Assembly (NCBI GenBank): GCA_947172415.1
Contig: OX359196.1
Span: 250,501-314,500, forward strand
Source: Chondrosia reniformis
Taxonomy: Eukaryota; Porifera; Demospongiae; Chondrillida; Chondrillidae
Direction of reading: 5' to 3'
DNA length: 64,000 nt
Part shown: positions 1 to 64,000 of the stretch, in pieces
How positions within the stretch are numbered: position 1 is the stretch's first letter
Layout: each line of letters opens with the position of its first letter
Notes under the pieces: model-generated
The model's database searches: none
What the model was told of the DNA's origin: nothing
What the model saw: the letters and a program-made list of their open reading frames with translations, nothing else
Translations under genes and position numbers: made by a program

Positions 1-51
1 TCCTCTAACAAGTACCTCTTACTCCTGACCTGCACTTTGTATTTCCCACAG

Positions 52-1171
52 TCAGTACTTCAAAGGGCTTGTATGTACGTAAGAGTTCTGGCATTCCTTT
101 GACAGAGGACACGGCTCAAAAGCCAGGTCTGTACACTTCCTACAAGCCCAGACTGAAAGCAGACAAGGCTCTCCTCAAGAAGCTGGCCTTTGGGGACACT
201 CTGCCGGGGAAGAGGCCAATAGAGGCACAGAATGCCATTATCAGGAAGCATGCCTTGGAGCTGACTACAAGTTTCGTAATACCTCTTGTGAGTTGTGCAA
301 TCACTGCACAATGCAGCAACTGAACTGGTTTGTTAAATCTACAGGAGCGCTACTTGGCCAAGTTGATGCCCTTGAAACGAGATGTGTCTCCATGGAAACT
401 GCCTCCTCAGCTGAAGCCATTTGATCAGGACCAGTTTCTAGCAACACTTGAAATCAATGGACCTCAGCTGACCTCCAGAGTGAAGGGCAACTGGACAGGA
501 CTGTACCAGTAAGTTTGGGTGGGCGTGGTGGGCAGTGAGGTGGGGGTGGTGGGCAGTGAGGTGGGGGTGGTGGGCAGTGAGGTGGGGGTGGTGGGCAGTG
601 AGGTGGGCGTGGTGGGTAGAGAGGTGGGCGTGGTGGGCAGTGAGGTGGGCGTGGTGGGTATGATGGGCGTGAGCTAGGTGTAACAGGTCTCTTATTGTCT
701 TCCTCTTTAGGCAGTTCTTTAAATCGCAGAACTTTGCCGGATGGTTCTCTTACCGGAGACAAGAGGCCAACCACAAGCTGAGGCTGATGCACATGGAGTT
801 CCTCAGTAAAGCTGTCAGTTTTAGTGCTCCAGTTGTGTGGAATTCCTTTAAAGTATGTGTGTCACTTTGTCTTGCAGGATGTAGTGTTTTGGATGAAAGG
901 TAAACAAGAAATTGAAATTGTAGATTTTCTTCTTCGAATTAAAAGATGTTTGGTAAGTTTGGCATGCTAGTACTCTAACCTCATTATATCAGGGTTTTCC
1001 CCCTCCTTCCCTCAGAATGATGTGTCTGTGAGGCAGCCAGGCCCATCAGTCAATAACAGTCTCTTTACAAGCATTCAGAGACAGGTTCAAGCGATTGTGG
1101 CACAACTGCCTGACGACTTGAAGAGTGTAATCAAACCACATGAATTTCTACCATCAGTGATTACCCTATGA
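52..1171 (+). CDS. DENND6: DENN domain-containing protein 6 (DENND6), C-terminal part
   Basis: C-terminal exons of a DENND6/FAM116 protein, a Rab GEF family (known to act on Rab14 in endosomal recycling) with a DENN module. Exons seen: 52-287, 345-508, 711-813, 878-952 and 1016-1171, ending at TGA; the 5' part lies outside the window. Family landmarks read in order are [48 protein letters not shown] and [10 protein letters not shown], followed by an acidic/hydrophobic tail, all at the positions expected near the end of vertebrate DENND6A/B. The donor after residue A at 813 (GTCAGT) is weak but is the only one that keeps phase. The third intron carries a short GT-rich minisatellite. Identification is by remembered similarity to DENND6; A versus B cannot be assigned. 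Confidence 0.9.
515..668 (+). repeat. 21-bp minisatellite in DENND6 intron
   Basis: About seven head-to-tail copies of a G/T-rich 21-bp unit (core gtgggcagtgaggtggg) between the exon ending at 508 and the exon starting at 711. The proline-rich reverse-strand reading frame over it is an artefact of the repeat. Confidence 0.9.
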
Positions 1172-1834
1172 ATACATGTCCTTGTTGTTATAGACCTTTG
1201 TAACTTGTTAGATTTTGTATACTTGTACATATTGATGGGAAATTTGGCAGCATGTGAATCATAAATATCTAATTTGAATATCTTTCATTTTCAACACTGC
1301 CAACTATTAATTTATTACTATACAAAATCTGTTCATTTAATTTGGAATATATTTTATATGAACACTAATGATTGAATTTGCTAATGTGTTTCCAGTAACT
1401 TTTACTACTAACTGTATTGCAATATTAAGTACATTTCCTTGCTCATTGGACATGCTTTATGAATGTCTATGAATGCTTTTAGCTTCATATCTTTCCATCT
1501 CAGTTGCAGTGATAGACTGGGCAAAGCAGTTACAATATTATATATATATATATTCAACTGTATGAACTTTATGTATGGTGAGATAGGGTTAACATCAAAA
1601 TTTGCAAAACTATATATGCCTTGTTAAATATATACCGGAAAGCTTGTACTTATAATCAGAAGCCGGTGAGTTATTGAGTAATATATAGTCATCAATCATA
1701 TATAAATGATAAAATGAGGAATAAAAGTTGGATAAATAGTCTTGGTAAATGAGGTGATATTGAAAATACAAAAATAGTTCAATATTTACAAGCAAGTAAG
1801 AAAATATATTGCAAAGGTAGATTTAGGAAAAACG
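1172..1834. other. Convergent intergenic / 3' UTR region
   Basis: AT-rich DNA between the DENND6 stop and the SMKR1 stop on the other strand. It should hold both 3' untranslated regions. I see no further coding potential; a short TA run lies near 1538-1552. Confidence 0.6.
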
Positions 1835-2123
1835 TCATTTCTTTTTCTTCTTTTTCCCTCCGCCTCCTCCCTCCCACTTGTAACCTCGAAATGCTAAAAA
1901 ATCTACTGCACCGTGTGATATGTAGTAGGCGTTGGCCATCGCAGCTCCACTCATCGAATCCGGAACTGGCTTTACTTCCTTCTTCTTCTTACTCTTTTTG
2001 CCACTTTTCTTCGTTGATCCCTTCGATTTGGAAGACTTTGATTTGGCTGGCTACAAGCGATCACAGACACTTCGAGTTAGAACGGGAATTAGATCTAAAG
2101 AATAAACTTACCACGTCAGACAT
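1835..2123 (-). CDS. SMKR1: Small lysine-rich protein 1 (SMKR1), 75 aa
   Basis: Two-exon gene, too short for ordinary ORF calling. Exon 1 is 2112-2123 (ATG, residues MSDV), followed by a GTAAG donor. Exon 2 is 1835-2050 after a TTGTAG acceptor, and the total is 76 codons with stop. The protein opens MSDVPAKSKSSK, continues with Lys/Ser-rich sequence, then has the conserved core AAMANAYYISHGAVDFLAFR, then GYKWEGGGGG and a terminal run of lysines. This matches the architecture of vertebrate SMKR1 (lysine-rich start, a NLYYIAHN..D.LHLRGF.W core, lysine-rich end), whose function is poorly known. Its start lies only 155 bp downstream of the NRF1 stop on the same strand. Confidence 0.85.
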
Positions 2124-2278
2124 TACTGTCGGTTCCCCTAAAGATGTTGCTAGCGTGCAGTCAATGCTCGCAAAAAGAAACTGCTAGATGAACGCCATTT
2201 TTAATTAAAATTGGTTGCCATGACTACAGGTAATATTACGATCACGATAGCGACAATAAAAACAAAGGAATATGTTGC

Positions 2279-4430
2279 TTAAAATGAAAAACTGCTCTTG
2301 TTGAGATATTGATCGGCATCCTTTAGCTCATCGGCAGGGTTGTAGGTGGTGGGCGGATCAATAATGGGAGGGCTTGCCGTAGTTTGATGAGCCTGTACAG
2401 TGCAGTGATGAGAAGCTTCTTCTGTGAACACCTGTCCTTCTGATTCCCCTTCTGGGACGCGCTGCCCCCCAGGGTAGGCTGTCAGTAAAACAGTTGTGGT
2501 TGTGCCAGCTGGCTGTCCCAGGGCTTGGGCATCCCTATCACTCACTGTCACTGTCTGAGTGGCGTACTGAACCTGACCCGTCTCATCGGCTACTTGCTGC
2601 AGTCTCACTGCTGTGTCTGCCAGCGAGGCATCCGACAGCGTGGCCAACTCCTCATTTTCCTGCCCAACACTGCCAGTGTCGATAGTAAAGACTTGAGAGG
2701 AACTTGTAGCATCTCCCTGAGTGGGCTCTTCCAAGCCTTGTTCTCCCTCCATGCTCTTCAGCTGCTGATCTACTGGTTGTGTAATGCCCTCCTCAGAGTC
2801 CTCCTCCGGAGTAAACTTTGGAAGCAGGTCCAGTCTACCATGGTAGGCATAGCAACTTATCACAATCTCCCTCAGTGCGTCAGTCCAGTTTGTTGTCCTA
2901 TCCTCCGGAGGTCGTGGATCTGATCGGATGTTCTCCCAGGGAAGGTGGTCGGGCCACCAAATGGGTTTGTGGCCGTCCCTCCCCCAACCTGGCTTCCCTC
3001 TGTTCTGAGAGTACCTCAACATGAAAGGTATAAAGTTTCTAAGTTGTGCCTGCGTCATCATTTGGACCGGAGTGGGGATGCCATTGAACACCAACGGAGG
3101 CAGCTCAAAGAGATTCATACTGGATTTAGTCTGCTCATCCATGACACCTTGATTGAGTGTGCTATTCATTTCTTCCACAATATTATCTCTGTGTTTCTTA
3201 ACTATCGTACATAACGGGTCAGCGCCAAACACTTCAAATTCTGCAGTTTTTCCAGGCTGGAATGTCACTATACAAGCCTGCATTCCAACTCGGGTGGAAA
3301 ACTCGTGAACGGTGTCTTTTAATCGCTTCAACAACTTGGTTTTGTGTCTCTTTCTAACTGCAGGATTAGACTCAAAAGTGTAAGACTTCTTCTTTTTACA
3401 TCCACTAACAATAGCAGCTGCCGCAGCCATTCCTTAATTTGAAATAAAAAGAGGGAAAGTGTGAGAGTGTGAGGGAGAGGGAGGGATGGAGATGGAAGGC
3501 GAGGCAGGGTGAGAGTGTGAGGGAGAGGGAGGGAAGGTGAGGCAGGGTGAGAGGGTGAGGGAGAGGGAGAGAGAGGATGGGGGAGGGGGAGGGTGAGTGA
3601 GAATGCTAGAGTGATGAAATCAGACACATGTATTGCACAACCACCACAAATGTACATGGTCCAGTTACATCATATTGGGGAGGTTCATGGAGGAGGTGGT
3701 GGAGAAGGTGAACTATCATATTGGGAAGGTTCATGGAGGAGGTGGTGGAGAAGGTGAACTATCATATTGGGAAGGTTCATGGAGGAGGTGGTGGAGAAGG
3801 TGAACTATCATATTGGGAAGGTTCATGGAGGAGGTGGTAGAGAAAGTGAACTATCATAGGCAGACTACACAGCTTACCAACAGGTCCTGAGAGAGCCAAT
3901 CTGGTCGTCATGTCGTCTCCTTGAAGCATTCCTTCTGTGATGAGGGAGGATGGGTCGAAATCTCCACCATTGGAAGACGTTTCATCAAGTACATCAGGAT
4001 TCTCGGGGTCTATTCTCGATCTCTTACGCGGGGGGATACCAGCGCCCCCTCCCATCCCGACTTCCTCCACTTGTGTGGTGATCTGGCTGTAGTCCACCTC
4101 CTGATAGCCAGTCAAATGGAGTCCTCCGGAGCTGGTAGCCATTGTCACATTGCTGGAGCTGTCGGCGGGTACGGGACCAGAGCCGTGCAGTCTACTCACC
4201 TCATCGAACGCGTGGATGTCCCCCAACTCCAACTGGGTCAGAAAATCGCTCCCAGTAGAACTTTGAACAAGAGTCGTTGTATTCGAACCTTCAACGAGAC
4301 CCGATCCTCCTATGTGAACGGAGTGAGTGCTCTGATTGGTGGAGTGAAGCTGTGGCAGCTCTTCACGACTACTATCCAAACGGGTATCCTTTCCATTATT
4401 CGAATTTTGAGTTTTCATGGATCTGCTCAT
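2279..4430 (-). CDS. NRF1: Nuclear respiratory factor 1 family transcription factor (NRF1/ewg/P3A2)
   Basis: Sequence-specific activator of nuclear genes for mitochondrial function. Exon 1 is 3878-4430 and exon 2 is 2279-3432, giving 568 aa. The junction GPVG/MAAAAA is exactly the one expected in this family (phase 1, G|GA). The N-terminal part is acidic, Ser/Thr-rich and has a basic patch PPRKRSR that could be a nuclear localisation signal. The DNA-binding/dimerisation domain spans about residues 186-390: FESNPAVRKRHKTKLL, the paired MTQAQLRNFIPFMLRYS and GRGKPGWG, then KPIWWPDHLPW and CYAYHGRLDLL. A Thr/Gln-rich activation region follows, with TQTVTVSDRDAQ. I chose ATG 4430 (MSRSMKTQ) because further upstream the frame enters the divergent promoter. 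The intron holds a 46-bp repeat. The promoter is shared with the plus-strand gene at 4584. Confidence 0.95.
3660..3855 (-). repeat. 46-bp tandem repeat in NRF1 intron
   Basis: Four nearly identical 46-bp copies (core aaggttcatggaggaggtgg) inside the NRF1 intron (3433-3877). The region 3440-3600 next to it is also purine-rich. Confidence 0.9.
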
Positions 4431-4583
4431 CTCAGTGCATGCAGCTACAAAGGCGCACTGTGAAACGTGGGGAGGGTACACGGTCTTGTCGTCAAGGTTC
4501 CGGAAGCGGTACGCATGTGCAGCTCCGCGCGTGCACAAGAAAAACAGGAAATTTGAATTTGGTTTCGGACTCTGCTTGTCAAG
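4431..4583. promoter_or_regulatory. Bidirectional promoter NRF1 / phosphotransferase, with NRF1-like sites
   Basis: Only 153 bp separate the two divergent start codons, so transcription very likely starts from one shared CpG-containing element. It holds two imperfect matches to the NRF1 consensus (YGCGCAYGCGCR): one around acgcatgtgc at 4511-4520 and one around cgcgcgtgcac at 4526-4536. The plus-strand start codon is embedded in aagatggccgcc (4581-4592), which resembles the YY1 element found at many animal start sites. Regulation is inferred. Confidence 0.5.
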
Positions 4584-7500
4584 ATGGCCGCCGTAAGTAG
4601 TCCTCTGCTGGTCGGCCCTGAAGGTGGAACAGCTCCAGGAGCCAGTGAAGTTGGCGGGAAAGCTCTCAATCTTTGGAGGCTGACCAACGTCCTCCGCTGC
4701 AATGTTCCAAGTTGGTTCTGTGTGACCTCCACTGCATTTCAAGAGACGATTGAAGTATGTCCGTTCATTGCCATATCTGATTGCATTCTCACCACTGTGT
4801 GCGTGAGTGTGCGTGTTATCAATGTGTTTTGCGTCTTCTTATAGCACAACAAACTGGAACCGGTTTTACAAGATGTGGCAGACTTAAAGAAGAGCTGTCA
4901 ACAGATAGAGGATGCCATTTTGTCTGCCAAGCTACCACTGGCTTTGGAGCAGGCTTTGGAAGGAGAACTAGATAAAGATCCTTTCAGAGGGGGTTTTTTG
5001 GCAGTCAGATCCAGTGGAACAGATGAGGATTCTGGATCTCACTCCTTTGCTGGCCAGTTTGAGTCCTTTCTCTTCCAAAAGGGAAAAGAGCAGGTCCTCC
5101 AGTCGCTAAGGAAGTGCTGGGCCTCATGTTTTTCATTCCGTGTCATGAGCCATCGGATGGATAGCGGAATGCCACTCACTGGAGTCAAAATGGCCGTCAT
5201 TATTCAAGTTTGTAATTCAGTGCTATTTTGGTGCTTAAACTTGTTTAATGTTATGTTCACCTTTCAATTAAGGTAATGGTGAATTCTGAAATCAGTGGAG
5301 TGGCATTCTCGCGCCACCCACTCAAACCTTTGTCCTCTGATTGTGTGTTCATCGAGTCAGTGTTTGGGTTGGGAGAGGGTCTGGTTGGTGGAGAACTGGA
5401 AGCCGATAGCTATGAGGTACTGCCTACAGTGCTCTTGAGTGTATATGAATGTATGTTGACTGCTATTGTCATATATTAAGGTGAGTCGAGCAGACTTTAG
5501 TATAAAGTGTGAATTGGCAAAGAAGCCACAATTGATGCTGCAAAGTGAGGGTGGAGGTGTGAAGCTAGTGCCAGTGTCCGAGCACCTGCAGGAGAAGTCT
5601 TCACTCTCTGACCCAGAGGCTGTGGAAATTGGAAAGTTGCTCGTGAGAATTGAGGAACAGTTGGGCCACCCGCAAGACTTTGAATGGGCCATTGAGAAGA
5701 ATCAGCTCTACTGTTTGCAGACAAGACCCATTGTGACACTCCCTCCTTCCTGTTTCTATGGTAACCAAGTGCTAGGCAGCAAGGCAGTGTTGTGGGATAA
5801 CTCTAACATAGTGGAGAGTTATGCCGGAGTGACATCACCTCTGACATTCTCCTTTGCATCCAGAGCTTACCAACAGGTTTGTGTGGGCCTGCAACACTTC
5901 ATCCCTCCCTCTCTCCATCCCTCTCTCCATCCCTCTCTCCATCCCTCTCTCCATCCCTCTCTCCATCCCTCTCTCCATCCCTCTCTCCCTTCATCCTTCC
6001 CTCTCTCCCTTCATCCATCTCTCCCTACCTCCCTCTCCCCCCTCTTCCTCTCACTCTTCTCTCTCTCCTCTCTTTCCCTCTCCATCCCCCTCTTCCTCCC
6101 CCCTCTCTCCCTCCATCCCTCTCTCCCCCTCTTCCTCCCCCCTCTTCCTCTCACTCTTCTCTCTCTCCCTCTCTCCCTCCATCCTTCTCTCCCCCCTCTT
6201 CCTCTCCTCCCTCTTCCTCCACCCACCTCTCCCCACCTGCCTCTCCAATTAGGTGTACACCTTGACCCTGAGGGTTGCTGGAGTGCCAGACAAAGTGGTG
6301 TCTGATTACAGGTCAAACCTTGCCAACATGATTGGCCTTGTGCGGGGGAACATCTACTACAACCTGGTGAACTGGTACAGGTGCCTCTCCTGTATACCCA
6401 TCGGAGATACCTCCAAGTTCATGGAGACGATGATGGGAGTGAAGCAGACACTTGAACCCGAGCTGGAGGCGGAGCTAGGCAAGATTAAAGAGACCACTCC
6501 CAAATATAGTGTTTTAAGCAAAATCAGAGTTTTGAGTAGTGTAGCATACAATAGTAAGTTACATATGTACGTCTTATCCATCCATCCATCTATCCATTCA
6601 CTCATCCATCCATCCATCCATCCATCCATCCATCCATCCATCCATCCATCCATCCATCCATCCATCCATCCATCCATCCATCCATCCATCCATCCATCCA
6701 TCCATCCATCCATCCAGCCATCCATCCATCCATCCATCCATCCATCCATCCATCCATCCATCCATCCATCCATCTAATTAACAGAGTTGTGTTTCCCCTG
6801 CCGTTTGCAGTGTTCTTTATTGACAGTCTCGTTGAAGGGTTCTTCTCCAACTTCAACAAGTACTACGAGGGAGCAAGGAAGGCTTCATTTGACTCAATGT
6901 CATTGATAACACAAGTGGAATACAGTGAAATGCTTTTCAAAGTGTGTACGTATGTGCACTTGTGACGACTCTTTTTAATCAATACCATCTTTAATTATAG
7001 GAGGTTCTGGGCAGATGGGAAGTCCCTATCATTAACGACACCTATGTCATGCTGTTTTTTGGCCTCCTGAAGAGCCTTGTTAGGAAGTACCTGACAAGTG
7101 AGGAAGTGGAGGCGGAGTCACTTCAAAATGACCTCCTTTGTGGACAAGGTTAGGCTGGGTTACATGGACATGATGGTCATGTGACTTGCATGTGACTTGC
7201 ATGTGATTTTCATGTGACAGGAAATGTTGAGAGCACAGAACCCACTAAAGTGCTAATGAAGATTGCAGAGTATGTTGACACAGAAGGGGAGGAGTTTAGG
7301 GATTGGTTTCTTGGCAACCGTGAGGAGTGTTTAGATTTATTGCAGTCAGATAAGGAGGATTCAGCCGTCAGGAGATCATCATCTGCTCTACCCAGCTTGA
7401 TGGCTGAGGGCTTGAGAAAGAGGAAGAATATTATTCAAGAGGAGCCTGTGAGATCGGGAGAAGGTGATGATTCTAGGAAATTGGATCTCTTGAAGCAGAA

Positions 7501-10067
7501 GAAGAGAAATGTCGTGCAAGCCATTAGAATCTTTCTTGTCAAGTTTGGCTTCCGATGCATAAATGAGCTGAAATTGGAAGAGAACACTCTTCATGATGAT
7601 CCAGGCATGTGACTGTCATGTGATTGTCACATGATTCCCTAGTTTCATCTGACATATGTGAAATATAGGGTTTGTCCATGAAATGGTGAGTGGCTATGTG
7701 AGGTCCAAGTCTTACTCAATCACAAACATGGAGGAGAGGGAGAAACTCATAAGAACAAAAGCGGAAGAAGTTGTCAATTCAAAATTGCCTCTACATCGCA
7801 GGATTTTCTTCAATTGGGTGCTGTACCACACTCGTAGAGGTTAGTAACTTGATCGCTTGATCGAAGAGTTGTTTGTTAGATTTTTTCTTTTGTTTCTTAA
7901 AGGTGTCCGACACAGAGAAAATATGAGATTTGCTCGCACCAAACTATTTGGAGTATTTCGTAATCTATTTAGAGCAATGGGCAGAAATCTGGTCAAGTTG
8001 CAACAGCTTAACCACTATCAGGTATCTCTATTATGCAATAGTCCACCTGAATTATGCAATAGTTGCCAAATGCACTAAATACTTTATAGGATGTGTTCTA
8101 CCTGACTCTTGAAGATCTCTCAGCATATGTAGAAGGAAGATCAGTGAACAATGACCTCTGTGGACTAGTTGAGCTGAGGAAAAAGGAGTTTGAGGGTTAC
8201 AAAAAGGTAACAGTCATGTGATATCCATGTGCTGATCATGTGACTTGGTGTATGGCTTACATATATAAGGTATATAAGGCCCCTAGATTTAGCATAGTGA
8301 GCCAAGGATTCACAGAAGATCAAGATAAAGAAAAAGACAAAGACTCCCAGGATCACTGATGAAGGGTGGAATTCCCAGAAACGGCTGTCTGACCCAGTGG
8401 AGAAGAAGATGAAAGAAGGGAAAAGAAGGAAGAAAAGACTCCTGTATCTTCATCTAAAGCTCTCTTTAGGTTTAGTTCCCCTATAGGCTCTTTTTACAGA
8501 ATAGGCATATAGCATGTAGGAAAATGGTATCTTAGATTTTTCATAGGCTTTGCATTTCAGGTTATACTGCTTTATTTTTGATTGCAGGGTTTGCCTCCTC
8601 CAGAGAGGTTTATGACCAAGGGTAGTTGTGGGACCTACTTTATGTTCCCGTCAGTGCTGGATGACCTAAACCTTCTGAAGCAATTAGAAGTACATTTTTA
8701 GTTGTTGGTTCCCGTATGCAAAGGTTACCATGGTAACAGTACTCTCTAATATGTGTTATAGGCAGATGCTGCCTCAGATCCGAATGTGTTAAAAGGTACA
8801 CCTTGTTCTCCAGGTGTGGTAGTTGGACAAGCTAGAGTTGTCAACACAGTAGATGAAGCACAGGTGAACTCAATAAACCTCACCTCTACCAGCCCTCTCC
8901 ACCAGCCCCCTCCACCAGCCCCCTCCACCAGCCCCCTCCACCAGCCCCCTCCACCAGCCCCCTCTCTACCAGCCCCCTCTCTACCAGCCCCCTCTCTACC
9001 AGCCCCCTCTCTACCAGCCCCCTCTCCACCAGCCCCCTCTCCACCAGCCCCCTCCACCAGCCCCCTCTCTACCAGCCCCCTCCACCAGCCCCCTCCACCA
9101 GCCCCCTCTCTACCAGCCCCCTCTCTACCAGCCCCCTCTCCACCAGCCCCCTCCACCAGCCCCCTCTCTACCAGCCCCCTCTCTACCAGTCCCCTCTCCA
9201 CCAGCCCCCTCTCTACCAGTCATTCTCACCTCATTCTCTCTCCCATTTGACCACCTGCCCCCTCTCTGTATATAGAACTTAAATGGAGAGATCCTCATCA
9301 CAGCTCGCACAGATCCAGGTTGGGTCCCCCTGTACCCTCTCTGCTCTGGCCTGGCTATTGAGAGAGGAAGCTTACTGTCACACTCGGCAGTGGTTGCCCG
9401 TGAACTGGGTCTGCCAACCATTGTCGGAATATCCGGTGGTTTAATGAAGAGAATCAAAGTATGTATATGTACCAGTGTGAACATATTAGAGCTCACAAGT
9501 GTCAGTAGTTGTAGGTAGATTGTCAAGTGTGTCCTTTGCAGTGTAGTTACTAATTAAGGCATTAGACTTGTGTCATGGGGATACTGTAGTCTGTAGAGCT
9601 TTGAATGAGGATCAGACTTTGGTTACTTGGCAGGTGTAATACCAGTAGCTCCCGGTGACTATTTCTATTACATATAGTTTCACAATCAATTAGTCCTCTC
9701 TCCACTGGAGTGTGTATACATATACATATATGGTGCTAGATGGTTAGTGGGCAAAGAGGCTTGCAGTAGATGGTTAGTGGATAAAGAGGCTTGCAGTAGA
9801 TGGTTAGTGGATAAAGAGGCTTGCAGTAGATGGTTAGTGGGTAAAGAGGCTTGCAGTAGGTGGTTAGTGGGTAAAGAGGCTTGCAGTAGATGGTTAGTGG
9901 GCAAAGAGGCTTGCAGTAGATGGAGAGTTACGTTATGAAAAGGTGTGAATGTACTAATTGAATGACTGTGTCTCTATGCACGTATATAGACGGGTATGCA
10001 GGTCAAGTTGGATGGAGGAAAGGGAACGCTGACCATTTGCAATGATGAAAATGAAGAAGACAAGTAA
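4584..10067 (+). CDS. Rifampicin phosphotransferase / PEP synthase-like phosphotransferase
   Basis: 969-residue protein in 15 exons: 4584-4754, 4845-5207, 5273-5416, 5481-5876, 6253-6553, 6811-6941, 7001-7148, 7221-7604, 7669-7839, 7903-8021, 8090-8206, 8588-8689, 8762-8863, 9276-9458, 9990-10067. The N-terminal half is a PPDK_N ATP-grasp module: [10 protein letters not shown], then [11 protein letters not shown] near residues 110-120, [18 protein letters not shown] and ENPL-type features. The C-terminal end is the swivelling phosphohistidine domain, with [19 protein letters not shown]; His919 is the expected phospho-acceptor. There is no PEP-binding TIM barrel, so the layout is that of rifampicin phosphotransferase rather than true PEP synthase. 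The animal substrate is unknown. The intron after 7604 uses a GC donor (CCAG|GCATGT). Many introns carry minisatellites. Confidence 0.88.
5893..6240 (+). repeat. Pyrimidine-rich tandem repeat in intron
   Basis: Intron 5877-6252 of the phosphotransferase gene is nearly all C/T, beginning with a 12-bp unit ccctctctccat and degrading to ctctccctcc blocks. The strand bias (polypyrimidine on the sense strand) could form triplex DNA; this is inference. Confidence 0.85.
6575..6775 (+). repeat. (CATC)n microsatellite in intron
   Basis: About 50 copies of the tetranucleotide catc inside intron 6554-6810. It creates spurious SIHP and WMDG peptide frames on both strands. Confidence 0.95.
8285..8565 (+). 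mobile_element. Dispersed non-autonomous element A, copy 1
   Basis: Lies in intron 8207-8587 of the phosphotransferase gene. It is a near-complete inverse match to 52025-52270. Shared blocks include gatgaagggtggaattccca, gaaacggctgtctgacccag, ggtttagttcccctatagg and the tail gtaggaaaatggtatcttag. There is no coding capacity. Shorter relatives occur at 11930, 31705, 34305, 35445 and 45000. It is probably a SINE or the 3' end of a retroelement; terminal repeats were not resolved. Confidence 0.75.
8880..9230 (+). repeat. 12/15-bp C-rich minisatellite in intron
   Basis: Alternating units ccctccaccagc and ccctctctaccagc fill most of intron 8864-9275 of the phosphotransferase gene. Confidence 0.9.
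9730..9925 (+). repeat. 30-bp minisatellite in intron
   Basis: Six to seven copies of a 30-bp unit (core gatggttagtgg then aaagaggcttgcagta) inside the last intron (9459-9989) of the phosphotransferase gene. Confidence 0.9.
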
Positions 10068-10378
10068 AGAGTACCTTCACCTTTAGTCCAGGAAAGAATA
10101 TTGTTTCATTAACTTTTAGAAAGAGAAAATCATTTCATTAACTCTTAAAAGAATATTATCATTTTATTAATTTTAGAAAGAGAATATAATTTCACTATCT
10201 CCCTTGCAATAACAAATATAAATTTTTTATTAAGTCTTAAGTCTTAAGTTTCATAATAAAGTTTCAAAATTACTCAAAAATCAAGCGTTTTATAATTACA
10301 AAAACTATACATAACATAGTTTAATGTTTTCTACACTGGATATACATATAGTACATTAAGAGACAACCATCCAAGGAT
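10068..10378. other. Convergent 3' region with poly(A) signal
   Basis: Region between the convergent stops of the phosphotransferase gene (10067) and the FGD gene (10379 on minus). It is AT-rich with repeated gaatat and taagtctt motifs. An AATAAA at 10255-10260 is a plausible plus-strand polyadenylation signal. No coding potential seen. Confidence 0.6.
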
Positions 10379-13300
10379 TCATGTATCAGTTAGTTGCTCC
10401 AAACGAGATGCTTTTCTAAGCAGCTCCTCCCACCTAAAGTAGGCAAACAGAAAATAGTTGAAGTCACTAAAGTGCACCCTCTGCTGATAAGAATTTAATG
10501 TCTTTTGCAACTAAAGAAACTCATCAAGTGTTGTCACACATTCCAGCTCCCAAAGTAGTCACAATGAGCTGTACCTGTTTGTATCTGCAACATCTTCCAC
10601 TTTCAGTTTGTGAGTCTTAACTTTATGCTTTAAAACCAATACAGCATCGTCCTACAATAGTTACAAGTGAGCATTAAATAGAATAAGAAATTTAACTGTG
10701 CTTTTAAACTACTCTTTGATAAGGTACACCTTCAATACACTTGCGGAGCCTATAAAAGTGGCATTCATCAGCTGCCAATGAAGACCTTCAGTATCAAAAT
10801 ATTTGATGCCAAACAGAAAACAAACTACACATCTATGTGTGCAGTGGTTTGAAAGATATTCCACCTCAAAGATAGGCAGTTTCAAATGAGTGTTGCACAA
10901 TTAGACTCGACTGTCCATAGAAATATATTGCAATGGTGTGATTGTATACAAAGTGACTATATTATTGTGTGTAGGTTTTGATGGGTCTTTGGATTTGTAT
11001 ACCAAGCTGCCTGGCCAAACTCTCCCATGTCCCTCAGCAGTGCTGGACCATTCAAATTGAGGTCCCAAAAAAATTCAGTTTAGTTACAGCACTAAATGTA
11101 CATTAAAATTCTGGTATACAAAATTAATGTATGGTGAGAGGTAGGGCAAATGTAAAGATTTAGCACTTACCTTCACAACATCATATCCTGGCAGTGGAAT
11201 GGACTCAAGGGCCTTCACATCCTATGCAAGAGAGCACATGGATAGTCAATACTATTGATCTAGCCGAATCATCAGATGAGTGGTACCTCGTGTGCTTTGA
11301 AGCGATAGAGCACTAGATCCTTCTTCAGTAGGAACCACTCCTTCACCCACGCCCTCCTCACCTCATGAAACAGGTATCCTGCTATTACAGCATCTTCACC
11401 GTAAGCTGTGACCTAATATGGTCATATATGTAGGGTCTCATCAGGATGCGGTTACCATGGTAACAAATAGTACTTGACCCTTACATCCAGAGCTGTCTTT
11501 TGCTGTCCCTGATCATCTTCATCCACTTGATCTTGATTTTCATTAGTAACAAGATCTGATAAAAGTGGAGTGGGAGTGGCATGTAACTAAGTGGGAGTGG
11601 CATGTAACTAAGTGGGAGTGGCATGTAACTAAGTGGGAGTGGCATGTAACTAAGTGGGAGTGGCACGTAACTAAGTGGGAGTGGCATGTAACTAAGTGGG
11701 AGTGGCATGTAACTAAGTGGGAGTGGCACGTAACTAAGTGGGAGTGGCATGTAATAGAGTGGGAGTGGCATGTAACTAAGTGGGAGTGGCACGTAACTAA
11801 GTGGGAGTGGCATGTAATAGAGTGGGAGTGGCATGTAACTAAGTGGGAGTGGCATGTAACTAAGTGGGAGTGGCACGTAACTAAGTGGGAGTGGCATGTA
11901 ACTAAGTGGGAGTGGCATGTAATAGAGTGGGAGTGGCATGCATGTTGTCTGTCCAGTGGAGTAGAAGAAGAAAAGAAATGAAGTATTTTCATCCAAAACT
12001 TTCCCCAGGTTTAGTTCCCTATAGGCTTTTTACAGAGTAGATATAGCACATAGGAAATGGTGTAGTAGATTTTTCATGTATGTAGCAGACTTATAGTGAG
12101 TGTGGGAGTGATGAGGGAAGTGACATGCTCTCTTGCCTAATTTGACTGCTGTTTGATAACAAGAAATGCAAACTTTATCCAACTTCTGCTTGTAATCCAA
12201 GAACACCTTATGCTTAAAACAGTTATTGCAAATCACCTAGCAACAGAATTGGCAAACATATCCATTAACTACTGAAAAACAGTACCTAACCATATAAGGA
12301 AGTACACCACCCACCTTTCCACAAGCTCGGCAGTGATGTCTTCGAAAGGTCAAAGTGAATGCTGCTGTACAGCACATGCACATGCTAACGTTGTCGTCTG
12401 GGATCCAAATGGGAGCAGTAGCTCCAAATTTGTCCTCCTCCATCATCAGCTGTGGACAGGAAATATAGGAGGGGCTTGATAGAATTATTCATGCTCAATT
12501 AAGTAGCTTACTGTTGCTCCCTTTAATCCAAACGAGAGAGACTTTGTTTTGACATCAGAAATGGCTTTATTTATGGTTTTTATCCATTCCAATTTCTCCT
12601 GGTCTGAACTTGATGCCAGAATTAACGAGCGGGTTTTACTCAATATGTTAAAGGTGTATGGTACAGGGGATATCTTTGGTTCTCCTACAACCATTCCTAA
12701 TAAGGGCATGACGTCTCTGCACTTGTATCCACCACCAGAATTAATACTTGCATGAATTAGAATATCTGAAAACTACATAGCAGAATAGGTGATAGTTGGG
12801 GGGGAGGAGAGAAGAGAGAGGGAGAGGGAGAGAGGAGAGGGGAGAGAGGAGAGGATGTAAGCGGGGGGAGGGGATGGAGAGAAAGAGGTTTTAAGTACCA
12901 AAAAGAACATTCTCTGTTGGGTTGTTTTTCTAGAAAACTTTCCCAATTTTCCTTCCTTCACAAATGATCTTCCTGGCTTCACTAGCGGTTCATTAAACTC
13001 TTGCAGTGAGCGCTGAATACTCAAAATCTTGTTCAAAGCTTCCTAAAATTAACAGTAAATGTGACTGCTTGACAAACAAAACAATAACCATGGCAACTCA
13101 CAAGCTCTTTGATCTTATCATTGGCTTTATCAGCAGCAGCAGATATCTCCTTCAATGCTTCTACAGGGAACACACAAAAGCATATATGTATGTATCTCTA
13201 CACAAAGACTCTCAATAAGCAACAATAGAATACAACAATAATATTATATGATTGTGGCCAATGGCAGCTTATGTAGTGAATAGCTCAGACCATACAAGTG

Positions 13301-16211
13301 CATCACTCAGAATGCTAACAGCTATTGACACAGACACTCATCTGTGAGAGTTGAGTGTCTGTGTATACAACTGCAGTGGCTTGCAAAAATGAACTGGTGG
13401 GCGGGGCTTAATCTTTGTGGGCGGGGCTTAATCTCTGTGGGCGGGGCTTACTCTCTGTGGGTTTAAAATCTGGTGAGTCTTCGGGAAGGTTCTTCTTGTA
13501 GTCGAGGAGTAGCAATCTGTAGCGAGGAATCCTCTGGACCGGCTCTAGCATGTGAGTGGCGACACCCAACCCCTCGCTGATTGGTGACCTCTACAGACCA
13601 GGCAGTCAGTGATATACAGAGATGATAATGCTACTACTGTGTGGAGGTACGTACCTCAAATGCCTTCAATGTTGCATCAAACTTCTTGTTATTCTTGGAG
13701 CAGTCAGTCAATGTCTGTATTGCCTCTTCAAAGCGAGACGTGTACATGGAATAGAGCTTCAGGAAGGGGGCAAGTCTGAAGAGTACATCACCAAGGTTCT
13801 CCTGTGTTTCCCTGCAATAGGACATGAGTACATCTCCGATATTGAAGGTTTTTAGTATTGGATGAGGGGCTGATGGGGGCGTGGGGAGTGGGGAGGGGCT
13901 GATGGGGGCGTGGGGAGTGGGGAGGGGCTGATGGGGGCGTGGGGAGTGGGGAGGGGCTGATGGGGGCGTGGGGAGTGGGGAGGGGCTGATGGGGGCGTGG
14001 GGAGTGGGGAGGGGTTGATGGGGGCGTGGGGAGTGGGGAGGGGCTGATGGGGGCGTGGGGAGTGGGGAGGGGCTGATGGGGGCGTGGGGAGTGGGGAGGG
14101 GTTGATGGGGGCGTGGGGAGTGGGGAGGGGCTGATGGGGGCGTGGGGAGTGGGGAGGGGCTGATGGGGGCGTGGGGAGTGGGGAGGGGCTGATGGGGGCG
14201 TGGGGAGTGGGGAGGGGCTGCTAGGGGTCTGAGGGACTGGAATAGGGACATCTTTGAATGTTTGTAGGTTGTGTCTCACCAGTCTTCCAGTGTAACTCTG
14301 AGATCACTGAGCAGTGTTTCATTAAACTGATGAATCTGCTTAATATTGAGGAATATTTGATGAAGAGTAGCATCCGGAACAACCACCTTACCACCAGAAT
14401 TAAGAGACTGTACAGCAGTATAAAAGTCTTCCGCGATTAACTTTAGTCTTCTGACATACCTGGAGAGAGGAACAAAGGGATTGACAAGAAGTGGATAATG
14501 GAGACATCAAAATTAGGTAAACGTACTTCACTTCGGTATCTAAGAGCTCTTGTGCTATCTTCTGCCTCTTTTTTCTCTTCTTTTCCCTCTACAATAAGGA
14601 ATATGTGGGTCACCCATGTCACATGATAGTCACATGATAGTCACATGATAATCTAACAACAGTCACATGATAATCACATGACAGTCACACAATATTCAGA
14701 CAGCTCACCAGCTGTTCATCTGTCATGGTGGATGTTGCAGGCTCAATCGGTGTAGACGGTTCCACTGGGTCAGGAGACATCTGATGTTCTGGAGGAAGAT
14801 CAACATCTTTTTCTTCATGCAAATCTTCCTCACTGGAAGAAGAGTCCAAGGCTACTGAGATTCTCTGCACTTCATGTGAATTCTGTAAATGAAACGTCCC
14901 GTGAGCAGTACTGACAGAGTGCAATCTTTCCCGACTAAAATCATCATCAAAGAAGGAATCATACGATTCATCATCACCTGGGACTTGGGCGGGCTTCAGT
15001 GTGGCAGGTGGAATGGGTGACTTGGAGGATGGGACACTTTCATCTTGCTGTCCGCTCTTATTAATGTCAACTCCAGAATCTTGGTCTGAAAAGTTGGACG
15101 GAGGACGGTGACACAGCCTCAGAGGTGATACAGGGTTATCTTTGTGGTGTCTCACTAAGACTGGACTGACGGAGAGCGACTGTATGACTATGCCATTATC
15201 CGAAGGCTCTGAGCTCTGCTCTGCCATACCAGATACTGTGCTATCAGGAGCTGCCGTCAGAACAAGAGGTTCAGGTGTCCTGCGAGGTTGGGAAAATTCT
15301 TGTGTTCTGGGCCTGGGGCTCTCTGGTGTTCTGGGACTGGGGCTCTTTGGTGTTCTGGGCCTGGGGCCCTCTGGTGTGGGTCTAGGGCTCTCTGGTGTTC
15401 TGGGCCTGGGGCTCTCTGATGTGGGCCTGGGGCTTTTGGGGGACCCTGGACTTTCATAGGTTCTGAGTCTGGGGGGACTTTTGGGGGACCCTGGACTTTC
15501 AGAGGTTCTGAGTCTGGGGGGACTTTTGGGGGCCCCTGGACTTTCAGATGCTCTGAGTCTGGGGGGACTTTTGGGGGCCCCTGGACTTTTAGATGTTCTG
15601 AGTCTGGGGGGACTTTTGAGGGCCCCTGGACTTTTAGATGCTCTGAGTCTGGGGGGACTTTTGGGGCCCCCTGGACTTTCAGATGCTCTGAGTCTGGGGG
15701 GACTTTTGGGGGGACTTTTGGGGGCCCCTGGACTTTCAGATGCTCTGGACCTGGGGCTGCTAGATCCAGATAGTTCAGGTGTTATACTGGATCTGTTTGA
15801 ACTTGGCTGAGAGCCAACTGAAACCTTCTCAAATTTGGATTTAGGTACTTTTGGTTTGGAGGGTAGGGGAGGTTTTGGGCCTAGGGCAGGTTTTGGGCCT
15901 GGAGGAGGCTTTGGGCCTGAAGGAGGTTTTGGGCCTGAAGGAGACTTTGGGCCAGGACGGTTTGAATTGCTGTTATTTAGAGGTGTTTTAATCAATGGGG
16001 TGCTTTGAGGAGGGAATTTCCCGGGTGGATTTTTCGATTCCATTTTTGTGTCTCCAATTAGCCCCAACTTATTTAAGTCCTTTTGTGAGTTCCTCTTCTT
16101 TATCATCACCCCCCAGGGTGTGGTGGTCATCTCACTGATGGACCTGGGCCGCTCCTCCACAGGGGGGCTTTGAGGTATGTTGCCATGGTTACTAGCTGTA
16201 TGATTGGCCAT
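10379..16211 (-). CDS. FGD-family protein (FYVE, RhoGEF and PH domains)
   Basis: 1039-aa Cdc42-type guanine nucleotide exchange factor. Exons in gene order: 14709-16211, 14527-14588, 14280-14459, 13655-13811, 13452-13590, 13102-13160, 12899-13042, 12512-12772, 12315-12449, 12137-12236, 11485-11555, 11287-11412, 11171-11221, 10575-10651, 10379-10433. Residues 1-501 are one Ser/Pro-rich exon containing an internal 15-residue repeat. The DH domain (about 505-700) has [30 protein letters not shown] and [18 protein letters not shown]1 follows (about 715-830). The FYVE zinc finger (about 858-914) has [20 protein letters not shown] and CISC. PH2 (about 938-1035) has [16 protein letters not shown] and SIPLPGYDV. 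This order is diagnostic for FGD1-6, which bind PI3P membranes and drive filopodia. The FYVE exon ending at 12137 uses a GC donor (TTAG|GCAAGA). Confidence 0.95.
11564..11945 (-). repeat. 21-bp minisatellite in FGD intron
   Basis: About 18 copies of a 21-bp unit (core gtgggagtggcatgtaacta), with variants gcacgt and gtaatagag arranged in a higher-order pattern. It lies in the GC-AG intron between the FYVE and PH2 exons. The WEWHVTK reading frame over it is artefactual. Confidence 0.95.
11930..12080 (+). mobile_element. Dispersed element A, partial copy 2
   Basis: Directly abuts the 21-bp array. It shares the blocks tccagtggagtagaagaaga, ggtttagttccctatagg and ttttcat with the copy at 8285, in the same orientation, lacking the gaaacggctgtc end. 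Confidence 0.7.
13395..13465 (-). repeat. 20-bp repeat next to DH exon donor
   Basis: Four copies of tgggcggggcttaatctctg run into the splice donor at 13451 of the FGD exon 13452-13590. GC-box-like ggggcgg cores recur within it. Confidence 0.8.
13860..14222 (-). repeat. 28-bp G-rich minisatellite in FGD intron
   Basis: About 13 copies of a 28-bp unit (core ggctgatgggggcgtgggga) in intron 13812-14279, between two DH-domain exons. Runs of four and five G on the plus strand could form G-quadruplexes (inference). Confidence 0.95.
15430..15760 (-). repeat. Coding 45-bp repeat in FGD exon 1
   Basis: In-frame minisatellite encoding about eight copies of a 15-residue unit of type [15 protein letters not shown]. 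Shorter PRPRTPES units continue to about 15330 and [11 protein letters not shown] units lie near 15880-15970. The repeat is basic and Ser/Pro-rich, so it is probably disordered and phosphorylatable. Confidence 0.9.
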
Positions 16212-17027
16212 CTTCCATTAGATTACCTAAGGAATGTTAAAAATTACATTTTAAACAATTTGGTCTAAAAACATGCTCAAAGTCACGCATGCCCCTAGTT
16301 ATGCATGCAGCTATGTTATATGGTTACATTAAAAGAATATCGTTTACATTCCAACCATTTTCAATATTACAGAACCCACCCATTAGTGAACGTCGTGCTG
16401 TATCCACTACATAGCGTACTCATTATAAAATTGTTATAGAATGGTTACAACAAACTACAGATAATCATTATATGAAAATGGCCTTTTGAAGGAAGTCATT
16501 ATATGTAGCAGAACGGATTTACACAACAAGAAAATCCACCCTTCATTCAACTATAAAGTCTGTAACTAGATCCTCGCGTCCAATCAAAGTTAGCATTGGG
16601 AAAGAGAGGCAGGATCGAAATTAATCTATACACAGTGATTCTGGAAAGGGACGAGTACCCACGATCTTCATTGAAAACGCCATTTATCGAAGTGAATAGA
16701 ACCAGAATATAACACCCTTTACATTGGCTTTGAACGCACCTGTGGATCTGCAATAAGTACCGTACTCAAAGATATAAAACTCACGAGCAATTATGTGTAT
16801 CCCAATCCAGCACGACACCGGCAGTCTAGAAAAGGATTGTCTAACTAGGAACCATGACGTCATGCAGCATTTCCGTAAAGCCTTTCGCCTACTCATAAAC
16901 CTTATATAGCACATATGTACGTATAAAACTTTATGTACTTTTCTTATACAATCATCACTGTTAAAGATATGAACAAGATTGAAGCTAAAAATGGAATTAA
17001 CAGTTTAAATAACATTTAGTATTTCAA
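16212..17027. other. 5' region of FGD gene and 3' region of astacin gene
   Basis: AT-rich DNA between the FGD start and the minus-strand astacin stop; it holds the FGD promoter. No convincing exons; short reverse-strand frames at 16547-16914 show no recognisable domain. Confidence 0.5.
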
Positions 17028-20000
17028 CTATATGTCTAGTTTATAGATTATAAATTCTTCGTGTTTAACAACTCTTATGGTATTTTGGGAGGTTAGCTCC
17101 TGGGAACGACGTCTACATCCAACTGGTGCGGAACGTTCTCTACAGCCAATCCATTGTTTCCTACTAATCCCAAACTCCAAAATAATTCTGTCCCGATGCT
17201 GTACCAGTTCCCCCCTACTCTTCCCCACAACATTGATCCGGATGATGTAAGCCTTACATACTTGATAATTATATTCATGAGTTGTTGAATTGTAACAAAT
17301 CTTCTCAGTGGCACACTTGGTACTTCTGTTGCAAATGACAAAGCCTTCTTCAGGGGAACCCAATACAATGAGATCCCCATCCACCAGGGGCTTGTTGGCG
17401 GAGGTCATGGGGAACATACTAAAGACATTGGGGCTACAGGCTAAGACACTTGATGAGTAGCTGAAGTGCTGGTCGGGACAGTGGGAGACATTGCAACCAC
17501 TTTTGTTGCAAGCCATCCATGAATTAGGTCCATCAACTAGTTTCAGAGCTATTTTGTCATCTGAAAAGTGAAAATATATTCAAATAAACATACAATTTCC
17601 ACCATATATGGCAACTATGATCACCATATATGGCAATTATGATCATCACCGTATATGGCAACTATGATCATCACCATATATGGCAAATATGATCATCACC
17701 ATATATGGCAACTGTGATAATCACCATATATGGCAACTATGATCATCACCGTATATGGCATTTGTAGTCGCTACTGTAGACCAAATATGGCATCTGTAGT
17801 TACTACCACCATATATGGTATCTGTGATCAGCTGTTGTTCTTTGGCATCTGTTGAATATTAACATTGTATGTAAATTAAGTAAACTTCCAGCAATGGTGT
17901 ATTGTATCATTACACAAAGTAATTGAGTAACTTAGAAATTTTGGTTGGCCTTTGTCAGTCTATTGGTTTATTGCTTGCAAAGGGATTAACATTAGGCACT
18001 TTGAAGTTCCAACTTGAAGTTGGACTTTGAACTTCACGCCTAATGTTATTAAAAAAAAGGAAACTACGTACAAATACATATCTATATCTAGGAAAGCCAC
18101 GAAATAGATAAATACTGTAACAGATGTACACATAAGGATTTTCCTCAAAAATATTTTAGAAGATAACTTTTCATATTTAAGCAAAGAGGGGGACCCTGAC
18201 ACTATATACATTACATCTGTCTTGTTTCTGAGAGATCAGGTGATTAATCCCATAGGTGCTATAATTAACAAAATTGTATGAATGGGATTGAAATTTGAAA
18301 CAAAAAGTTGTCATCAGTTAGGAGGTGCTTTAAGAAAATGAATTGCCACCATAAAGAATCCACTAATTAATGATTAGCTCTTTTATGAATGGCAAAAACA
18401 AGTAACTAGTAATACAAGACAATGCCAACAAGTTATCACCATTCACACACTAATTGTATTAATCACTAATACACCCTCTCAATAAGATCCCATTCCAACT
18501 TGATTCAGCTGGACAGGATTGAACAGATCTACAGTTTCTTTGAAGACTACACTTTCCAATAAAGAGGTAATACTATGTGAGTGTTTTATAATCATCTAGC
18601 ATTGGAAGGAAGGTGGCTTTAAGCAATATTTTTAATTGTTAAAATAATTGATTGTAAATGTATATCTAATGATATGGACGATCATTATGTTGATAATTTA
18701 ATAGCATTATTGAGCCTCAGGAATCATTATATTCCACACGTTGAATGTGTCAATCCCGAGGTCTTCATCAGTTTATAAAATGCTGTTGTTCTGTTGCTAA
18801 GGAACTTAGGTTGAAACATTCAATTTGTGGAGTATATAATGTTGCTGGTATGGCTGACTGAAGCTAGAATACTGAATAGGGAAGTAGGTGCATGTCCTAA
18901 CCTTTTGATATGGTACTTGAGAGGCTCTGATTGACTGCAGGTGGAGGTGATGTGGGAGTCACTGTTAAAAGGATATAAGAATAGGCACTTTAATCTATGA
19001 ATAATGTTGAATGGGAATAATGCCTTCCATACAGTATTGACATCTCATTAATATTGATCCTTCTATATATAAGTTCAAAGAAGTAGAAAAGCCACAAATG
19101 ATTCAGCTAGCTTCTTTAAGTTATTAAACTTTTATACTTTGTACCTGGAAAAAGCTGTTGACCAATGGAATGGCTTTGTGTGTAGAGTACATATTATATC
19201 AAAATATTATGTATTTACATATTTAAAATATGTAAATATTATTTATTTACATACTTATTATAATATAATAGCCACTCACGGCATCCATATAGCAAGTTAG
19301 CTTGAAGCACATCCACAGGACTGAGTCTCTTTCGTTGGCCAATCTTCCCCCTGTAAGTTGGATCTCTTACCTCAATAGTTCTTAAATTTCCTCCTCTTGA
19401 AAATGCATAATTACTGTAATGCATAATGCTGTTGTAGTCATAAGGAACTCCCAAACTATCTACTTCATTACGCGTGAGAAGTCTAAAGTTCTCCTTTGCA
19501 ATCTCATTATCCATTATGTTGTCCCAGATAATCCTGATGTGTCTGTTTCTGTCTGGTCTGGAGTGCTCGTGCCAGAAGCCAATGACGTGGCCCAACTCGT
19601 GCATAATGCTACCTCTGGCTATTGCACAGGATCGAGAAGCAAAGATGAACTGTTCTCCCTCACTCCTCCCAACATCAGAAGAACATCTGCAGGAATGTGC
19701 ATGAAGGGAACAGATAGATAGATGGGTGGATGGGTGGATGGGTGGATGTATGGATGGGTGGATGGGTGGATGGGTGGATGGGTGGATGGGTGGATTGATA
19801 AGTACCAATATAAGGATATAATTAAAATTGATATCTTTAATAATTAAAGCATTAAATCAGGAGCTAACCCAATTAACGATATAGAGATAACAATTTGCTC
19901 TTCCTGTAATTTATAAGGTATGGACTTTAATCTTTAAGTTTAGAGAGTATCTTCTAAGAAGAGAGTGACAAAATACTGAAGTAAGCGGACTCCAGAGGGT

Positions 20001-22598
20001 CATGCATGTCTCTGGTTCAGAGGTGAACAGACTAACAAGCATTAGCTCTGCATTTGATCAATTACTTTATTAAAATAAACTCATTGGAAAATTAGATTTA
20101 ATAATGTACATTGTGATTTTAAAGAGCACATATTCTTAATAGGATACTGTATGGTAATGTGAATAAAATTAGATCTATTTCAGATTTGATATAAAATGGC
20201 GAGCATTTATAAAATGATAACCTTGACAGTAAACACTTGAAGGCTTTGCCCCTGACACATGTTAAAATATTTAAATGAAATATCTTGGTTGTTTTTTATG
20301 CAGCACATGCAAGTGACAGTAATTACATGCAATTACCATAGAATTAACAACATCATTCAAAAGCAATGACCTACTAACTGTGGAATGCAACTATGTAAAG
20401 TACTAATGAAATCAATTGAAGCAATAACTTTCTAAAAGCAGAGACAAGCTCTCAAGTATCCGACAAAGCCACAAAACTGAAAGACTAATCTATTGTCTTC
20501 TCTTCTTCATATTTTTGGCTCCATTTCATATCTTGGAGATCATTAAAACCAGCCAACACAGGAATTTAAACCATACAATGTAAGTGAAATTGAATATCTG
20601 GTTTTAGGAAGGCAGAGAGGCAATTCAAAATTCTTGCTAGATAAAGTATTGTACAAGATAAACCCAACAATGAAGCTCAGTTACACAGATATAAAATATC
20701 CCTTTGTATAAAGTTACATAAAATCACTTACCCAAATCCGTAAACTTTAAATGTTACGTAATCTGTATGACTAGGCTGTCTGGGAACAAAGCGGATGCAT
20801 GTCATTTTCTCCCATTCTGCCATTGCTTTCTTTGCTATTCTCTTTGCTGCAGTATCTGTAGCAATAGTAACTCAAATTAACAAGATTATTTATACATTAG
20901 GCTCACTGGCACCTAGATAGAGCTCTAGAAAGTCCCTTATAGGTGAACCTCGTACCACTCTGATTGGTCTACATAGCATTGGATGGTATCCTGGATACAT
21001 AACTATATTCATCAATGACCTTGGGGGCTAGTTTATGTGCAATTCCTATTCTTTCAAGTTGGAATGTCCATCTGTCCCTCCCAGTGGAGGAGGATACACT
21101 GAGTATCTCAGGAATGGTTGACATGCCAAGGGTAGCAGATGATTTAAATTGTCTCATATACCTTTGTATATATTATATATTACTGGTCACTCTATTACAT
21201 AATGATAATAATAACAATATTCATGATCAAAAAAGGCTGGTCTAATATTATTCATGGCCCCCCAGATACAAACACTGATAAGCACTCACAGTAGCTGGAA
21301 TGGAAGGAGTAAGGGATTGTGGCATTTGGCCACAAGAACCTCTCAGAACTGTGAGCAGCTCTCCTCCATCTGATCTGCCACTTGAAGTACATTCTTTCCA
21401 AGGCATTGTCCCCTTGCTCAATGTGATCAATGTCTCGACTGTTAACGTGGTGTCTATCTCGCTCTTGTAATGATGATATGTAGTTTACAACTGCATCATT
21501 CAATGTTATGTCTCCTTGAAAGGCTGCTGGATAGCCTGTTTGGACAGTCTTTGCCTTAAGCTTTTCTGTGTGCATTAACAATAGTAATATGAATCAGTTG
21601 ACAATTAAGGATTACTAGTCATATAATACGAATAATGTATACAGTGAAACTGTGAAATATTTTACAGTGTATCATTAATCAAATCGCCTACTCCTTTCAA
21701 TAAGGGAAAGTCATTTTCATTCCTACTACAGATAGCGGAAACTTTATTCCGACCCCAATTTGATAAATTGCCTCGTATGATTACAAGAATCGGTTCGAGT
21801 GACCTTTTATGGGAGCAGTTTGTATCAACTAATAAAGTGTGTTATCTAAGACATGGATGGCATCCATCCTCCTACCCCTATTCCTCACCAGGACCAACCA
21901 CTAGCTTGACCTATTGCATTTCAGCTTGATGAGTCATGTCTAGCAAATGTGGGATTATCATAACTTGCATGATTCCAATATGAGCATGCTACACAAGTCA
22001 TCAATTAAAGAAGATGCATGCAGGCATGTAGGTAATGCTATGGCTCATTAGAGACTAAAATTGTATGATTTCTGGTATTGACACAAACTTAATGATATTC
22101 ATTAGTATGTATAAACAAGCTGTTTATTTAGAAATATGTATACACTATTCACTTAATTGATTGAAACTACCCTGTACATTCTATAAACAATCATCTCTAT
22201 AAAGAACGTTCAATACAGACAAGCCACGTTATCAGCTACTGTTATAAATAACCCATCTAATACCCCTTGCCGCTCCTTTAGCCGGATATATCTGCAGCAT
22301 ATACTTGTCACTTACTGCTATAGCCACACTGCCATAAATTAGTAAGATTTAGTCTGTTTGGGCAGACTGTGTCTGAAAGGAATTAATGTCTGTATAGCTG
22401 TCTATTGACATTATTAACGGCTGCACGTCATAATCAATTATACTTACTGTAAACGGCGACAATATCGACCATATCGTCAACGGCTCCTGCGTTTTCTTCC
22501 ACGTCGTCTCCTATAGGCTCGCTTGTTGGTGCAGCCGATATTATTCCGATATTGACGGACAGGATGAACAGTATCCTCACAGACGAGTCGAGCATCAT
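17028..22598 (-). CDS. Secreted astacin metalloprotease with Cys-rich three-repeat tail (copy 1)
   Basis: 516-aa protein in six exons: 22448-22598, 21290-21565, 20732-20855, 19280-19686, 18902-18961, 17028-17560. It starts [18 protein letters not shown], a signal peptide. The propeptide carries FQGDI, the astacin FxGD aspartate switch that masks the zinc. The mature chain has [12 protein letters not shown], then the catalytic motif [19 protein letters not shown] (zinc ligands His213, His217, His223; catalytic Glu214) and the Met-turn SIMHYSNY with its Tyr ligand. A short Pro/Ser/Thr linker (exon 18902-18961) leads to a cysteine-rich tail (about 340-516) with three related segments, each containing a hydrophobic-GD-hydrophobic core then a spaced C..C. 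That tail matches no family I recognise and is shared with the divergent neighbour. The acceptor at 20856 has an alternative 9 bp downstream. Confidence 0.88.
17590..17830 (-). repeat. 25-bp degenerate minisatellite in astacin intron
   Basis: About eight diverged copies of a unit with core catatatggcaactatgatc in intron 17561-18901. Confidence 0.85.
18715..18850 (-). mobile_element. Dispersed element B, copy 1
   Basis: On the minus strand it contains gatgaagacctcgggattga then cacattc, matching gatgaagacctacgggttga aacgttc at 54885-54911. This gatgaag...gaaacg signature recurs in tails of animal SINEs and LINEs (general knowledge). Confidence 0.5.
19715..19797 (-). repeat. GGAT/GGGT microsatellite
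   Basis: Runs of ggatgggt just upstream of the acceptor of the catalytic astacin exon, within intron 19687-20731. The rest of that intron shows nothing recognisable. Confidence 0.9.
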
Positions 22599-23254
22599 CT
22601 CTCCAGCAGCACTACCTGGACCAGCGAAACAGCTGAAAATAGTTTACGGATGCAATATCCGGAAAATTAGTACCTACATGTCATAAATACTCCAAATTCC
22701 ACACTGTCAAACACCCCAGTTGCAACACTTAAGAGCACTGAAATACTGAAAGCTACGTACATGAGAGAGAATTAGAAAATGCAGTCTTTTTAAGTGCTAC
22801 TAAACGTACATAAACTATAAAGAAACGGATTACCCAAACATTGTGTCTTATGAATATCCCGTAATACAGACAAGGTAAGTTTGAGTTGCATGCGAACAAG
22901 TGTAGAAGAGAAAGAGAATCCTTTGAAAGGAATGCGCTGACAGTAATTCTTTTCTACGTCTTTAGTAGTTCCTCCAATTACTCAAATTATTACACTACAA
23001 GCGTATCTAAACTACCACTCGAGGTTATTGAAGTTTTAGATATCAGGAATACATTATTTACTATATTAAGCTGAATATTTGGAATGCTTTAGAAGCTGCT
23101 ATGAAATTGTTTTGTATCAACTTACCAAACCATCTGGTTGGCAAAATGTAGATGTATTGTATATTCTTTTCCTAGCCCCACCCATTGCATCAGTATAAAT
23201 ACAAGGGATTGCACAGTAATAGTCAGTCAAAGGCAGACAGCAGTGTATGTGAAA
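22599..23254. promoter_or_regulatory. Divergent promoter of the two astacin genes
   Basis: 656 bp between the two start codons. For the plus-strand gene a good TATA box (tataaata, 23193-23200) lies 55 bp before the ATG, implying a start site near 23225. I could not place a convincing TATA for the minus-strand gene. Co-regulation of the pair is inferred from the layout. Confidence 0.55.
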
Positions 23255-26005
23255 ATGGTACAAGAAGTTATCTATATTCTATTTATTGTCCTCCTATGTC
23301 ATGGCAACCCTCTGCCCCCGAATAACACTGATCCAGATCCTCCTTCAGAATTTTGTGAAGATATCTTGATATACCAATTGGAACAGCAGAATTTAGCAGG
23401 AAAAGGTGTGTTTGTATAAATAACCTAATTACTGATATCCAAACTTTAATAGAGCACTTAACAGCCACTTTAAACTGATGGAGAATAAATAGGACACTAG
23501 ACATAATACCCTAGTTAAATTGTGTATACATTTCAGCTTGTAAGAGACACCCAAGTTCTGAAGTATATAACACCTTTCTCTCTTGGGCTTACCTACCTAG
23601 GTGAGATATTTCAAGGAGATATCCTTCTTCCTTTACAAGCCACTTCCAGGGCACACCGGAGGGCTGCACTAAGATTTTCAGCCATCAAGGGCGGATACTG
23701 GCCCAACCGAACAATACCTTACAAATTTGATCCTCAACTTGGTAAGTAACTCATTTCTATGCTTCTCGTTTGCCTTCTGTCAAGTGAGTTTTAGAATATG
23801 AGAAGAGAAGCCAGCTATGAGTCTTGTGGTGTAATTGGTCATATTTTCCGAGTGACTGCACTCTTTATGGGGTCAGTTATTTGGTAGGAAGTGCCAATTA
23901 ATGGACTGACTGGTGTCCTCTATGTATGCATACATATATAGCTTGAGCATTTTGAATGCACCAATGATTGCAGCAATTGTTATGGACATGTCTCATACAC
24001 ATATATCGAGTTTCTTCTCTAGACTTAAACTTTTCTATTACTTGTGTGACAGTGTTTCAGGTGTATCCAATGACCGATCAGCTTTTTATTTATTTATTTT
24101 CAGCAATATCACTTTCACAAAGCTTTGTACACAAAAGCCATCTATTTCTTTCTCATTAGTTTTGCCCACCTCATCGTCTTCATGTTCCACAATTGGATGC
24201 GCCATGTGTATACTCTAATGTTCCTGCTGTAGGTCCTGAATACATTCAGTCCTATATGAAGGCTATATGGGCTTGGCAGAATGTCACTTGTATCAGATTT
24301 ATTCCTCGAACTCAAGAGCAAGATTACATTTATCTTAGGGGTGGATCTGCGTAAGTCCCTATTATTGTACGTATTGGTGAATGTATACAAGAGGGAACAT
24401 GCCACTCCCTCTTAATGTTTATATCTAGATTGTGTTCCTCCCTCTTAATGTTTATATCTAGATTGTGCCCCTCCCTCTTAATGTTTATATCTAGATTGTG
24501 CCCCTCCCTCTTAATGTTTATATCTAGATTGTGCCCCTCCCTCTTAATGTTTATATCTAGATTGTACCCCTCCCTCTTAATGTTTATATCTAGATTGTGC
24601 CCCTCCCTCTTAATGTTTATATCTAGATTGTGCCCCTCCCTCTTAATGTTTATATCTAGATTGTGCCCCTCCCTCTTAATGTTTATATCTAGATTGTGCC
24701 CCTCCCTCTTAATGTTTATATCTAGATTGTGCCCCTCCCTCTTAATGTTAAATGTACTGAAACAGACAAGTCATAACTGTTTCTAATGGCATAATACCCA
24801 ATTCTATTTGGTATTCTCATAAGAACGTTCATGATGGAAAAGTTACAATAGCATCAAGAGTTGGTGTTAGACAGCTCTAATCTTCCTTCCTTTTAGATGC
24901 TATTCTTACATCGGACGTCACAGAGGGAAGCAAGATGTATCAATTGGTCCAAACTGCATGATGGGAGGCAACGCCATGCATGAGCTCGGACACGTTATTG
25001 GCTTTGGACATGAGCAGTCACGGCCAGACAGAGATCAGTTTGTCTACATTAATTGGAATAACATTCCAAGAACACATTGGCATAACTTTTGTAAATTTAG
25101 AACTGATGAAATTGACAGTCGGGGATCTACTTATGATTATGGGAGCATAATGCATTACAGCAATAGATCATTTGGGGAGGGCGGAGGTATCACCATTGTA
25201 CCAAGTGAGCAAGGTGCCATTATTGGACAGAGAGTTAACATAAGCAAGCAAGATGCACTGCAGGCAAATAAGATGTACAACTGTCCCCAACCTCCCGCCT
25301 CCACACCTGTACCATCCTCAACAACTATAGTGGCACTGCCCACTTCTTCTATATCAGCAATAATTGCCACGCCCACTTCTTCCACAACATCAATAGCACC
25401 CGAACCCACTCCAACACCAAATACTGTAATTCCACCAAGAGACTTTCTATCTTCAGGTAAGTGTGGCTAGATATTAATCACATGACAGTCATGTGACATA
25501 TGCACAGGAGGTGACACTTTGTTGTTCCATATTAGGTAACCACATTTCGCTGCTGGATATTGCAGACAGTACCAAACGTTTTATATGTAAGACCTCACTC
25601 AAAAAATGTGTCATCACTCTATGTGGATCATCTTGCTCAGCGGGTGATTTTGTGTTATTAAAAGATCCACGAAAAGAGGATCACTACATTCGTGCGGGCG
25701 ATGTAGTTGCTCTTCGCGATGCCAAGGGTCACCACATCAAGTGTACTCAGCAGTGTCAATCAGCCTCATGTCATAGTACACTTTTTGAGGGAAGCAACTG
25801 TGCTCAGTTTAAATACCTACTGACATCTCCTGATAGAACCATTGGCCAGAGGATCCAACATGGCGATCGGATAATCCTTCACAATCCCAGTGATCATAGG
25901 AATGCGATTAAATGTACAAAGAAGTACTGCAACTATCAATCAGTTTGTGACCAAATCTCCTGTTCCTCCTCTGTAACAGAGTTCAGAGTTGACAAGCATA
26001 CTTGA
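23255..26005 (+). CDS. Secreted astacin metalloprotease with Cys-rich three-repeat tail (copy 2)
   Basis: 479-aa protein in five exons: 23255-23405, 23601-23741, 24233-24350, 24897-25456, 25536-26005. The N terminus MVQEVIYILFIVLLCHG is a signal peptide. The FQGDI propeptide switch follows, then GGYWPNRTIPYKF at the start of the mature protease. The catalytic motif is [19 protein letters not shown] (His165, His169, His175; Glu166), with the Met-turn SIMHYSNR, where the usual Met-turn Tyr (SIMHYxxxAF) is partly retained. A Thr/Ser/Pro linker (about residues 275-320) joins a tail with three repeats: FICKTSLKKC, then RAGDVVALRD..IKC, then QHGDRIILHN..IKC. Same domain order as copy 1, so the two arose by inverted duplication. 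The acceptor at 23601 is chosen over one at about 23536 because only it keeps phase. Confidence 0.9.
24390..24755 (+). repeat. 33-bp minisatellite in astacin intron
   Basis: Eleven nearly perfect copies of a 33-bp unit (core ttaatgtttatatctagatt) in intron 24351-24896, immediately before the catalytic exon. Confidence 0.95.
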
Positions 26006-26688
26006 GTACTGATGTACATACAAGACGTGTATCATACAGCTCTTGGGCTTCGGCAGAAATCATCATATACAGTCTGAGTAATACATTTTAAAAGAAGGTA
26101 TTTAAATTCAGTTTTTAATTTATATATGTATTGATATTGTAAATAGATGCCTTGCAATAATATTGGACCTTTTGAGAGAATAAATTACATCAAGTACAGT
26201 GTGTATGTATAAAGAAAATGACAGTTGAAGGTGTGTCATCTTGAGTGAGCGCCTTGCGTGCCTTGGGGAACATTTGGGTCAACCATTTCTGGTAGCACTA
26301 TAAAAAGGAGTTGATAATTTGACATATTATTGCACACAAGTGCAAGTCAATTGTTTGATCAACATTACTTACACTACTAGAGATTTAATAACATTAAATT
26401 TACTCTATTAGTAAAATTATATACATATTATTATACAATCACTGAAAAAATATATGTAATTATTATATAATTAATATAATACATGAGATATGGTGAAATG
26501 AGTGTATATCTAAAATATAATTGAAAACCACTAAAAAGTGATCCGTAAAATATGCATGTCTAAATTGTAACCATTAAGTCACAATATATATTAAAGTTTC
26601 AAAATGGAGAAAGTATAATAAAAGTATAAAATAAACTACATTTAGACATTGAAATAAAATAGCCACATTTAAGAAATTATTCTAGTTG
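26006..26688. other. Convergent 3' region of astacin and TIMM17
   Basis: AT-rich. AATAAA at 26179-26184 is the likely plus-strand polyadenylation signal. No coding potential seen. Confidence 0.6.
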
Positions 26689-27768
26689 TCATGGTAACAA
26701 TGGCTCACCAGGCTTAAACTGTTTAGACTGAGCTTTTGTTAAAGTTATTTGGAGGCCTTCAATTAGAGCCAGTATGACACCACCTGTAGTGATTCACACA
26801 GGGTCAACAAGGTAACACATCTGTCAACAATATCAAAGGAACATTATCAAAGATCCTCTAAACGTGTCATTTTTCAACAAGTTCAGACATGACACATTTT
26901 CAGATGCTCCAGATGAGTTTGACACAGTTAGAAGGAATCCTTATTTACTTTTTGATGAATTATATGAGAAAGTATAACTTGATACAGATGGGGAAATCAT
27001 AACTCTAGTGATGTCAAGTATACGTATGTAGGTGCAATCATGGGTGTATGTATGTACGTGTGAGGTCACTCACCCATTACTCCTCCCATAATGGCAGAGG
27101 CAGGTCCACCTGGTAAGAGACAAAAAGAGCTGACAGACTGTTAGCATGCAACTACATCCATTGCACTAACCACGAGCAGCCAGCACAGCCCCTGTCAGGG
27201 CTCCACTTGTGATGGCATTCCAGGGGTCCTCCTTCCTCCGCACAGCAATCAGAGTGCATTCAAATGTACTAAACATTCCTCCCCACACACCAAAGTTACC
27301 TAATCACATGACAATCACATGACAATCACGTGACACTAGTGCTCATGTAGGAGACCTATATATCTCTTACCACATCAAAGTTACCTAATCACATGACAAT
27401 CACGTGACACTAGTGCCCTGGAGACCTACACATGTGTATGTACACTTACCACCAATAATGGGCGCTCTTATCTTTAAGGCGGAAAGTCCTCCCTTCACTC
27501 TCATACCCTACACGAACAGAAGCAATGAAATCAGTCCACGAGCGCTCACTCCAAATCACGCTCACCATCGGACTGTTCCTGTATCCCTTCCAGTAGGAGA
27601 AGATACTGCCTCCTATACAACCCATAGAAAAGGCTGCTCCCGCGTCGTCCACTATTCTCCAAGGACTGCGATAGAAAGCAAATATACAGATTGAGTGATG
27701 AACATTATAATCGACACAGATACAATGAGTTACTTTACGCACCAAGGAGCGCGATCAAAGTCGGCCAT
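26689..27768 (-). CDS. TIMM17: Mitochondrial import inner membrane translocase subunit TIM17
   Basis: 147-aa subunit of the TIM23 presequence translocase in the mitochondrial inner membrane. Exons: 27743-27768, 27566-27665, 27450-27507, 27171-27299, 27074-27109, 26689-26783. It begins [20 protein letters not shown], the family signature (vertebrate REPCPWRIVDDCGGAF), followed by [28 protein letters not shown] and [16 protein letters not shown], then [18 protein letters not shown] and a short tail ending KPGEPLLP. Glycine-rich hydrophobic stretches match the four membrane segments. It is about 24 residues shorter than human TIM17A/B, mostly at the C terminus. The intron at 27300-27449 holds two copies of a block containing cacatgacaatcac that includes the next exon's acceptor sequence. 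Confidence 0.95.
27300..27425 (-). repeat. Short direct duplication including an exon edge
   Basis: The sequence around the acceptor of the TIMM17 exon ending at 27299 (accaaagttacctaatcaca) reappears at about 27367-27386, with flanking cacatgacaatcacgtgaca. It looks like a recent tandem duplication inside the intron. Confidence 0.6.
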
Positions 27769-28525
27769 TTTGCCAGCACATGTAGTGATAAATCGATCAT
27801 TAACCTAATCTCTGGAATTCCAATATCGATCGATACATACTAAACCGGATAAATTATGTGTCCCTAACTGATATTCTTGTATTGTTATGTTTATCTGTTT
27901 TTGTGTTTTTGTAAGGTTCCCCCATTCATACCAGCCTTGGGCTGACGGGGCTATACCTTTAATAATAATAATAATAATAATAATAATACATACCAGCTTT
28001 CCCCAATATTATTGATTATGCATGAAAATCCTAAAGCAACCCCCAAAATTTATTTTATTATTATTATTATTAAAGTGCACCATGTGCATAGCACACTAGG
28101 GCCTTTGCCCTATGTAGCACTGTACAGAAAATAAATTAATTTATAAACATATAGCTACATACATATATATACGTATATACCTATATCTTCAGTTTATATA
28201 CAGCATACATAGGTAGACCTGCCCCAATATTATTCATGAGTTTGGAGAAATTGCTCATCATATTTAATCATACAGTTCTCTACCTTTCTTGGTAGCGATT
28301 CAGCTCTCCCTAATACGTACTTGCTAAGGTATCCCTATTAACTGGTAATGATTTAAATTTTAATTTTAAGGAAACATTGAAAATTGTTTTACAAGTTTAC
28401 AAACATATGTCTTAAATGTCAAGTGGTTAGGAAACACGGTGAAAGTCAATGAAATATTTTCATTCACAAGTGGATAAATATTTCAACTAAAAATAATGCA
28501 TAGTTTGTAAACAATAATGAAACTG
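27769..28525. other. Intergenic between TIMM17 and ZIP13
   Basis: AT-rich. Contains (aat)n at about 27959-27989 and (att)n near 28052-28071 in opposite sense, around a block ending gcacactagggcctttgcc. The two inverted trinucleotide runs flank about 60 bp. No genes seen. Confidence 0.5.
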
Positions 28526-29392
28526 TCAAACAATTGTCAGCCCTTCACAAGCCTTATGTTCAAACACTGTCACTGCCCCCATACTCCCAACCCCTGCAAT
28601 CAAAAACAATAAAGTTGCTACTGACTCCCTGGGCGCATGTATTTTGCTAATAGTTGGTAAAATTGATCCAAGGGCAAGATACAGGAAGCCACCAGCCGTG
28701 AAGGCCAGGATCCAGGTAACAGAATTGGTGCAATGATGATTTATTAGGCCGACTAACACTCCAATCAGACCTCCAAATGAAGTTAGAAATTGAGCTTTTG
28801 CTGCAGACCAGAGATTGAATCCGGAACTGATTAAAACTGCAAAGTCTCCCACCTCGTGAGGGATCTCGTGGCAGAGAATGGCTATAGTCGTAATGATTCC
28901 TACCCAAGGACTCACTAAATAGCTCGCTGCGATCGTAAGACCGTGAGCAAAGTTGTCTATACAGTTTGCAAGTAAATTTAAATAGCCGGTTATTTTCGAC
29001 ACATTTCTATCCCGTCCAGATCCGTCCTTCGGCTTCTCCTGTCCCTGCTCCGTGTGCTTCATAATCTTTTCTATCACAAAAAATACGACTACTCCCAACA
29101 AGATCCATCCACTCGATGACGAAGATGCGCTTCCCAGCCAAACTTCAGGAAGAAGGTGGAAAAAGACATCACCAAGGAGACAGCCAACAGCGAAACTCAA
29201 TACCGAGCTTATGTGCTTCGAGTAGATGAGATTACCGTAGAATATCGGTAACACTCCGCTCAGGCCAACGAGCAGTGCGGAGAATATAGAGAGAGCCCAG
29301 GTTGGGTTCACAAGCATATGTACCAGAAGAGACGAATTTTTTCTATCTTGCAATGTAAAATTTAACGGGAAATAATCCAATAATTTGTCCAT
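28526..29392 (-). CDS. SLC39A13: ZIP13-like zinc transporter (SLC39A13 family)
   Basis: 288-aa single-exon reading frame from ATG 29392. ZIP transporters carry Zn2+ into the cytosol; ZIP13 acts at Golgi/vesicle membranes. Key motifs: LLGDVFFHLLPE in TM2, DNFAHGLTIAAS in TM4, and the metalloprotease-like HEIPHEVGDFAVLI in TM5, the LIV-1 subfamily signature; it reads HEIPHE as in ZIP13, not HELPHE. The stretch ITGYLNLLANCIDNFAHG is almost the vertebrate ZIP13 sequence. Seven or eight hydrophobic segments are visible. The frame stays open upstream to about 29485 but only with a GTG start there, so I use the first ATG; a short upstream coding exon with a signal peptide remains possible. Having a single exon among intron-rich neighbours is unusual and could reflect an old retrocopy. 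Confidence 0.88.
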   Translation of the reverse strand: MDKLLDYFPLNFTLQDRKNSSLLVHMLVNPTWALSIFSALLVGLSGVLPIFYGNLIYSKHISSVLSFAVGCLLGDVFFHLLPEVWLGSASSSSSGWILLGVVVFFVIEKIMKHTEQGQEKPKDGSGRDRNVSKITGYLNLLANCIDNFAHGLTIAASYLVSPWVGIITTIAILCHEIPHEVGDFAVLISSGFNLWSAAKAQFLTSFGGLIGVLVGLINHHCTNSVTWILAFTAGGFLYLALGSILPTISKIHAPRESVATLLFLIAGVGSMGAVTVFEHKACEGLTIV

Positions 29393-29641
29393 CTCTTTCA
29401 CACTCCCCTTGCCAAGCCGATGATCACTGAACTCCGAAACGAAGAGTCTAAACGAAATGTCATTGTTGTTACACAAAGAAGTCACGAGCCCCTACCCATG
29501 TCGGAAACTTCGACCTTTGACCCCTTAGTATAGTTTCGCCTTGTAATCAAGCCGTTTCCATGACCACCATTTAAATGGCCGAATGAGTTCGTTGGTAACA
29601 AACTTGAACGTGTGGCTGAATCGAGCCAGTACAACGAAGAA
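29393..29641. promoter_or_regulatory. Bidirectional promoter ZIP13 / TTLL3-8
   Basis: 249 bp between divergent ATG codons. No TATA box; the sequence is less AT-rich than the flanks. Shared use is inferred from spacing. Confidence 0.45.
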
Positions 29642-32600
29642 ATGGCTTCGGAAACTGTTCCTATTACACCGGTAGTAAGTACGTCTTGTTCACCTGAAAA
29701 GCGCGAGAAAGAATCTTCAAATGTCAGCAATGTGTACGCACGTCTATCCGTACCGAAAGCAAAGACGTCCTTTATCGATAGCAATCTAACGTTCCAGCCA
29801 AAATTGAACCACTTGAGTTTACAGTTGGCAAGGAGGCGTTCGGAGAGAATGGAAGAATATCAAGAGAAACTCCAGACAGCCTCCGATCTGCAAATGCAGA
29901 AACATTACGCACAGTGTACGTTCAAACCAATCGTTTCAGAGAAAAGTGCTAAATTAGCCATTAAGCTGGGATCCACATTCTTGTCGCGTCAGCAGCTCTA
30001 CATGGAAAAGAGACAACAGTTGGCCTCGGAGGGTGATAACCTTGTCAAGAAAAGGTCAAAGATAGTCCGTTCCACTGCACTTTCAACCAAAAATAGCAAA
30101 ACAATCACAGTATGTACCAGCCTTAAACACCCATCCATCCACTTATTCATCCATCCAGCTGCCCCTCTATCCATGCATCCCCCTCCATCCACTCATCCAT
30201 CCATCCACTTATTCATCCATCCAGCTGCCCCTCTATCCACCCATCCATCTACCCATCCACCCATCCACCCATCCATCCATCCACTCATCCATCTATCCAT
30301 CCATCTGCCCCTCTATCCATCCATCCATCTACCCATCCACCCATCCATCCATCCACCCATCTATCCATCTGTCCATCCATCCATCTGTTCATCCATCCAT
30401 CTGTTCATCCATCCATCTGTTCATCCATCCATCTATCCTTGTACATACGTAGCTGGTTTCACAGAGACACGATGCGTGTGAGGGATCAGTATTGAGATGT
30501 CAGTCGGTAATGGCAACATATGCCAAGTCTGATGACACAGCCGGGTCTAGAGAAGACGCAGTCAAGCTGCCCGAATGTGTGACTTCCTTATCTGTCACTG
30601 GTCAAGGGGCAGCCAAGTGCCAGTCAGAGAACTCTCACTCACCCAAACTCCTCAAACGTCCCAAATCTGTTCAGAGCAGAAGCAGTGGCAATCAATGTGT
30701 GTGTGGGCGGACTACAGCTCAAAGAACAAGTGAACTACAAGTGTGCCACCAGCGACACCACACCTCCCCTGGTTGCCTTGACAACCCAAAGCGGAAAACA
30801 TTCAAGTTTCATTTACAAAAACGTTCAAATACCCTAGAAACAGCCAAACCATTGTCAAACCTCAACAAGAGCTACTCTAAACTGAAATCTGTTAGACAGA
30901 AGGCAGATGAAATTATGAAGTCAAAACGTATCTTTATAGTGCGTGGTCCTTATAAGGTGGTGAGGCGGGGACTGAGGTCTCGGGGCTGGGTGGAAAAGGA
31001 TCATCACAGGAAGGTGGATCCCAAGGCGGACAGGACTGTGTTGGAGACAGAGGAAGACAGCGATGCTGACTTGTCGTCCCCAGAGGAAGAATCTAGCGAT
31101 GAAGAATACAGTGATGAAGAAGAATATACTATGCTGGTATGTGGGGCGTGCACCAACAGTGGGCGTGGCATGTATCCATCAGAGGTGGAGTGCATACGTA
31201 TGTACATTCATTCATATTTCATATGTACATATATATATATATGTACGTATATATATATATATGTACGTATATATATATGTACGTATATATATGTAGTCCA
31301 GGGCAGTGCGTAATTCAATTCCTTACTTCATTTGGACTGTGAGAAGAGATCCAGATTTGTACACCTGCTTGCGCAAGGACCAGATGGTAAACCACATCAA
31401 AGGGACAGCTTCCTTTACCACCAAAGTTTGTTGTATTACAGTATTCTATTGTGTATTGGTTACCATGGAAACGTCCTGTCTTGCAGGTAGGGCTGTGTAC
31501 CAATCTGGAGGAAGCCTTGTGGTTAGGAGATGTCAACATTAACACCTTTTTTCCAAGGTGCTACAAGTTGGGATCGGATGAGCAGAAGGACTGGTTTGAG
31601 GGTGAGCTGTATACAGTGTTGAACATCACTTTATGGGAGAACCTCTTTGTGTGTGCACGGTAGCCAAGTGTCCTAGATTGAAGTCACAATAGATGAACAC
31701 AGTTGACATGAATAATCTAATTACATGCTACATCTACTTTAGAGTAAAAGGCCTATAGGGAACTAAACCTAGTGAGAGCTTTGGATGAGGATACAAGAGT
31801 CTTCTCTTGGCATACAGTCTAAGTCAACTCTGACTACATTTGACTTAAATGTAGTGAAATACAATCCTTATAGGCCGTATTTCACCTCTCACTGTATTGT
31901 GGTAGTGTCTTGTCCACTGATTAGTGTGTGTATTGTTATGCAACTCCTCCTGTAGAGGACTATCATTTAACTGCTGCTTCCAGTGTTGTAAAGATGATAG
32001 TGGAAGGATACAAAGGTCATAGTGGTTCCGCTGCCAGCAGTGTCACTGTGACAGATAGAGATGTGGGCTTGGCCCTCACAGCCTGTCAGGTGTACCTCAA
32101 CACACTGGATCATGACGACATTGAGAGCTCCAGTACTTGGTTGGTGAGGCCTCTTGGAGTACCTGAGTGGGGAGCTGTGAGGAACATGTATAGGGCACTC
32201 CTTCAGTGAGTTTGCTGCCACGCCTCCTATCCTCTCTCCTGCCACGCCTCCTATCCTCTCTCCTCTCACGCCTCCTATCCTCTCTCCTGCCACGCCTCCT
32301 ATCCTCTCTCCTCTCACGCCTCCTATCCTCTCTCCTGCCGCACCTCCTACCACTTACAGTTCCAATGCTAAGCTTGTCTGTGGTACTGAGACTTTGGAGA
32401 GATGTCAGGACATGTACAGGTCCCTCAAGGCTAGACTTCCCCAGTTTGTTATGGAAGGCGTCCACAACATCTGGATTGTGAAGCCAGGTGCTCTATCAAG
32501 GGGGCGGGGCATATACTGCTGTACCAACCTAGATGAGATCCTGGATTTAGTATCCAGCCCAACACAGAAGAAGGAGGGAAAGTGGATTGTTCAAAAGTAT

Positions 32601-34722
32601 ATAGGTATGGAGTCATATGACATCAAAGGTACAAGGTTACGTACGTATAATGGCATTTCTGTTTGCATTGTAATAGAGCGTCCACTTTTGGTGTACAACA
32701 CAAAGTTTGACATCAGACAGTGGTTTCTGGTGACAGAGTGGAACCCTCTGACCATGTGGATGTACAGGGTACGACTGACACGTGTGCACAGCACCTATGG
32801 GGCACCACTTGTATTGAGATAACTGAGAATACAGCATATGAATATGGTGATAAGTGGGATTGTGAATGAATCTATATTCTATCATTGAATATGGTGATAC
32901 CTACTTATATATCACGTTACCAGGGCAACTGGGTGATATCTGGGGTGTTACAAACCTTATATATCTACTGTATATCAGGAATTGAATGCGTGTGTCAAAA
33001 GAATGCGAATTGCGAGTTTTGATTGTACGTATACACAATCTTTTGACATGTATTGATTTGATACCTCGGTAATTTCACATACACGTCCCATACACCTAAG
33101 CTTTATCTCCCATTCTTTTAACCACAATGTTTACTTATACCCGTAATTCACAATCTTTTACTCTCGCATTCAATTCCCAATATACGGTATCTACATATCA
33201 CCATTTTGAAGTGTTTTATTATCAGTCATGTAATATAAGCAGTGCCCACAGCACAGAGCTGTGCTATCCGGCCTTACCTCTCTTTGTTTTGCCTCCTGTG
33301 TGGTGCAGTCCAGCTATTTGAGGTTCAGCTCCAACCCGTACAGTTTGGAGGACCTGGACTGCAGTATCCACTTGTGTAACAACTCCATTCAGAAAGACAC
33401 AAACAACAGTAACACCAGAGACCCACGCCTGCCCCACGACAACATGTGGGACCACAGAAAGTTCATTAACCACCTCTGGTAAGTCAGTCTAGACACCTCT
33501 GGTAGTCAGTCTAGACACCTCTGGTAGCCAGTCTAGACACCTCTGGTAGCCAGTCTAGACACCTCTGGTAGCCAGTCTAGACACCTCTGGTAGCCAGTCT
33601 AGACACCTCTGGTAGCCAGTCTAGACACCTCTGGTAGCCAGTCTAGACACCTCTGGTAGCCAGTCTAGACACCTCTGGTAGCCAGTCTAGACACCTCTGG
33701 TAGCCAGTCTAGACACCTCTGGTAGCCAGTCTAGACACCTCTGGTAGCCAGTCTAGACACCTCTGGTAGCCAGTCTAGACACCTCTGGTAGTCAGTCTAG
33801 ACACCTCTGGTAGTCAGTCTAGACACCTCTGGTAGTTAGTCTAGACACCTCTGGTAGTCAGTCTAGACACCTCCTTTGGATAATTCTTTACAGTTGACTA
33901 TTTCCCATTCTCCTACTTACTAGCACCAAAGGTCAAGATGGTCATAAGTTGTGGGAGGAGTCTATCTATCCTGCAATGAGAGATGCCATCATTCATGTCC
34001 TTCAAGCTGTACATGAGATAATAGAACCACAACCGTCTCACACATTTGAACTTTTCGGAGCTGATTTCATGGTCACCCAAGACTTCAAGACGTGGTTGAT
34101 AGAAGTAAACAGCAGTCCCTCAATGGCATACAGCACGCCCATCACAAAGAAGCTCTGCAGGGCAGTGCTGGAGGACACACTGAAAGGTGACCAGAGCCAC
34201 ACGTACGTATATGTACATACGTACGTACGTAGTGCCTCTGGTCTGGTACTGTGTTGTGCAGCTGTGGCATGAATAATATAACACGCTTATTTTATTCACA
34301 TCTGGTACATGAATACAATGCTACGTCTACTTTAGAGTAAAGGCCTATAGGGAACTAAACCTACGTAGGGAGAGCATACATAATGTTATTCATTACTTCT
34401 ACTGGTATAAGTACGTACTACTATTATACTCTTCTTAATATTAGTCCACTTGATTAGCTTGATAATTTTGTTTCTCTTTCATAAGTTGTATTGGATAGAA
34501 GATCTGACAAGACATGCTTTACTGGTGATTTTGAGTTAGCATACAAACAGGTATGGATTAGTGGAGTGAACAGGATATGTACGTAGCTTATATATATAGT
34601 GATATGTACCTATTGTTGTGTGTGTACAGCCCAAGTTTGACCAATCCAACTATTTTGGAGTTCAGTTGTGCGTGGAAGGAACGGGAATACCCAAGGGAAA
34701 GCAAACTAGAGCAACCAAATGA
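29642..34722 (+). CDS. Tubulin glycylase, TTLL3/TTLL8 family
   Basis: 853-aa tubulin-tyrosine-ligase-like enzyme that adds glycine to tubulin in cilia. Exons: 29642-30109, 30465-31136, 31297-31425, 31487-31601, 31956-32205, 32360-32604, 32677-32768, 33309-33478, 33924-34186, 34486-34550, 34630-34722. The first 200 residues are basic and contain two ciliary-type TFxP motifs ([23 protein letters not shown]). An acidic Ser/Glu stretch (near residue 365) precedes the catalytic core. The core shows [29 protein letters not shown], the ATP-grasp loop [45 protein letters not shown] and [15 protein letters not shown], all as in TTLL3/8. ATG 29642 (MASETVPIT) is the first ATG; upstream the frame begins only with GTG. 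Subfamily 3 versus 8 is unresolved. Confidence 0.93.
30128..30440 (+). repeat. (CCAT)-rich repeat in TTLL intron
   Basis: Degenerate catc/cacc tetranucleotide blocks fill intron 30110-30464. Confidence 0.9.
31225..31296 (+). repeat. TA-rich repeat with gtacgta steps
   Basis: Alternating atatatatat and gtacgtat runs immediately before the acceptor at 31296. It is strongly self-complementary and could form cruciforms (inference). Confidence 0.8.
31705..31870 (-). mobile_element. Dispersed element A, partial copy 3
   Basis: In TTLL intron 31602-31955. Shares cctatagggaactaaacct and agagctttggatgaggatac with the other copies, in the orientation of 52025-52270. Confidence 0.7.
32208..32345 (+). 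repeat. 24-bp minisatellite in TTLL intron
   Basis: About six copies of a unit with core cgcctcctatcctctctcct in intron 32206-32359. Confidence 0.9.
33480..33872 (+). repeat. 22-bp minisatellite in TTLL intron
   Basis: About 18 copies of a 22-bp unit (core cacctctggtagccagtcta). The array starts at the splice donor of the exon ending 33478, and its unit copies the exon's last bases (cacctctggta), so the array seems to have grown from the exon-intron junction. Confidence 0.95.
34305..34375 (-). mobile_element. Dispersed element A, partial copy 4
   Basis: In TTLL intron 34187-34485. Contains ctactttagagtaaaggcct then atagggaactaaacct, the same block as copy 3. Confidence 0.65.
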
Positions 34723-35233
34723 TGTCATCTACAACAATAAGCTGTACATATGTATGCATGTGTGTGTCTACCTTTTATCTTTATGTAATAAATTAATTGA
34801 ATTCTGGAATATTAAATCATTTTCTATATCAGTTGGTTCTTGAAGTTGTATTTTTCTCATATAATATTGAGAATATCATTGAATTTCACACAGAACATTT
34901 GAATATTAAAAACAACTTAAGCAGCTACGTATGATATATATCAATGGCTCAACCATCTTCTGAGTGGCTAAGGGAGATTGTGTCCAGTTAAGTGAACTTC
35001 AGTTCCACCCATTAACTCATTGTGCTCCTCAGGAGACACAAGTCAATTGGTGAAGATAATCTTAACAACACGACAAAGATCAACTTCTCAACAGTTAATA
35101 TGTTACTATACATATGTACTGGATAGTGTACAGTCTACGCTGAAGTGTGCTACATATATATATATGCTACATATATATGTACTTGTAGCACACAAGTGTA
35201 TAATACAATAAAATGGTATCTCATTAGCCAAGT
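34723..35233. other. Convergent 3' region with dispersed element C
   Basis: Between the TTLL and tetraspanin stops. AATAAA at 34787-34792 is a likely plus-strand poly(A) signal. At about 34945-35035 a sequence containing gagtggctaagggagattg and aagtgaacttcagttcc matches 38355-38460. Confidence 0.6.
34945..35035 (+). mobile_element. Dispersed element C, copy 1
   Basis: About 90 bp shared with 38350-38460 at roughly 80 percent by eye: gctcaaccatcttctgagtg, aagtgaacttcagttcc and cctcaggagacac. The gagtggctaag and ggttccgcc blocks (the latter in copy 2) loosely resemble tRNA A and B boxes, so a tRNA-derived SINE is possible. Confidence 0.5.
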
Positions 35234-38200
35234 CTATTTAATTAGTCCCTTTTGCTTCAAAGTCTTGATAAACTGCTTCTGTCTGTAGACATCCACTGCC
35301 AACCCGAGAGAGAGGAAGATGTTGATGAGCTAAGGGACAAGAACGAGAGGACATGTTACTGAAATGTTAATCGCACACAATTCAATCTTGATCTGAATAC
35401 CATAATAAATTATCAAATGCTAGGAACAGCTTAAATTTTTAGCAAATACTTGTGGCCCAGTGGAGAAGAAGAGAAGTAACTCTTAAAACTCTTGTATCCT
35501 CATCCAAGCTCTCACTAGGTTTAGTTCCCTATAGGCCTTTAATCTTAAGTAGATGTAGCATGTTGAAAAGTTGTGTTAAATTATTCTTGTAAACTTGAAG
35601 AGCACGTCATAATGTATTCAAAGATAATAATTCACACTAAAGACACCTATACAGGTACAATGATTCAGAGAGTTTACCAGCTCAGAGGGTATTACTTACT
35701 TCAAGGACAATGAGTCCGATGCCAATTCCTCCCAGAACAAGGGAATATTGCATTATAGTAGCAGAAATTGTTGCCAGACAACCTTGCTGGTGAATGTTGG
35801 ACAGCCTCGTTGGGTCATTTCGCGCACTATATCCACACTGGTAGTTTATTACCTCTGTGTCTGGTGGCTATGGAAACAGGAGAGTACATGTATCTGGTGG
35901 CTATGGAAACAGGAGAGTACATGTATCTGGTGGCTATGGAAACAGGAGAGTACATGTGTCTGGTTGCTATGGAAACAGGAGCATGTGTCTGGTGGCTATG
36001 GAAAAATGAGAGTACATGTGTCTGGTTGCTATGGAAACAGGAGAGTACATGTGTCTGGTTACTATGGAAACAGGAGAGTACATGTGTCTGGTTGCTATGG
36101 AAACAGGAGCATGTGTCTGGTGGCTATGGAAACATGAGTGTACATGTGTCTGGTTGCTATGGAAACAGGAGAGTACATGTGTCTGGTGGCTATGGAAACA
36201 GGAGAGTACATGTGTCTGGTTGCTATGGAAACAGGAGAGTACATGTGTCTGGTGGCTATGGAAACAGGAGAGTACATGTGTCTGGTTGCTATGGAAACAG
36301 GAGCATGTGTCTGGTGGCTATGGAAAAATGAGAGTACATGTGTCTGGTTGCTATGGAAACAGGAGAGTACATGTGTCTGGTTACTATGGAAACAGGAGAG
36401 TACATGTGTCTGGTTGCTATGGATATACATATATCACATGTACATGTACGTATATAATATGTACACATGTACATACATACAATATATGCATGTATAGAGT
36501 ACGTCTTACCATGACGCAACATGAAAATGGAGTACCACATTTCTGTAGAGCAGTGCTGTTGCAGGAGAAGTAGAGATTCTTGTCCCAATCATTATAGCTG
36601 TCAAATCCACAACAAGTGAATGTCTACAAAAGAGACTAAAATATAAAGAGTTGAGCATTGATTAATCCACTGTCTCACCATTTGAATTTGATCAATCAGG
36701 TTCTGAAGAGTAGGATCGTCTTGATATCCGTTTATTGCTTCAAGGGTCTGCTGTCTTCCGAATGCCTCAACCTGGAGACAGAAGTGTCATCAACACACAT
36801 CAACCCATGAGGTGTGCTCCGTCAACCTACCTCTCCGCCAAGGAGGAATACTGCTACCACCACGCCAACCTCAATCAAAACAACAATTGACATCAGAATA
36901 CAATACTGTGGAATGAAATACAAAACATATCAATGAATTAATATTATTGTAATGTTATATAAGAAGCTTATAATACACACTATTACTACTGCTATATTAT
37001 ATGTGATCTTGTGTGTAATTACTGTTTTATTGTAGCCTGGGCAGGCTGAACATCAACGATCTCATTATTAGATGTTTACATTTTCCTATTCTGGGAAATA
37101 GGTACTATATAATTTCCAGGATGTGGATATTTGAAAACTTAAAAGTCACCTTGCTACAGGTTAACCCTCAGCTTCCTAGGTCCCTTGCTACAGGTTAACC
37201 CTCAGCTTCCTAGGTCCCCTTGCTACAGGTTAACCCTCAGCTTCCTAGGTCCCCTTGCTACAGGTTAACCCTCAGCTTCCTAGGTCCCTTGCTACAGGTT
37301 AACCCTCAGCTTCCTAGGTCACCTTGCTACAGGTTAACCCTCAGCTTCCTAGGTCCCTTGCTACAGGTTAACCCTCAGCTTCCTAGGTCACCTTGCTACA
37401 GGTTAACCCTCAGCTTCCTAGGTCACCTTGCTACAGGTTAACCCTCAGCTTCCTAGGTCACCTTGCTACAGGTTAACCCTCAGCTTCCTAGGTCCCCTTG
37501 CTACAGGTTAACCCTCAGCTTCCTAGGTCACCTTGCTACAGGTTAACCCTCAGCTTCCTAGGTCCCCTTGCTACAGGTTAACCCTCAGCTTCCTAGGTCA
37601 CCTTGCTACAGGTTAACCCTCAGCTTCCTAGGTCACCTTGCTACAGGTTAACCCTCAGCTTCCTAGGTCCCCTTGCTACAGGTTAACCCTCAGCTTCCTA
37701 GGTCACCTTGCTACAGGTTAACCCTCAGCTTCCTAGGTCACCTTGCTACAGGTTAACCCTCAGCTTCCTAGGTCACCTTGCTACAGGTTAACCCTCAGCT
37801 TCCTAGGTCACCTTGCTACAGGTTAACCCTCAGCTTCCTAGGTCCCCTTGCTACAGGTTAACCCTCAGCTTCCTAGGTCACCTTGCTACAGGTTAACCCT
37901 CAGCTTCCTAGGTCACCTTGCTACAGGTTAACCCTCAGCTTCCTAGGTCACCTTGCTACAGGTTAACCCTCAGCTTCCTAGGTCCCCTTGCTACAGGTTA
38001 ACCCTCAGCTTCCTAGGTCCCCTTGCTACAGGTTAACCCTCAGCTTCCTAGGTCCCTTGCTACAGGTTAACCCTCAGCTTCCTAGGTCACCTTGCTACAG
38101 GTTAACCCTCAGCTTCCTAGGTCACCTTGCTACAGGTTAACCCTCAGCTTCCTAGGTCACCTTGCTACAGGTTAACCCTCAGCTTCCTAGGTCCCTGGGG

Positions 38201-39697
38201 ACCAGGTGCTACACATTGAACACCTGGTTGTACCTGTAAGGCCTCAGAAGTCATGAGTTAACCTACTTATATAAGATCTAAAACCGATCTTAAAGCATCC
38301 ATATCATCATCATTGATCATCCATCTTATGACATACTGATGAGTCCTAATAAGGACAAAACAGCTCGACCATCTCTCTGAGTGGCTAGGGGAGACTCTGG
38401 TTCCCATTAAGTGAACTTCGGTTCCGCCCATTAGCTCATTGCACCCCTCAGGGGACATGAGTGGGCAGGGGTAATGCTATACTTATATGTAGTAAAGGCT
38501 ATGTTGATTATATAAATAATGTATTGATTTAGTTACAACAGTCATTACTAAATATAGCTTGCATGTTACTTTCAACAGTATACCTTTCAATATACAGAGA
38601 AACAACATTGAGAAATAATCAGACAAACTATACTTTCACTGTACATGGTATAGAAGCCATGTTATGACAGCAGCTCAGGATTGTAGGACAGAGGAAGGTT
38701 GAAAAGTGGATCAGCCAAGTCTGACTTGCCAGATCACCTGTTGTAAAATATACTAGCAATAGTCGGCCATTTTCCATGTGCTCTGTATCCTAAATGTGTC
38801 ACATTCCAGTCATCAATTCTCACATCCACTTTGTAAGGCTTCGCCTATAAATAACCTCTTGCATGCACACCATGTGAATGCCATTCACTACTTTTGGACA
38901 TACAATGCACGAAGGGACACCAGGAACTGTCACGTTTGTGGAAACTGACACAATAGACACACAAAACCACATACAAGCAATCTTTATGTAGCAAAATCTC
39001 ACTCTTATCCCCTCCCCCTCCCCCTCCCTCCTGCTCATGTTCTGAAGGAGTAGATACAAACTAGCCTAACCACATTTTAGAGATCATGCTTGGCTTAATG
39101 CTCTTGATGGTGACACTCTTTTCTGCACAATCTTTGTGTGTGTGTCAGTTCATTAATGAACAGCTGGATATAGTTAAGGATCATTAAGACGCATTCCATC
39201 GCTAACTATACTTGTCTTCATCTTGTATGCATTAGCAAAGGAATGTTTCGCCAAATCAGTTATCTCAGCGCTCGTCGGTTTGTGCATTTCCGTAAATTAC
39301 ATGCTACAACCAATTACGGGACAACTGTTGACAAGTTCCGCACAACAGTACACTCACCACAACCAAAAGAACAAAGATTTCTCTCAGCGCCCCCAACCAT
39401 CCGCAGAAACCTATAACCACCAGCAACACTCCCAGGATCACCAAGACGATGCCAGGGGCGGATAGAGAGGACCCGGCAATGTTCTGTATGGCCGGATCGC
39501 TGGAGAGAACGATCACGTAGATCCCTAGAGCAAGAATCGCAATCCCCAACAGCTGCAAATGTACACAAAAATGAATCATTAACGAGCCAATCACGTTGTT
39601 ACGCGATACTCACCCAAACAATGACATTTACTGTAAACAAGAAGAACTTGATCAACAGATTACAAAGGTCCAAATCTCGCTTAATCTCCTTTGCCAT
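35234..39697 (-). CDS. Tetraspanin of the TspanC8 group
   Basis: 264-aa four-pass membrane protein. Exons, all phase 0: 39614-39697, 39358-39552, 36831-36905, 36679-36771, 36510-36623, 35700-35837, 35234-35329. Start MAKEIKRDLDLCNLLIKFFL. TM1 runs through FLFTVNVIVWLLGIAILALG, TM2 is PGIVLVILGVLLVVIGFCG, TM3 ILMSIVVLIEVGVVVAVFLL, TM4 SLVLGGIGIGLIVLELINIF. The large loop has TFTCCGFDSYNDW (the CCG signature), C..C in FSCNSTALQKC, PFSCC, then CGYS and QQGC: eight cysteines in total. That spacing is diagnostic of TspanC8 proteins (TSPAN5/10/14/15/17/33), which in vertebrates escort and regulate the sheddase ADAM10. The third coding exon is preceded by a 2.45-kb intron dominated by a minisatellite. 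Confidence 0.92.
35445..35590 (+). mobile_element. Dispersed element A, partial copy 5
   Basis: In tetraspanin intron 35330-35699. Contains cccagtggagaagaagagaa, ggtttagttccctatagg and gtagatgtagcatgttg, in the orientation of copy 1. Confidence 0.7.
35862..36428 (-). repeat. Minisatellite built on an X-box-like motif
   Basis: About 18 copies alternating between a 33-bp unit and shorter 24-27-bp units in tetraspanin intron 35838-36509. Each contains gttgctatggaaacagg or the ggtggctatggaaac variant. gttgctatggaaac fits the RFX X-box pattern. Copies 4-8 and 14-18 form a higher-order repeat. Confidence 0.93.
37147..38192 (-). repeat. 35-bp minisatellite, about 30 copies
   Basis: Largest array in the window, within tetraspanin intron 36906-39357. 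Unit 34/35 bp with core ctacaggttaaccctcagct followed by tcctaggt. Three unit types differ only at the end (tcacc, tcccc, tccc) and are interspersed. Copies are almost identical, which implies recent expansion or ongoing homogenisation. Confidence 0.97.
38350..38462 (+). mobile_element. Dispersed element C, copy 2
   Basis: Matches 34945-35035; blocks gagtggctaggggagact, aagtgaacttcggttccgcc and cctcaggggacat. The rest of intron 38463-39357 shows no recognisable feature. Confidence 0.5.
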
Positions 39698-40245
39698 CTT
39701 CGCGTTTCGTTACACACCCTACACTTCCTTTTGGAATAAATTATATATATATATATAGCCGGCCTTTTAAGGTTCGATTTCCACTTCAAGTTTCAGGGAG
39801 AAATTTGGAAGCGAATTTTGCATAGGTAAGCGACTCTGCTTCAGCTGTTATACTACTACACTTTTGATTTGTTAAATTGAAATCAGAATATATTATAAAT
39901 AACATGAATCCCTTTAATTTAGGGTTGACCAAAAAAAGATGAAAATCAGTGAAAGTAAACAGAATTAATGTGCGATAAAATGTGTGACAGAGAATGGTCC
40001 CTATACTACATATCATTCATAATAATATATATTTCTATGTAACTTTAATACAAATAGAAGTGCGACACCTGAATGTTCGCAGACTATATATCGTTATAAA
40101 ATGTCAGTCATTGCCACTTGAGTTGTGGTTGCTTAGCAACAGGAATTGTTCAAAGTAGCTCTTTGGAAAATTAAAATGAGTCAAGTGAAACTTGCGAGTC
40201 TGATATTACCCACCTTTGGGTGAAATGTTGCCTAGTAACAAGTTG
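39698..40245. other. Tetraspanin 5' region / ataxin-7 3' region
   Basis: AT-rich intergenic DNA. A TA tract (39742-39757) lies about 50 bp upstream of the tetraspanin start and could serve as its TATA-like element. No genes seen. Confidence 0.5.
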
Positions 40246-43200
40246 CTAGGTAACATGCTGTCGGCCAATCTGTTCTGATGATGGATGATGTGTAAAATGA
40301 GTGGGAAATAATTCGTTACTATGGTGATGTGATGCATCCATCACTCTATCCTCTTTTCGCTTCTTGGCTGGTGGGGAATGAATGGTGGGCGGATACTTTG
40401 CAGGGGGAGGAGCCGGAATTTGAGGGGTGAACAGTGAACCGGGTACCATCTGAGGGTTGGCCATGCAGGGCACGTTGAACAACATCTGTGCGCTCTGACC
40501 AGTCGGTGGATATTGGGATAATGCTGTATTGAAGGGCATACCTGCAGAAGAGATGGAGTGTCTGGGTGAGCATCAATTAGAGAGGGGCTGGTCTATCTAA
40601 ACAACACTTAAAGGAGATGTATTGTAGCTGTTACAGTATCAAACACTATACATTAAATAAGAAAATGGTCACTACATACGTACACTACTACACAAGAGTT
40701 GGTATTCGAAACTTGATACGTAGTACTTGACAGTAAGATGGCTGCATTATAGAAAGCCCTATTTATGGGCCATAATATACAATTTTTATTGGGTTTTAAA
40801 CAGTAATTTGGAGGTGACCACTCGATTCAGGTGACTGCTCTATTCAGGGGACCGCTCTATTCAGGGGACCGCTCTATTCAGGGGACCGCTCTATTCAGGG
40901 GACCGCTAGTACAGATTTTACTGTAGTTGTGTGAGTGCAATAGTGTAACATGAGAATACATAATGTCAAACCTGAAAACTGTAAAGGAGGGTAAGGATTT
41001 CTCCCTAATGTTGTCTGGTGAGGGGAGTGGGAAGTCATGTGACTGAGCAGGGCAGAACTGATTGCCGGTTGGTGGACAGAGTTGGTTTGGAGAGGATTCA
41101 TAACAGCCTGCATATGGGGAGGTGGTAATCCATTCATGTTGAAACACGGAGGAACCTGAAGCAGAGACAAAAGAATGTCCCATGGTAAAGAGAGAGGGGG
41201 CGTGGCAAAAGTACAAAGAAAGGGTGTGGCCAAAGCCCAAGGAAAGGGGCGTGGCCAAAGTACAAAGAAAGGGTGTGGCCAAAGCCCAAGGAAAGGGGCG
41301 TGGCCAAAGCTCAAGGAAAGGGGCGTGGCCAAGGCTCAAGGAGAGGGGCGTGGCCAAAGCTCAAGGAAAGGGGCGTGGCCAAAGCTCAAGGAGAAGGGGT
41401 GTGGCCAAAGCTCAAGGAGAGGGGCGTGGCCAAAGCTCAAGGAGAAGGGGTGTGGCCAAAACTCAAGGAGAAGGGGTGTGGCCAAAACTCAAGGAGAAGG
41501 GGTGTGGCCAAAACTCAAGGAGAAGGGGTGTGGCCAAAACTCAAGGAGAAGGGGTGTGGCCAAAACTCAAGGAGAAGGGGTGTGGCTACAAAATGCTGGA
41601 TCAAGTGTTTGAGTAAGACACTAAACTTACCATTCCAGTCTGAAAGCTACCAGCCAGTTCAAAACCAGCAGATACTGGCTGGTCGTGGTCCTCGTCAGAT
41701 TTAGTACTACTTAAGTCATCGCTGCTACTACAGAATAGAATGCACAAGTTGAGAGGTGGGGAGATGGAGTGGTGGGGAGGTGTGGAGGTGGGGAGGTGGG
41801 GAGATGGAGTGGTGGGGAGATGGAGTGGTGGGGAGGTGGGGAGGTGTGGAGTGGTGGGGAGGTGGGGAGTGGTGGGGAGGTGGGGAGGTGGGGAGTGAAG
41901 AGGTGGAGTGGTAAAGTTTCATTACCTGTTATTATTTATGCTAGGTATTAAATTCAACTCCATCGAAGGAACATTATCCTGATTTTCAGTTTCCACATTA
42001 GGGCTATTATTAGAAATTGGAATTGGAATGTGATTAGACATGTTTGGCAAGAAGTTATTCTCAGAAGGCTGGTTCCAGAGAATATCTTGAAGTTGTTCGA
42101 GGTTTTTTTGCGGTTCAGCCAACAGTAGGTCTTTCCGATGCGGGAGTTGTACTACATGAGATGGGTCTGGCTGCAAAGGTGAAGAGTTTGCGACAACTAG
42201 TGGAGTGATTTCTGGTATGTCACAAGAGGGAGCAGAACGCTCGGTGTGAATGCTTGTATCGCTCAAAGGGGACGTGATCACTGGAGAAGTGGGGAGTTTT
42301 AGGGACAGGTGAACATCAGAACGATATCTTCTCCTCCTAAAAGACTCCTCAGAACCTGTAGATGGATTGAAGAGTGGGTGGATGGATGGGTGGACGGATG
42401 GGTGGATGGATGGGTGGACGGATGGGTGGACGGATGGGTAGGTGAATGGGTGGACGGATGGGTAGGTGGATGGGTAGGTGGATGGGTGGACGGATGGGTA
42501 GGTGGATGGGTGGACGGATGGGTAGGTGGATGGGTGGACGGATGGGTAGGTGGATGGGTAGGTGGATGGGTAGGTGGATGGGTAGGTGGATGGGTAGGTG
42601 GATGGGTAGGTGGATGGGTAGGTGGATGGGTGGACGGATGGGTGGACGGATGGATGGATGGTCTCACCTGTACTACTGACTACTACAGGACCTTGTAATG
42701 ACGAGTATGCATGTTTTCTGTGAACCACAGTCACTTCCGATTGTGTTGAGGAACCTGAAGAGCACACTGGTGTAACTAGGTCCATCATGGCAACCCTGAG
42801 GTTACTATGACAACCAAACATGACAGTCCCTCTGCTGGTCCTACTGGCACCATATCTTGGTGCAATTATTTCTTGGAACAAAGGGTTTTCCTCATTGTCA
42901 CTGGGCCACAAAGGAAGGAGGTCCTCTTTAGACCTGCAAATCAACAATCAGGTAGGATGGATAACAACACACCCACTACATGCTCCGCCCCCACGTGCCA
43001 CACCCACATACATACTTGATACTATTGTCTTCCTTTTCTTTTGATGTGGTTAACTGGCTTTTAGTTGTAAATTGTGCTGCGGGATTTTTTGATGACTTTT
43101 CCTTCTCTTTCTCTCTCTTTTGCTGTTCTCTCTGTTCTCTGTGCAACCGCAGCAACTCGTCAAAAGGCCTACTCCTTCCACCGACATTTCTCTGCTCAGC

Positions 43201-43755
43201 AATAGGATGAACCTGAAGAGTGGAGTGGACATCATGTTAACCATACATCTGTAGAGAGACACTTGACGGCTCTACCTTGCATGTCAGAGATTTGACACAG
43301 TGACGTCCTTCACTCTCTAACCAAACCCCACAGTGAATGTCAGGGTTATACTCTTTGTTTCTCTTGTTTGGCTTCCCTTTATGTGACCCAGATTGATGGT
43401 TGGACACAGGCATGTGCGGGTTGCCATGGTGAACCACTAGAGAGCGGGAACACAATACATGGAAAAATATCGGAGAGGGAGGTGGACTGAGGAGATGGAC
43501 TGAGGGAGAGATGGACTGAGGGAGAGATGGACTGAGGGAGAGATGGACTGAGGGAGAGATGGACTGAGGGAGAGATGGACCGAGGGAGAGATGGACCGAG
43601 GGAGAGATGGACTGAGGGAGAGATGGACAGAGAGGATGACATCAATATACCTAAGTGTGTTTCCATGGCATGCGGGACTACGGGGTGTTGGCACTTGCCA
43701 CACACTACGAGTTGAAATGAATCTCGGGACGGCTCGGTACAACATGGTAACATAT
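40246..43755 (-). CDS. ATXN7: Ataxin-7-like SAGA complex subunit (first exon unresolved)
   Basis: Ataxin-7 family proteins tether the deubiquitinase module of the SAGA coactivator, acting on histone H2B. Exons read: 43651-43755, 43276-43436, 43016-43212, 42668-42933, 41926-42355, 41631-41727, 40972-41155, 40246-40541 (about 578 codons). The first exon supplies the zinc finger: [20 protein letters not shown] then HL. The next gives the SCA7 domain: [20 protein letters not shown] then [11 protein letters not shown] and [11 protein letters not shown] Lys/Glu-rich stretch, a Ser/Pro/Asn-rich middle and a Pro/His/Met-rich tail ending with basic [10 protein letters not shown] follow. The 105-bp exon begins in phase 1, so an upstream exon exists; ATG 44066 (MAVDCATKRSQ) is a candidate but its donor phase does not fit cleanly. 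Intron 42356-42667 is open in frame. Confidence 0.87.
40805..40912 (-). repeat. 17/18-bp short tandem repeat
   Basis: Five to six copies of a unit with core ggggaccgctctattca in ataxin-7 intron 40542-40971. Confidence 0.85.
41185..41592 (-). repeat. 26-bp minisatellite in ataxin-7 intron
   Basis: About 16 copies of units with cores aaaggggcgtggccaaagct and gaaggggtgtggccaaaact in intron 41156-41630. The 5' and 3' halves differ in subtype. Three long frames over it are artefacts. Confidence 0.95.
41755..41915 (-). repeat. ggtggggag repeat
   Basis: Short G-rich units (ggtggggag, gatggagtg) in intron 41728-41925 of the ataxin-7 gene. Confidence 0.9.
42370..42655 (-). repeat. 12-bp minisatellite, in-frame inside ataxin-7 intron
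   Basis: Units ggatgggtaggt and ggatgggtggac, mostly 12 bp, so copy-number changes would keep the frame. On the minus strand the array reads as Tyr-Pro-Ser-Thr and Val-His-Pro-Ser repeats in the ataxin-7 frame. Confidence 0.95.
43485..43632 (-). repeat. 17-bp minisatellite in ataxin-7 intron
   Basis: About eight copies of gagatggactgagggag in intron 43437-43650, between the zinc finger and SCA7 exons. Confidence 0.92.
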
Positions 43756-44533
43756 CTACAAAATGTGAGAAAAAATGGATGACATTAATTAAGGAGGATA
43801 TCGAACCAGTCAGGCACAATTGTGATTATATCACCCAGCCACACATCTAACACACTAGATACAACCATCGCAAAACAGGACACAGTGAGATGTCAAATTT
43901 ATGCATATAAAGTCGACACTTCATTCTCATTCAATGTATAGTAATTCACATACATAAACTAACTATAGACTCGCGCACTCATTCAACTGAATTCACAAAC
44001 CTTCCCAAGCCTGCCTGAGAGACGGCGAACGTTCTGAGAGCGTTTTGTTGCGCAGTCTACCGCCATCTAACGTAAGAAGCGACAGTGCATAAAGCATGTC
44101 AAGGGGCGAATGTCGCCCATAAATTAACTTAGAGTGATAAATACATGAACTAATCCGGCCTTTACACATGGAAAATCATGTACAAAATCATGAAATGGGA
44201 ACTAAACATGTCATAATGTGTTGGTCAATGCGTGAACCTTTTTTTCGAAAGTTTTTCTCGAATTCGGTCCAAGTGGACCTTCTGTCCGAGTTCATACTTT
44301 ATTGCAAGACTTTTAAACATCAAATCATTCCTCGGTCATTCACTAAATAATCTTCTTTGGTTCACAACAGGAGGAACTGTTTAAATTAAATCCAAGCGCA
44401 TACTGTTAATATCAATACAATACTGATAATACGACATAGATTGCGTATAATAGGAATGACTTGGTCCGCCATTTTGATTCCAGTGGTAGAGTTGCGTAAT
44501 AAATAATGTCCGCAAAATCAGATATTTACAGCA
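43756..44533. promoter_or_regulatory. Divergent 5' region ataxin-7 / SENP8
   Basis: Holds the unresolved first exon(s) of the ataxin-7 gene and the SENP8 promoter. An ATG in gttagatggcggtag (minus strand, start 44066) sits in a YY1-like atggcgg context and is the best candidate ataxin-7 start. No other coding signal is convincing. Confidence 0.5.
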
Positions 44534-46211
44534 ATGGAAGATGGCATTGCATTGAGCTATGGAAACGCTCTTCTGAGACAATCTGACCTCAAAATCATAT
44601 CTCAGCAAAATGGATGGCTGAATGACAGAGTAATCGGGTTTATATTCGAGTGAGACACTTTATAGCTTTTTGAAATTACCGATGCAAATAGTATTTTTAT
44701 TTCAATAAAGGCACTTCGAAGCAGAACAATACGAGAGGTGGAACGGGAAATTTGCACTCATAACGGCCGATGTCACGCAGCTAATCAAAGTTTGTTCAGG
44801 TCTGGAAATGCTGTGACAAATTTGGAAATATATTTACATTTATATCACTTTTGACCCCACACCTATGTACAGGGGCTACTTGTGTATGACCCCACACCTA
44901 TGTACAGGGGCTACTTGTGTATGACCCCACACCTATGTACAGGGGCTACTTGTGTATGACCCCACACCTATGTACAGGGGCTACTTGTGTATGACCCCAC
45001 ATCTTATGCTCCACTGGGCCAGACAGCTGTTTCTAGGAATTAATGCCCTTCATTAGTGACCCTTGGAGTCATTCATTTTAGCTAATAGACATCTCTAAAT
45101 TCATTTACAAAAGTACTCATTGCTTATAATCTTATAACCTGTCAAGTGCTTCCATTTAGGTGACGAGTTAGGATTAATTCTGGAACCTTTACAACTGAAG
45201 GAGAAACTACTTGTGGTTTTGACAGTTAATGATAACGAATCTAAAACTGTAGCTGGAGGAAGTCATTGGAGTTTACTTGTGTACCATCGCCATGGCAACA
45301 GTTTCCACCACTATGACTCATTTCATTCATCAAATGCACGCTCAGCAAAAATTTGTGCTTTAAAACTCAAGAGCCACCTGGAGGTGGAGGACAGGGAAGA
45401 TGTGGTTGTCATGGAGATGGAAACACCTCAACAAACAAACGGTCAGCTATTGTGTAAATACTTTAAATACTGATAAAGTGACTTTATCTCTAAAGATTGT
45501 TAACAGGCCAGCTAAAGGCTTCTCTATGTAAAGTTTAAAGAGCTTCATGAACATAAAGGTTTCTTCATTTTTTCAAAATTGTGTTGCTGAGTCTCATTCG
45601 ATTCTCAATGTATGCAACCAGCAACCTCTATTACTTTATTATAATGTAAAGTGTAAACTTTATATTTGTGCTGAATGCATGCATGCTGTATTTTGGTAAG
45701 GTTTAGGTCAAGCCCTGCATGTTTGTATCTGGTTAATTCCTCTAATTGAACTACGTATCAGCAACGTAACATTTGTTAATTATATGTGTCAGCAATAAAG
45801 AATTTTATGTTGCTAATAGTTCAAATAGCTCAATTAATCAGACTGTATTGTGTGTATTAGACTTATTAATTAGTTGTTAATTTTCAGACAACATACTATA
45901 GACTCTCAAATGAATTGTATATTGTATACATAATTCCTCCTATATAAAATGTATCTAATGGCTGGCTAGTTGTGTTATTGTGTGTCATGTCATGTTGCAC
46001 GCTCCTCGCATGCACTGTAGGGCACGACTGCGGAGTGTACATGTGTCTGGTGACAGAATATGTCCTGAAGAAGGAGTTTGATAAAGATTTGACTAACAGC
46101 CTTAAGGAGTTTGTTTCCCCGGCAACCGTCAGCCAATGGAGACTAAACACGATAGAGCTCATTCGCAGACTTAATGCACAATCTACAAATTCTGTAAAAC
46201 TCACAAAATAA
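44534..46211 (+). CDS. SENP8: NEDD8-specific protease SENP8/DEN1
   Basis: 225-aa cysteine protease (C48/Ulp1 clan) that matures NEDD8 and removes it from substrates. Exons: 44534-44649, 44711-44799, 45160-45441, 46021-46211. The start MEDGIALSYGNALLRQSDL corresponds to the vertebrate VLSYMDSLLRQSDV; WLNDRVIGFIFEHFEAEQY and ADVTQLIK follow. The catalytic triad is visible: His104 in AGGSHWSLLVY, Asp121 in FHHYDS, Cys166 in GHDCGVY, with the oxyanion Gln in TPQQTNG. Length equals the vertebrate enzyme (212 aa) plus a short C-terminal extension. Its stop is only 94 bp from the stop of the convergent kinase-like gene. Confidence 0.95.
44868..45000 (+). repeat. 35-bp minisatellite in SENP8 intron
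   Basis: Four perfect copies of a 35-bp unit (core gaccccacacctatgtacag) in intron 44800-45159, directly abutting a fragment of dispersed element A. Confidence 0.95.
45000..45070 (-). mobile_element. Dispersed element A, partial copy 6
   Basis: Contains ccactgggccagacagctgt then ttctaggaattaatgccctt and cattagtgac, the gaaacggctgtc end of the element, in the orientation of copy 7. Confidence 0.7.
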
Positions 46212-46305
46212 TTTTTAGTTAAATGTCAATTTATGAATGTACAAAAAACATGTGTTGCACAAAGTGTCAATGTAGAAGAGAAAAGAATTTAGTGTAGCAT
46301 GTATT

Positions 46306-49300
46306 TCAAAACATGGGTAATGGAATTGGAGTCCATTTTGACTTTTTTGAAACTTGTATAGATTGCTCAATCTCTGACAGCTGACAAAGGGCTGTAGTTA
46401 GTTGCCATAGTGACTGATCAATGGGTGTCCCGTATCCTGGTAAGTGAATCACACTGAGTGTGCTGGACGCCTCTCCAGTCATGTCATTGACTGCTTCGGA
46501 TTCCTTGTCCATTTTCAAACAGACACTTTTCAGTAACTGTAGCAGCTGAGGGTGCTTTGTGAGCCTGGGAAGGTGGAGCTTCAGTCTGACACTCACCCCT
46601 GATCCAGCATTGCTTGGGCAAGAGGTCAAGTAGCCGTACTCGGGAAGAAAGGCAAATTGGTGTCCTTCAGACTGAATGTTGACTTCTAAAGATTTAAGGA
46701 AATCATTCATCTTTTTGTATTCAGTTGCAATATCTGAGCTCTTTGCTGTGATGGACAGTAAAAGATGATCCTCTAAATTGATGTACCCACTCATATTGTC
46801 ATGCATTACGTAAACACCTCTCCTATTTGGCCAGTCCTTGAGTAGACCACACCAAGATGGCTTAATTAGAGGGTGTTCCCCATCACTGTCACTCCCTCCT
46901 TCCACATACCTCCCCAGCGAGGTGGAACTGAGAGCAGACTTCAGAATGAGCTCTACCTCAGTCCTCTCCACACGAGAGACGGAGGAGGGGAAGGGGAAGG
47001 AAGCAAGGTTCCTTCGTACTTCAAATGATAACGCTGCAAGGCAACTAAATTGAGATGACATCTTTTGGAGAGATACTAAGTCCTTGCTGTACTTTGGTTG
47101 CCAGGCAACCCCTGGGTACATGTTGTAGAGGACCTGAGTATACAGAGAACCAAATACAGAGTAGCACTCTGCTTCACAAGCAACCACACCCACTGGATGG
47201 GCGGGGTCAGTGACTCCAGGGGCTAGGACATCTTCTAAAGTGAATCCCCTTGAGGTCTGACAGCATTTGAGGAGATTGAACCTCTCCTGGGTGAGGGAGA
47301 GGGAGAGTGGAAGGGGAAGGAGAGAGACATCGGGGTAGTCATCGCTGGAGTCTGTACTGGTGGAGTGGAGTGGAATATCAAAAGTGGAGGAGTGCACACA
47401 GTACCCTTTAGCCAAATGTTGCTCTACTTGGTGAAGATAGTTGATTGAAGTACTCAAACGGGACAGAATATCAGGGGAATCAACACCACATGATTGCTGT
47501 GTTGCTATGGTAACCAGATCCTGGTCAACATTGACTATACTCAGTTGGCGAGTTCTGGCCAGGTTTCCAAGGAGTGGGTGGGAGGAGAGGGAGGGAAGAG
47601 AGAGGACACACTCCACGTGCAACCCAGTGCCACAGTTTGAAGGAGAAGTGGTGAGCATGCCATATAAGGAGTGGCAGGCCAGCGCATGACCACTTGAGAC
47701 AATACCTGACTTGATCTCTGAGAAAGAGTTCAATAGAGAACAATATGCAGCTGTAAGGCGGCCATCTTGGTTTACTGACGTTAGTGCAATGTGGTCTTCT
47801 CCATTGACAAATGCAGCCACAGAGCCATCTTTGTGTAGCCACACCCCTCTACCTGTTGGCCACTCCCTCATTATGTTTGTAGATACATACTGGGGATAGG
47901 CCAATTCCATTGCAAGGAAGCCACCATTTTTTAGCCTATTGCGCAATTCTGTAGGTAGGTTTTGTAATGAGTGATACACTCCGGGCAGCTCTTTCAGTAT
48001 GGCACTGACTACTTGCTCGAGATGATTCCTCTCTGCTCTGGTACATGAGGGAGGGAAGGCAAAGGAAGAAATATTGAAATGTAACTTGAGTTTAACCTGC
48101 TTCAATCCAGCTGGGTCAGTAAAGGAAGGCGAGATGGGAGATAGTTGGTTCTTGTTCGGCTCCATTGCACCACCCTGAGGTAGTCCATGACATTCTGAAA
48201 TTACCAGATGAAATAGCTCTCTAAAAGTATCATAGCACTCCTCATCGCCTGCCACTATTCCCGGATGGGAGGAGGGCGTGGCACTACACTCCTCATCCAC
48301 GCCCACCTGAATGGCCATATCCAGTGTGTATCCCTTAGAAGTACACTTGTTAATGAGAGTGCTGTACATGACAGGGCTGAGGTGCTCTGCTAACAAAGTG
48401 TTCTCAGCAGAGAGGTCCGGGAGGTTGGGGTGGTATTCAACCAAGGGACCACACCCCTCAACCACGCCCCCTAGGTATTCTAGTTCAGACAGACGCAAGG
48501 CAGCATCCACCAATCTCTGGACAGTGGTGTGCTCTGTATCAACAAATATGGTGTTACTGCAGAGCAGAAGGTCACCCGTGGAGAGACTACACACTGAGAC
48601 ATTAATAGGATTGAAGCACATTTGTAAGGCATCCATTTTACAGCAGGTCTGGCTGATTAAGACTCCGCATGACATGAGGAGACCAAACCTTTTGGGAAGT
48701 GAAGACAAAAACCCAAATTGAGGGTGAAAAGCAAATTTCGAATTGGAATCGGAATTAAATTGGGTTTCTATTTTTGGGTAGTAAAAGCACAAGTTCTGAT
48801 ATACTTGCAACATGTCGCTGGATTGATGGGAAAATACTAGAGACACGTGTTCCTCTGTGTTGGTGTATATAGCAAGATCTAGGTCTTTAGCCAGCCACAC
48901 CTCCACCTGGCCACACCCACTTGAGGAACTGATACAGTTACATTTAATAAGAGGGTGTGTCCTGTAATTATTAGAGAAATATTTCAGGGTCATCCTCTCA
49001 AATTCAATCCCTTTCAATTCAGCTAAGACAGCGGATACAGTACAGTTGATTTGTACTGGATCATATCTGGTGTGAGCTGCAAGAGGGAGGGCGGCCATGT
49101 TTCTTTGGACTTTGATGTAACAGTAGCTGATCAAATCTTCATCCAAGGTCCTTGCCCCATTCAAGTGGGTGGGGCCCAGTCCAGAGAGGGGCGGGGGACC
49201 AGAGGCATCCTTGTATGCTTCCTTGACTACTGGCAGCAGTACCTCACCAAACACCTCTAGTGTGTCCACGTCGTGTAGGGAGAACCAGAATCTGTCTGTG

Positions 49301-50726
49301 GGATTCTGTCTGCCATATTCCAGGGCCTGATCCAGGGAGCAGCCATGTTTGGTTGCCAATGGCGACAGTCTCAGGTAGGTGTTCTGGTCCAGTAGCCTGG
49401 CTAGTGTAGTCCCCTTATCCGGGAAGGTTGGGTAGTTGGCTAAAGCCTTTCCTCTGGCTCCCTTCACATCAGCAGGCAAAACGGAGTATATGTTATCCAT
49501 TTCAGCATACAGGGACTCCATTTCAGCAAGAAGTTCTGCTCGCTGTAAAACCTCATTAAGAAACTCCACTTCTGACAGCCCAAAGTGGTGGTCGTAGGAG
49601 ACTGTAAACGAGCCATCGCTAGAAAGGTTAGCAGTGGGGAACAGGTTTGGGGACTTGACAATGTCCTTGTACAAAGTGTGCTGAGATAGGGTCGAGAACT
49701 GAAGTGATAGCTCAACAGAAAGGTCAGCTCCAAGGTGATAGGGGGAGGAGTTGAGATGCCCAAATATGGAATGATGTGCAAATGAAAGATTATGGTATTG
49801 CAGGGCCAACCCCAGTTCACTGACACTCTCCAGATAGTCGCCAAATGCAGAGTGAAGAGTGTGCCCTTGTGCGACAGCAAACATGTGCATTAGGTGAAGA
49901 TGCTCCTGGGTGTTAATATGAGCAGTGAAGGTACCGTAAGTGCCGTGCCACGCCCCTCTTGCTTCAGGCCACTCCCTTGCCAGTCCAGCTGCTATGCACT
50001 GTGGGGAATCTGGTGGTCCTAACTGACAAGAACAGTTCAGAAACTCTTTTTTCTCTTTGGCATCCATCTCCTCAAATAGAATTGTCCTTCCCTGATAGTC
50101 GGACTGTGATATGGTCAGTGCATGGGCTAGTGCATCAAATAAGTACCGTCTCTCTCCTCTGGAGGAGGTCGTTGCCATGGCAAACTGAGCAACACTTCGG
50201 TGAGTGGATACAAAGCAGGACACAAAATGTTTTTCTTTTAAAAACTTTGCAGCAGACAATCTGCCTGCATCCAAGTTTGTGGCAATCTTAATTTCCTCCA
50301 AACTGTATACTTTACTAGAAAATGATTTTACAAAATCTGAAAAAAGGCCAATGCTGTTCACTTCAGGAAATAATATGCCATGCCCATTTGGAGTTGGGTG
50401 GTCCACTTCAACCTGGATAATAGTATCTAGGGAATTCCCCTGGGGAGTTGCTAACTGTTCTAGCTTGACATACAAGCTCCGAGGTAGAACTGTAGCAAGG
50501 AAAGACGATTCTTCTATATCAGGGTATCCATCTTGAAGATCTGTAAAATCTACAAATCTAATGCTAGGCTGTGGTGAAGACCTGCGGGAAGAAAGGTACA
50601 GCTTCCGGTATTTAGCAGGAGCAGTCACTAAGGGGACATTCACTAAAGAGGGTCATGGGAGTCAATGGGAGCTTACTGAATAGTCTGTTTCACAGCTACT
50701 GTTGCTTTTGAACCTCCGCATCCCAT
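46306..50726 (-). CDS. Four-domain phosphagen-kinase-like pseudoenzyme, predicted N-myristoylated
   Basis: 1441-aa protein from two exons: 50677-50726 and 46306-50581. Exon 1 encodes MGCGGSKATVAVKQTI, a classic N-myristoylation/palmitoylation signal; GTAAGC donor and CTTCCCGCAG acceptor join in phase. The large exon holds four tandem ATP:guanido phosphotransferase-like units (about residues 37-390, 400-725, 735-1090, 1100-1430). Each shows the family's N-domain (SKGYTLDMAIQVGV, SRGFTLEDVLAPGV), REWPTGRGVW-type and NGEDH-type motifs, and the TSPSNCGTG loop. Active-site residues are eroded: the SRVR nucleotide-binding arginines are replaced in all four, GTGLR lacks Arg, and the loop cysteine survives only in unit 4 (TSCPSN, Cys1338). 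The second acidic residue of NEEDH persists in units 2-4. It is probably catalytically dead. Sea-urchin flagellar creatine kinase has three such domains and is myristoylated, so a membrane or flagellar role is possible (inference). Confidence 0.88.
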
Positions 50727-50895
50727 AGCAGATCGGCTGTGTGACCCACTCTATTACCTAAAGTTATTTAATTAAACAAATCAAATATATATTTATATTA
50801 AATGCATTCAATTAACAGGCATCCATACCTCTTTAGCTTGCGGTGGACATATTTGCTATATCACCCAAGTAACGGGCTGTGGACACGCCCACAAA
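50727..50895. promoter_or_regulatory. Bidirectional promoter kinase-like gene / eIF4E3
   Basis: 169 bp between divergent ATG codons; AT-rich with tatatatttatatt at about 50786-50800. A minus-strand AG at about 50759 could be an acceptor for a 5' UTR intron of the kinase-like gene. Confidence 0.45.
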
Positions 50896-52976
50896 ATGGA
50901 GGCTGATAGTAAAGCTAAAGAAGTGGGCCACACCAATCGATCTAGCGCTGAACCAATTCCAACATCGTCCTCACGACTTCAAGTCAAGAAAAATGTCGTC
51001 CTCTCTTCCTCCCCAAACTTTCAACCCATCACTCTCCAAGAGGTTGGACGACTGAACAGTATCCCTGATCCGGAACAGGCCAGATTAGACACTCCGTGGA
51101 CATTTTGGTTCGAAAGGTTTGTTATTTTACCGAAATTTTCATTTGATCTCAATAGATAAACTATTTGTGTTCTTTCTCTTACTGATCATCGTGTCCTGTG
51201 AGACATTTCCTAAATGTGCGTTCGTACGAGCTTACACTAATGGCGGTCTATATGCGCATAACCCAGCCCTCTTTAGCCTTCCCTGACTAGTCTGGTTTTA
51301 CACGTATGTCATGATTCTAGTTATAGTTACTAAGGAGTGTGTTCTAGTGCTGGAGTTGTGAAACACCATCCCTGGCCAACCGCTATGTGGCCTGCGGTCG
51401 AGCGGCTCTCCAGTTAATGATGGATGTTTGATTTTGATTGATTAACGCAATTTGTTCTTGCTAGGTCGCCAAGAAGGGAATCGATGGAAGATTTCTCTTT
51501 AAGGAAACTTTGTGAAGTTCAGAATATCAAGGTGATAATCTTATTTTGATGTATCAGAATGTTTATATATTTAGTTAGTAAAATGAATGTGTAGGCCTTT
51601 TGGGGTGCGTTCAATAACATTACTCCAGTGGAGAGTTTGAATGAGAGAAATGGCTACCACCTGATGAGAGGAAATGTTGAGCCCACCTGGGAGGGAAATC
51701 CCCAAGGTGGTTACTGGTCATTTATATGCAGCAAAGACAGAACGGTACGTGAGATCCAGATGGAGCTAAATTAATTGTACAGTAGCTGTACAATCCCTAC
51801 GTGTTCACAGTTATTAGGTAATTCAATGGCAGATTCAGTGGGTGTTCTCAGTGCTGAAGCACCGCCCTCTTTGTTTAGTGTGTAATAGCCATATTTGGAA
51901 AGTACTACAAATTGTCTCATTCTCTGTTGCACTCCTATATAACTTAGCACCATCCCCCTCCTCCCCCTTCTGTGATCTGGACCTGTATTCCTAAGTTATC
52001 ATCATCAGACCCAGTAAAGGTTTTTACATGTGCATGAAAAATCTAAGATACCATTTTCCTACATGCTATGCCTATTCTGTAAAAGAACCTATAGGGGAAC
52101 TAAACCTGAAGAGAGCTTTGGATGAAGATACAGGAGTCTTTTCTTCCTTCTTTCATCTTCTCCACTGGGTCAGACAGCCGTTTCTGGGAATTCCACCCTT
52201 CATCAGTGATCCTGGGATTCTTTGTCTTTTACTTTATCTTGATCTTCATGTTGTACCATTAGTATACTTCAATCAATTATGCAACACTTACTTATTGAAT
52301 ATCTTATCAGATTGCAAACTATTAATAGCTTATCACATCTCCTCCAACAGCAAGATGTGTGGACAGAGATATTGTTGGCTGCAGTTGGAGAGCAGTTGTC
52401 AGAATCTGTTGATGAAGGTACTGTCACATTGCATTCAATCTAAATGGACCTTATTGCTCCTTTACTGGTTGCCTAGGTGATGATGTGGTTGGAGTAAGTG
52501 TACGTATTCGTGACCGTGAGGATATGATACAGATTTGGAATAAGGACTCTGTGCTCGCTCACAAAGCTACTGTACGCTATATGAGATATTTAATAACTAT
52601 CTAATAATCTTTTTTAATAAAACACTTGTGTTTTTAGGTTGCTGATAAGTTACGCAAGCTATGTCCAGACCTGGATGCCAGAGACAAGTATATTGGTGAG
52701 AATGTACATCTCAAATGTACGACTTTGAAAGTTTTAATTTGGTCTCAATTTCTTGTAGCATGTCGGGAAAAGATGACCCAGAAGCACCAGCCGCTGAGAC
52801 CCTACCCTCCCGAGCCCTTTATGCACCCCAGAGGCCCTGCCCCTCCCCATTACCCCTACCCCCAACCCCGCCCCCCCTTACACGACCCCAGATTCCCTAT
52901 GAACTATCCTCACAATATGTGGGACCAGGGACGGCCGTTCGGACGATTTAGACCTCCAGGTCCACCCAGACGATAA
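50896..52976 (+). CDS. EIF4E3: eIF4E class III cap-binding protein (eIF4E3) with Arg/Pro tail
   Basis: 291-aa translation factor of the eIF4E family. Exons: 50896-51116, 51465-51531, 51595-51744, 52351-52417, 52477-52571, 52638-52695, 52759-52976. The class III start of the fold PWTFWFER is present, then AFWGAFNNITPV, GYHLMRGNVEPTWEGNPQGG (cap-contacting Trp128-Glu129), VWTEILLAAVGEQ and GVSVRIRDREDMIQIWNKD, all close to vertebrate eIF4E3. The position of the second cap-stacking Trp of eIF4E is not aromatic, as expected for class III. Residues about 228-291 form an extra Pro/Arg/His-rich low-complexity tail ending GRFRPPGPPRR that vertebrate eIF4E3 lacks. The stop is only 86 bp before the next gene's ATG on the same strand. 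Confidence 0.93.
52025..52270 (-). mobile_element. Dispersed element A, near-complete copy 7
   Basis: In eIF4E3 intron 51745-52350. Reverse complement of 8285-8565 over most of its length, including cactgggtcagacagccgtt, ttcatcagtgatcctgg, and ataggggaactaaacctgaa. Together these two define an element of about 240 bp. Confidence 0.78.
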
Positions 52977-53062
52977 TTGGATTGTAACCTTTTCCTCAAT
53001 TTATAAGAAAAAGTGAAAAAGTTTATAATTAAAGGGAAGTCACGTGCTAAGCGTGACTCAAA

Positions 53063-56000
53063 ATGTCTGCCGCATTACGGGGATTGCAGAAGTTTTCACA
53101 GAGAAATATCTTTATTAATCGCGGGCTTTCGAGTACAGTGAGCTCGAATAAACTTCGCTTGGCAATTATTGGTCAGTCCGTATTTGGAGCTCAAGTCTAC
53201 AAGTCGCTGAGAGCTGATGGACACGAAGTCGTTGGCGTGTTCACCGTTCCCGATCAAAACGGCCGTCCAGATCCGTTAGCGGCGCAGGCCGTACAGGACG
53301 GTACTCCCGTGTTCAAGTACAAGAGATGGAGAACGAAGGGACAGCCGATCAAGGACATTCTGGAGGAGTACAAGTCGGTTGGAGCAGACCTGAACGTGTT
53401 GCCCTTCTGTAGTCAGTTCATCCCTATGGAGGCGATCGACTTCCCGAAACACGGCTCCATTATCTACCATCCGTCACTCCTGCCGAAACACAGAGGCGCT
53501 TCAGCCATTAACTGGTATGTCTCGTACATTGATACACTATGGCCTCGATACATTGATACACTAGGTCCGTACATTAATACACTAGGTCCGTACACTAGGT
53601 CCGTACATTAATACACTAGGTCCGTACATTAATACACTAGGTCCGTACATTAATACACTAGGTCCGTACATTAATACACTAGGTCCGTACATTAATACAC
53701 TAGGTCCGTACATTAATACACTAGGTCCGTACATTAGGTCCGTACATTAATACACTAGGTCCGTACATTAGGTCCGTACATTAATACACTAGGTCCGTAC
53801 ATTAGGTCCGTACATTAATACACTAGGTCCGTACATTAATACACTAGGTCCGTACATTAATACACTAGGTCCGTACATTAGGTCCGTACATTAATACACT
53901 AGGTCCGTACATTAATACACTAGGTCCGTACATTAATACACTAGGTCCGTACATTAATACACTAGGTCCGTACATTAGGTCCGTACATTGATAGCAGGCA
54001 TATATGCATGTTATATTTCATTGTGATGAGTGAGTTGGCTGAGATCATATTCAGTGTCCTAACATTGAGCAGGTTGCATCATTTGTTGTGTGTGATTAGT
54101 AGAGCTTCTGGTAAATCAACAAGTAAAGTATTGATATTTCCCACCTTCCTATATAGTACATCCCCTATATAGTACATCCCCTATATAGTACCACCTATAT
54201 AGTACATCCCCTATATAGTACATCCCCTATATAGTACATCCCCTATATAGTACATCCCCTATATAGTACATCCCCTATATAGTACATCCCCTATATAGTA
54301 CATCCCCTATATAGTACATCCCCTATATAGTATATCCTCTATATAGTATATCCTATATGTACCACCTATATAGTATATCCCCTATATAGTACATCCTATA
54401 TGTACCACCTATATCCCTATGTATGTCATAATATAGTAACTAGCCAATCAGCTTGCAGCAAATAACTCTATCATTGGAGGTTAATGTCTTAGCCTTCTTA
54501 ATGGGCATTGCAGTTCCTTTCACTGTCCTGCAGGACACTGATGGAGGGAGACCATGAGGCAGGGTTTACCATCTTTTGGGCAGACGATGGGCTGGACACT
54601 GGACCTATTCTACTGCAGAAGAAATGTACAATGGACATCAACGACACTGTGGATACCCTGTACAATCGTTTCCTATTTCCTGAAGGAATCAGATCAATGG
54701 TACGCAATGCACTGCATAGTGGCTCCTGAACTGGTCGCAGAACACTCTCCACTACATACATACACAGCGTGTACTCCTGGCTAACCTGCTGCATATTCAA
54801 GGCGACGGTTCCACTATACAAAGATTTAACTGAAGTGATAGGGCTTATTTGTCGCGATCATGATGATATATGATCATATTGCTGATGAAGACCTACGGGT
54901 TGAAACGTTCTATTCCAAAGATTTAATGTTGCTGTTGCTCAATAAACTTCATATATCAAATATTAACTATTTATACATATCTATAGATGTGTATACATAT
55001 TGTATTGTATTAGAGTGAGGCGGTAAAGTTGGTGGCTGAGGGGCGTGCCCCCAGGATCATTCAATGGGAGGGCGGGGCAACCTATGACCAGTTGTGGCAG
55101 AGTAAAGATTTGAGCAAGATCAACTGGAACCAACCTGCACTGATTCTTCACAATTTCATACGAGGAAATGACAAGGTTGGTCACATGTGTATACTTATGG
55201 GACTTATTGCATCACCACTGTATTCTATATGATGCACACCCTAGCTACCAGGGGCTTGGACTGTGATTGATGGAAAGAAGGTGACACTTTATGGCTCCAG
55301 TTTCCTAGACAACCGTGAGGAGGTCTCTGGGAGAGAGGTCTCCATTGAGGGACTTTCCCGTCCCGGTGTCATTACCTCTCAAGGGCTGGTGGTGTTTGGA
55401 GCGGATGACAAGAAAGTGCTGGTCAACCAGTTCCAACTGGAAGACGGCAAGGTTATTCCGGCCACCAAATATGGGAAGGAAGAACATCACGTTCACTTGG
55501 AACTGACGCCTGAAGAAGAGGCAATTGTTGAAAAGATTCAAGTGAGTTTGAATGTCTTTTATATAACCTATTAGTACCAGAGGATTTCTAAATATAGAAA
55601 ATCTGGAGTGGCATTTTGAACACGGATACCATTGAGAAGCAGACAGACTTCTTCAAGTCAGGAGCTGGTTCAATGGATGTTACTAGGTAATTTCTTTTGC
55701 ATGATACATATGTAGTACTCTATTTGAGGCCCACCATTCCTCATTTCCATTCCAGGCTGGTTGAAGAAGTGAAGGATCTCGCAAGCATCAGTTTGGAGAA
55801 CGAAGAGGTGTACATGAACACACTCTTTGAGGATTTTACCAATTTAGTGATCTTGAAAACCAGAGGTCACCACGAAACGGAGACTGTGGAGTTTACCCCT
55901 GTAAGTGACCACCTGTTCTAATCACATGACCATCACATGACCATCACATGACCATCATGTGTCTGTCCTGTTTCAAACTAGGTTGTGATCAATGCCAATA

Positions 56001-59000
56001 ACAGAAGTGTGTCCTTTCCAAATCAGCTGTTCATCAACGGAGAGTTCAGTGATGCTTCAAATGGTGACATTAGTAAAGTTGTTAATCCCACGACTGAAGA
56101 GGTTAGCACTGTTTGCATAAGAGATAGGATGTGCTGACATATTTGTGAATATTAATCAGCAGAGAGTTATTGAAGGATTGTATTTGGAGACTTGTGGACC
56201 TACATAAGTGGTTGTTTATTTCTACAGGTGTTGTGCAATGTTGCCAGGGCAACCAAAGATGATGTAAACAGGGCTGTAGCTGCTGCAAAGGTGAGTTGCA
56301 CAGTTGGTACATAACGGCCCTGTCACATAAGTGTTGCACAATAGGAAGCCTTTTACAACGGAGAGTGGGGACAGATGAATGCTCGAGACAGAGGAGCACT
56401 GATGTACAAACTGGCAGATCTAATGGACCAGCACAAGGAAGAGCTTGCTACCATCGAATCCTTGGACTCTGGAGCCGTCTACACGTTAGCTCTGAAGACG
56501 CACGTTGGAATGTCAGTTGACACCTTCAAGTACTATGCTGGCTGGTGTGATAAGATACAGGTGAGGAAAGTAGTTACCATGGTAACTGTAACCATAGTTA
56601 CATGATATATTGGTGCGTATCTAGGGAACCACAATACCAGTCAACAATGCCAGACCAAACTATAATCTCACCTACACAAAGAGACAACCGATTGGGTAAG
56701 GTGGCCGGAGTTGTATATCTAGAATGCATACTTTAATTCAGTGTTTTATCCAGACATTCTTGTAAGGGGGTGGGGGCAAAAATTAACTTTTAAATTTTCT
56801 CAGGGGCAGTGTCATACCTTGATAAAATAGCTAACTGGCAACCTCAATCCAAGGGGGGCTACTCTTCAGCAAGGGGCGGGGCAAATGCCCCACCCCCTGA
56901 ATGAAACCTGTTTATGGTGTGTTATCTTCCGTTGTTCTAGTGTGTGTGGGCTGGTAGTGCCATGGAACTATCCTCTTATGATGTTGGCCTGGAAGATGGG
57001 GGCGTGTCTGGCAGCTGGTAATACTGTTGTACTGAAGCCGGCTGAAGTGACTCCACTGACAGCACTCAAGTTTGCTGAGCTGGCAGCAGTGGCAGGAATA
57101 CCAAAGGGGGTCATCAACATCTGCACTGGAAAAGGTTCCTTCTTATCTTACATCAGTTGTTAAATCCATCCTTACTCTCTTAAATTAGTTGTAAACTCTA
57201 TTCCTTTTCTCTTGGAATAGTTGTTAACTCTCTTCTCTGTTTCTTTCATAAATCACTAGTTGCCTTATCCGTCTTCTCACCTCTTGTAGGGTCCGTTGTA
57301 GGTAACACTCTGACTGGACATCCTGATGTCCGGAAGATAGGATTCACTGGGTCAACCCCTGTTGGGAGGGACATAATGAGCAAGTGGGTGGATCCAGTGT
57401 ATTATTGTTATGCAATGTACCAGTGGAGTTTTGTTTTGTTTAGCTCTTCAGTGAATGTCAAGAAAGTGTCTTTGGAATTGGGAGGGAAATCCCCACTCAT
57501 TATCTTCAGTGACTGTGATATGGACAAAGCAGTTAGATTGGTAAGTTTAGAGACTACCTACGTACACTCATCCACTTTACCCATTCCAACCAACACCACA
57601 CCCACCCAGCCAGTCCCTCCCCAACCAATACCACACCCACCCAGCCAGTCCCTCCCCAACCAATACCACACCCACCCAGCCAGTCCCTTCCCAGCCAACA
57701 CCACGCCCACCCAGCCAGTCCCTCCCCAGCACCACGCCCATCTAGTGTTGTTCTTGCTCTCATCATGATGTACTGTGTTCCAGGGCTGCCAGTCTGTGTA
57801 CTTCAACAAAGGGGAGAACTGTATAGCTGCAGGTAGATTGTTTGTCGAGAAGAAGATTCATGACGAGTTCATTGGTCGTGTAATTGAAGAAGTTAAGAAA
57901 ATGAAAATTGGTGATCCTCTTGACCGAAGCGTGTCACATGGACCCCAAAATCACAAGTTTGTACACATTTATCTAGCCTCTGATCATTAAGTTAACCCCT
58001 TAACATGCCCTCATATGTCACACCCCCAACACACCCTCATATGCCACACCCCTTAACACACCCTCATATGCCACACCCCTCAACACACCCTCATATGCCA
58101 CACCCCTCAACACACCCCTTAAGATACACTGTTCCTCGCTTAGAGCCCACTTGGACAGTTTGCTAGAGTACGTAGACACAGGCGTCAAAGAGGGTGCCAC
58201 TCTTGCCTATGGAGGAAGAAGGATTGACTGCAGAGGATACTTCATGGAGCCTACAGTCATGACAGATGTGGAAGATCACATGTTTATTGCTGAAGAAGAA
58301 TCTTTTGGTCCTGTCATGGTAGTCTCCTCCTTTGAGAACGGGTATGCAACTTTAGCCAAATTGAACTGTCTGATCCTGTGTCGTGCACTACTTACAAAAG
58401 TCATTGCACTTTTAATAACTGATATCATAGCTGATACGTACGTATATGCCTCATGTAGTGATGTAGATGGAGTCATTAGAAGAGCTAACAACACTGAATA
58501 TGGACTTGCATCTGGTGTCTTCACTAAGGACATTAACAAGGTAAGTATCATCCCATCCCCCATCCTCTACAACCTCCCACCTGCGCCTCCCACTTAGTCC
58601 TCCCTCCTGCCCCTCCTCCCACTTACCCCTCCCTCCTGCCCCTCCCACTTACCCCTCCCACCTGCCCCTCCCACTTAGCCCTCCCTCCTGCCCCTCCCAC
58701 TTACCTCTCCTACCTATTTGTTACAGGCCATGTATGTGAGTGACAACATTCAAGCTGGCACTGTTTTTGTGAACACTTACAACAAGACGGATGTAGCAGC
58801 TCCATTTGGAGGGTTTAAACAATCTGGTTTTGGAAAAGATCTTGGTAGGTTCATCCATCCTCACTCCCACTGTCACACATCTGCACTGCCACACGTCTGC
58901 TTGCTTGCACTGCCACCACCCTCACACCATCACACTGTCACAATTACAGTGAATGACTTCTTCTTTCCCATCAGGTGAAGAAGCTTTGAATGAGTATCTC

Positions 59001-59030
59001 AAGACAAAGGTGGTCACATTGGAGTACTAG
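53063..59030 (+). CDS. ALDH1L2: 10-formyltetrahydrofolate dehydrogenase ALDH1L, probably mitochondrial
   Basis: 930-aa enzyme that oxidises 10-formyl-THF to THF and CO2 with NADP+. 18 exons: 53063-53514, 54534-54699, 55014-55175, 55245-55541, 55598-55686, 55756-55900, 55982-56101, 56228-56290, 56345-56560, 56625-56695, 56941-57134, 57290-57383, 57444-57540, 57784-57956, 58144-58341, 58459-58540, 58727-58844, 58975-59030. Residues 1-30 are Arg/Ser-rich without acids ([20 protein letters not shown]), a mitochondrial presequence. The hydrolase domain has [16 protein letters not shown] (His136) and ADDGLDTG (Asp172). The carrier-protein domain has SGAGSMDV with Ser384 for 4'-phosphopantetheine. 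The ALDH domain has LELGGKSP (Glu701) and GENCIAAGR (Cys735). All catalytic residues are intact. The presequence argues for the ALDH1L2 type. Confidence 0.96.
53525..53990 (+). repeat. 21-bp minisatellite in ALDH1L intron 1
   Basis: Some 20-25 copies of ggtccgtacattaatacacta, with interspersed shorter 12-bp units (ggtccgtacatta), in intron 53515-54533. Confidence 0.95.
54150..54420 (+). repeat. 16-bp minisatellite in ALDH1L intron 1
   Basis: About 16 copies of ccctatatagtacatc, the second independent array in the same intron. Confidence 0.93.
54850..54960 (+). mobile_element. Dispersed element B, copy 2
   Basis: In ALDH1L intron 54700-55013. Contains gatgaagacctacgggttga then aacgttc and ends in gctcaataaacttca; pairs with 18715-18850. 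Confidence 0.5.
57590..57745 (+). repeat. 33-bp minisatellite in ALDH1L intron
   Basis: About five copies of a unit with core cccacccagccagtccctcc in intron 57541-57783. Confidence 0.92.
58010..58125 (+). repeat. 27-bp minisatellite in ALDH1L intron
   Basis: Four copies of a unit with core cctcatatgccacacccctt in intron 57957-58143. Confidence 0.9.
58550..58720 (+). repeat. C/T-rich minisatellite in ALDH1L intron
   Basis: Units built from ctcccacttacccctccctc and ctgcccctc in intron 58541-58726, running up to the acceptor. Confidence 0.9.
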
Positions 59031-59689
59031 TAGAGAAGGATAGCAAACTAATGATTGAACTATTAGATAAATTGTATTTATTCAATTAATTCAAATGTAA
59101 GCATACATTTCATAAAGCACAATAATAATAATATAATGTAAATATATAAGCTGATGCATTTGCATATAAGCATTTATTCTGTTTTGGTAATGTACAAACT
59201 TTCATTGGAATCTTACTGGTGGGGCCAAACAATGCTGTATAATTTTTTTCCTTTTTTTCTTTTTTGTTTCTCTTTTCGCAATTTTCTCATACGATTAACA
59301 CCATGGCATATACTTGTTATACAATATATATGCAAATGCTAATACAATATACAGCTCTTAATATTTTTACTATGCATTTGTACTTTTGCACTGAAAACAG
59401 TTCTAAATATAGAAGGAAAATGAGTACCTTTTCTATTATAAATACGTATACTGTACTTGTTATACAATAATTTACAAGAGTATACTAAATGCTTATATAT
59501 CAATCTCATCATTGGCATAAACTGGGATTGTTTAAATAATTAATCTTTTTTTTTGGCAATCTTACAAATTTAAGAAAAAGAAAAAACAGTTCAAATAATA
59601 AAATATAGTTCTTAAACTTGTTCTTCATAGTTGTTCTTGGCTTTGAGTTGTTACTGGATTGTTGCTAAAGTACTTCTCTTCGCATCACT
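59031..59689. other. ALDH1L 3' UTR and AT-rich intergenic DNA
   Basis: Very AT-rich, with aataataataat near 59120 and long T runs near 59240. No coding potential seen. Confidence 0.55.
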
Positions 59690-60334
59690 TTACTGAGTGT
59701 AAAGATGATCCCAGGGCACACCACGTGGAGGTGGAAGTACTTCGTGCCCCAAAAAATGTTTACAACTCTGTTTGACACTTCCACTACGGGCGTCGTAAGA
59801 GAAGCTGCACGGGAACGATCCGGCGTACCTGACCGACCTATGACCAGTTACTAGACTTGCCCTGCCATGCTGCGAACAGAACAAGCCCGACCCTGGCGGA
59901 CCACAAACTCCCACCAATGAGAATCATCATGTGCACACAACGCAGCTTGGGAACACTGCACACAGACTTTAGCTCATTGGGATTGGTCAGGCGCTTTAGA
60001 GTAGGGACCCATCAGTTCACTGAACTGCAAGAAAAGAATTGAAATACATAATATTAACAATTGCAAAGAAATACTACATTGATAAGTGAATACAAAAATT
60101 GAATACAAATCCAATTACTTTCCAAACCAACCTGAAGCTGCAGCCTACAACAGGGGTTCCTGACCAACTACGTAGTGGCACTGGACCCACGCATCCTCCA
60201 GGTACGGGTCGTATAGCAAGAATCCCGCACACTAGCAGGATTAATAGTGAGATACATCTCCAGGCACTAACCCATAGGTAGAGAGACCACCCCACTATAC
60301 GAACACCGATGACCCTTTGGCTACATGGTACCAT
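59690..60334 (-). ncRNA. Possible spliced minus-strand transcript, coding status unclear
   Basis: This stretch is richer in G+C than its surroundings. On the minus strand a donor (TTCAG|GTTGGT, exon end 60131) and a strong acceptor (TTCTTTTCTTGCAG, exon start 60030) define a possible intron. An ORF from ATG 60334 (MVPCSQRVIGVRIVGWSLYL) has one hydrophobic stretch (CISLLILLVCGILAI) but terminates soon after the junction. I recognise no family. A cAMP-response-like tgacgtca at 60502-60509 lies upstream and could belong to its promoter. It may be a non-coding RNA, a short membrane peptide gene, or nothing. Confidence 0.25.
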
Positions 60335-63165
60335 GGTCGTGCTCCTACCACGGTTTTCGCGTCGATCTACGCAAGCATAGACCTCCAGAGTTGATGGCTC
60401 GTAAGCCGTACGACTGAAACTTTTCTTGGTCTATTATAGGGAAATTTGGCGGGATAGTCGCGCGCGATAAGCGCGGACCCTGTTGTATTATCGTTCTGAA
60501 GTGACGTCATGTCGTATCCTGCTGCGGCCTCAAGCTCAGGAACAGTTGTCAATTCAGTAAAGCATGTGCGACACGTATATAATATTAATGTCAACATTAA
60601 CATATGCCCATACTCCTTTAATTGCATGCTGCATGCTAATTACTTAATATAGTGTAGATGTATACTTAAATCTACCTCTCCAAAAAAGGTAAAGGTAGTA
60701 AAGACATGGCTTATACAGATCTGAATATCTATAGCCTATGGTCACTACTCAGTTTTGTACAATTTACATTTTAAGATTTATACATTGGACATTAGGCGAA
60801 GCAAGATCACATGTACATCAATGTAAATTAACACCACATGCAGTCTGCAGGAGAAGAGAGATATACTATGAATCATGATTAATGGTCTACATTATATATG
60901 GTGATTAAAATGGTCTACATGCATGTAGAGTGATTAAATGGCAGTCATCAGGTGTGTTTGTAAATTGAATATGGAACTTCATTATAAAGTTTCTTTTTTA
61001 GATTGAAATTGTTTCATTTCCTTCTACTTGTCTCACAACTTATATTTGTTGCCTAAACGTTAACATTGACAATGTCTATATTTGCCTTTTTGCACTTCTA
61101 TAGAGCAATAATTTCAGAATATCCTAGCTGTATACATAGTAAGACTTGAACACATGAAATTTGTATGAGTCTATATCATTTGAATTTCTAATTGTCTGTG
61201 TATAGAAATTGACAAGATGTGGACAAGATACTACATTTACTCTCTGAGGTTTTGGTACATGCAACAAAAGTCTTAACTCAGCATGTAGTTCATAAAGTTA
61301 ATCTTTATTGAGACACTGTCAACTTCATAAATTTAATTAAGACTTTGTAATAAAGAGACATATTTACAGAGTTTAATTTGAGTTCCCAAGTGCCTGACAG
61401 TGTGTTATAATGTATGAAGATTGACCAGCAATATTAGATGAATAATGTACACTTTCATGCAGTTTAGGTGACCAGCAAAGTTAATGTTTAAATGCATGAT
61501 CAGTTGTACCTTGAATTGATTACATTGCATGATTGCAATTGTTGCTATGGCAATGTTGCAATTTAGGTGTTCCTATGGTAACTTGTACTTATTAGTTAGC
61601 ATGAAATTATTGTTCTTAATGGTCAATTTCCTAAACTCTAGAAACATATAAATTGTTCTTGTTACTTGTAACAGTCCAGGCCAATGAAAAGCACTTTTCA
61701 GCCATATTTTCTAGGCTTAGCTATAATTATAATTTCTATTTTTTGTTTGGTAGAACCAGCTACAGTTGTCATGTCTTTAAATTGACAAAGAAATGCACAA
61801 GTTAATGTTCTATAGCTAATAATTCATTTGTAGACCCTTAAATTGATTACATGCATGGATTGCAGCTGTTGCTATGGCAATGTTTCAGGTGCTACCATGG
61901 CAATATTGTACTAATTATCTAGTTTGAATTTATTGTTCTTAATGGTCACATGTCTTTAAACTGACAAAGGAAGGCTACACTAGGTTAATCAATATTCAAA
62001 GGAACCCCAAACTTAAATTGTGTTTCTTACAGTTTGGTTGTAGTCTATAGCTCTCAGCTAATGGTCAAAGCACAAATTTGATGTTGCTCAATTGAATAGC
62101 TCCTTAGCCATGTATTAACCATTCAATAGGTCAGTTCTCTCAACTAGTCCATGCAGTGTCTCTATATGCCTTGGAGCCAGTTATATCTGTTCCTGTTAAG
62201 TGTATATAGTTAGCTATAGCAGTTTGGGTTTCATAGTAACTTTCCTACCACATATGAATTTGAATTACATTAAACTTGCATTGGATGTTTTAGTTATGAT
62301 TTATGTTGACAATAATGAATGTGCTAGACATTTAGCTAAGATATGTAGTATTATCAAGCAGGTATAATCACACATTTACACGATGTCTATTTCTCATTTC
62401 TACTAAAATTAAGTTATGAGCTACTCTAGAATGAAATGAAGAGCTGCTGACCTGTATTACATCAATAGTTCATTATGTATTCCAAGAGGTTCCAATTGCT
62501 AGAGTTTTAGTACATTTAGTATGTCAGTTTGTATTTTTTGTGATATTGCCATTTCAGATATTTGGGATTGCCTGTTAATTAGAGAAGTTTGTTAGAATAT
62601 TCTAGTCAAGATGAAAGATGAATGGCAATAACAAAGAACAATAGCAGGGTCAAGCCCAAAGCAACTGAATTACAATCCTATGACAGGGAATGATATCTGT
62701 TACAATAGCAACTGTTCAATAACAATGTTACACAATAACAGCCAAGCATTACCATAGCAACACTTCAATTACAACCTTCAACATTAACAGCCAAGCATTA
62801 CCATAGCAACACTTCAATTATTAGCCAAGCCAATTGGCCAACTAACTGTGAGAACATGTGCCCATATTTACCAGCTGATTTTAACAAAAAGGTTTAATTT
62901 AATTTACAATGTAATTATAATGTATAATGTGACTAGAACATTTATGCCTAGAAAATGGTTACTAAGTAACAGAACTTTATCATTAACTTTACGTTAAAGA
63001 GAATCATTCAAAACTTCTGCCATCATATGGATGGTTACCATGGTTACCATAACATTATTAAATGCTCATTATTCAAAGGAAGGTATATACCTAATTACGT
63101 AATAAAACCAAACTTGTGGTTATAAAACTGTTATGTACAAAGTTTTTAGACTTTAAAAATAAAAA
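60335..63165. other. Gene-poor AT-rich intergenic region
   Basis: About 2.8 kb with no recognisable exon. Two diverged copies of a 100-bp segment (gattgcaattgttgctatgg at about 61532 and attgcagctgttgctatggc at about 61859) contain X-box-like gttgctatggcaa. A shorter pair (aacagccaagcattaccata, about 62736 and 62786) is also present. Confidence 0.5.
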
Positions 63166-63993
63166 TTATTTCTTCATCTTTCTTCGTTTTAAAAGTGAAT
63201 TCCGAAGTGCAATCTATACATTTTGCAAAAGGGTAGTGTTTAAATATAATCAACGTGCCTTCTCCTGCATGTGGATGCATAAATATGTACCTGTTTCTCC
63301 TTAAAAGATCTTGCCTTCTTCTTCCTTAATCCCTTCTTGTGAATAACCATTGTGAAAGCTTTCTTTTTAGACTTTTCCTAGAGAGCACGAGTAATACAAC
63401 ACAACATGAAAGACTGAAAACAGCAATTAGAACTATAAAGGTCAGAGTTCAATACAAGTGCTTTGTACCTTATTTGTTGTGCTGGCAAAAGGATTTTGTC
63501 TCCTCTTCTGGTAGGCATACTTCTCCCGTCCCTTCCTTCCTGCCTGTAACAAGGTGGACATAATAGAGGAGCAGAAATTGAGAGTATTTCATCTTTAAAC
63601 TCATTGAGCAACTTTGGACATGGTTGGCTTAATCTTTGCTAACCAATTCAAGGCAGTGAGGGTGCATGGGGTCAGGTTTGGATGAAGGAGTGTTAAGGTA
63701 GTACCTTGTAGTGTGACTCACTTCTGCTTGTGCAATCTTCTCCTCTCTTGTTGACCTCTTCTTTTTATGAACAAATGCAATGTCTGCTAAACTGACAAAT
63801 TCTTTCCTAATTAGTTATTAGTAGAACATGCTAAACAAGTTATCAATGAAGAACTACTCTTTTTATACCTCTCTGCATCACTGTTCTCAAGTTCTTCAAT
63901 CTCTTTGGCCTTTCTTTTTCGTGACTTTCTTGTTTCCAACTTTTGAGCAACTTGTTTGACCTGAATCTTCTCAAAGTCTTCTGGAGTTAGTAG
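63166..63993 (-). CDS. SDAD1: SDA1 homologue (SDAD1), C-terminal exons
   Basis: Nucleolar protein needed for 60S ribosomal subunit assembly and export. Five terminal exons are visible: 63869-63993, 63722-63806, 63469-63543, 63291-63377, 63166-63213; the rest lies beyond the window. Readable order: LLTPEDFEKIQVKQVAQKL, a basic KSRKRKAKEIEELEN stretch, SLADIAFVHKKKRSTREEK, GRKGREKYAYQKRRQNPFAS, TTNKEKSKKKAFTMVIHK, KKKARSFKEKQIALRNSLLK and a stop after RRKMKK. The vertebrate tail has the same [33 protein letters not shown] pattern. All five junctions keep phase; the exon at 63722 uses AG|G. Confidence 0.92.
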
Positions 63994-64000
63994 CTATAAG

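Follow-up and report, generated by a model that had tools for sequence, protein, structure and literature searches.

Does a gene that carries four copies of the phosphagen-kinase fold in one open frame, and none of the arginines that hold phosphate in such enzymes, still encode a kinase? Domain-based annotation would label it one. The gene lies on chr 8 of the sponge Chondrosia reniformis, in a 64-kb stretch of DNA that we refer to as the window (C8:250501-314500, positions below are those of the window unless a contig is named). An ORF scan detected a stop-free frame of 1448 codons on the minus strand (46306-50652), the longest in the window, with a runner-up of 510 codons. Base composition predicts 70 stops in this frame and there are none (log10 P ~ -31), whilst each of the remaining five frames across this DNA contains 55 to 85 stops. 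The frame has its first Met at residue 159, which lies 118 residues inside unit 1 and beyond its N-terminal domain, so a start further upstream is needed. Splicing a short exon 1 to exon 2 gives a predicted protein of 1441 aa, and the following features were placed in the window, with residues numbered here and throughout as in creatine kinase:

50727..50895, no strand: gap to a divergent plus-strand gene, eIF4E3-like by eye, with its ATG at 50896
50677..50726, minus strand: exon 1 (predicted), MGCGGSKATVAVKQTI followed by two further bases; candidate signal for N-myristoylation (Gly2) and palmitoylation (Cys3)
50582..50676, minus strand: intron (predicted) of 95 nt, GTAAGC ... TTTCTTCCCGCAG
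46306..50581, minus strand: exon 2, 4276 nt including the stop codon, four units in an open frame
49438..50529, minus strand: unit 1, with R130F, R132S, E231T, E232Q, R236H, C283S and R292S, R320 lost
48427..49437, minus strand: unit 2, with R130Y, R132K, E231T, R236S, C283L and R292S, R320 lost; E232 kept
47341..48426, minus strand: unit 3, with R130K, R132K, E231G, R236A, C283S and R292H, R320 lost; E232 kept
46309..47340, minus strand: unit 4, with R130S, R132E, E231L, R236L and R292S, R320 lost; E232 and C283 kept
2285-3433, minus strand: Nrf1 DNA-binding domain (Pfam)
24871-25467, plus strand: astacin peptidase (Pfam)
28532-29491, minus strand: ZIP zinc transporter (Pfam)
53057-53608, plus strand: formyl transferase (Pfam)

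The length of exon 2 matches the 4.27 kb of open frame given in the initial annotation, and the gap at 50727..50895 is probably a promoter common to both divergent genes. No Pfam match was found in the first 87 residues of the eIF4E3-like neighbour. The flanking genes are this neighbour, from 50896 onward (+), and a SENP8-like frame (by eye) at 45138-45473 (+), where Peptidase_C48 scored 18.2 bits, under its cut-off. Elsewhere the window contains long, nearly perfect minisatellites with 22 to 35 nt units in up to 30 copies (37145-38193, 35856-36423, 33471-33873 and 13864-14227), some of which yield open repetitive frames.

The reading of the frame as four tandem guanidino-kinase-like units, proposed in the initial annotation, holds. 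Searched with Pfam as a whole, the ORF contains four stretches each of the catalytic domain PF00217 (E 1e-66) and the N-terminal domain PF02807 (E 4e-46). For separate profile searches the units were cut at residues 42, 406, 743 and 1105 of the ORF, and here the outcome differed between domains: PF00217 scored above its cut-off of 22.4 bits in all four units (48, 37, 79 and 73 bits in units 1-4), whereas PF02807 exceeded its cut-off of 25.7 bits in units 3 (69 bits) and 4 (53 bits) and fell below it in units 1 (23.4 bits) and 2 (19.6 bits). In a profile-profile comparison with 12 arginine-kinase-type proteins, the alignments covered 276 to 328 columns, with probabilities of 98.1 to 99.9% in all four units, and took in the N-terminal parts of units 1 and 2. 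A model built from 15 intact-type proteins gave the units 56 to 152 bits, against 3.2 bits for the best of 1000 shuffled units. Unit 3 is the best conserved of the four and unit 2, which is without the WPxxRG stretch, the most degenerate. Judged by these profiles the four-unit array is real, with unit 2 its weakest member.

The residues on which catalysis depends are largely gone from this array. The phosphate pocket of creatine kinase is described as Arg130, 132, 236, 292 and 320 (PMC12387690); all five are present in each of the 15 comparison rows, and at these positions the units keep 0 of 20 under four MAFFT settings, as the initial annotation had stated in saying that the arginines were replaced in all units. 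Its further claim that the loop cysteine is left in unit 4 alone is borne out as well, Cys283 being replaced by S, L and S in units 1-3. Glu231 and Trp228 are lost in all four units, whilst Glu232 reads Q, E, E, E, a retention in units 2-4 that had previously been missed. The active-site signature C-P-x(0,1)-[ST]-N-[ILV]-G-T (PMC3679164) matches none of the four units, and together with the five arginines this bears out the earlier statement that no unit has an intact ATP site. Phe85, Gly278, Pro284 and Gly288 are present in every comparison row and every unit. Across 56 near-invariant columns of the comparison rows, the units retain 9 of 60 cells at ligand sites, listed in part from general background, and 71 of 164 elsewhere (pooled Fisher p 7e-5), therefore the chemistry appears to have been lost whilst structural positions were kept more often. 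Units 1 and 3 show this most clearly and are the only two for which the test is significant individually (p 0.004, 0.19, 0.03 and 0.36 in units 1-4). At the level of sequence, the loss of the catalytic motifs, with fold and coding frame retained, is strong evidence that the predicted gene product is a pseudoenzyme. The initial annotation had also concluded that the protein is under selection; what argues well against neutral decay is the open frame and the concentration of losses at ligand sites.

To propose a start of translation we inspected the minus strand of 50653-50900, which contains seven ATGs. Frames of just 4 or 5 residues begin at four of these, and one of 14 residues at 50656; the ATG at 50721 lies in a different frame from that at 50726, and only acceptors with weaker pyrimidine tracts (7 or 8 of 14) could be joined to it. 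The ATG at 50726 reads MGCGGSKATVAVKQTI as far as the GTAAGC donor and is the only one of the seven whose frame reaches the ORF via a good acceptor: four of the 14 AG sites examined share its phase (of these, one falls inside the donor and is unusable), and the richest pyrimidine tract of all 14 sites (12 of 14) belongs to an acceptor in phase with exon 1. The separate small exon adding MGCGGSK that the initial annotation had put forward is thus recovered as a likely, predicted 50-nt exon, in phase with the best nearby acceptor. Gly2, Cys3, Ser6 and Lys7 of this start fit the general pattern of an N-myristoylation and palmitoylation site. It is likely that translation starts in this exon and that the protein would be tethered to a membrane via myristoylated Gly2 and palmitoylated Cys3. 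Dual signals of trypanosome flagellar proteins are described as Gly2 plus a cysteine, small residues at positions 4-6 and a lysine patch (PMC4517888); the patch is absent from the sponge start, where only three of the first 25 predicted residues are basic.

From which kinase the units descend was examined by pairwise scores and trees. Each of the units has a better score against chicken creatine kinase than against the sponge's own arginine kinase (353 v 153, 159 v 89, 375 v 285 and 314 v 247 in units 1-4), and a 20-row tree, which holds one intact creatine kinase row and no flagellar sequence, groups creatine kinase, a chr 7 gene of the same genome and the four units with support 99/98. The unit branches in this tree are very long, at 1.7 to 3.6 changes per column. 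When units were placed singly, 1 and 3 joined creatine kinase (99) and 2 and 4 had no clear placement. The pair Asp54 and Arg148, described as bearing on the creatine kinase dimer interface (PMC12387690), is confined to creatine kinase, the chr 7 gene and units 1-3, unit 4 having Glu54. On this evidence units 1 and 3 are firmly assigned to the creatine kinase type, and units 2 and 4 would belong there by pairwise score and the joint tree. We do not claim a retained dimer surface, as over seven interface residues taken from PMC4754747 the units keep 10 of 28 cells, little over their overall identity of 24-34%. Nor do we claim that a two-unit ancestor was doubled (1 with 3, 2 with 4), as the evidence for this is mixed: the best partner of unit 1 is unit 3 and that of unit 2 is unit 4, units 2 and 4 pair weakly in the tree (64/60), and the highest-scoring pair overall is 3 and 4. 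The duplications were not recent, because the stretches that units share at the DNA level are short, in families of 16 to 31 nt under the length limit applied. A scan of the contig collection with a query of 76 aa yielded 33 bacterial loci, of which 14 were read, nine entered alignments and eight entered trees, one partly masked locus (L035) being left out. Scanning the same collection with an arginine-kinase alignment returned zero loci, and searching viral contigs with the whole ORF found no relative.

To place the gene among its relatives we scanned the genome (117,379,552 bases, 15 contigs) with PF00217, PF02807 and chicken creatine kinase, with results that agree. Five intronless arginine kinases, all with intact motifs, lie on chr 8 at 1.459-1.472 Mb; the cluster (C8:1459297-1472387, L017 and L018) consists of five closely similar genes, of which four share a strand and the fifth is on the opposite one. 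A protein on the arginine-kinase side, on chr 6 (L019:3733-4887), has all five phosphate arginines and Gly instead of the catalytic Glu232. The chr 7 gene (L020:3932-5345, C7:8425931-8427344) is of creatine-kinase type and degenerate (R130D, R132S, R236E, R320V). It shares with the window gene the creatine kinase side of the tree and a broken phosphate pocket, and differs from it in being a single unit, in having at least two inferred introns and in keeping R292 and C283; no lipidation-type start was found in the reading made of it. A minisatellite-like repeat lies in the intron ahead of its catalytic exon.

None of the three scans found an intact creatine kinase in the assembly. Matches to creatine kinase over more than 100 residues reach at most 46% identity, the top ones being the arginine kinases, and a shorter stretch, 41 residues of the chr 7 gene, has 51%. 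As BUSCO completeness of the assembly is given as 71.1%, with 12.2% fragmented (PMC12181767), an intact creatine kinase could have been missed. Its absence is worthy of note because the demosponge Tethya is reported to have mitochondrial and protoflagellar creatine kinases (Sona et al. 2004, via PMC6429109) and one paper regards the creatine system as characteristic of sponges as well as vertebrates (PMC3679164). At C6:7008790 PF02807 gave a sub-threshold match (19.1 bits) that was rejected as chance, since the sequence is interrupted by a stop and four phosphagen-kinase rows used in tblastn found nothing there. PF02274, a model that may not cover the animal creatine-making enzyme, gave one weak match on C13 that looks DDAH-like by eye (L022); at this locus (~450607-450852) two adjacent DDAH-like frames (by eye) have long identical stretches in common.

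Several known systems resemble the sponge protein in part. Two-domain arginine and taurocyamine kinases (PDB 4rf6, 4wo8) likewise fuse units head-to-tail in one chain, and are unlike the sponge protein in having two units, five arginines in each and an arginine or taurocyamine kinase lineage; they are not known to have a lipid exon. Sea urchin flagellar creatine kinase is described as associating with membranes through N-myristoylation (PMC13024116), to which the candidate lipidation signal of the sponge protein would correspond. Flagellar creatine kinase also fuses several domains and would share the creatine kinase lineage; it is an active enzyme of three units whereas the sponge protein has four, and the two are likened here by description. 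The Tethya enzymes come from another demosponge and one is protoflagellar, but they are described as cloned, expressed kinases (via PMC6429109). Among the open-licence papers listed by our literature searches, no title or abstract opening described a multi-domain or four-unit inactive form or a pseudo phosphagen kinase, which does not prove absence.

Our preferred reading, to which we give a probability of roughly 0.55, is that this gene codes for a catalytically dead creatine-kinase derivative of four units, probably lipid-anchored, which is kept as a scaffold. The protein may descend from a flagellar-type creatine kinase, with fused domains and a myristoylated start. This lineage, which has arginine kinases, would have abandoned creatine kinase catalysis and then retained the protein as a membrane-bound scaffold or docking array that offers creatine-kinase-fold surfaces to partners. 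The lipid exon would position the protein, the four folds would supply partner surfaces and no phosphate transfer would be performed by the four-unit protein. Of the membrane-anchored pseudo-phosphagen-kinase proposed in the initial annotation, the four degenerate units stand, the lipidation exon and the anchor are likely, and a scaffold or sensor role is conjectural. Purely by analogy, a cilium or flagellum is the likeliest place for such a protein. The fuller history, in which arginine replaced creatine as the phosphagen and a lipid-anchored flagellar creatine kinase became a four-unit, non-catalytic scaffold of the ciliary membrane, is offered only tentatively.

Arginine kinases are mostly monomers, which counts against one other role for the array, that of a docking or regulatory subunit positioning the sponge's active arginine kinases at the membrane. 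The five genes with intact motifs would provide the clients, and the Asp54-Arg148 pair of creatine kinase, with its bearing on dimer contacts, is kept in units 1-3; the remaining interface residues are however not above background, and we regard this role as rather unlikely. It is similarly doubtful that the protein acts as a metabolite sensor, which would have lost ATP phosphate binding, kept a cleft for guanidino or other small molecules and reported their level at the membrane: the fold seems to be kept in the profile comparison, as are Glu232 in three of four units and Cys283 in unit 4, but the cleft would have to work with Glu231 and Trp228 lost from every unit and Cys283 from three.

The great length of the unit branches (1.7 to 3.6 changes per column), together with the second degenerate creatine-kinase-type gene on chr 7, could also mark a relic on its way out, its role lost and its frame still open by chance. 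Neutral drift at such divergence would however give many stops and frameshifts, where 0 stops are found against 70 expected, and invariant positions away from the ligands are retained more often than those at them, which makes decay improbable. An enzyme after all, with altered chemistry and migrated residues, is the hardest of these to credit. Lysine stands in place of R132 in units 2 and 3 and of R130 in unit 3, and pseudoenzymes with migrated catalytic residues are described in other families (PMC10211241), yet the five arginines are kept in no unit and the active-site signature is found in none.

Phosphagen kinases are textbook energy enzymes. Four fused units without any phosphate-binding arginine suggest that it can pay to retain a fold that no longer catalyses, probably along with its position at a membrane. 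Should creatine kinase activity indeed be gone from this sponge while arginine kinases are left, its genome would be a natural experiment on phosphagen change and on the fate of the old machinery, and, if the proposed history is true, a metabolic enzyme array would have been turned into a structural part of the cilium.
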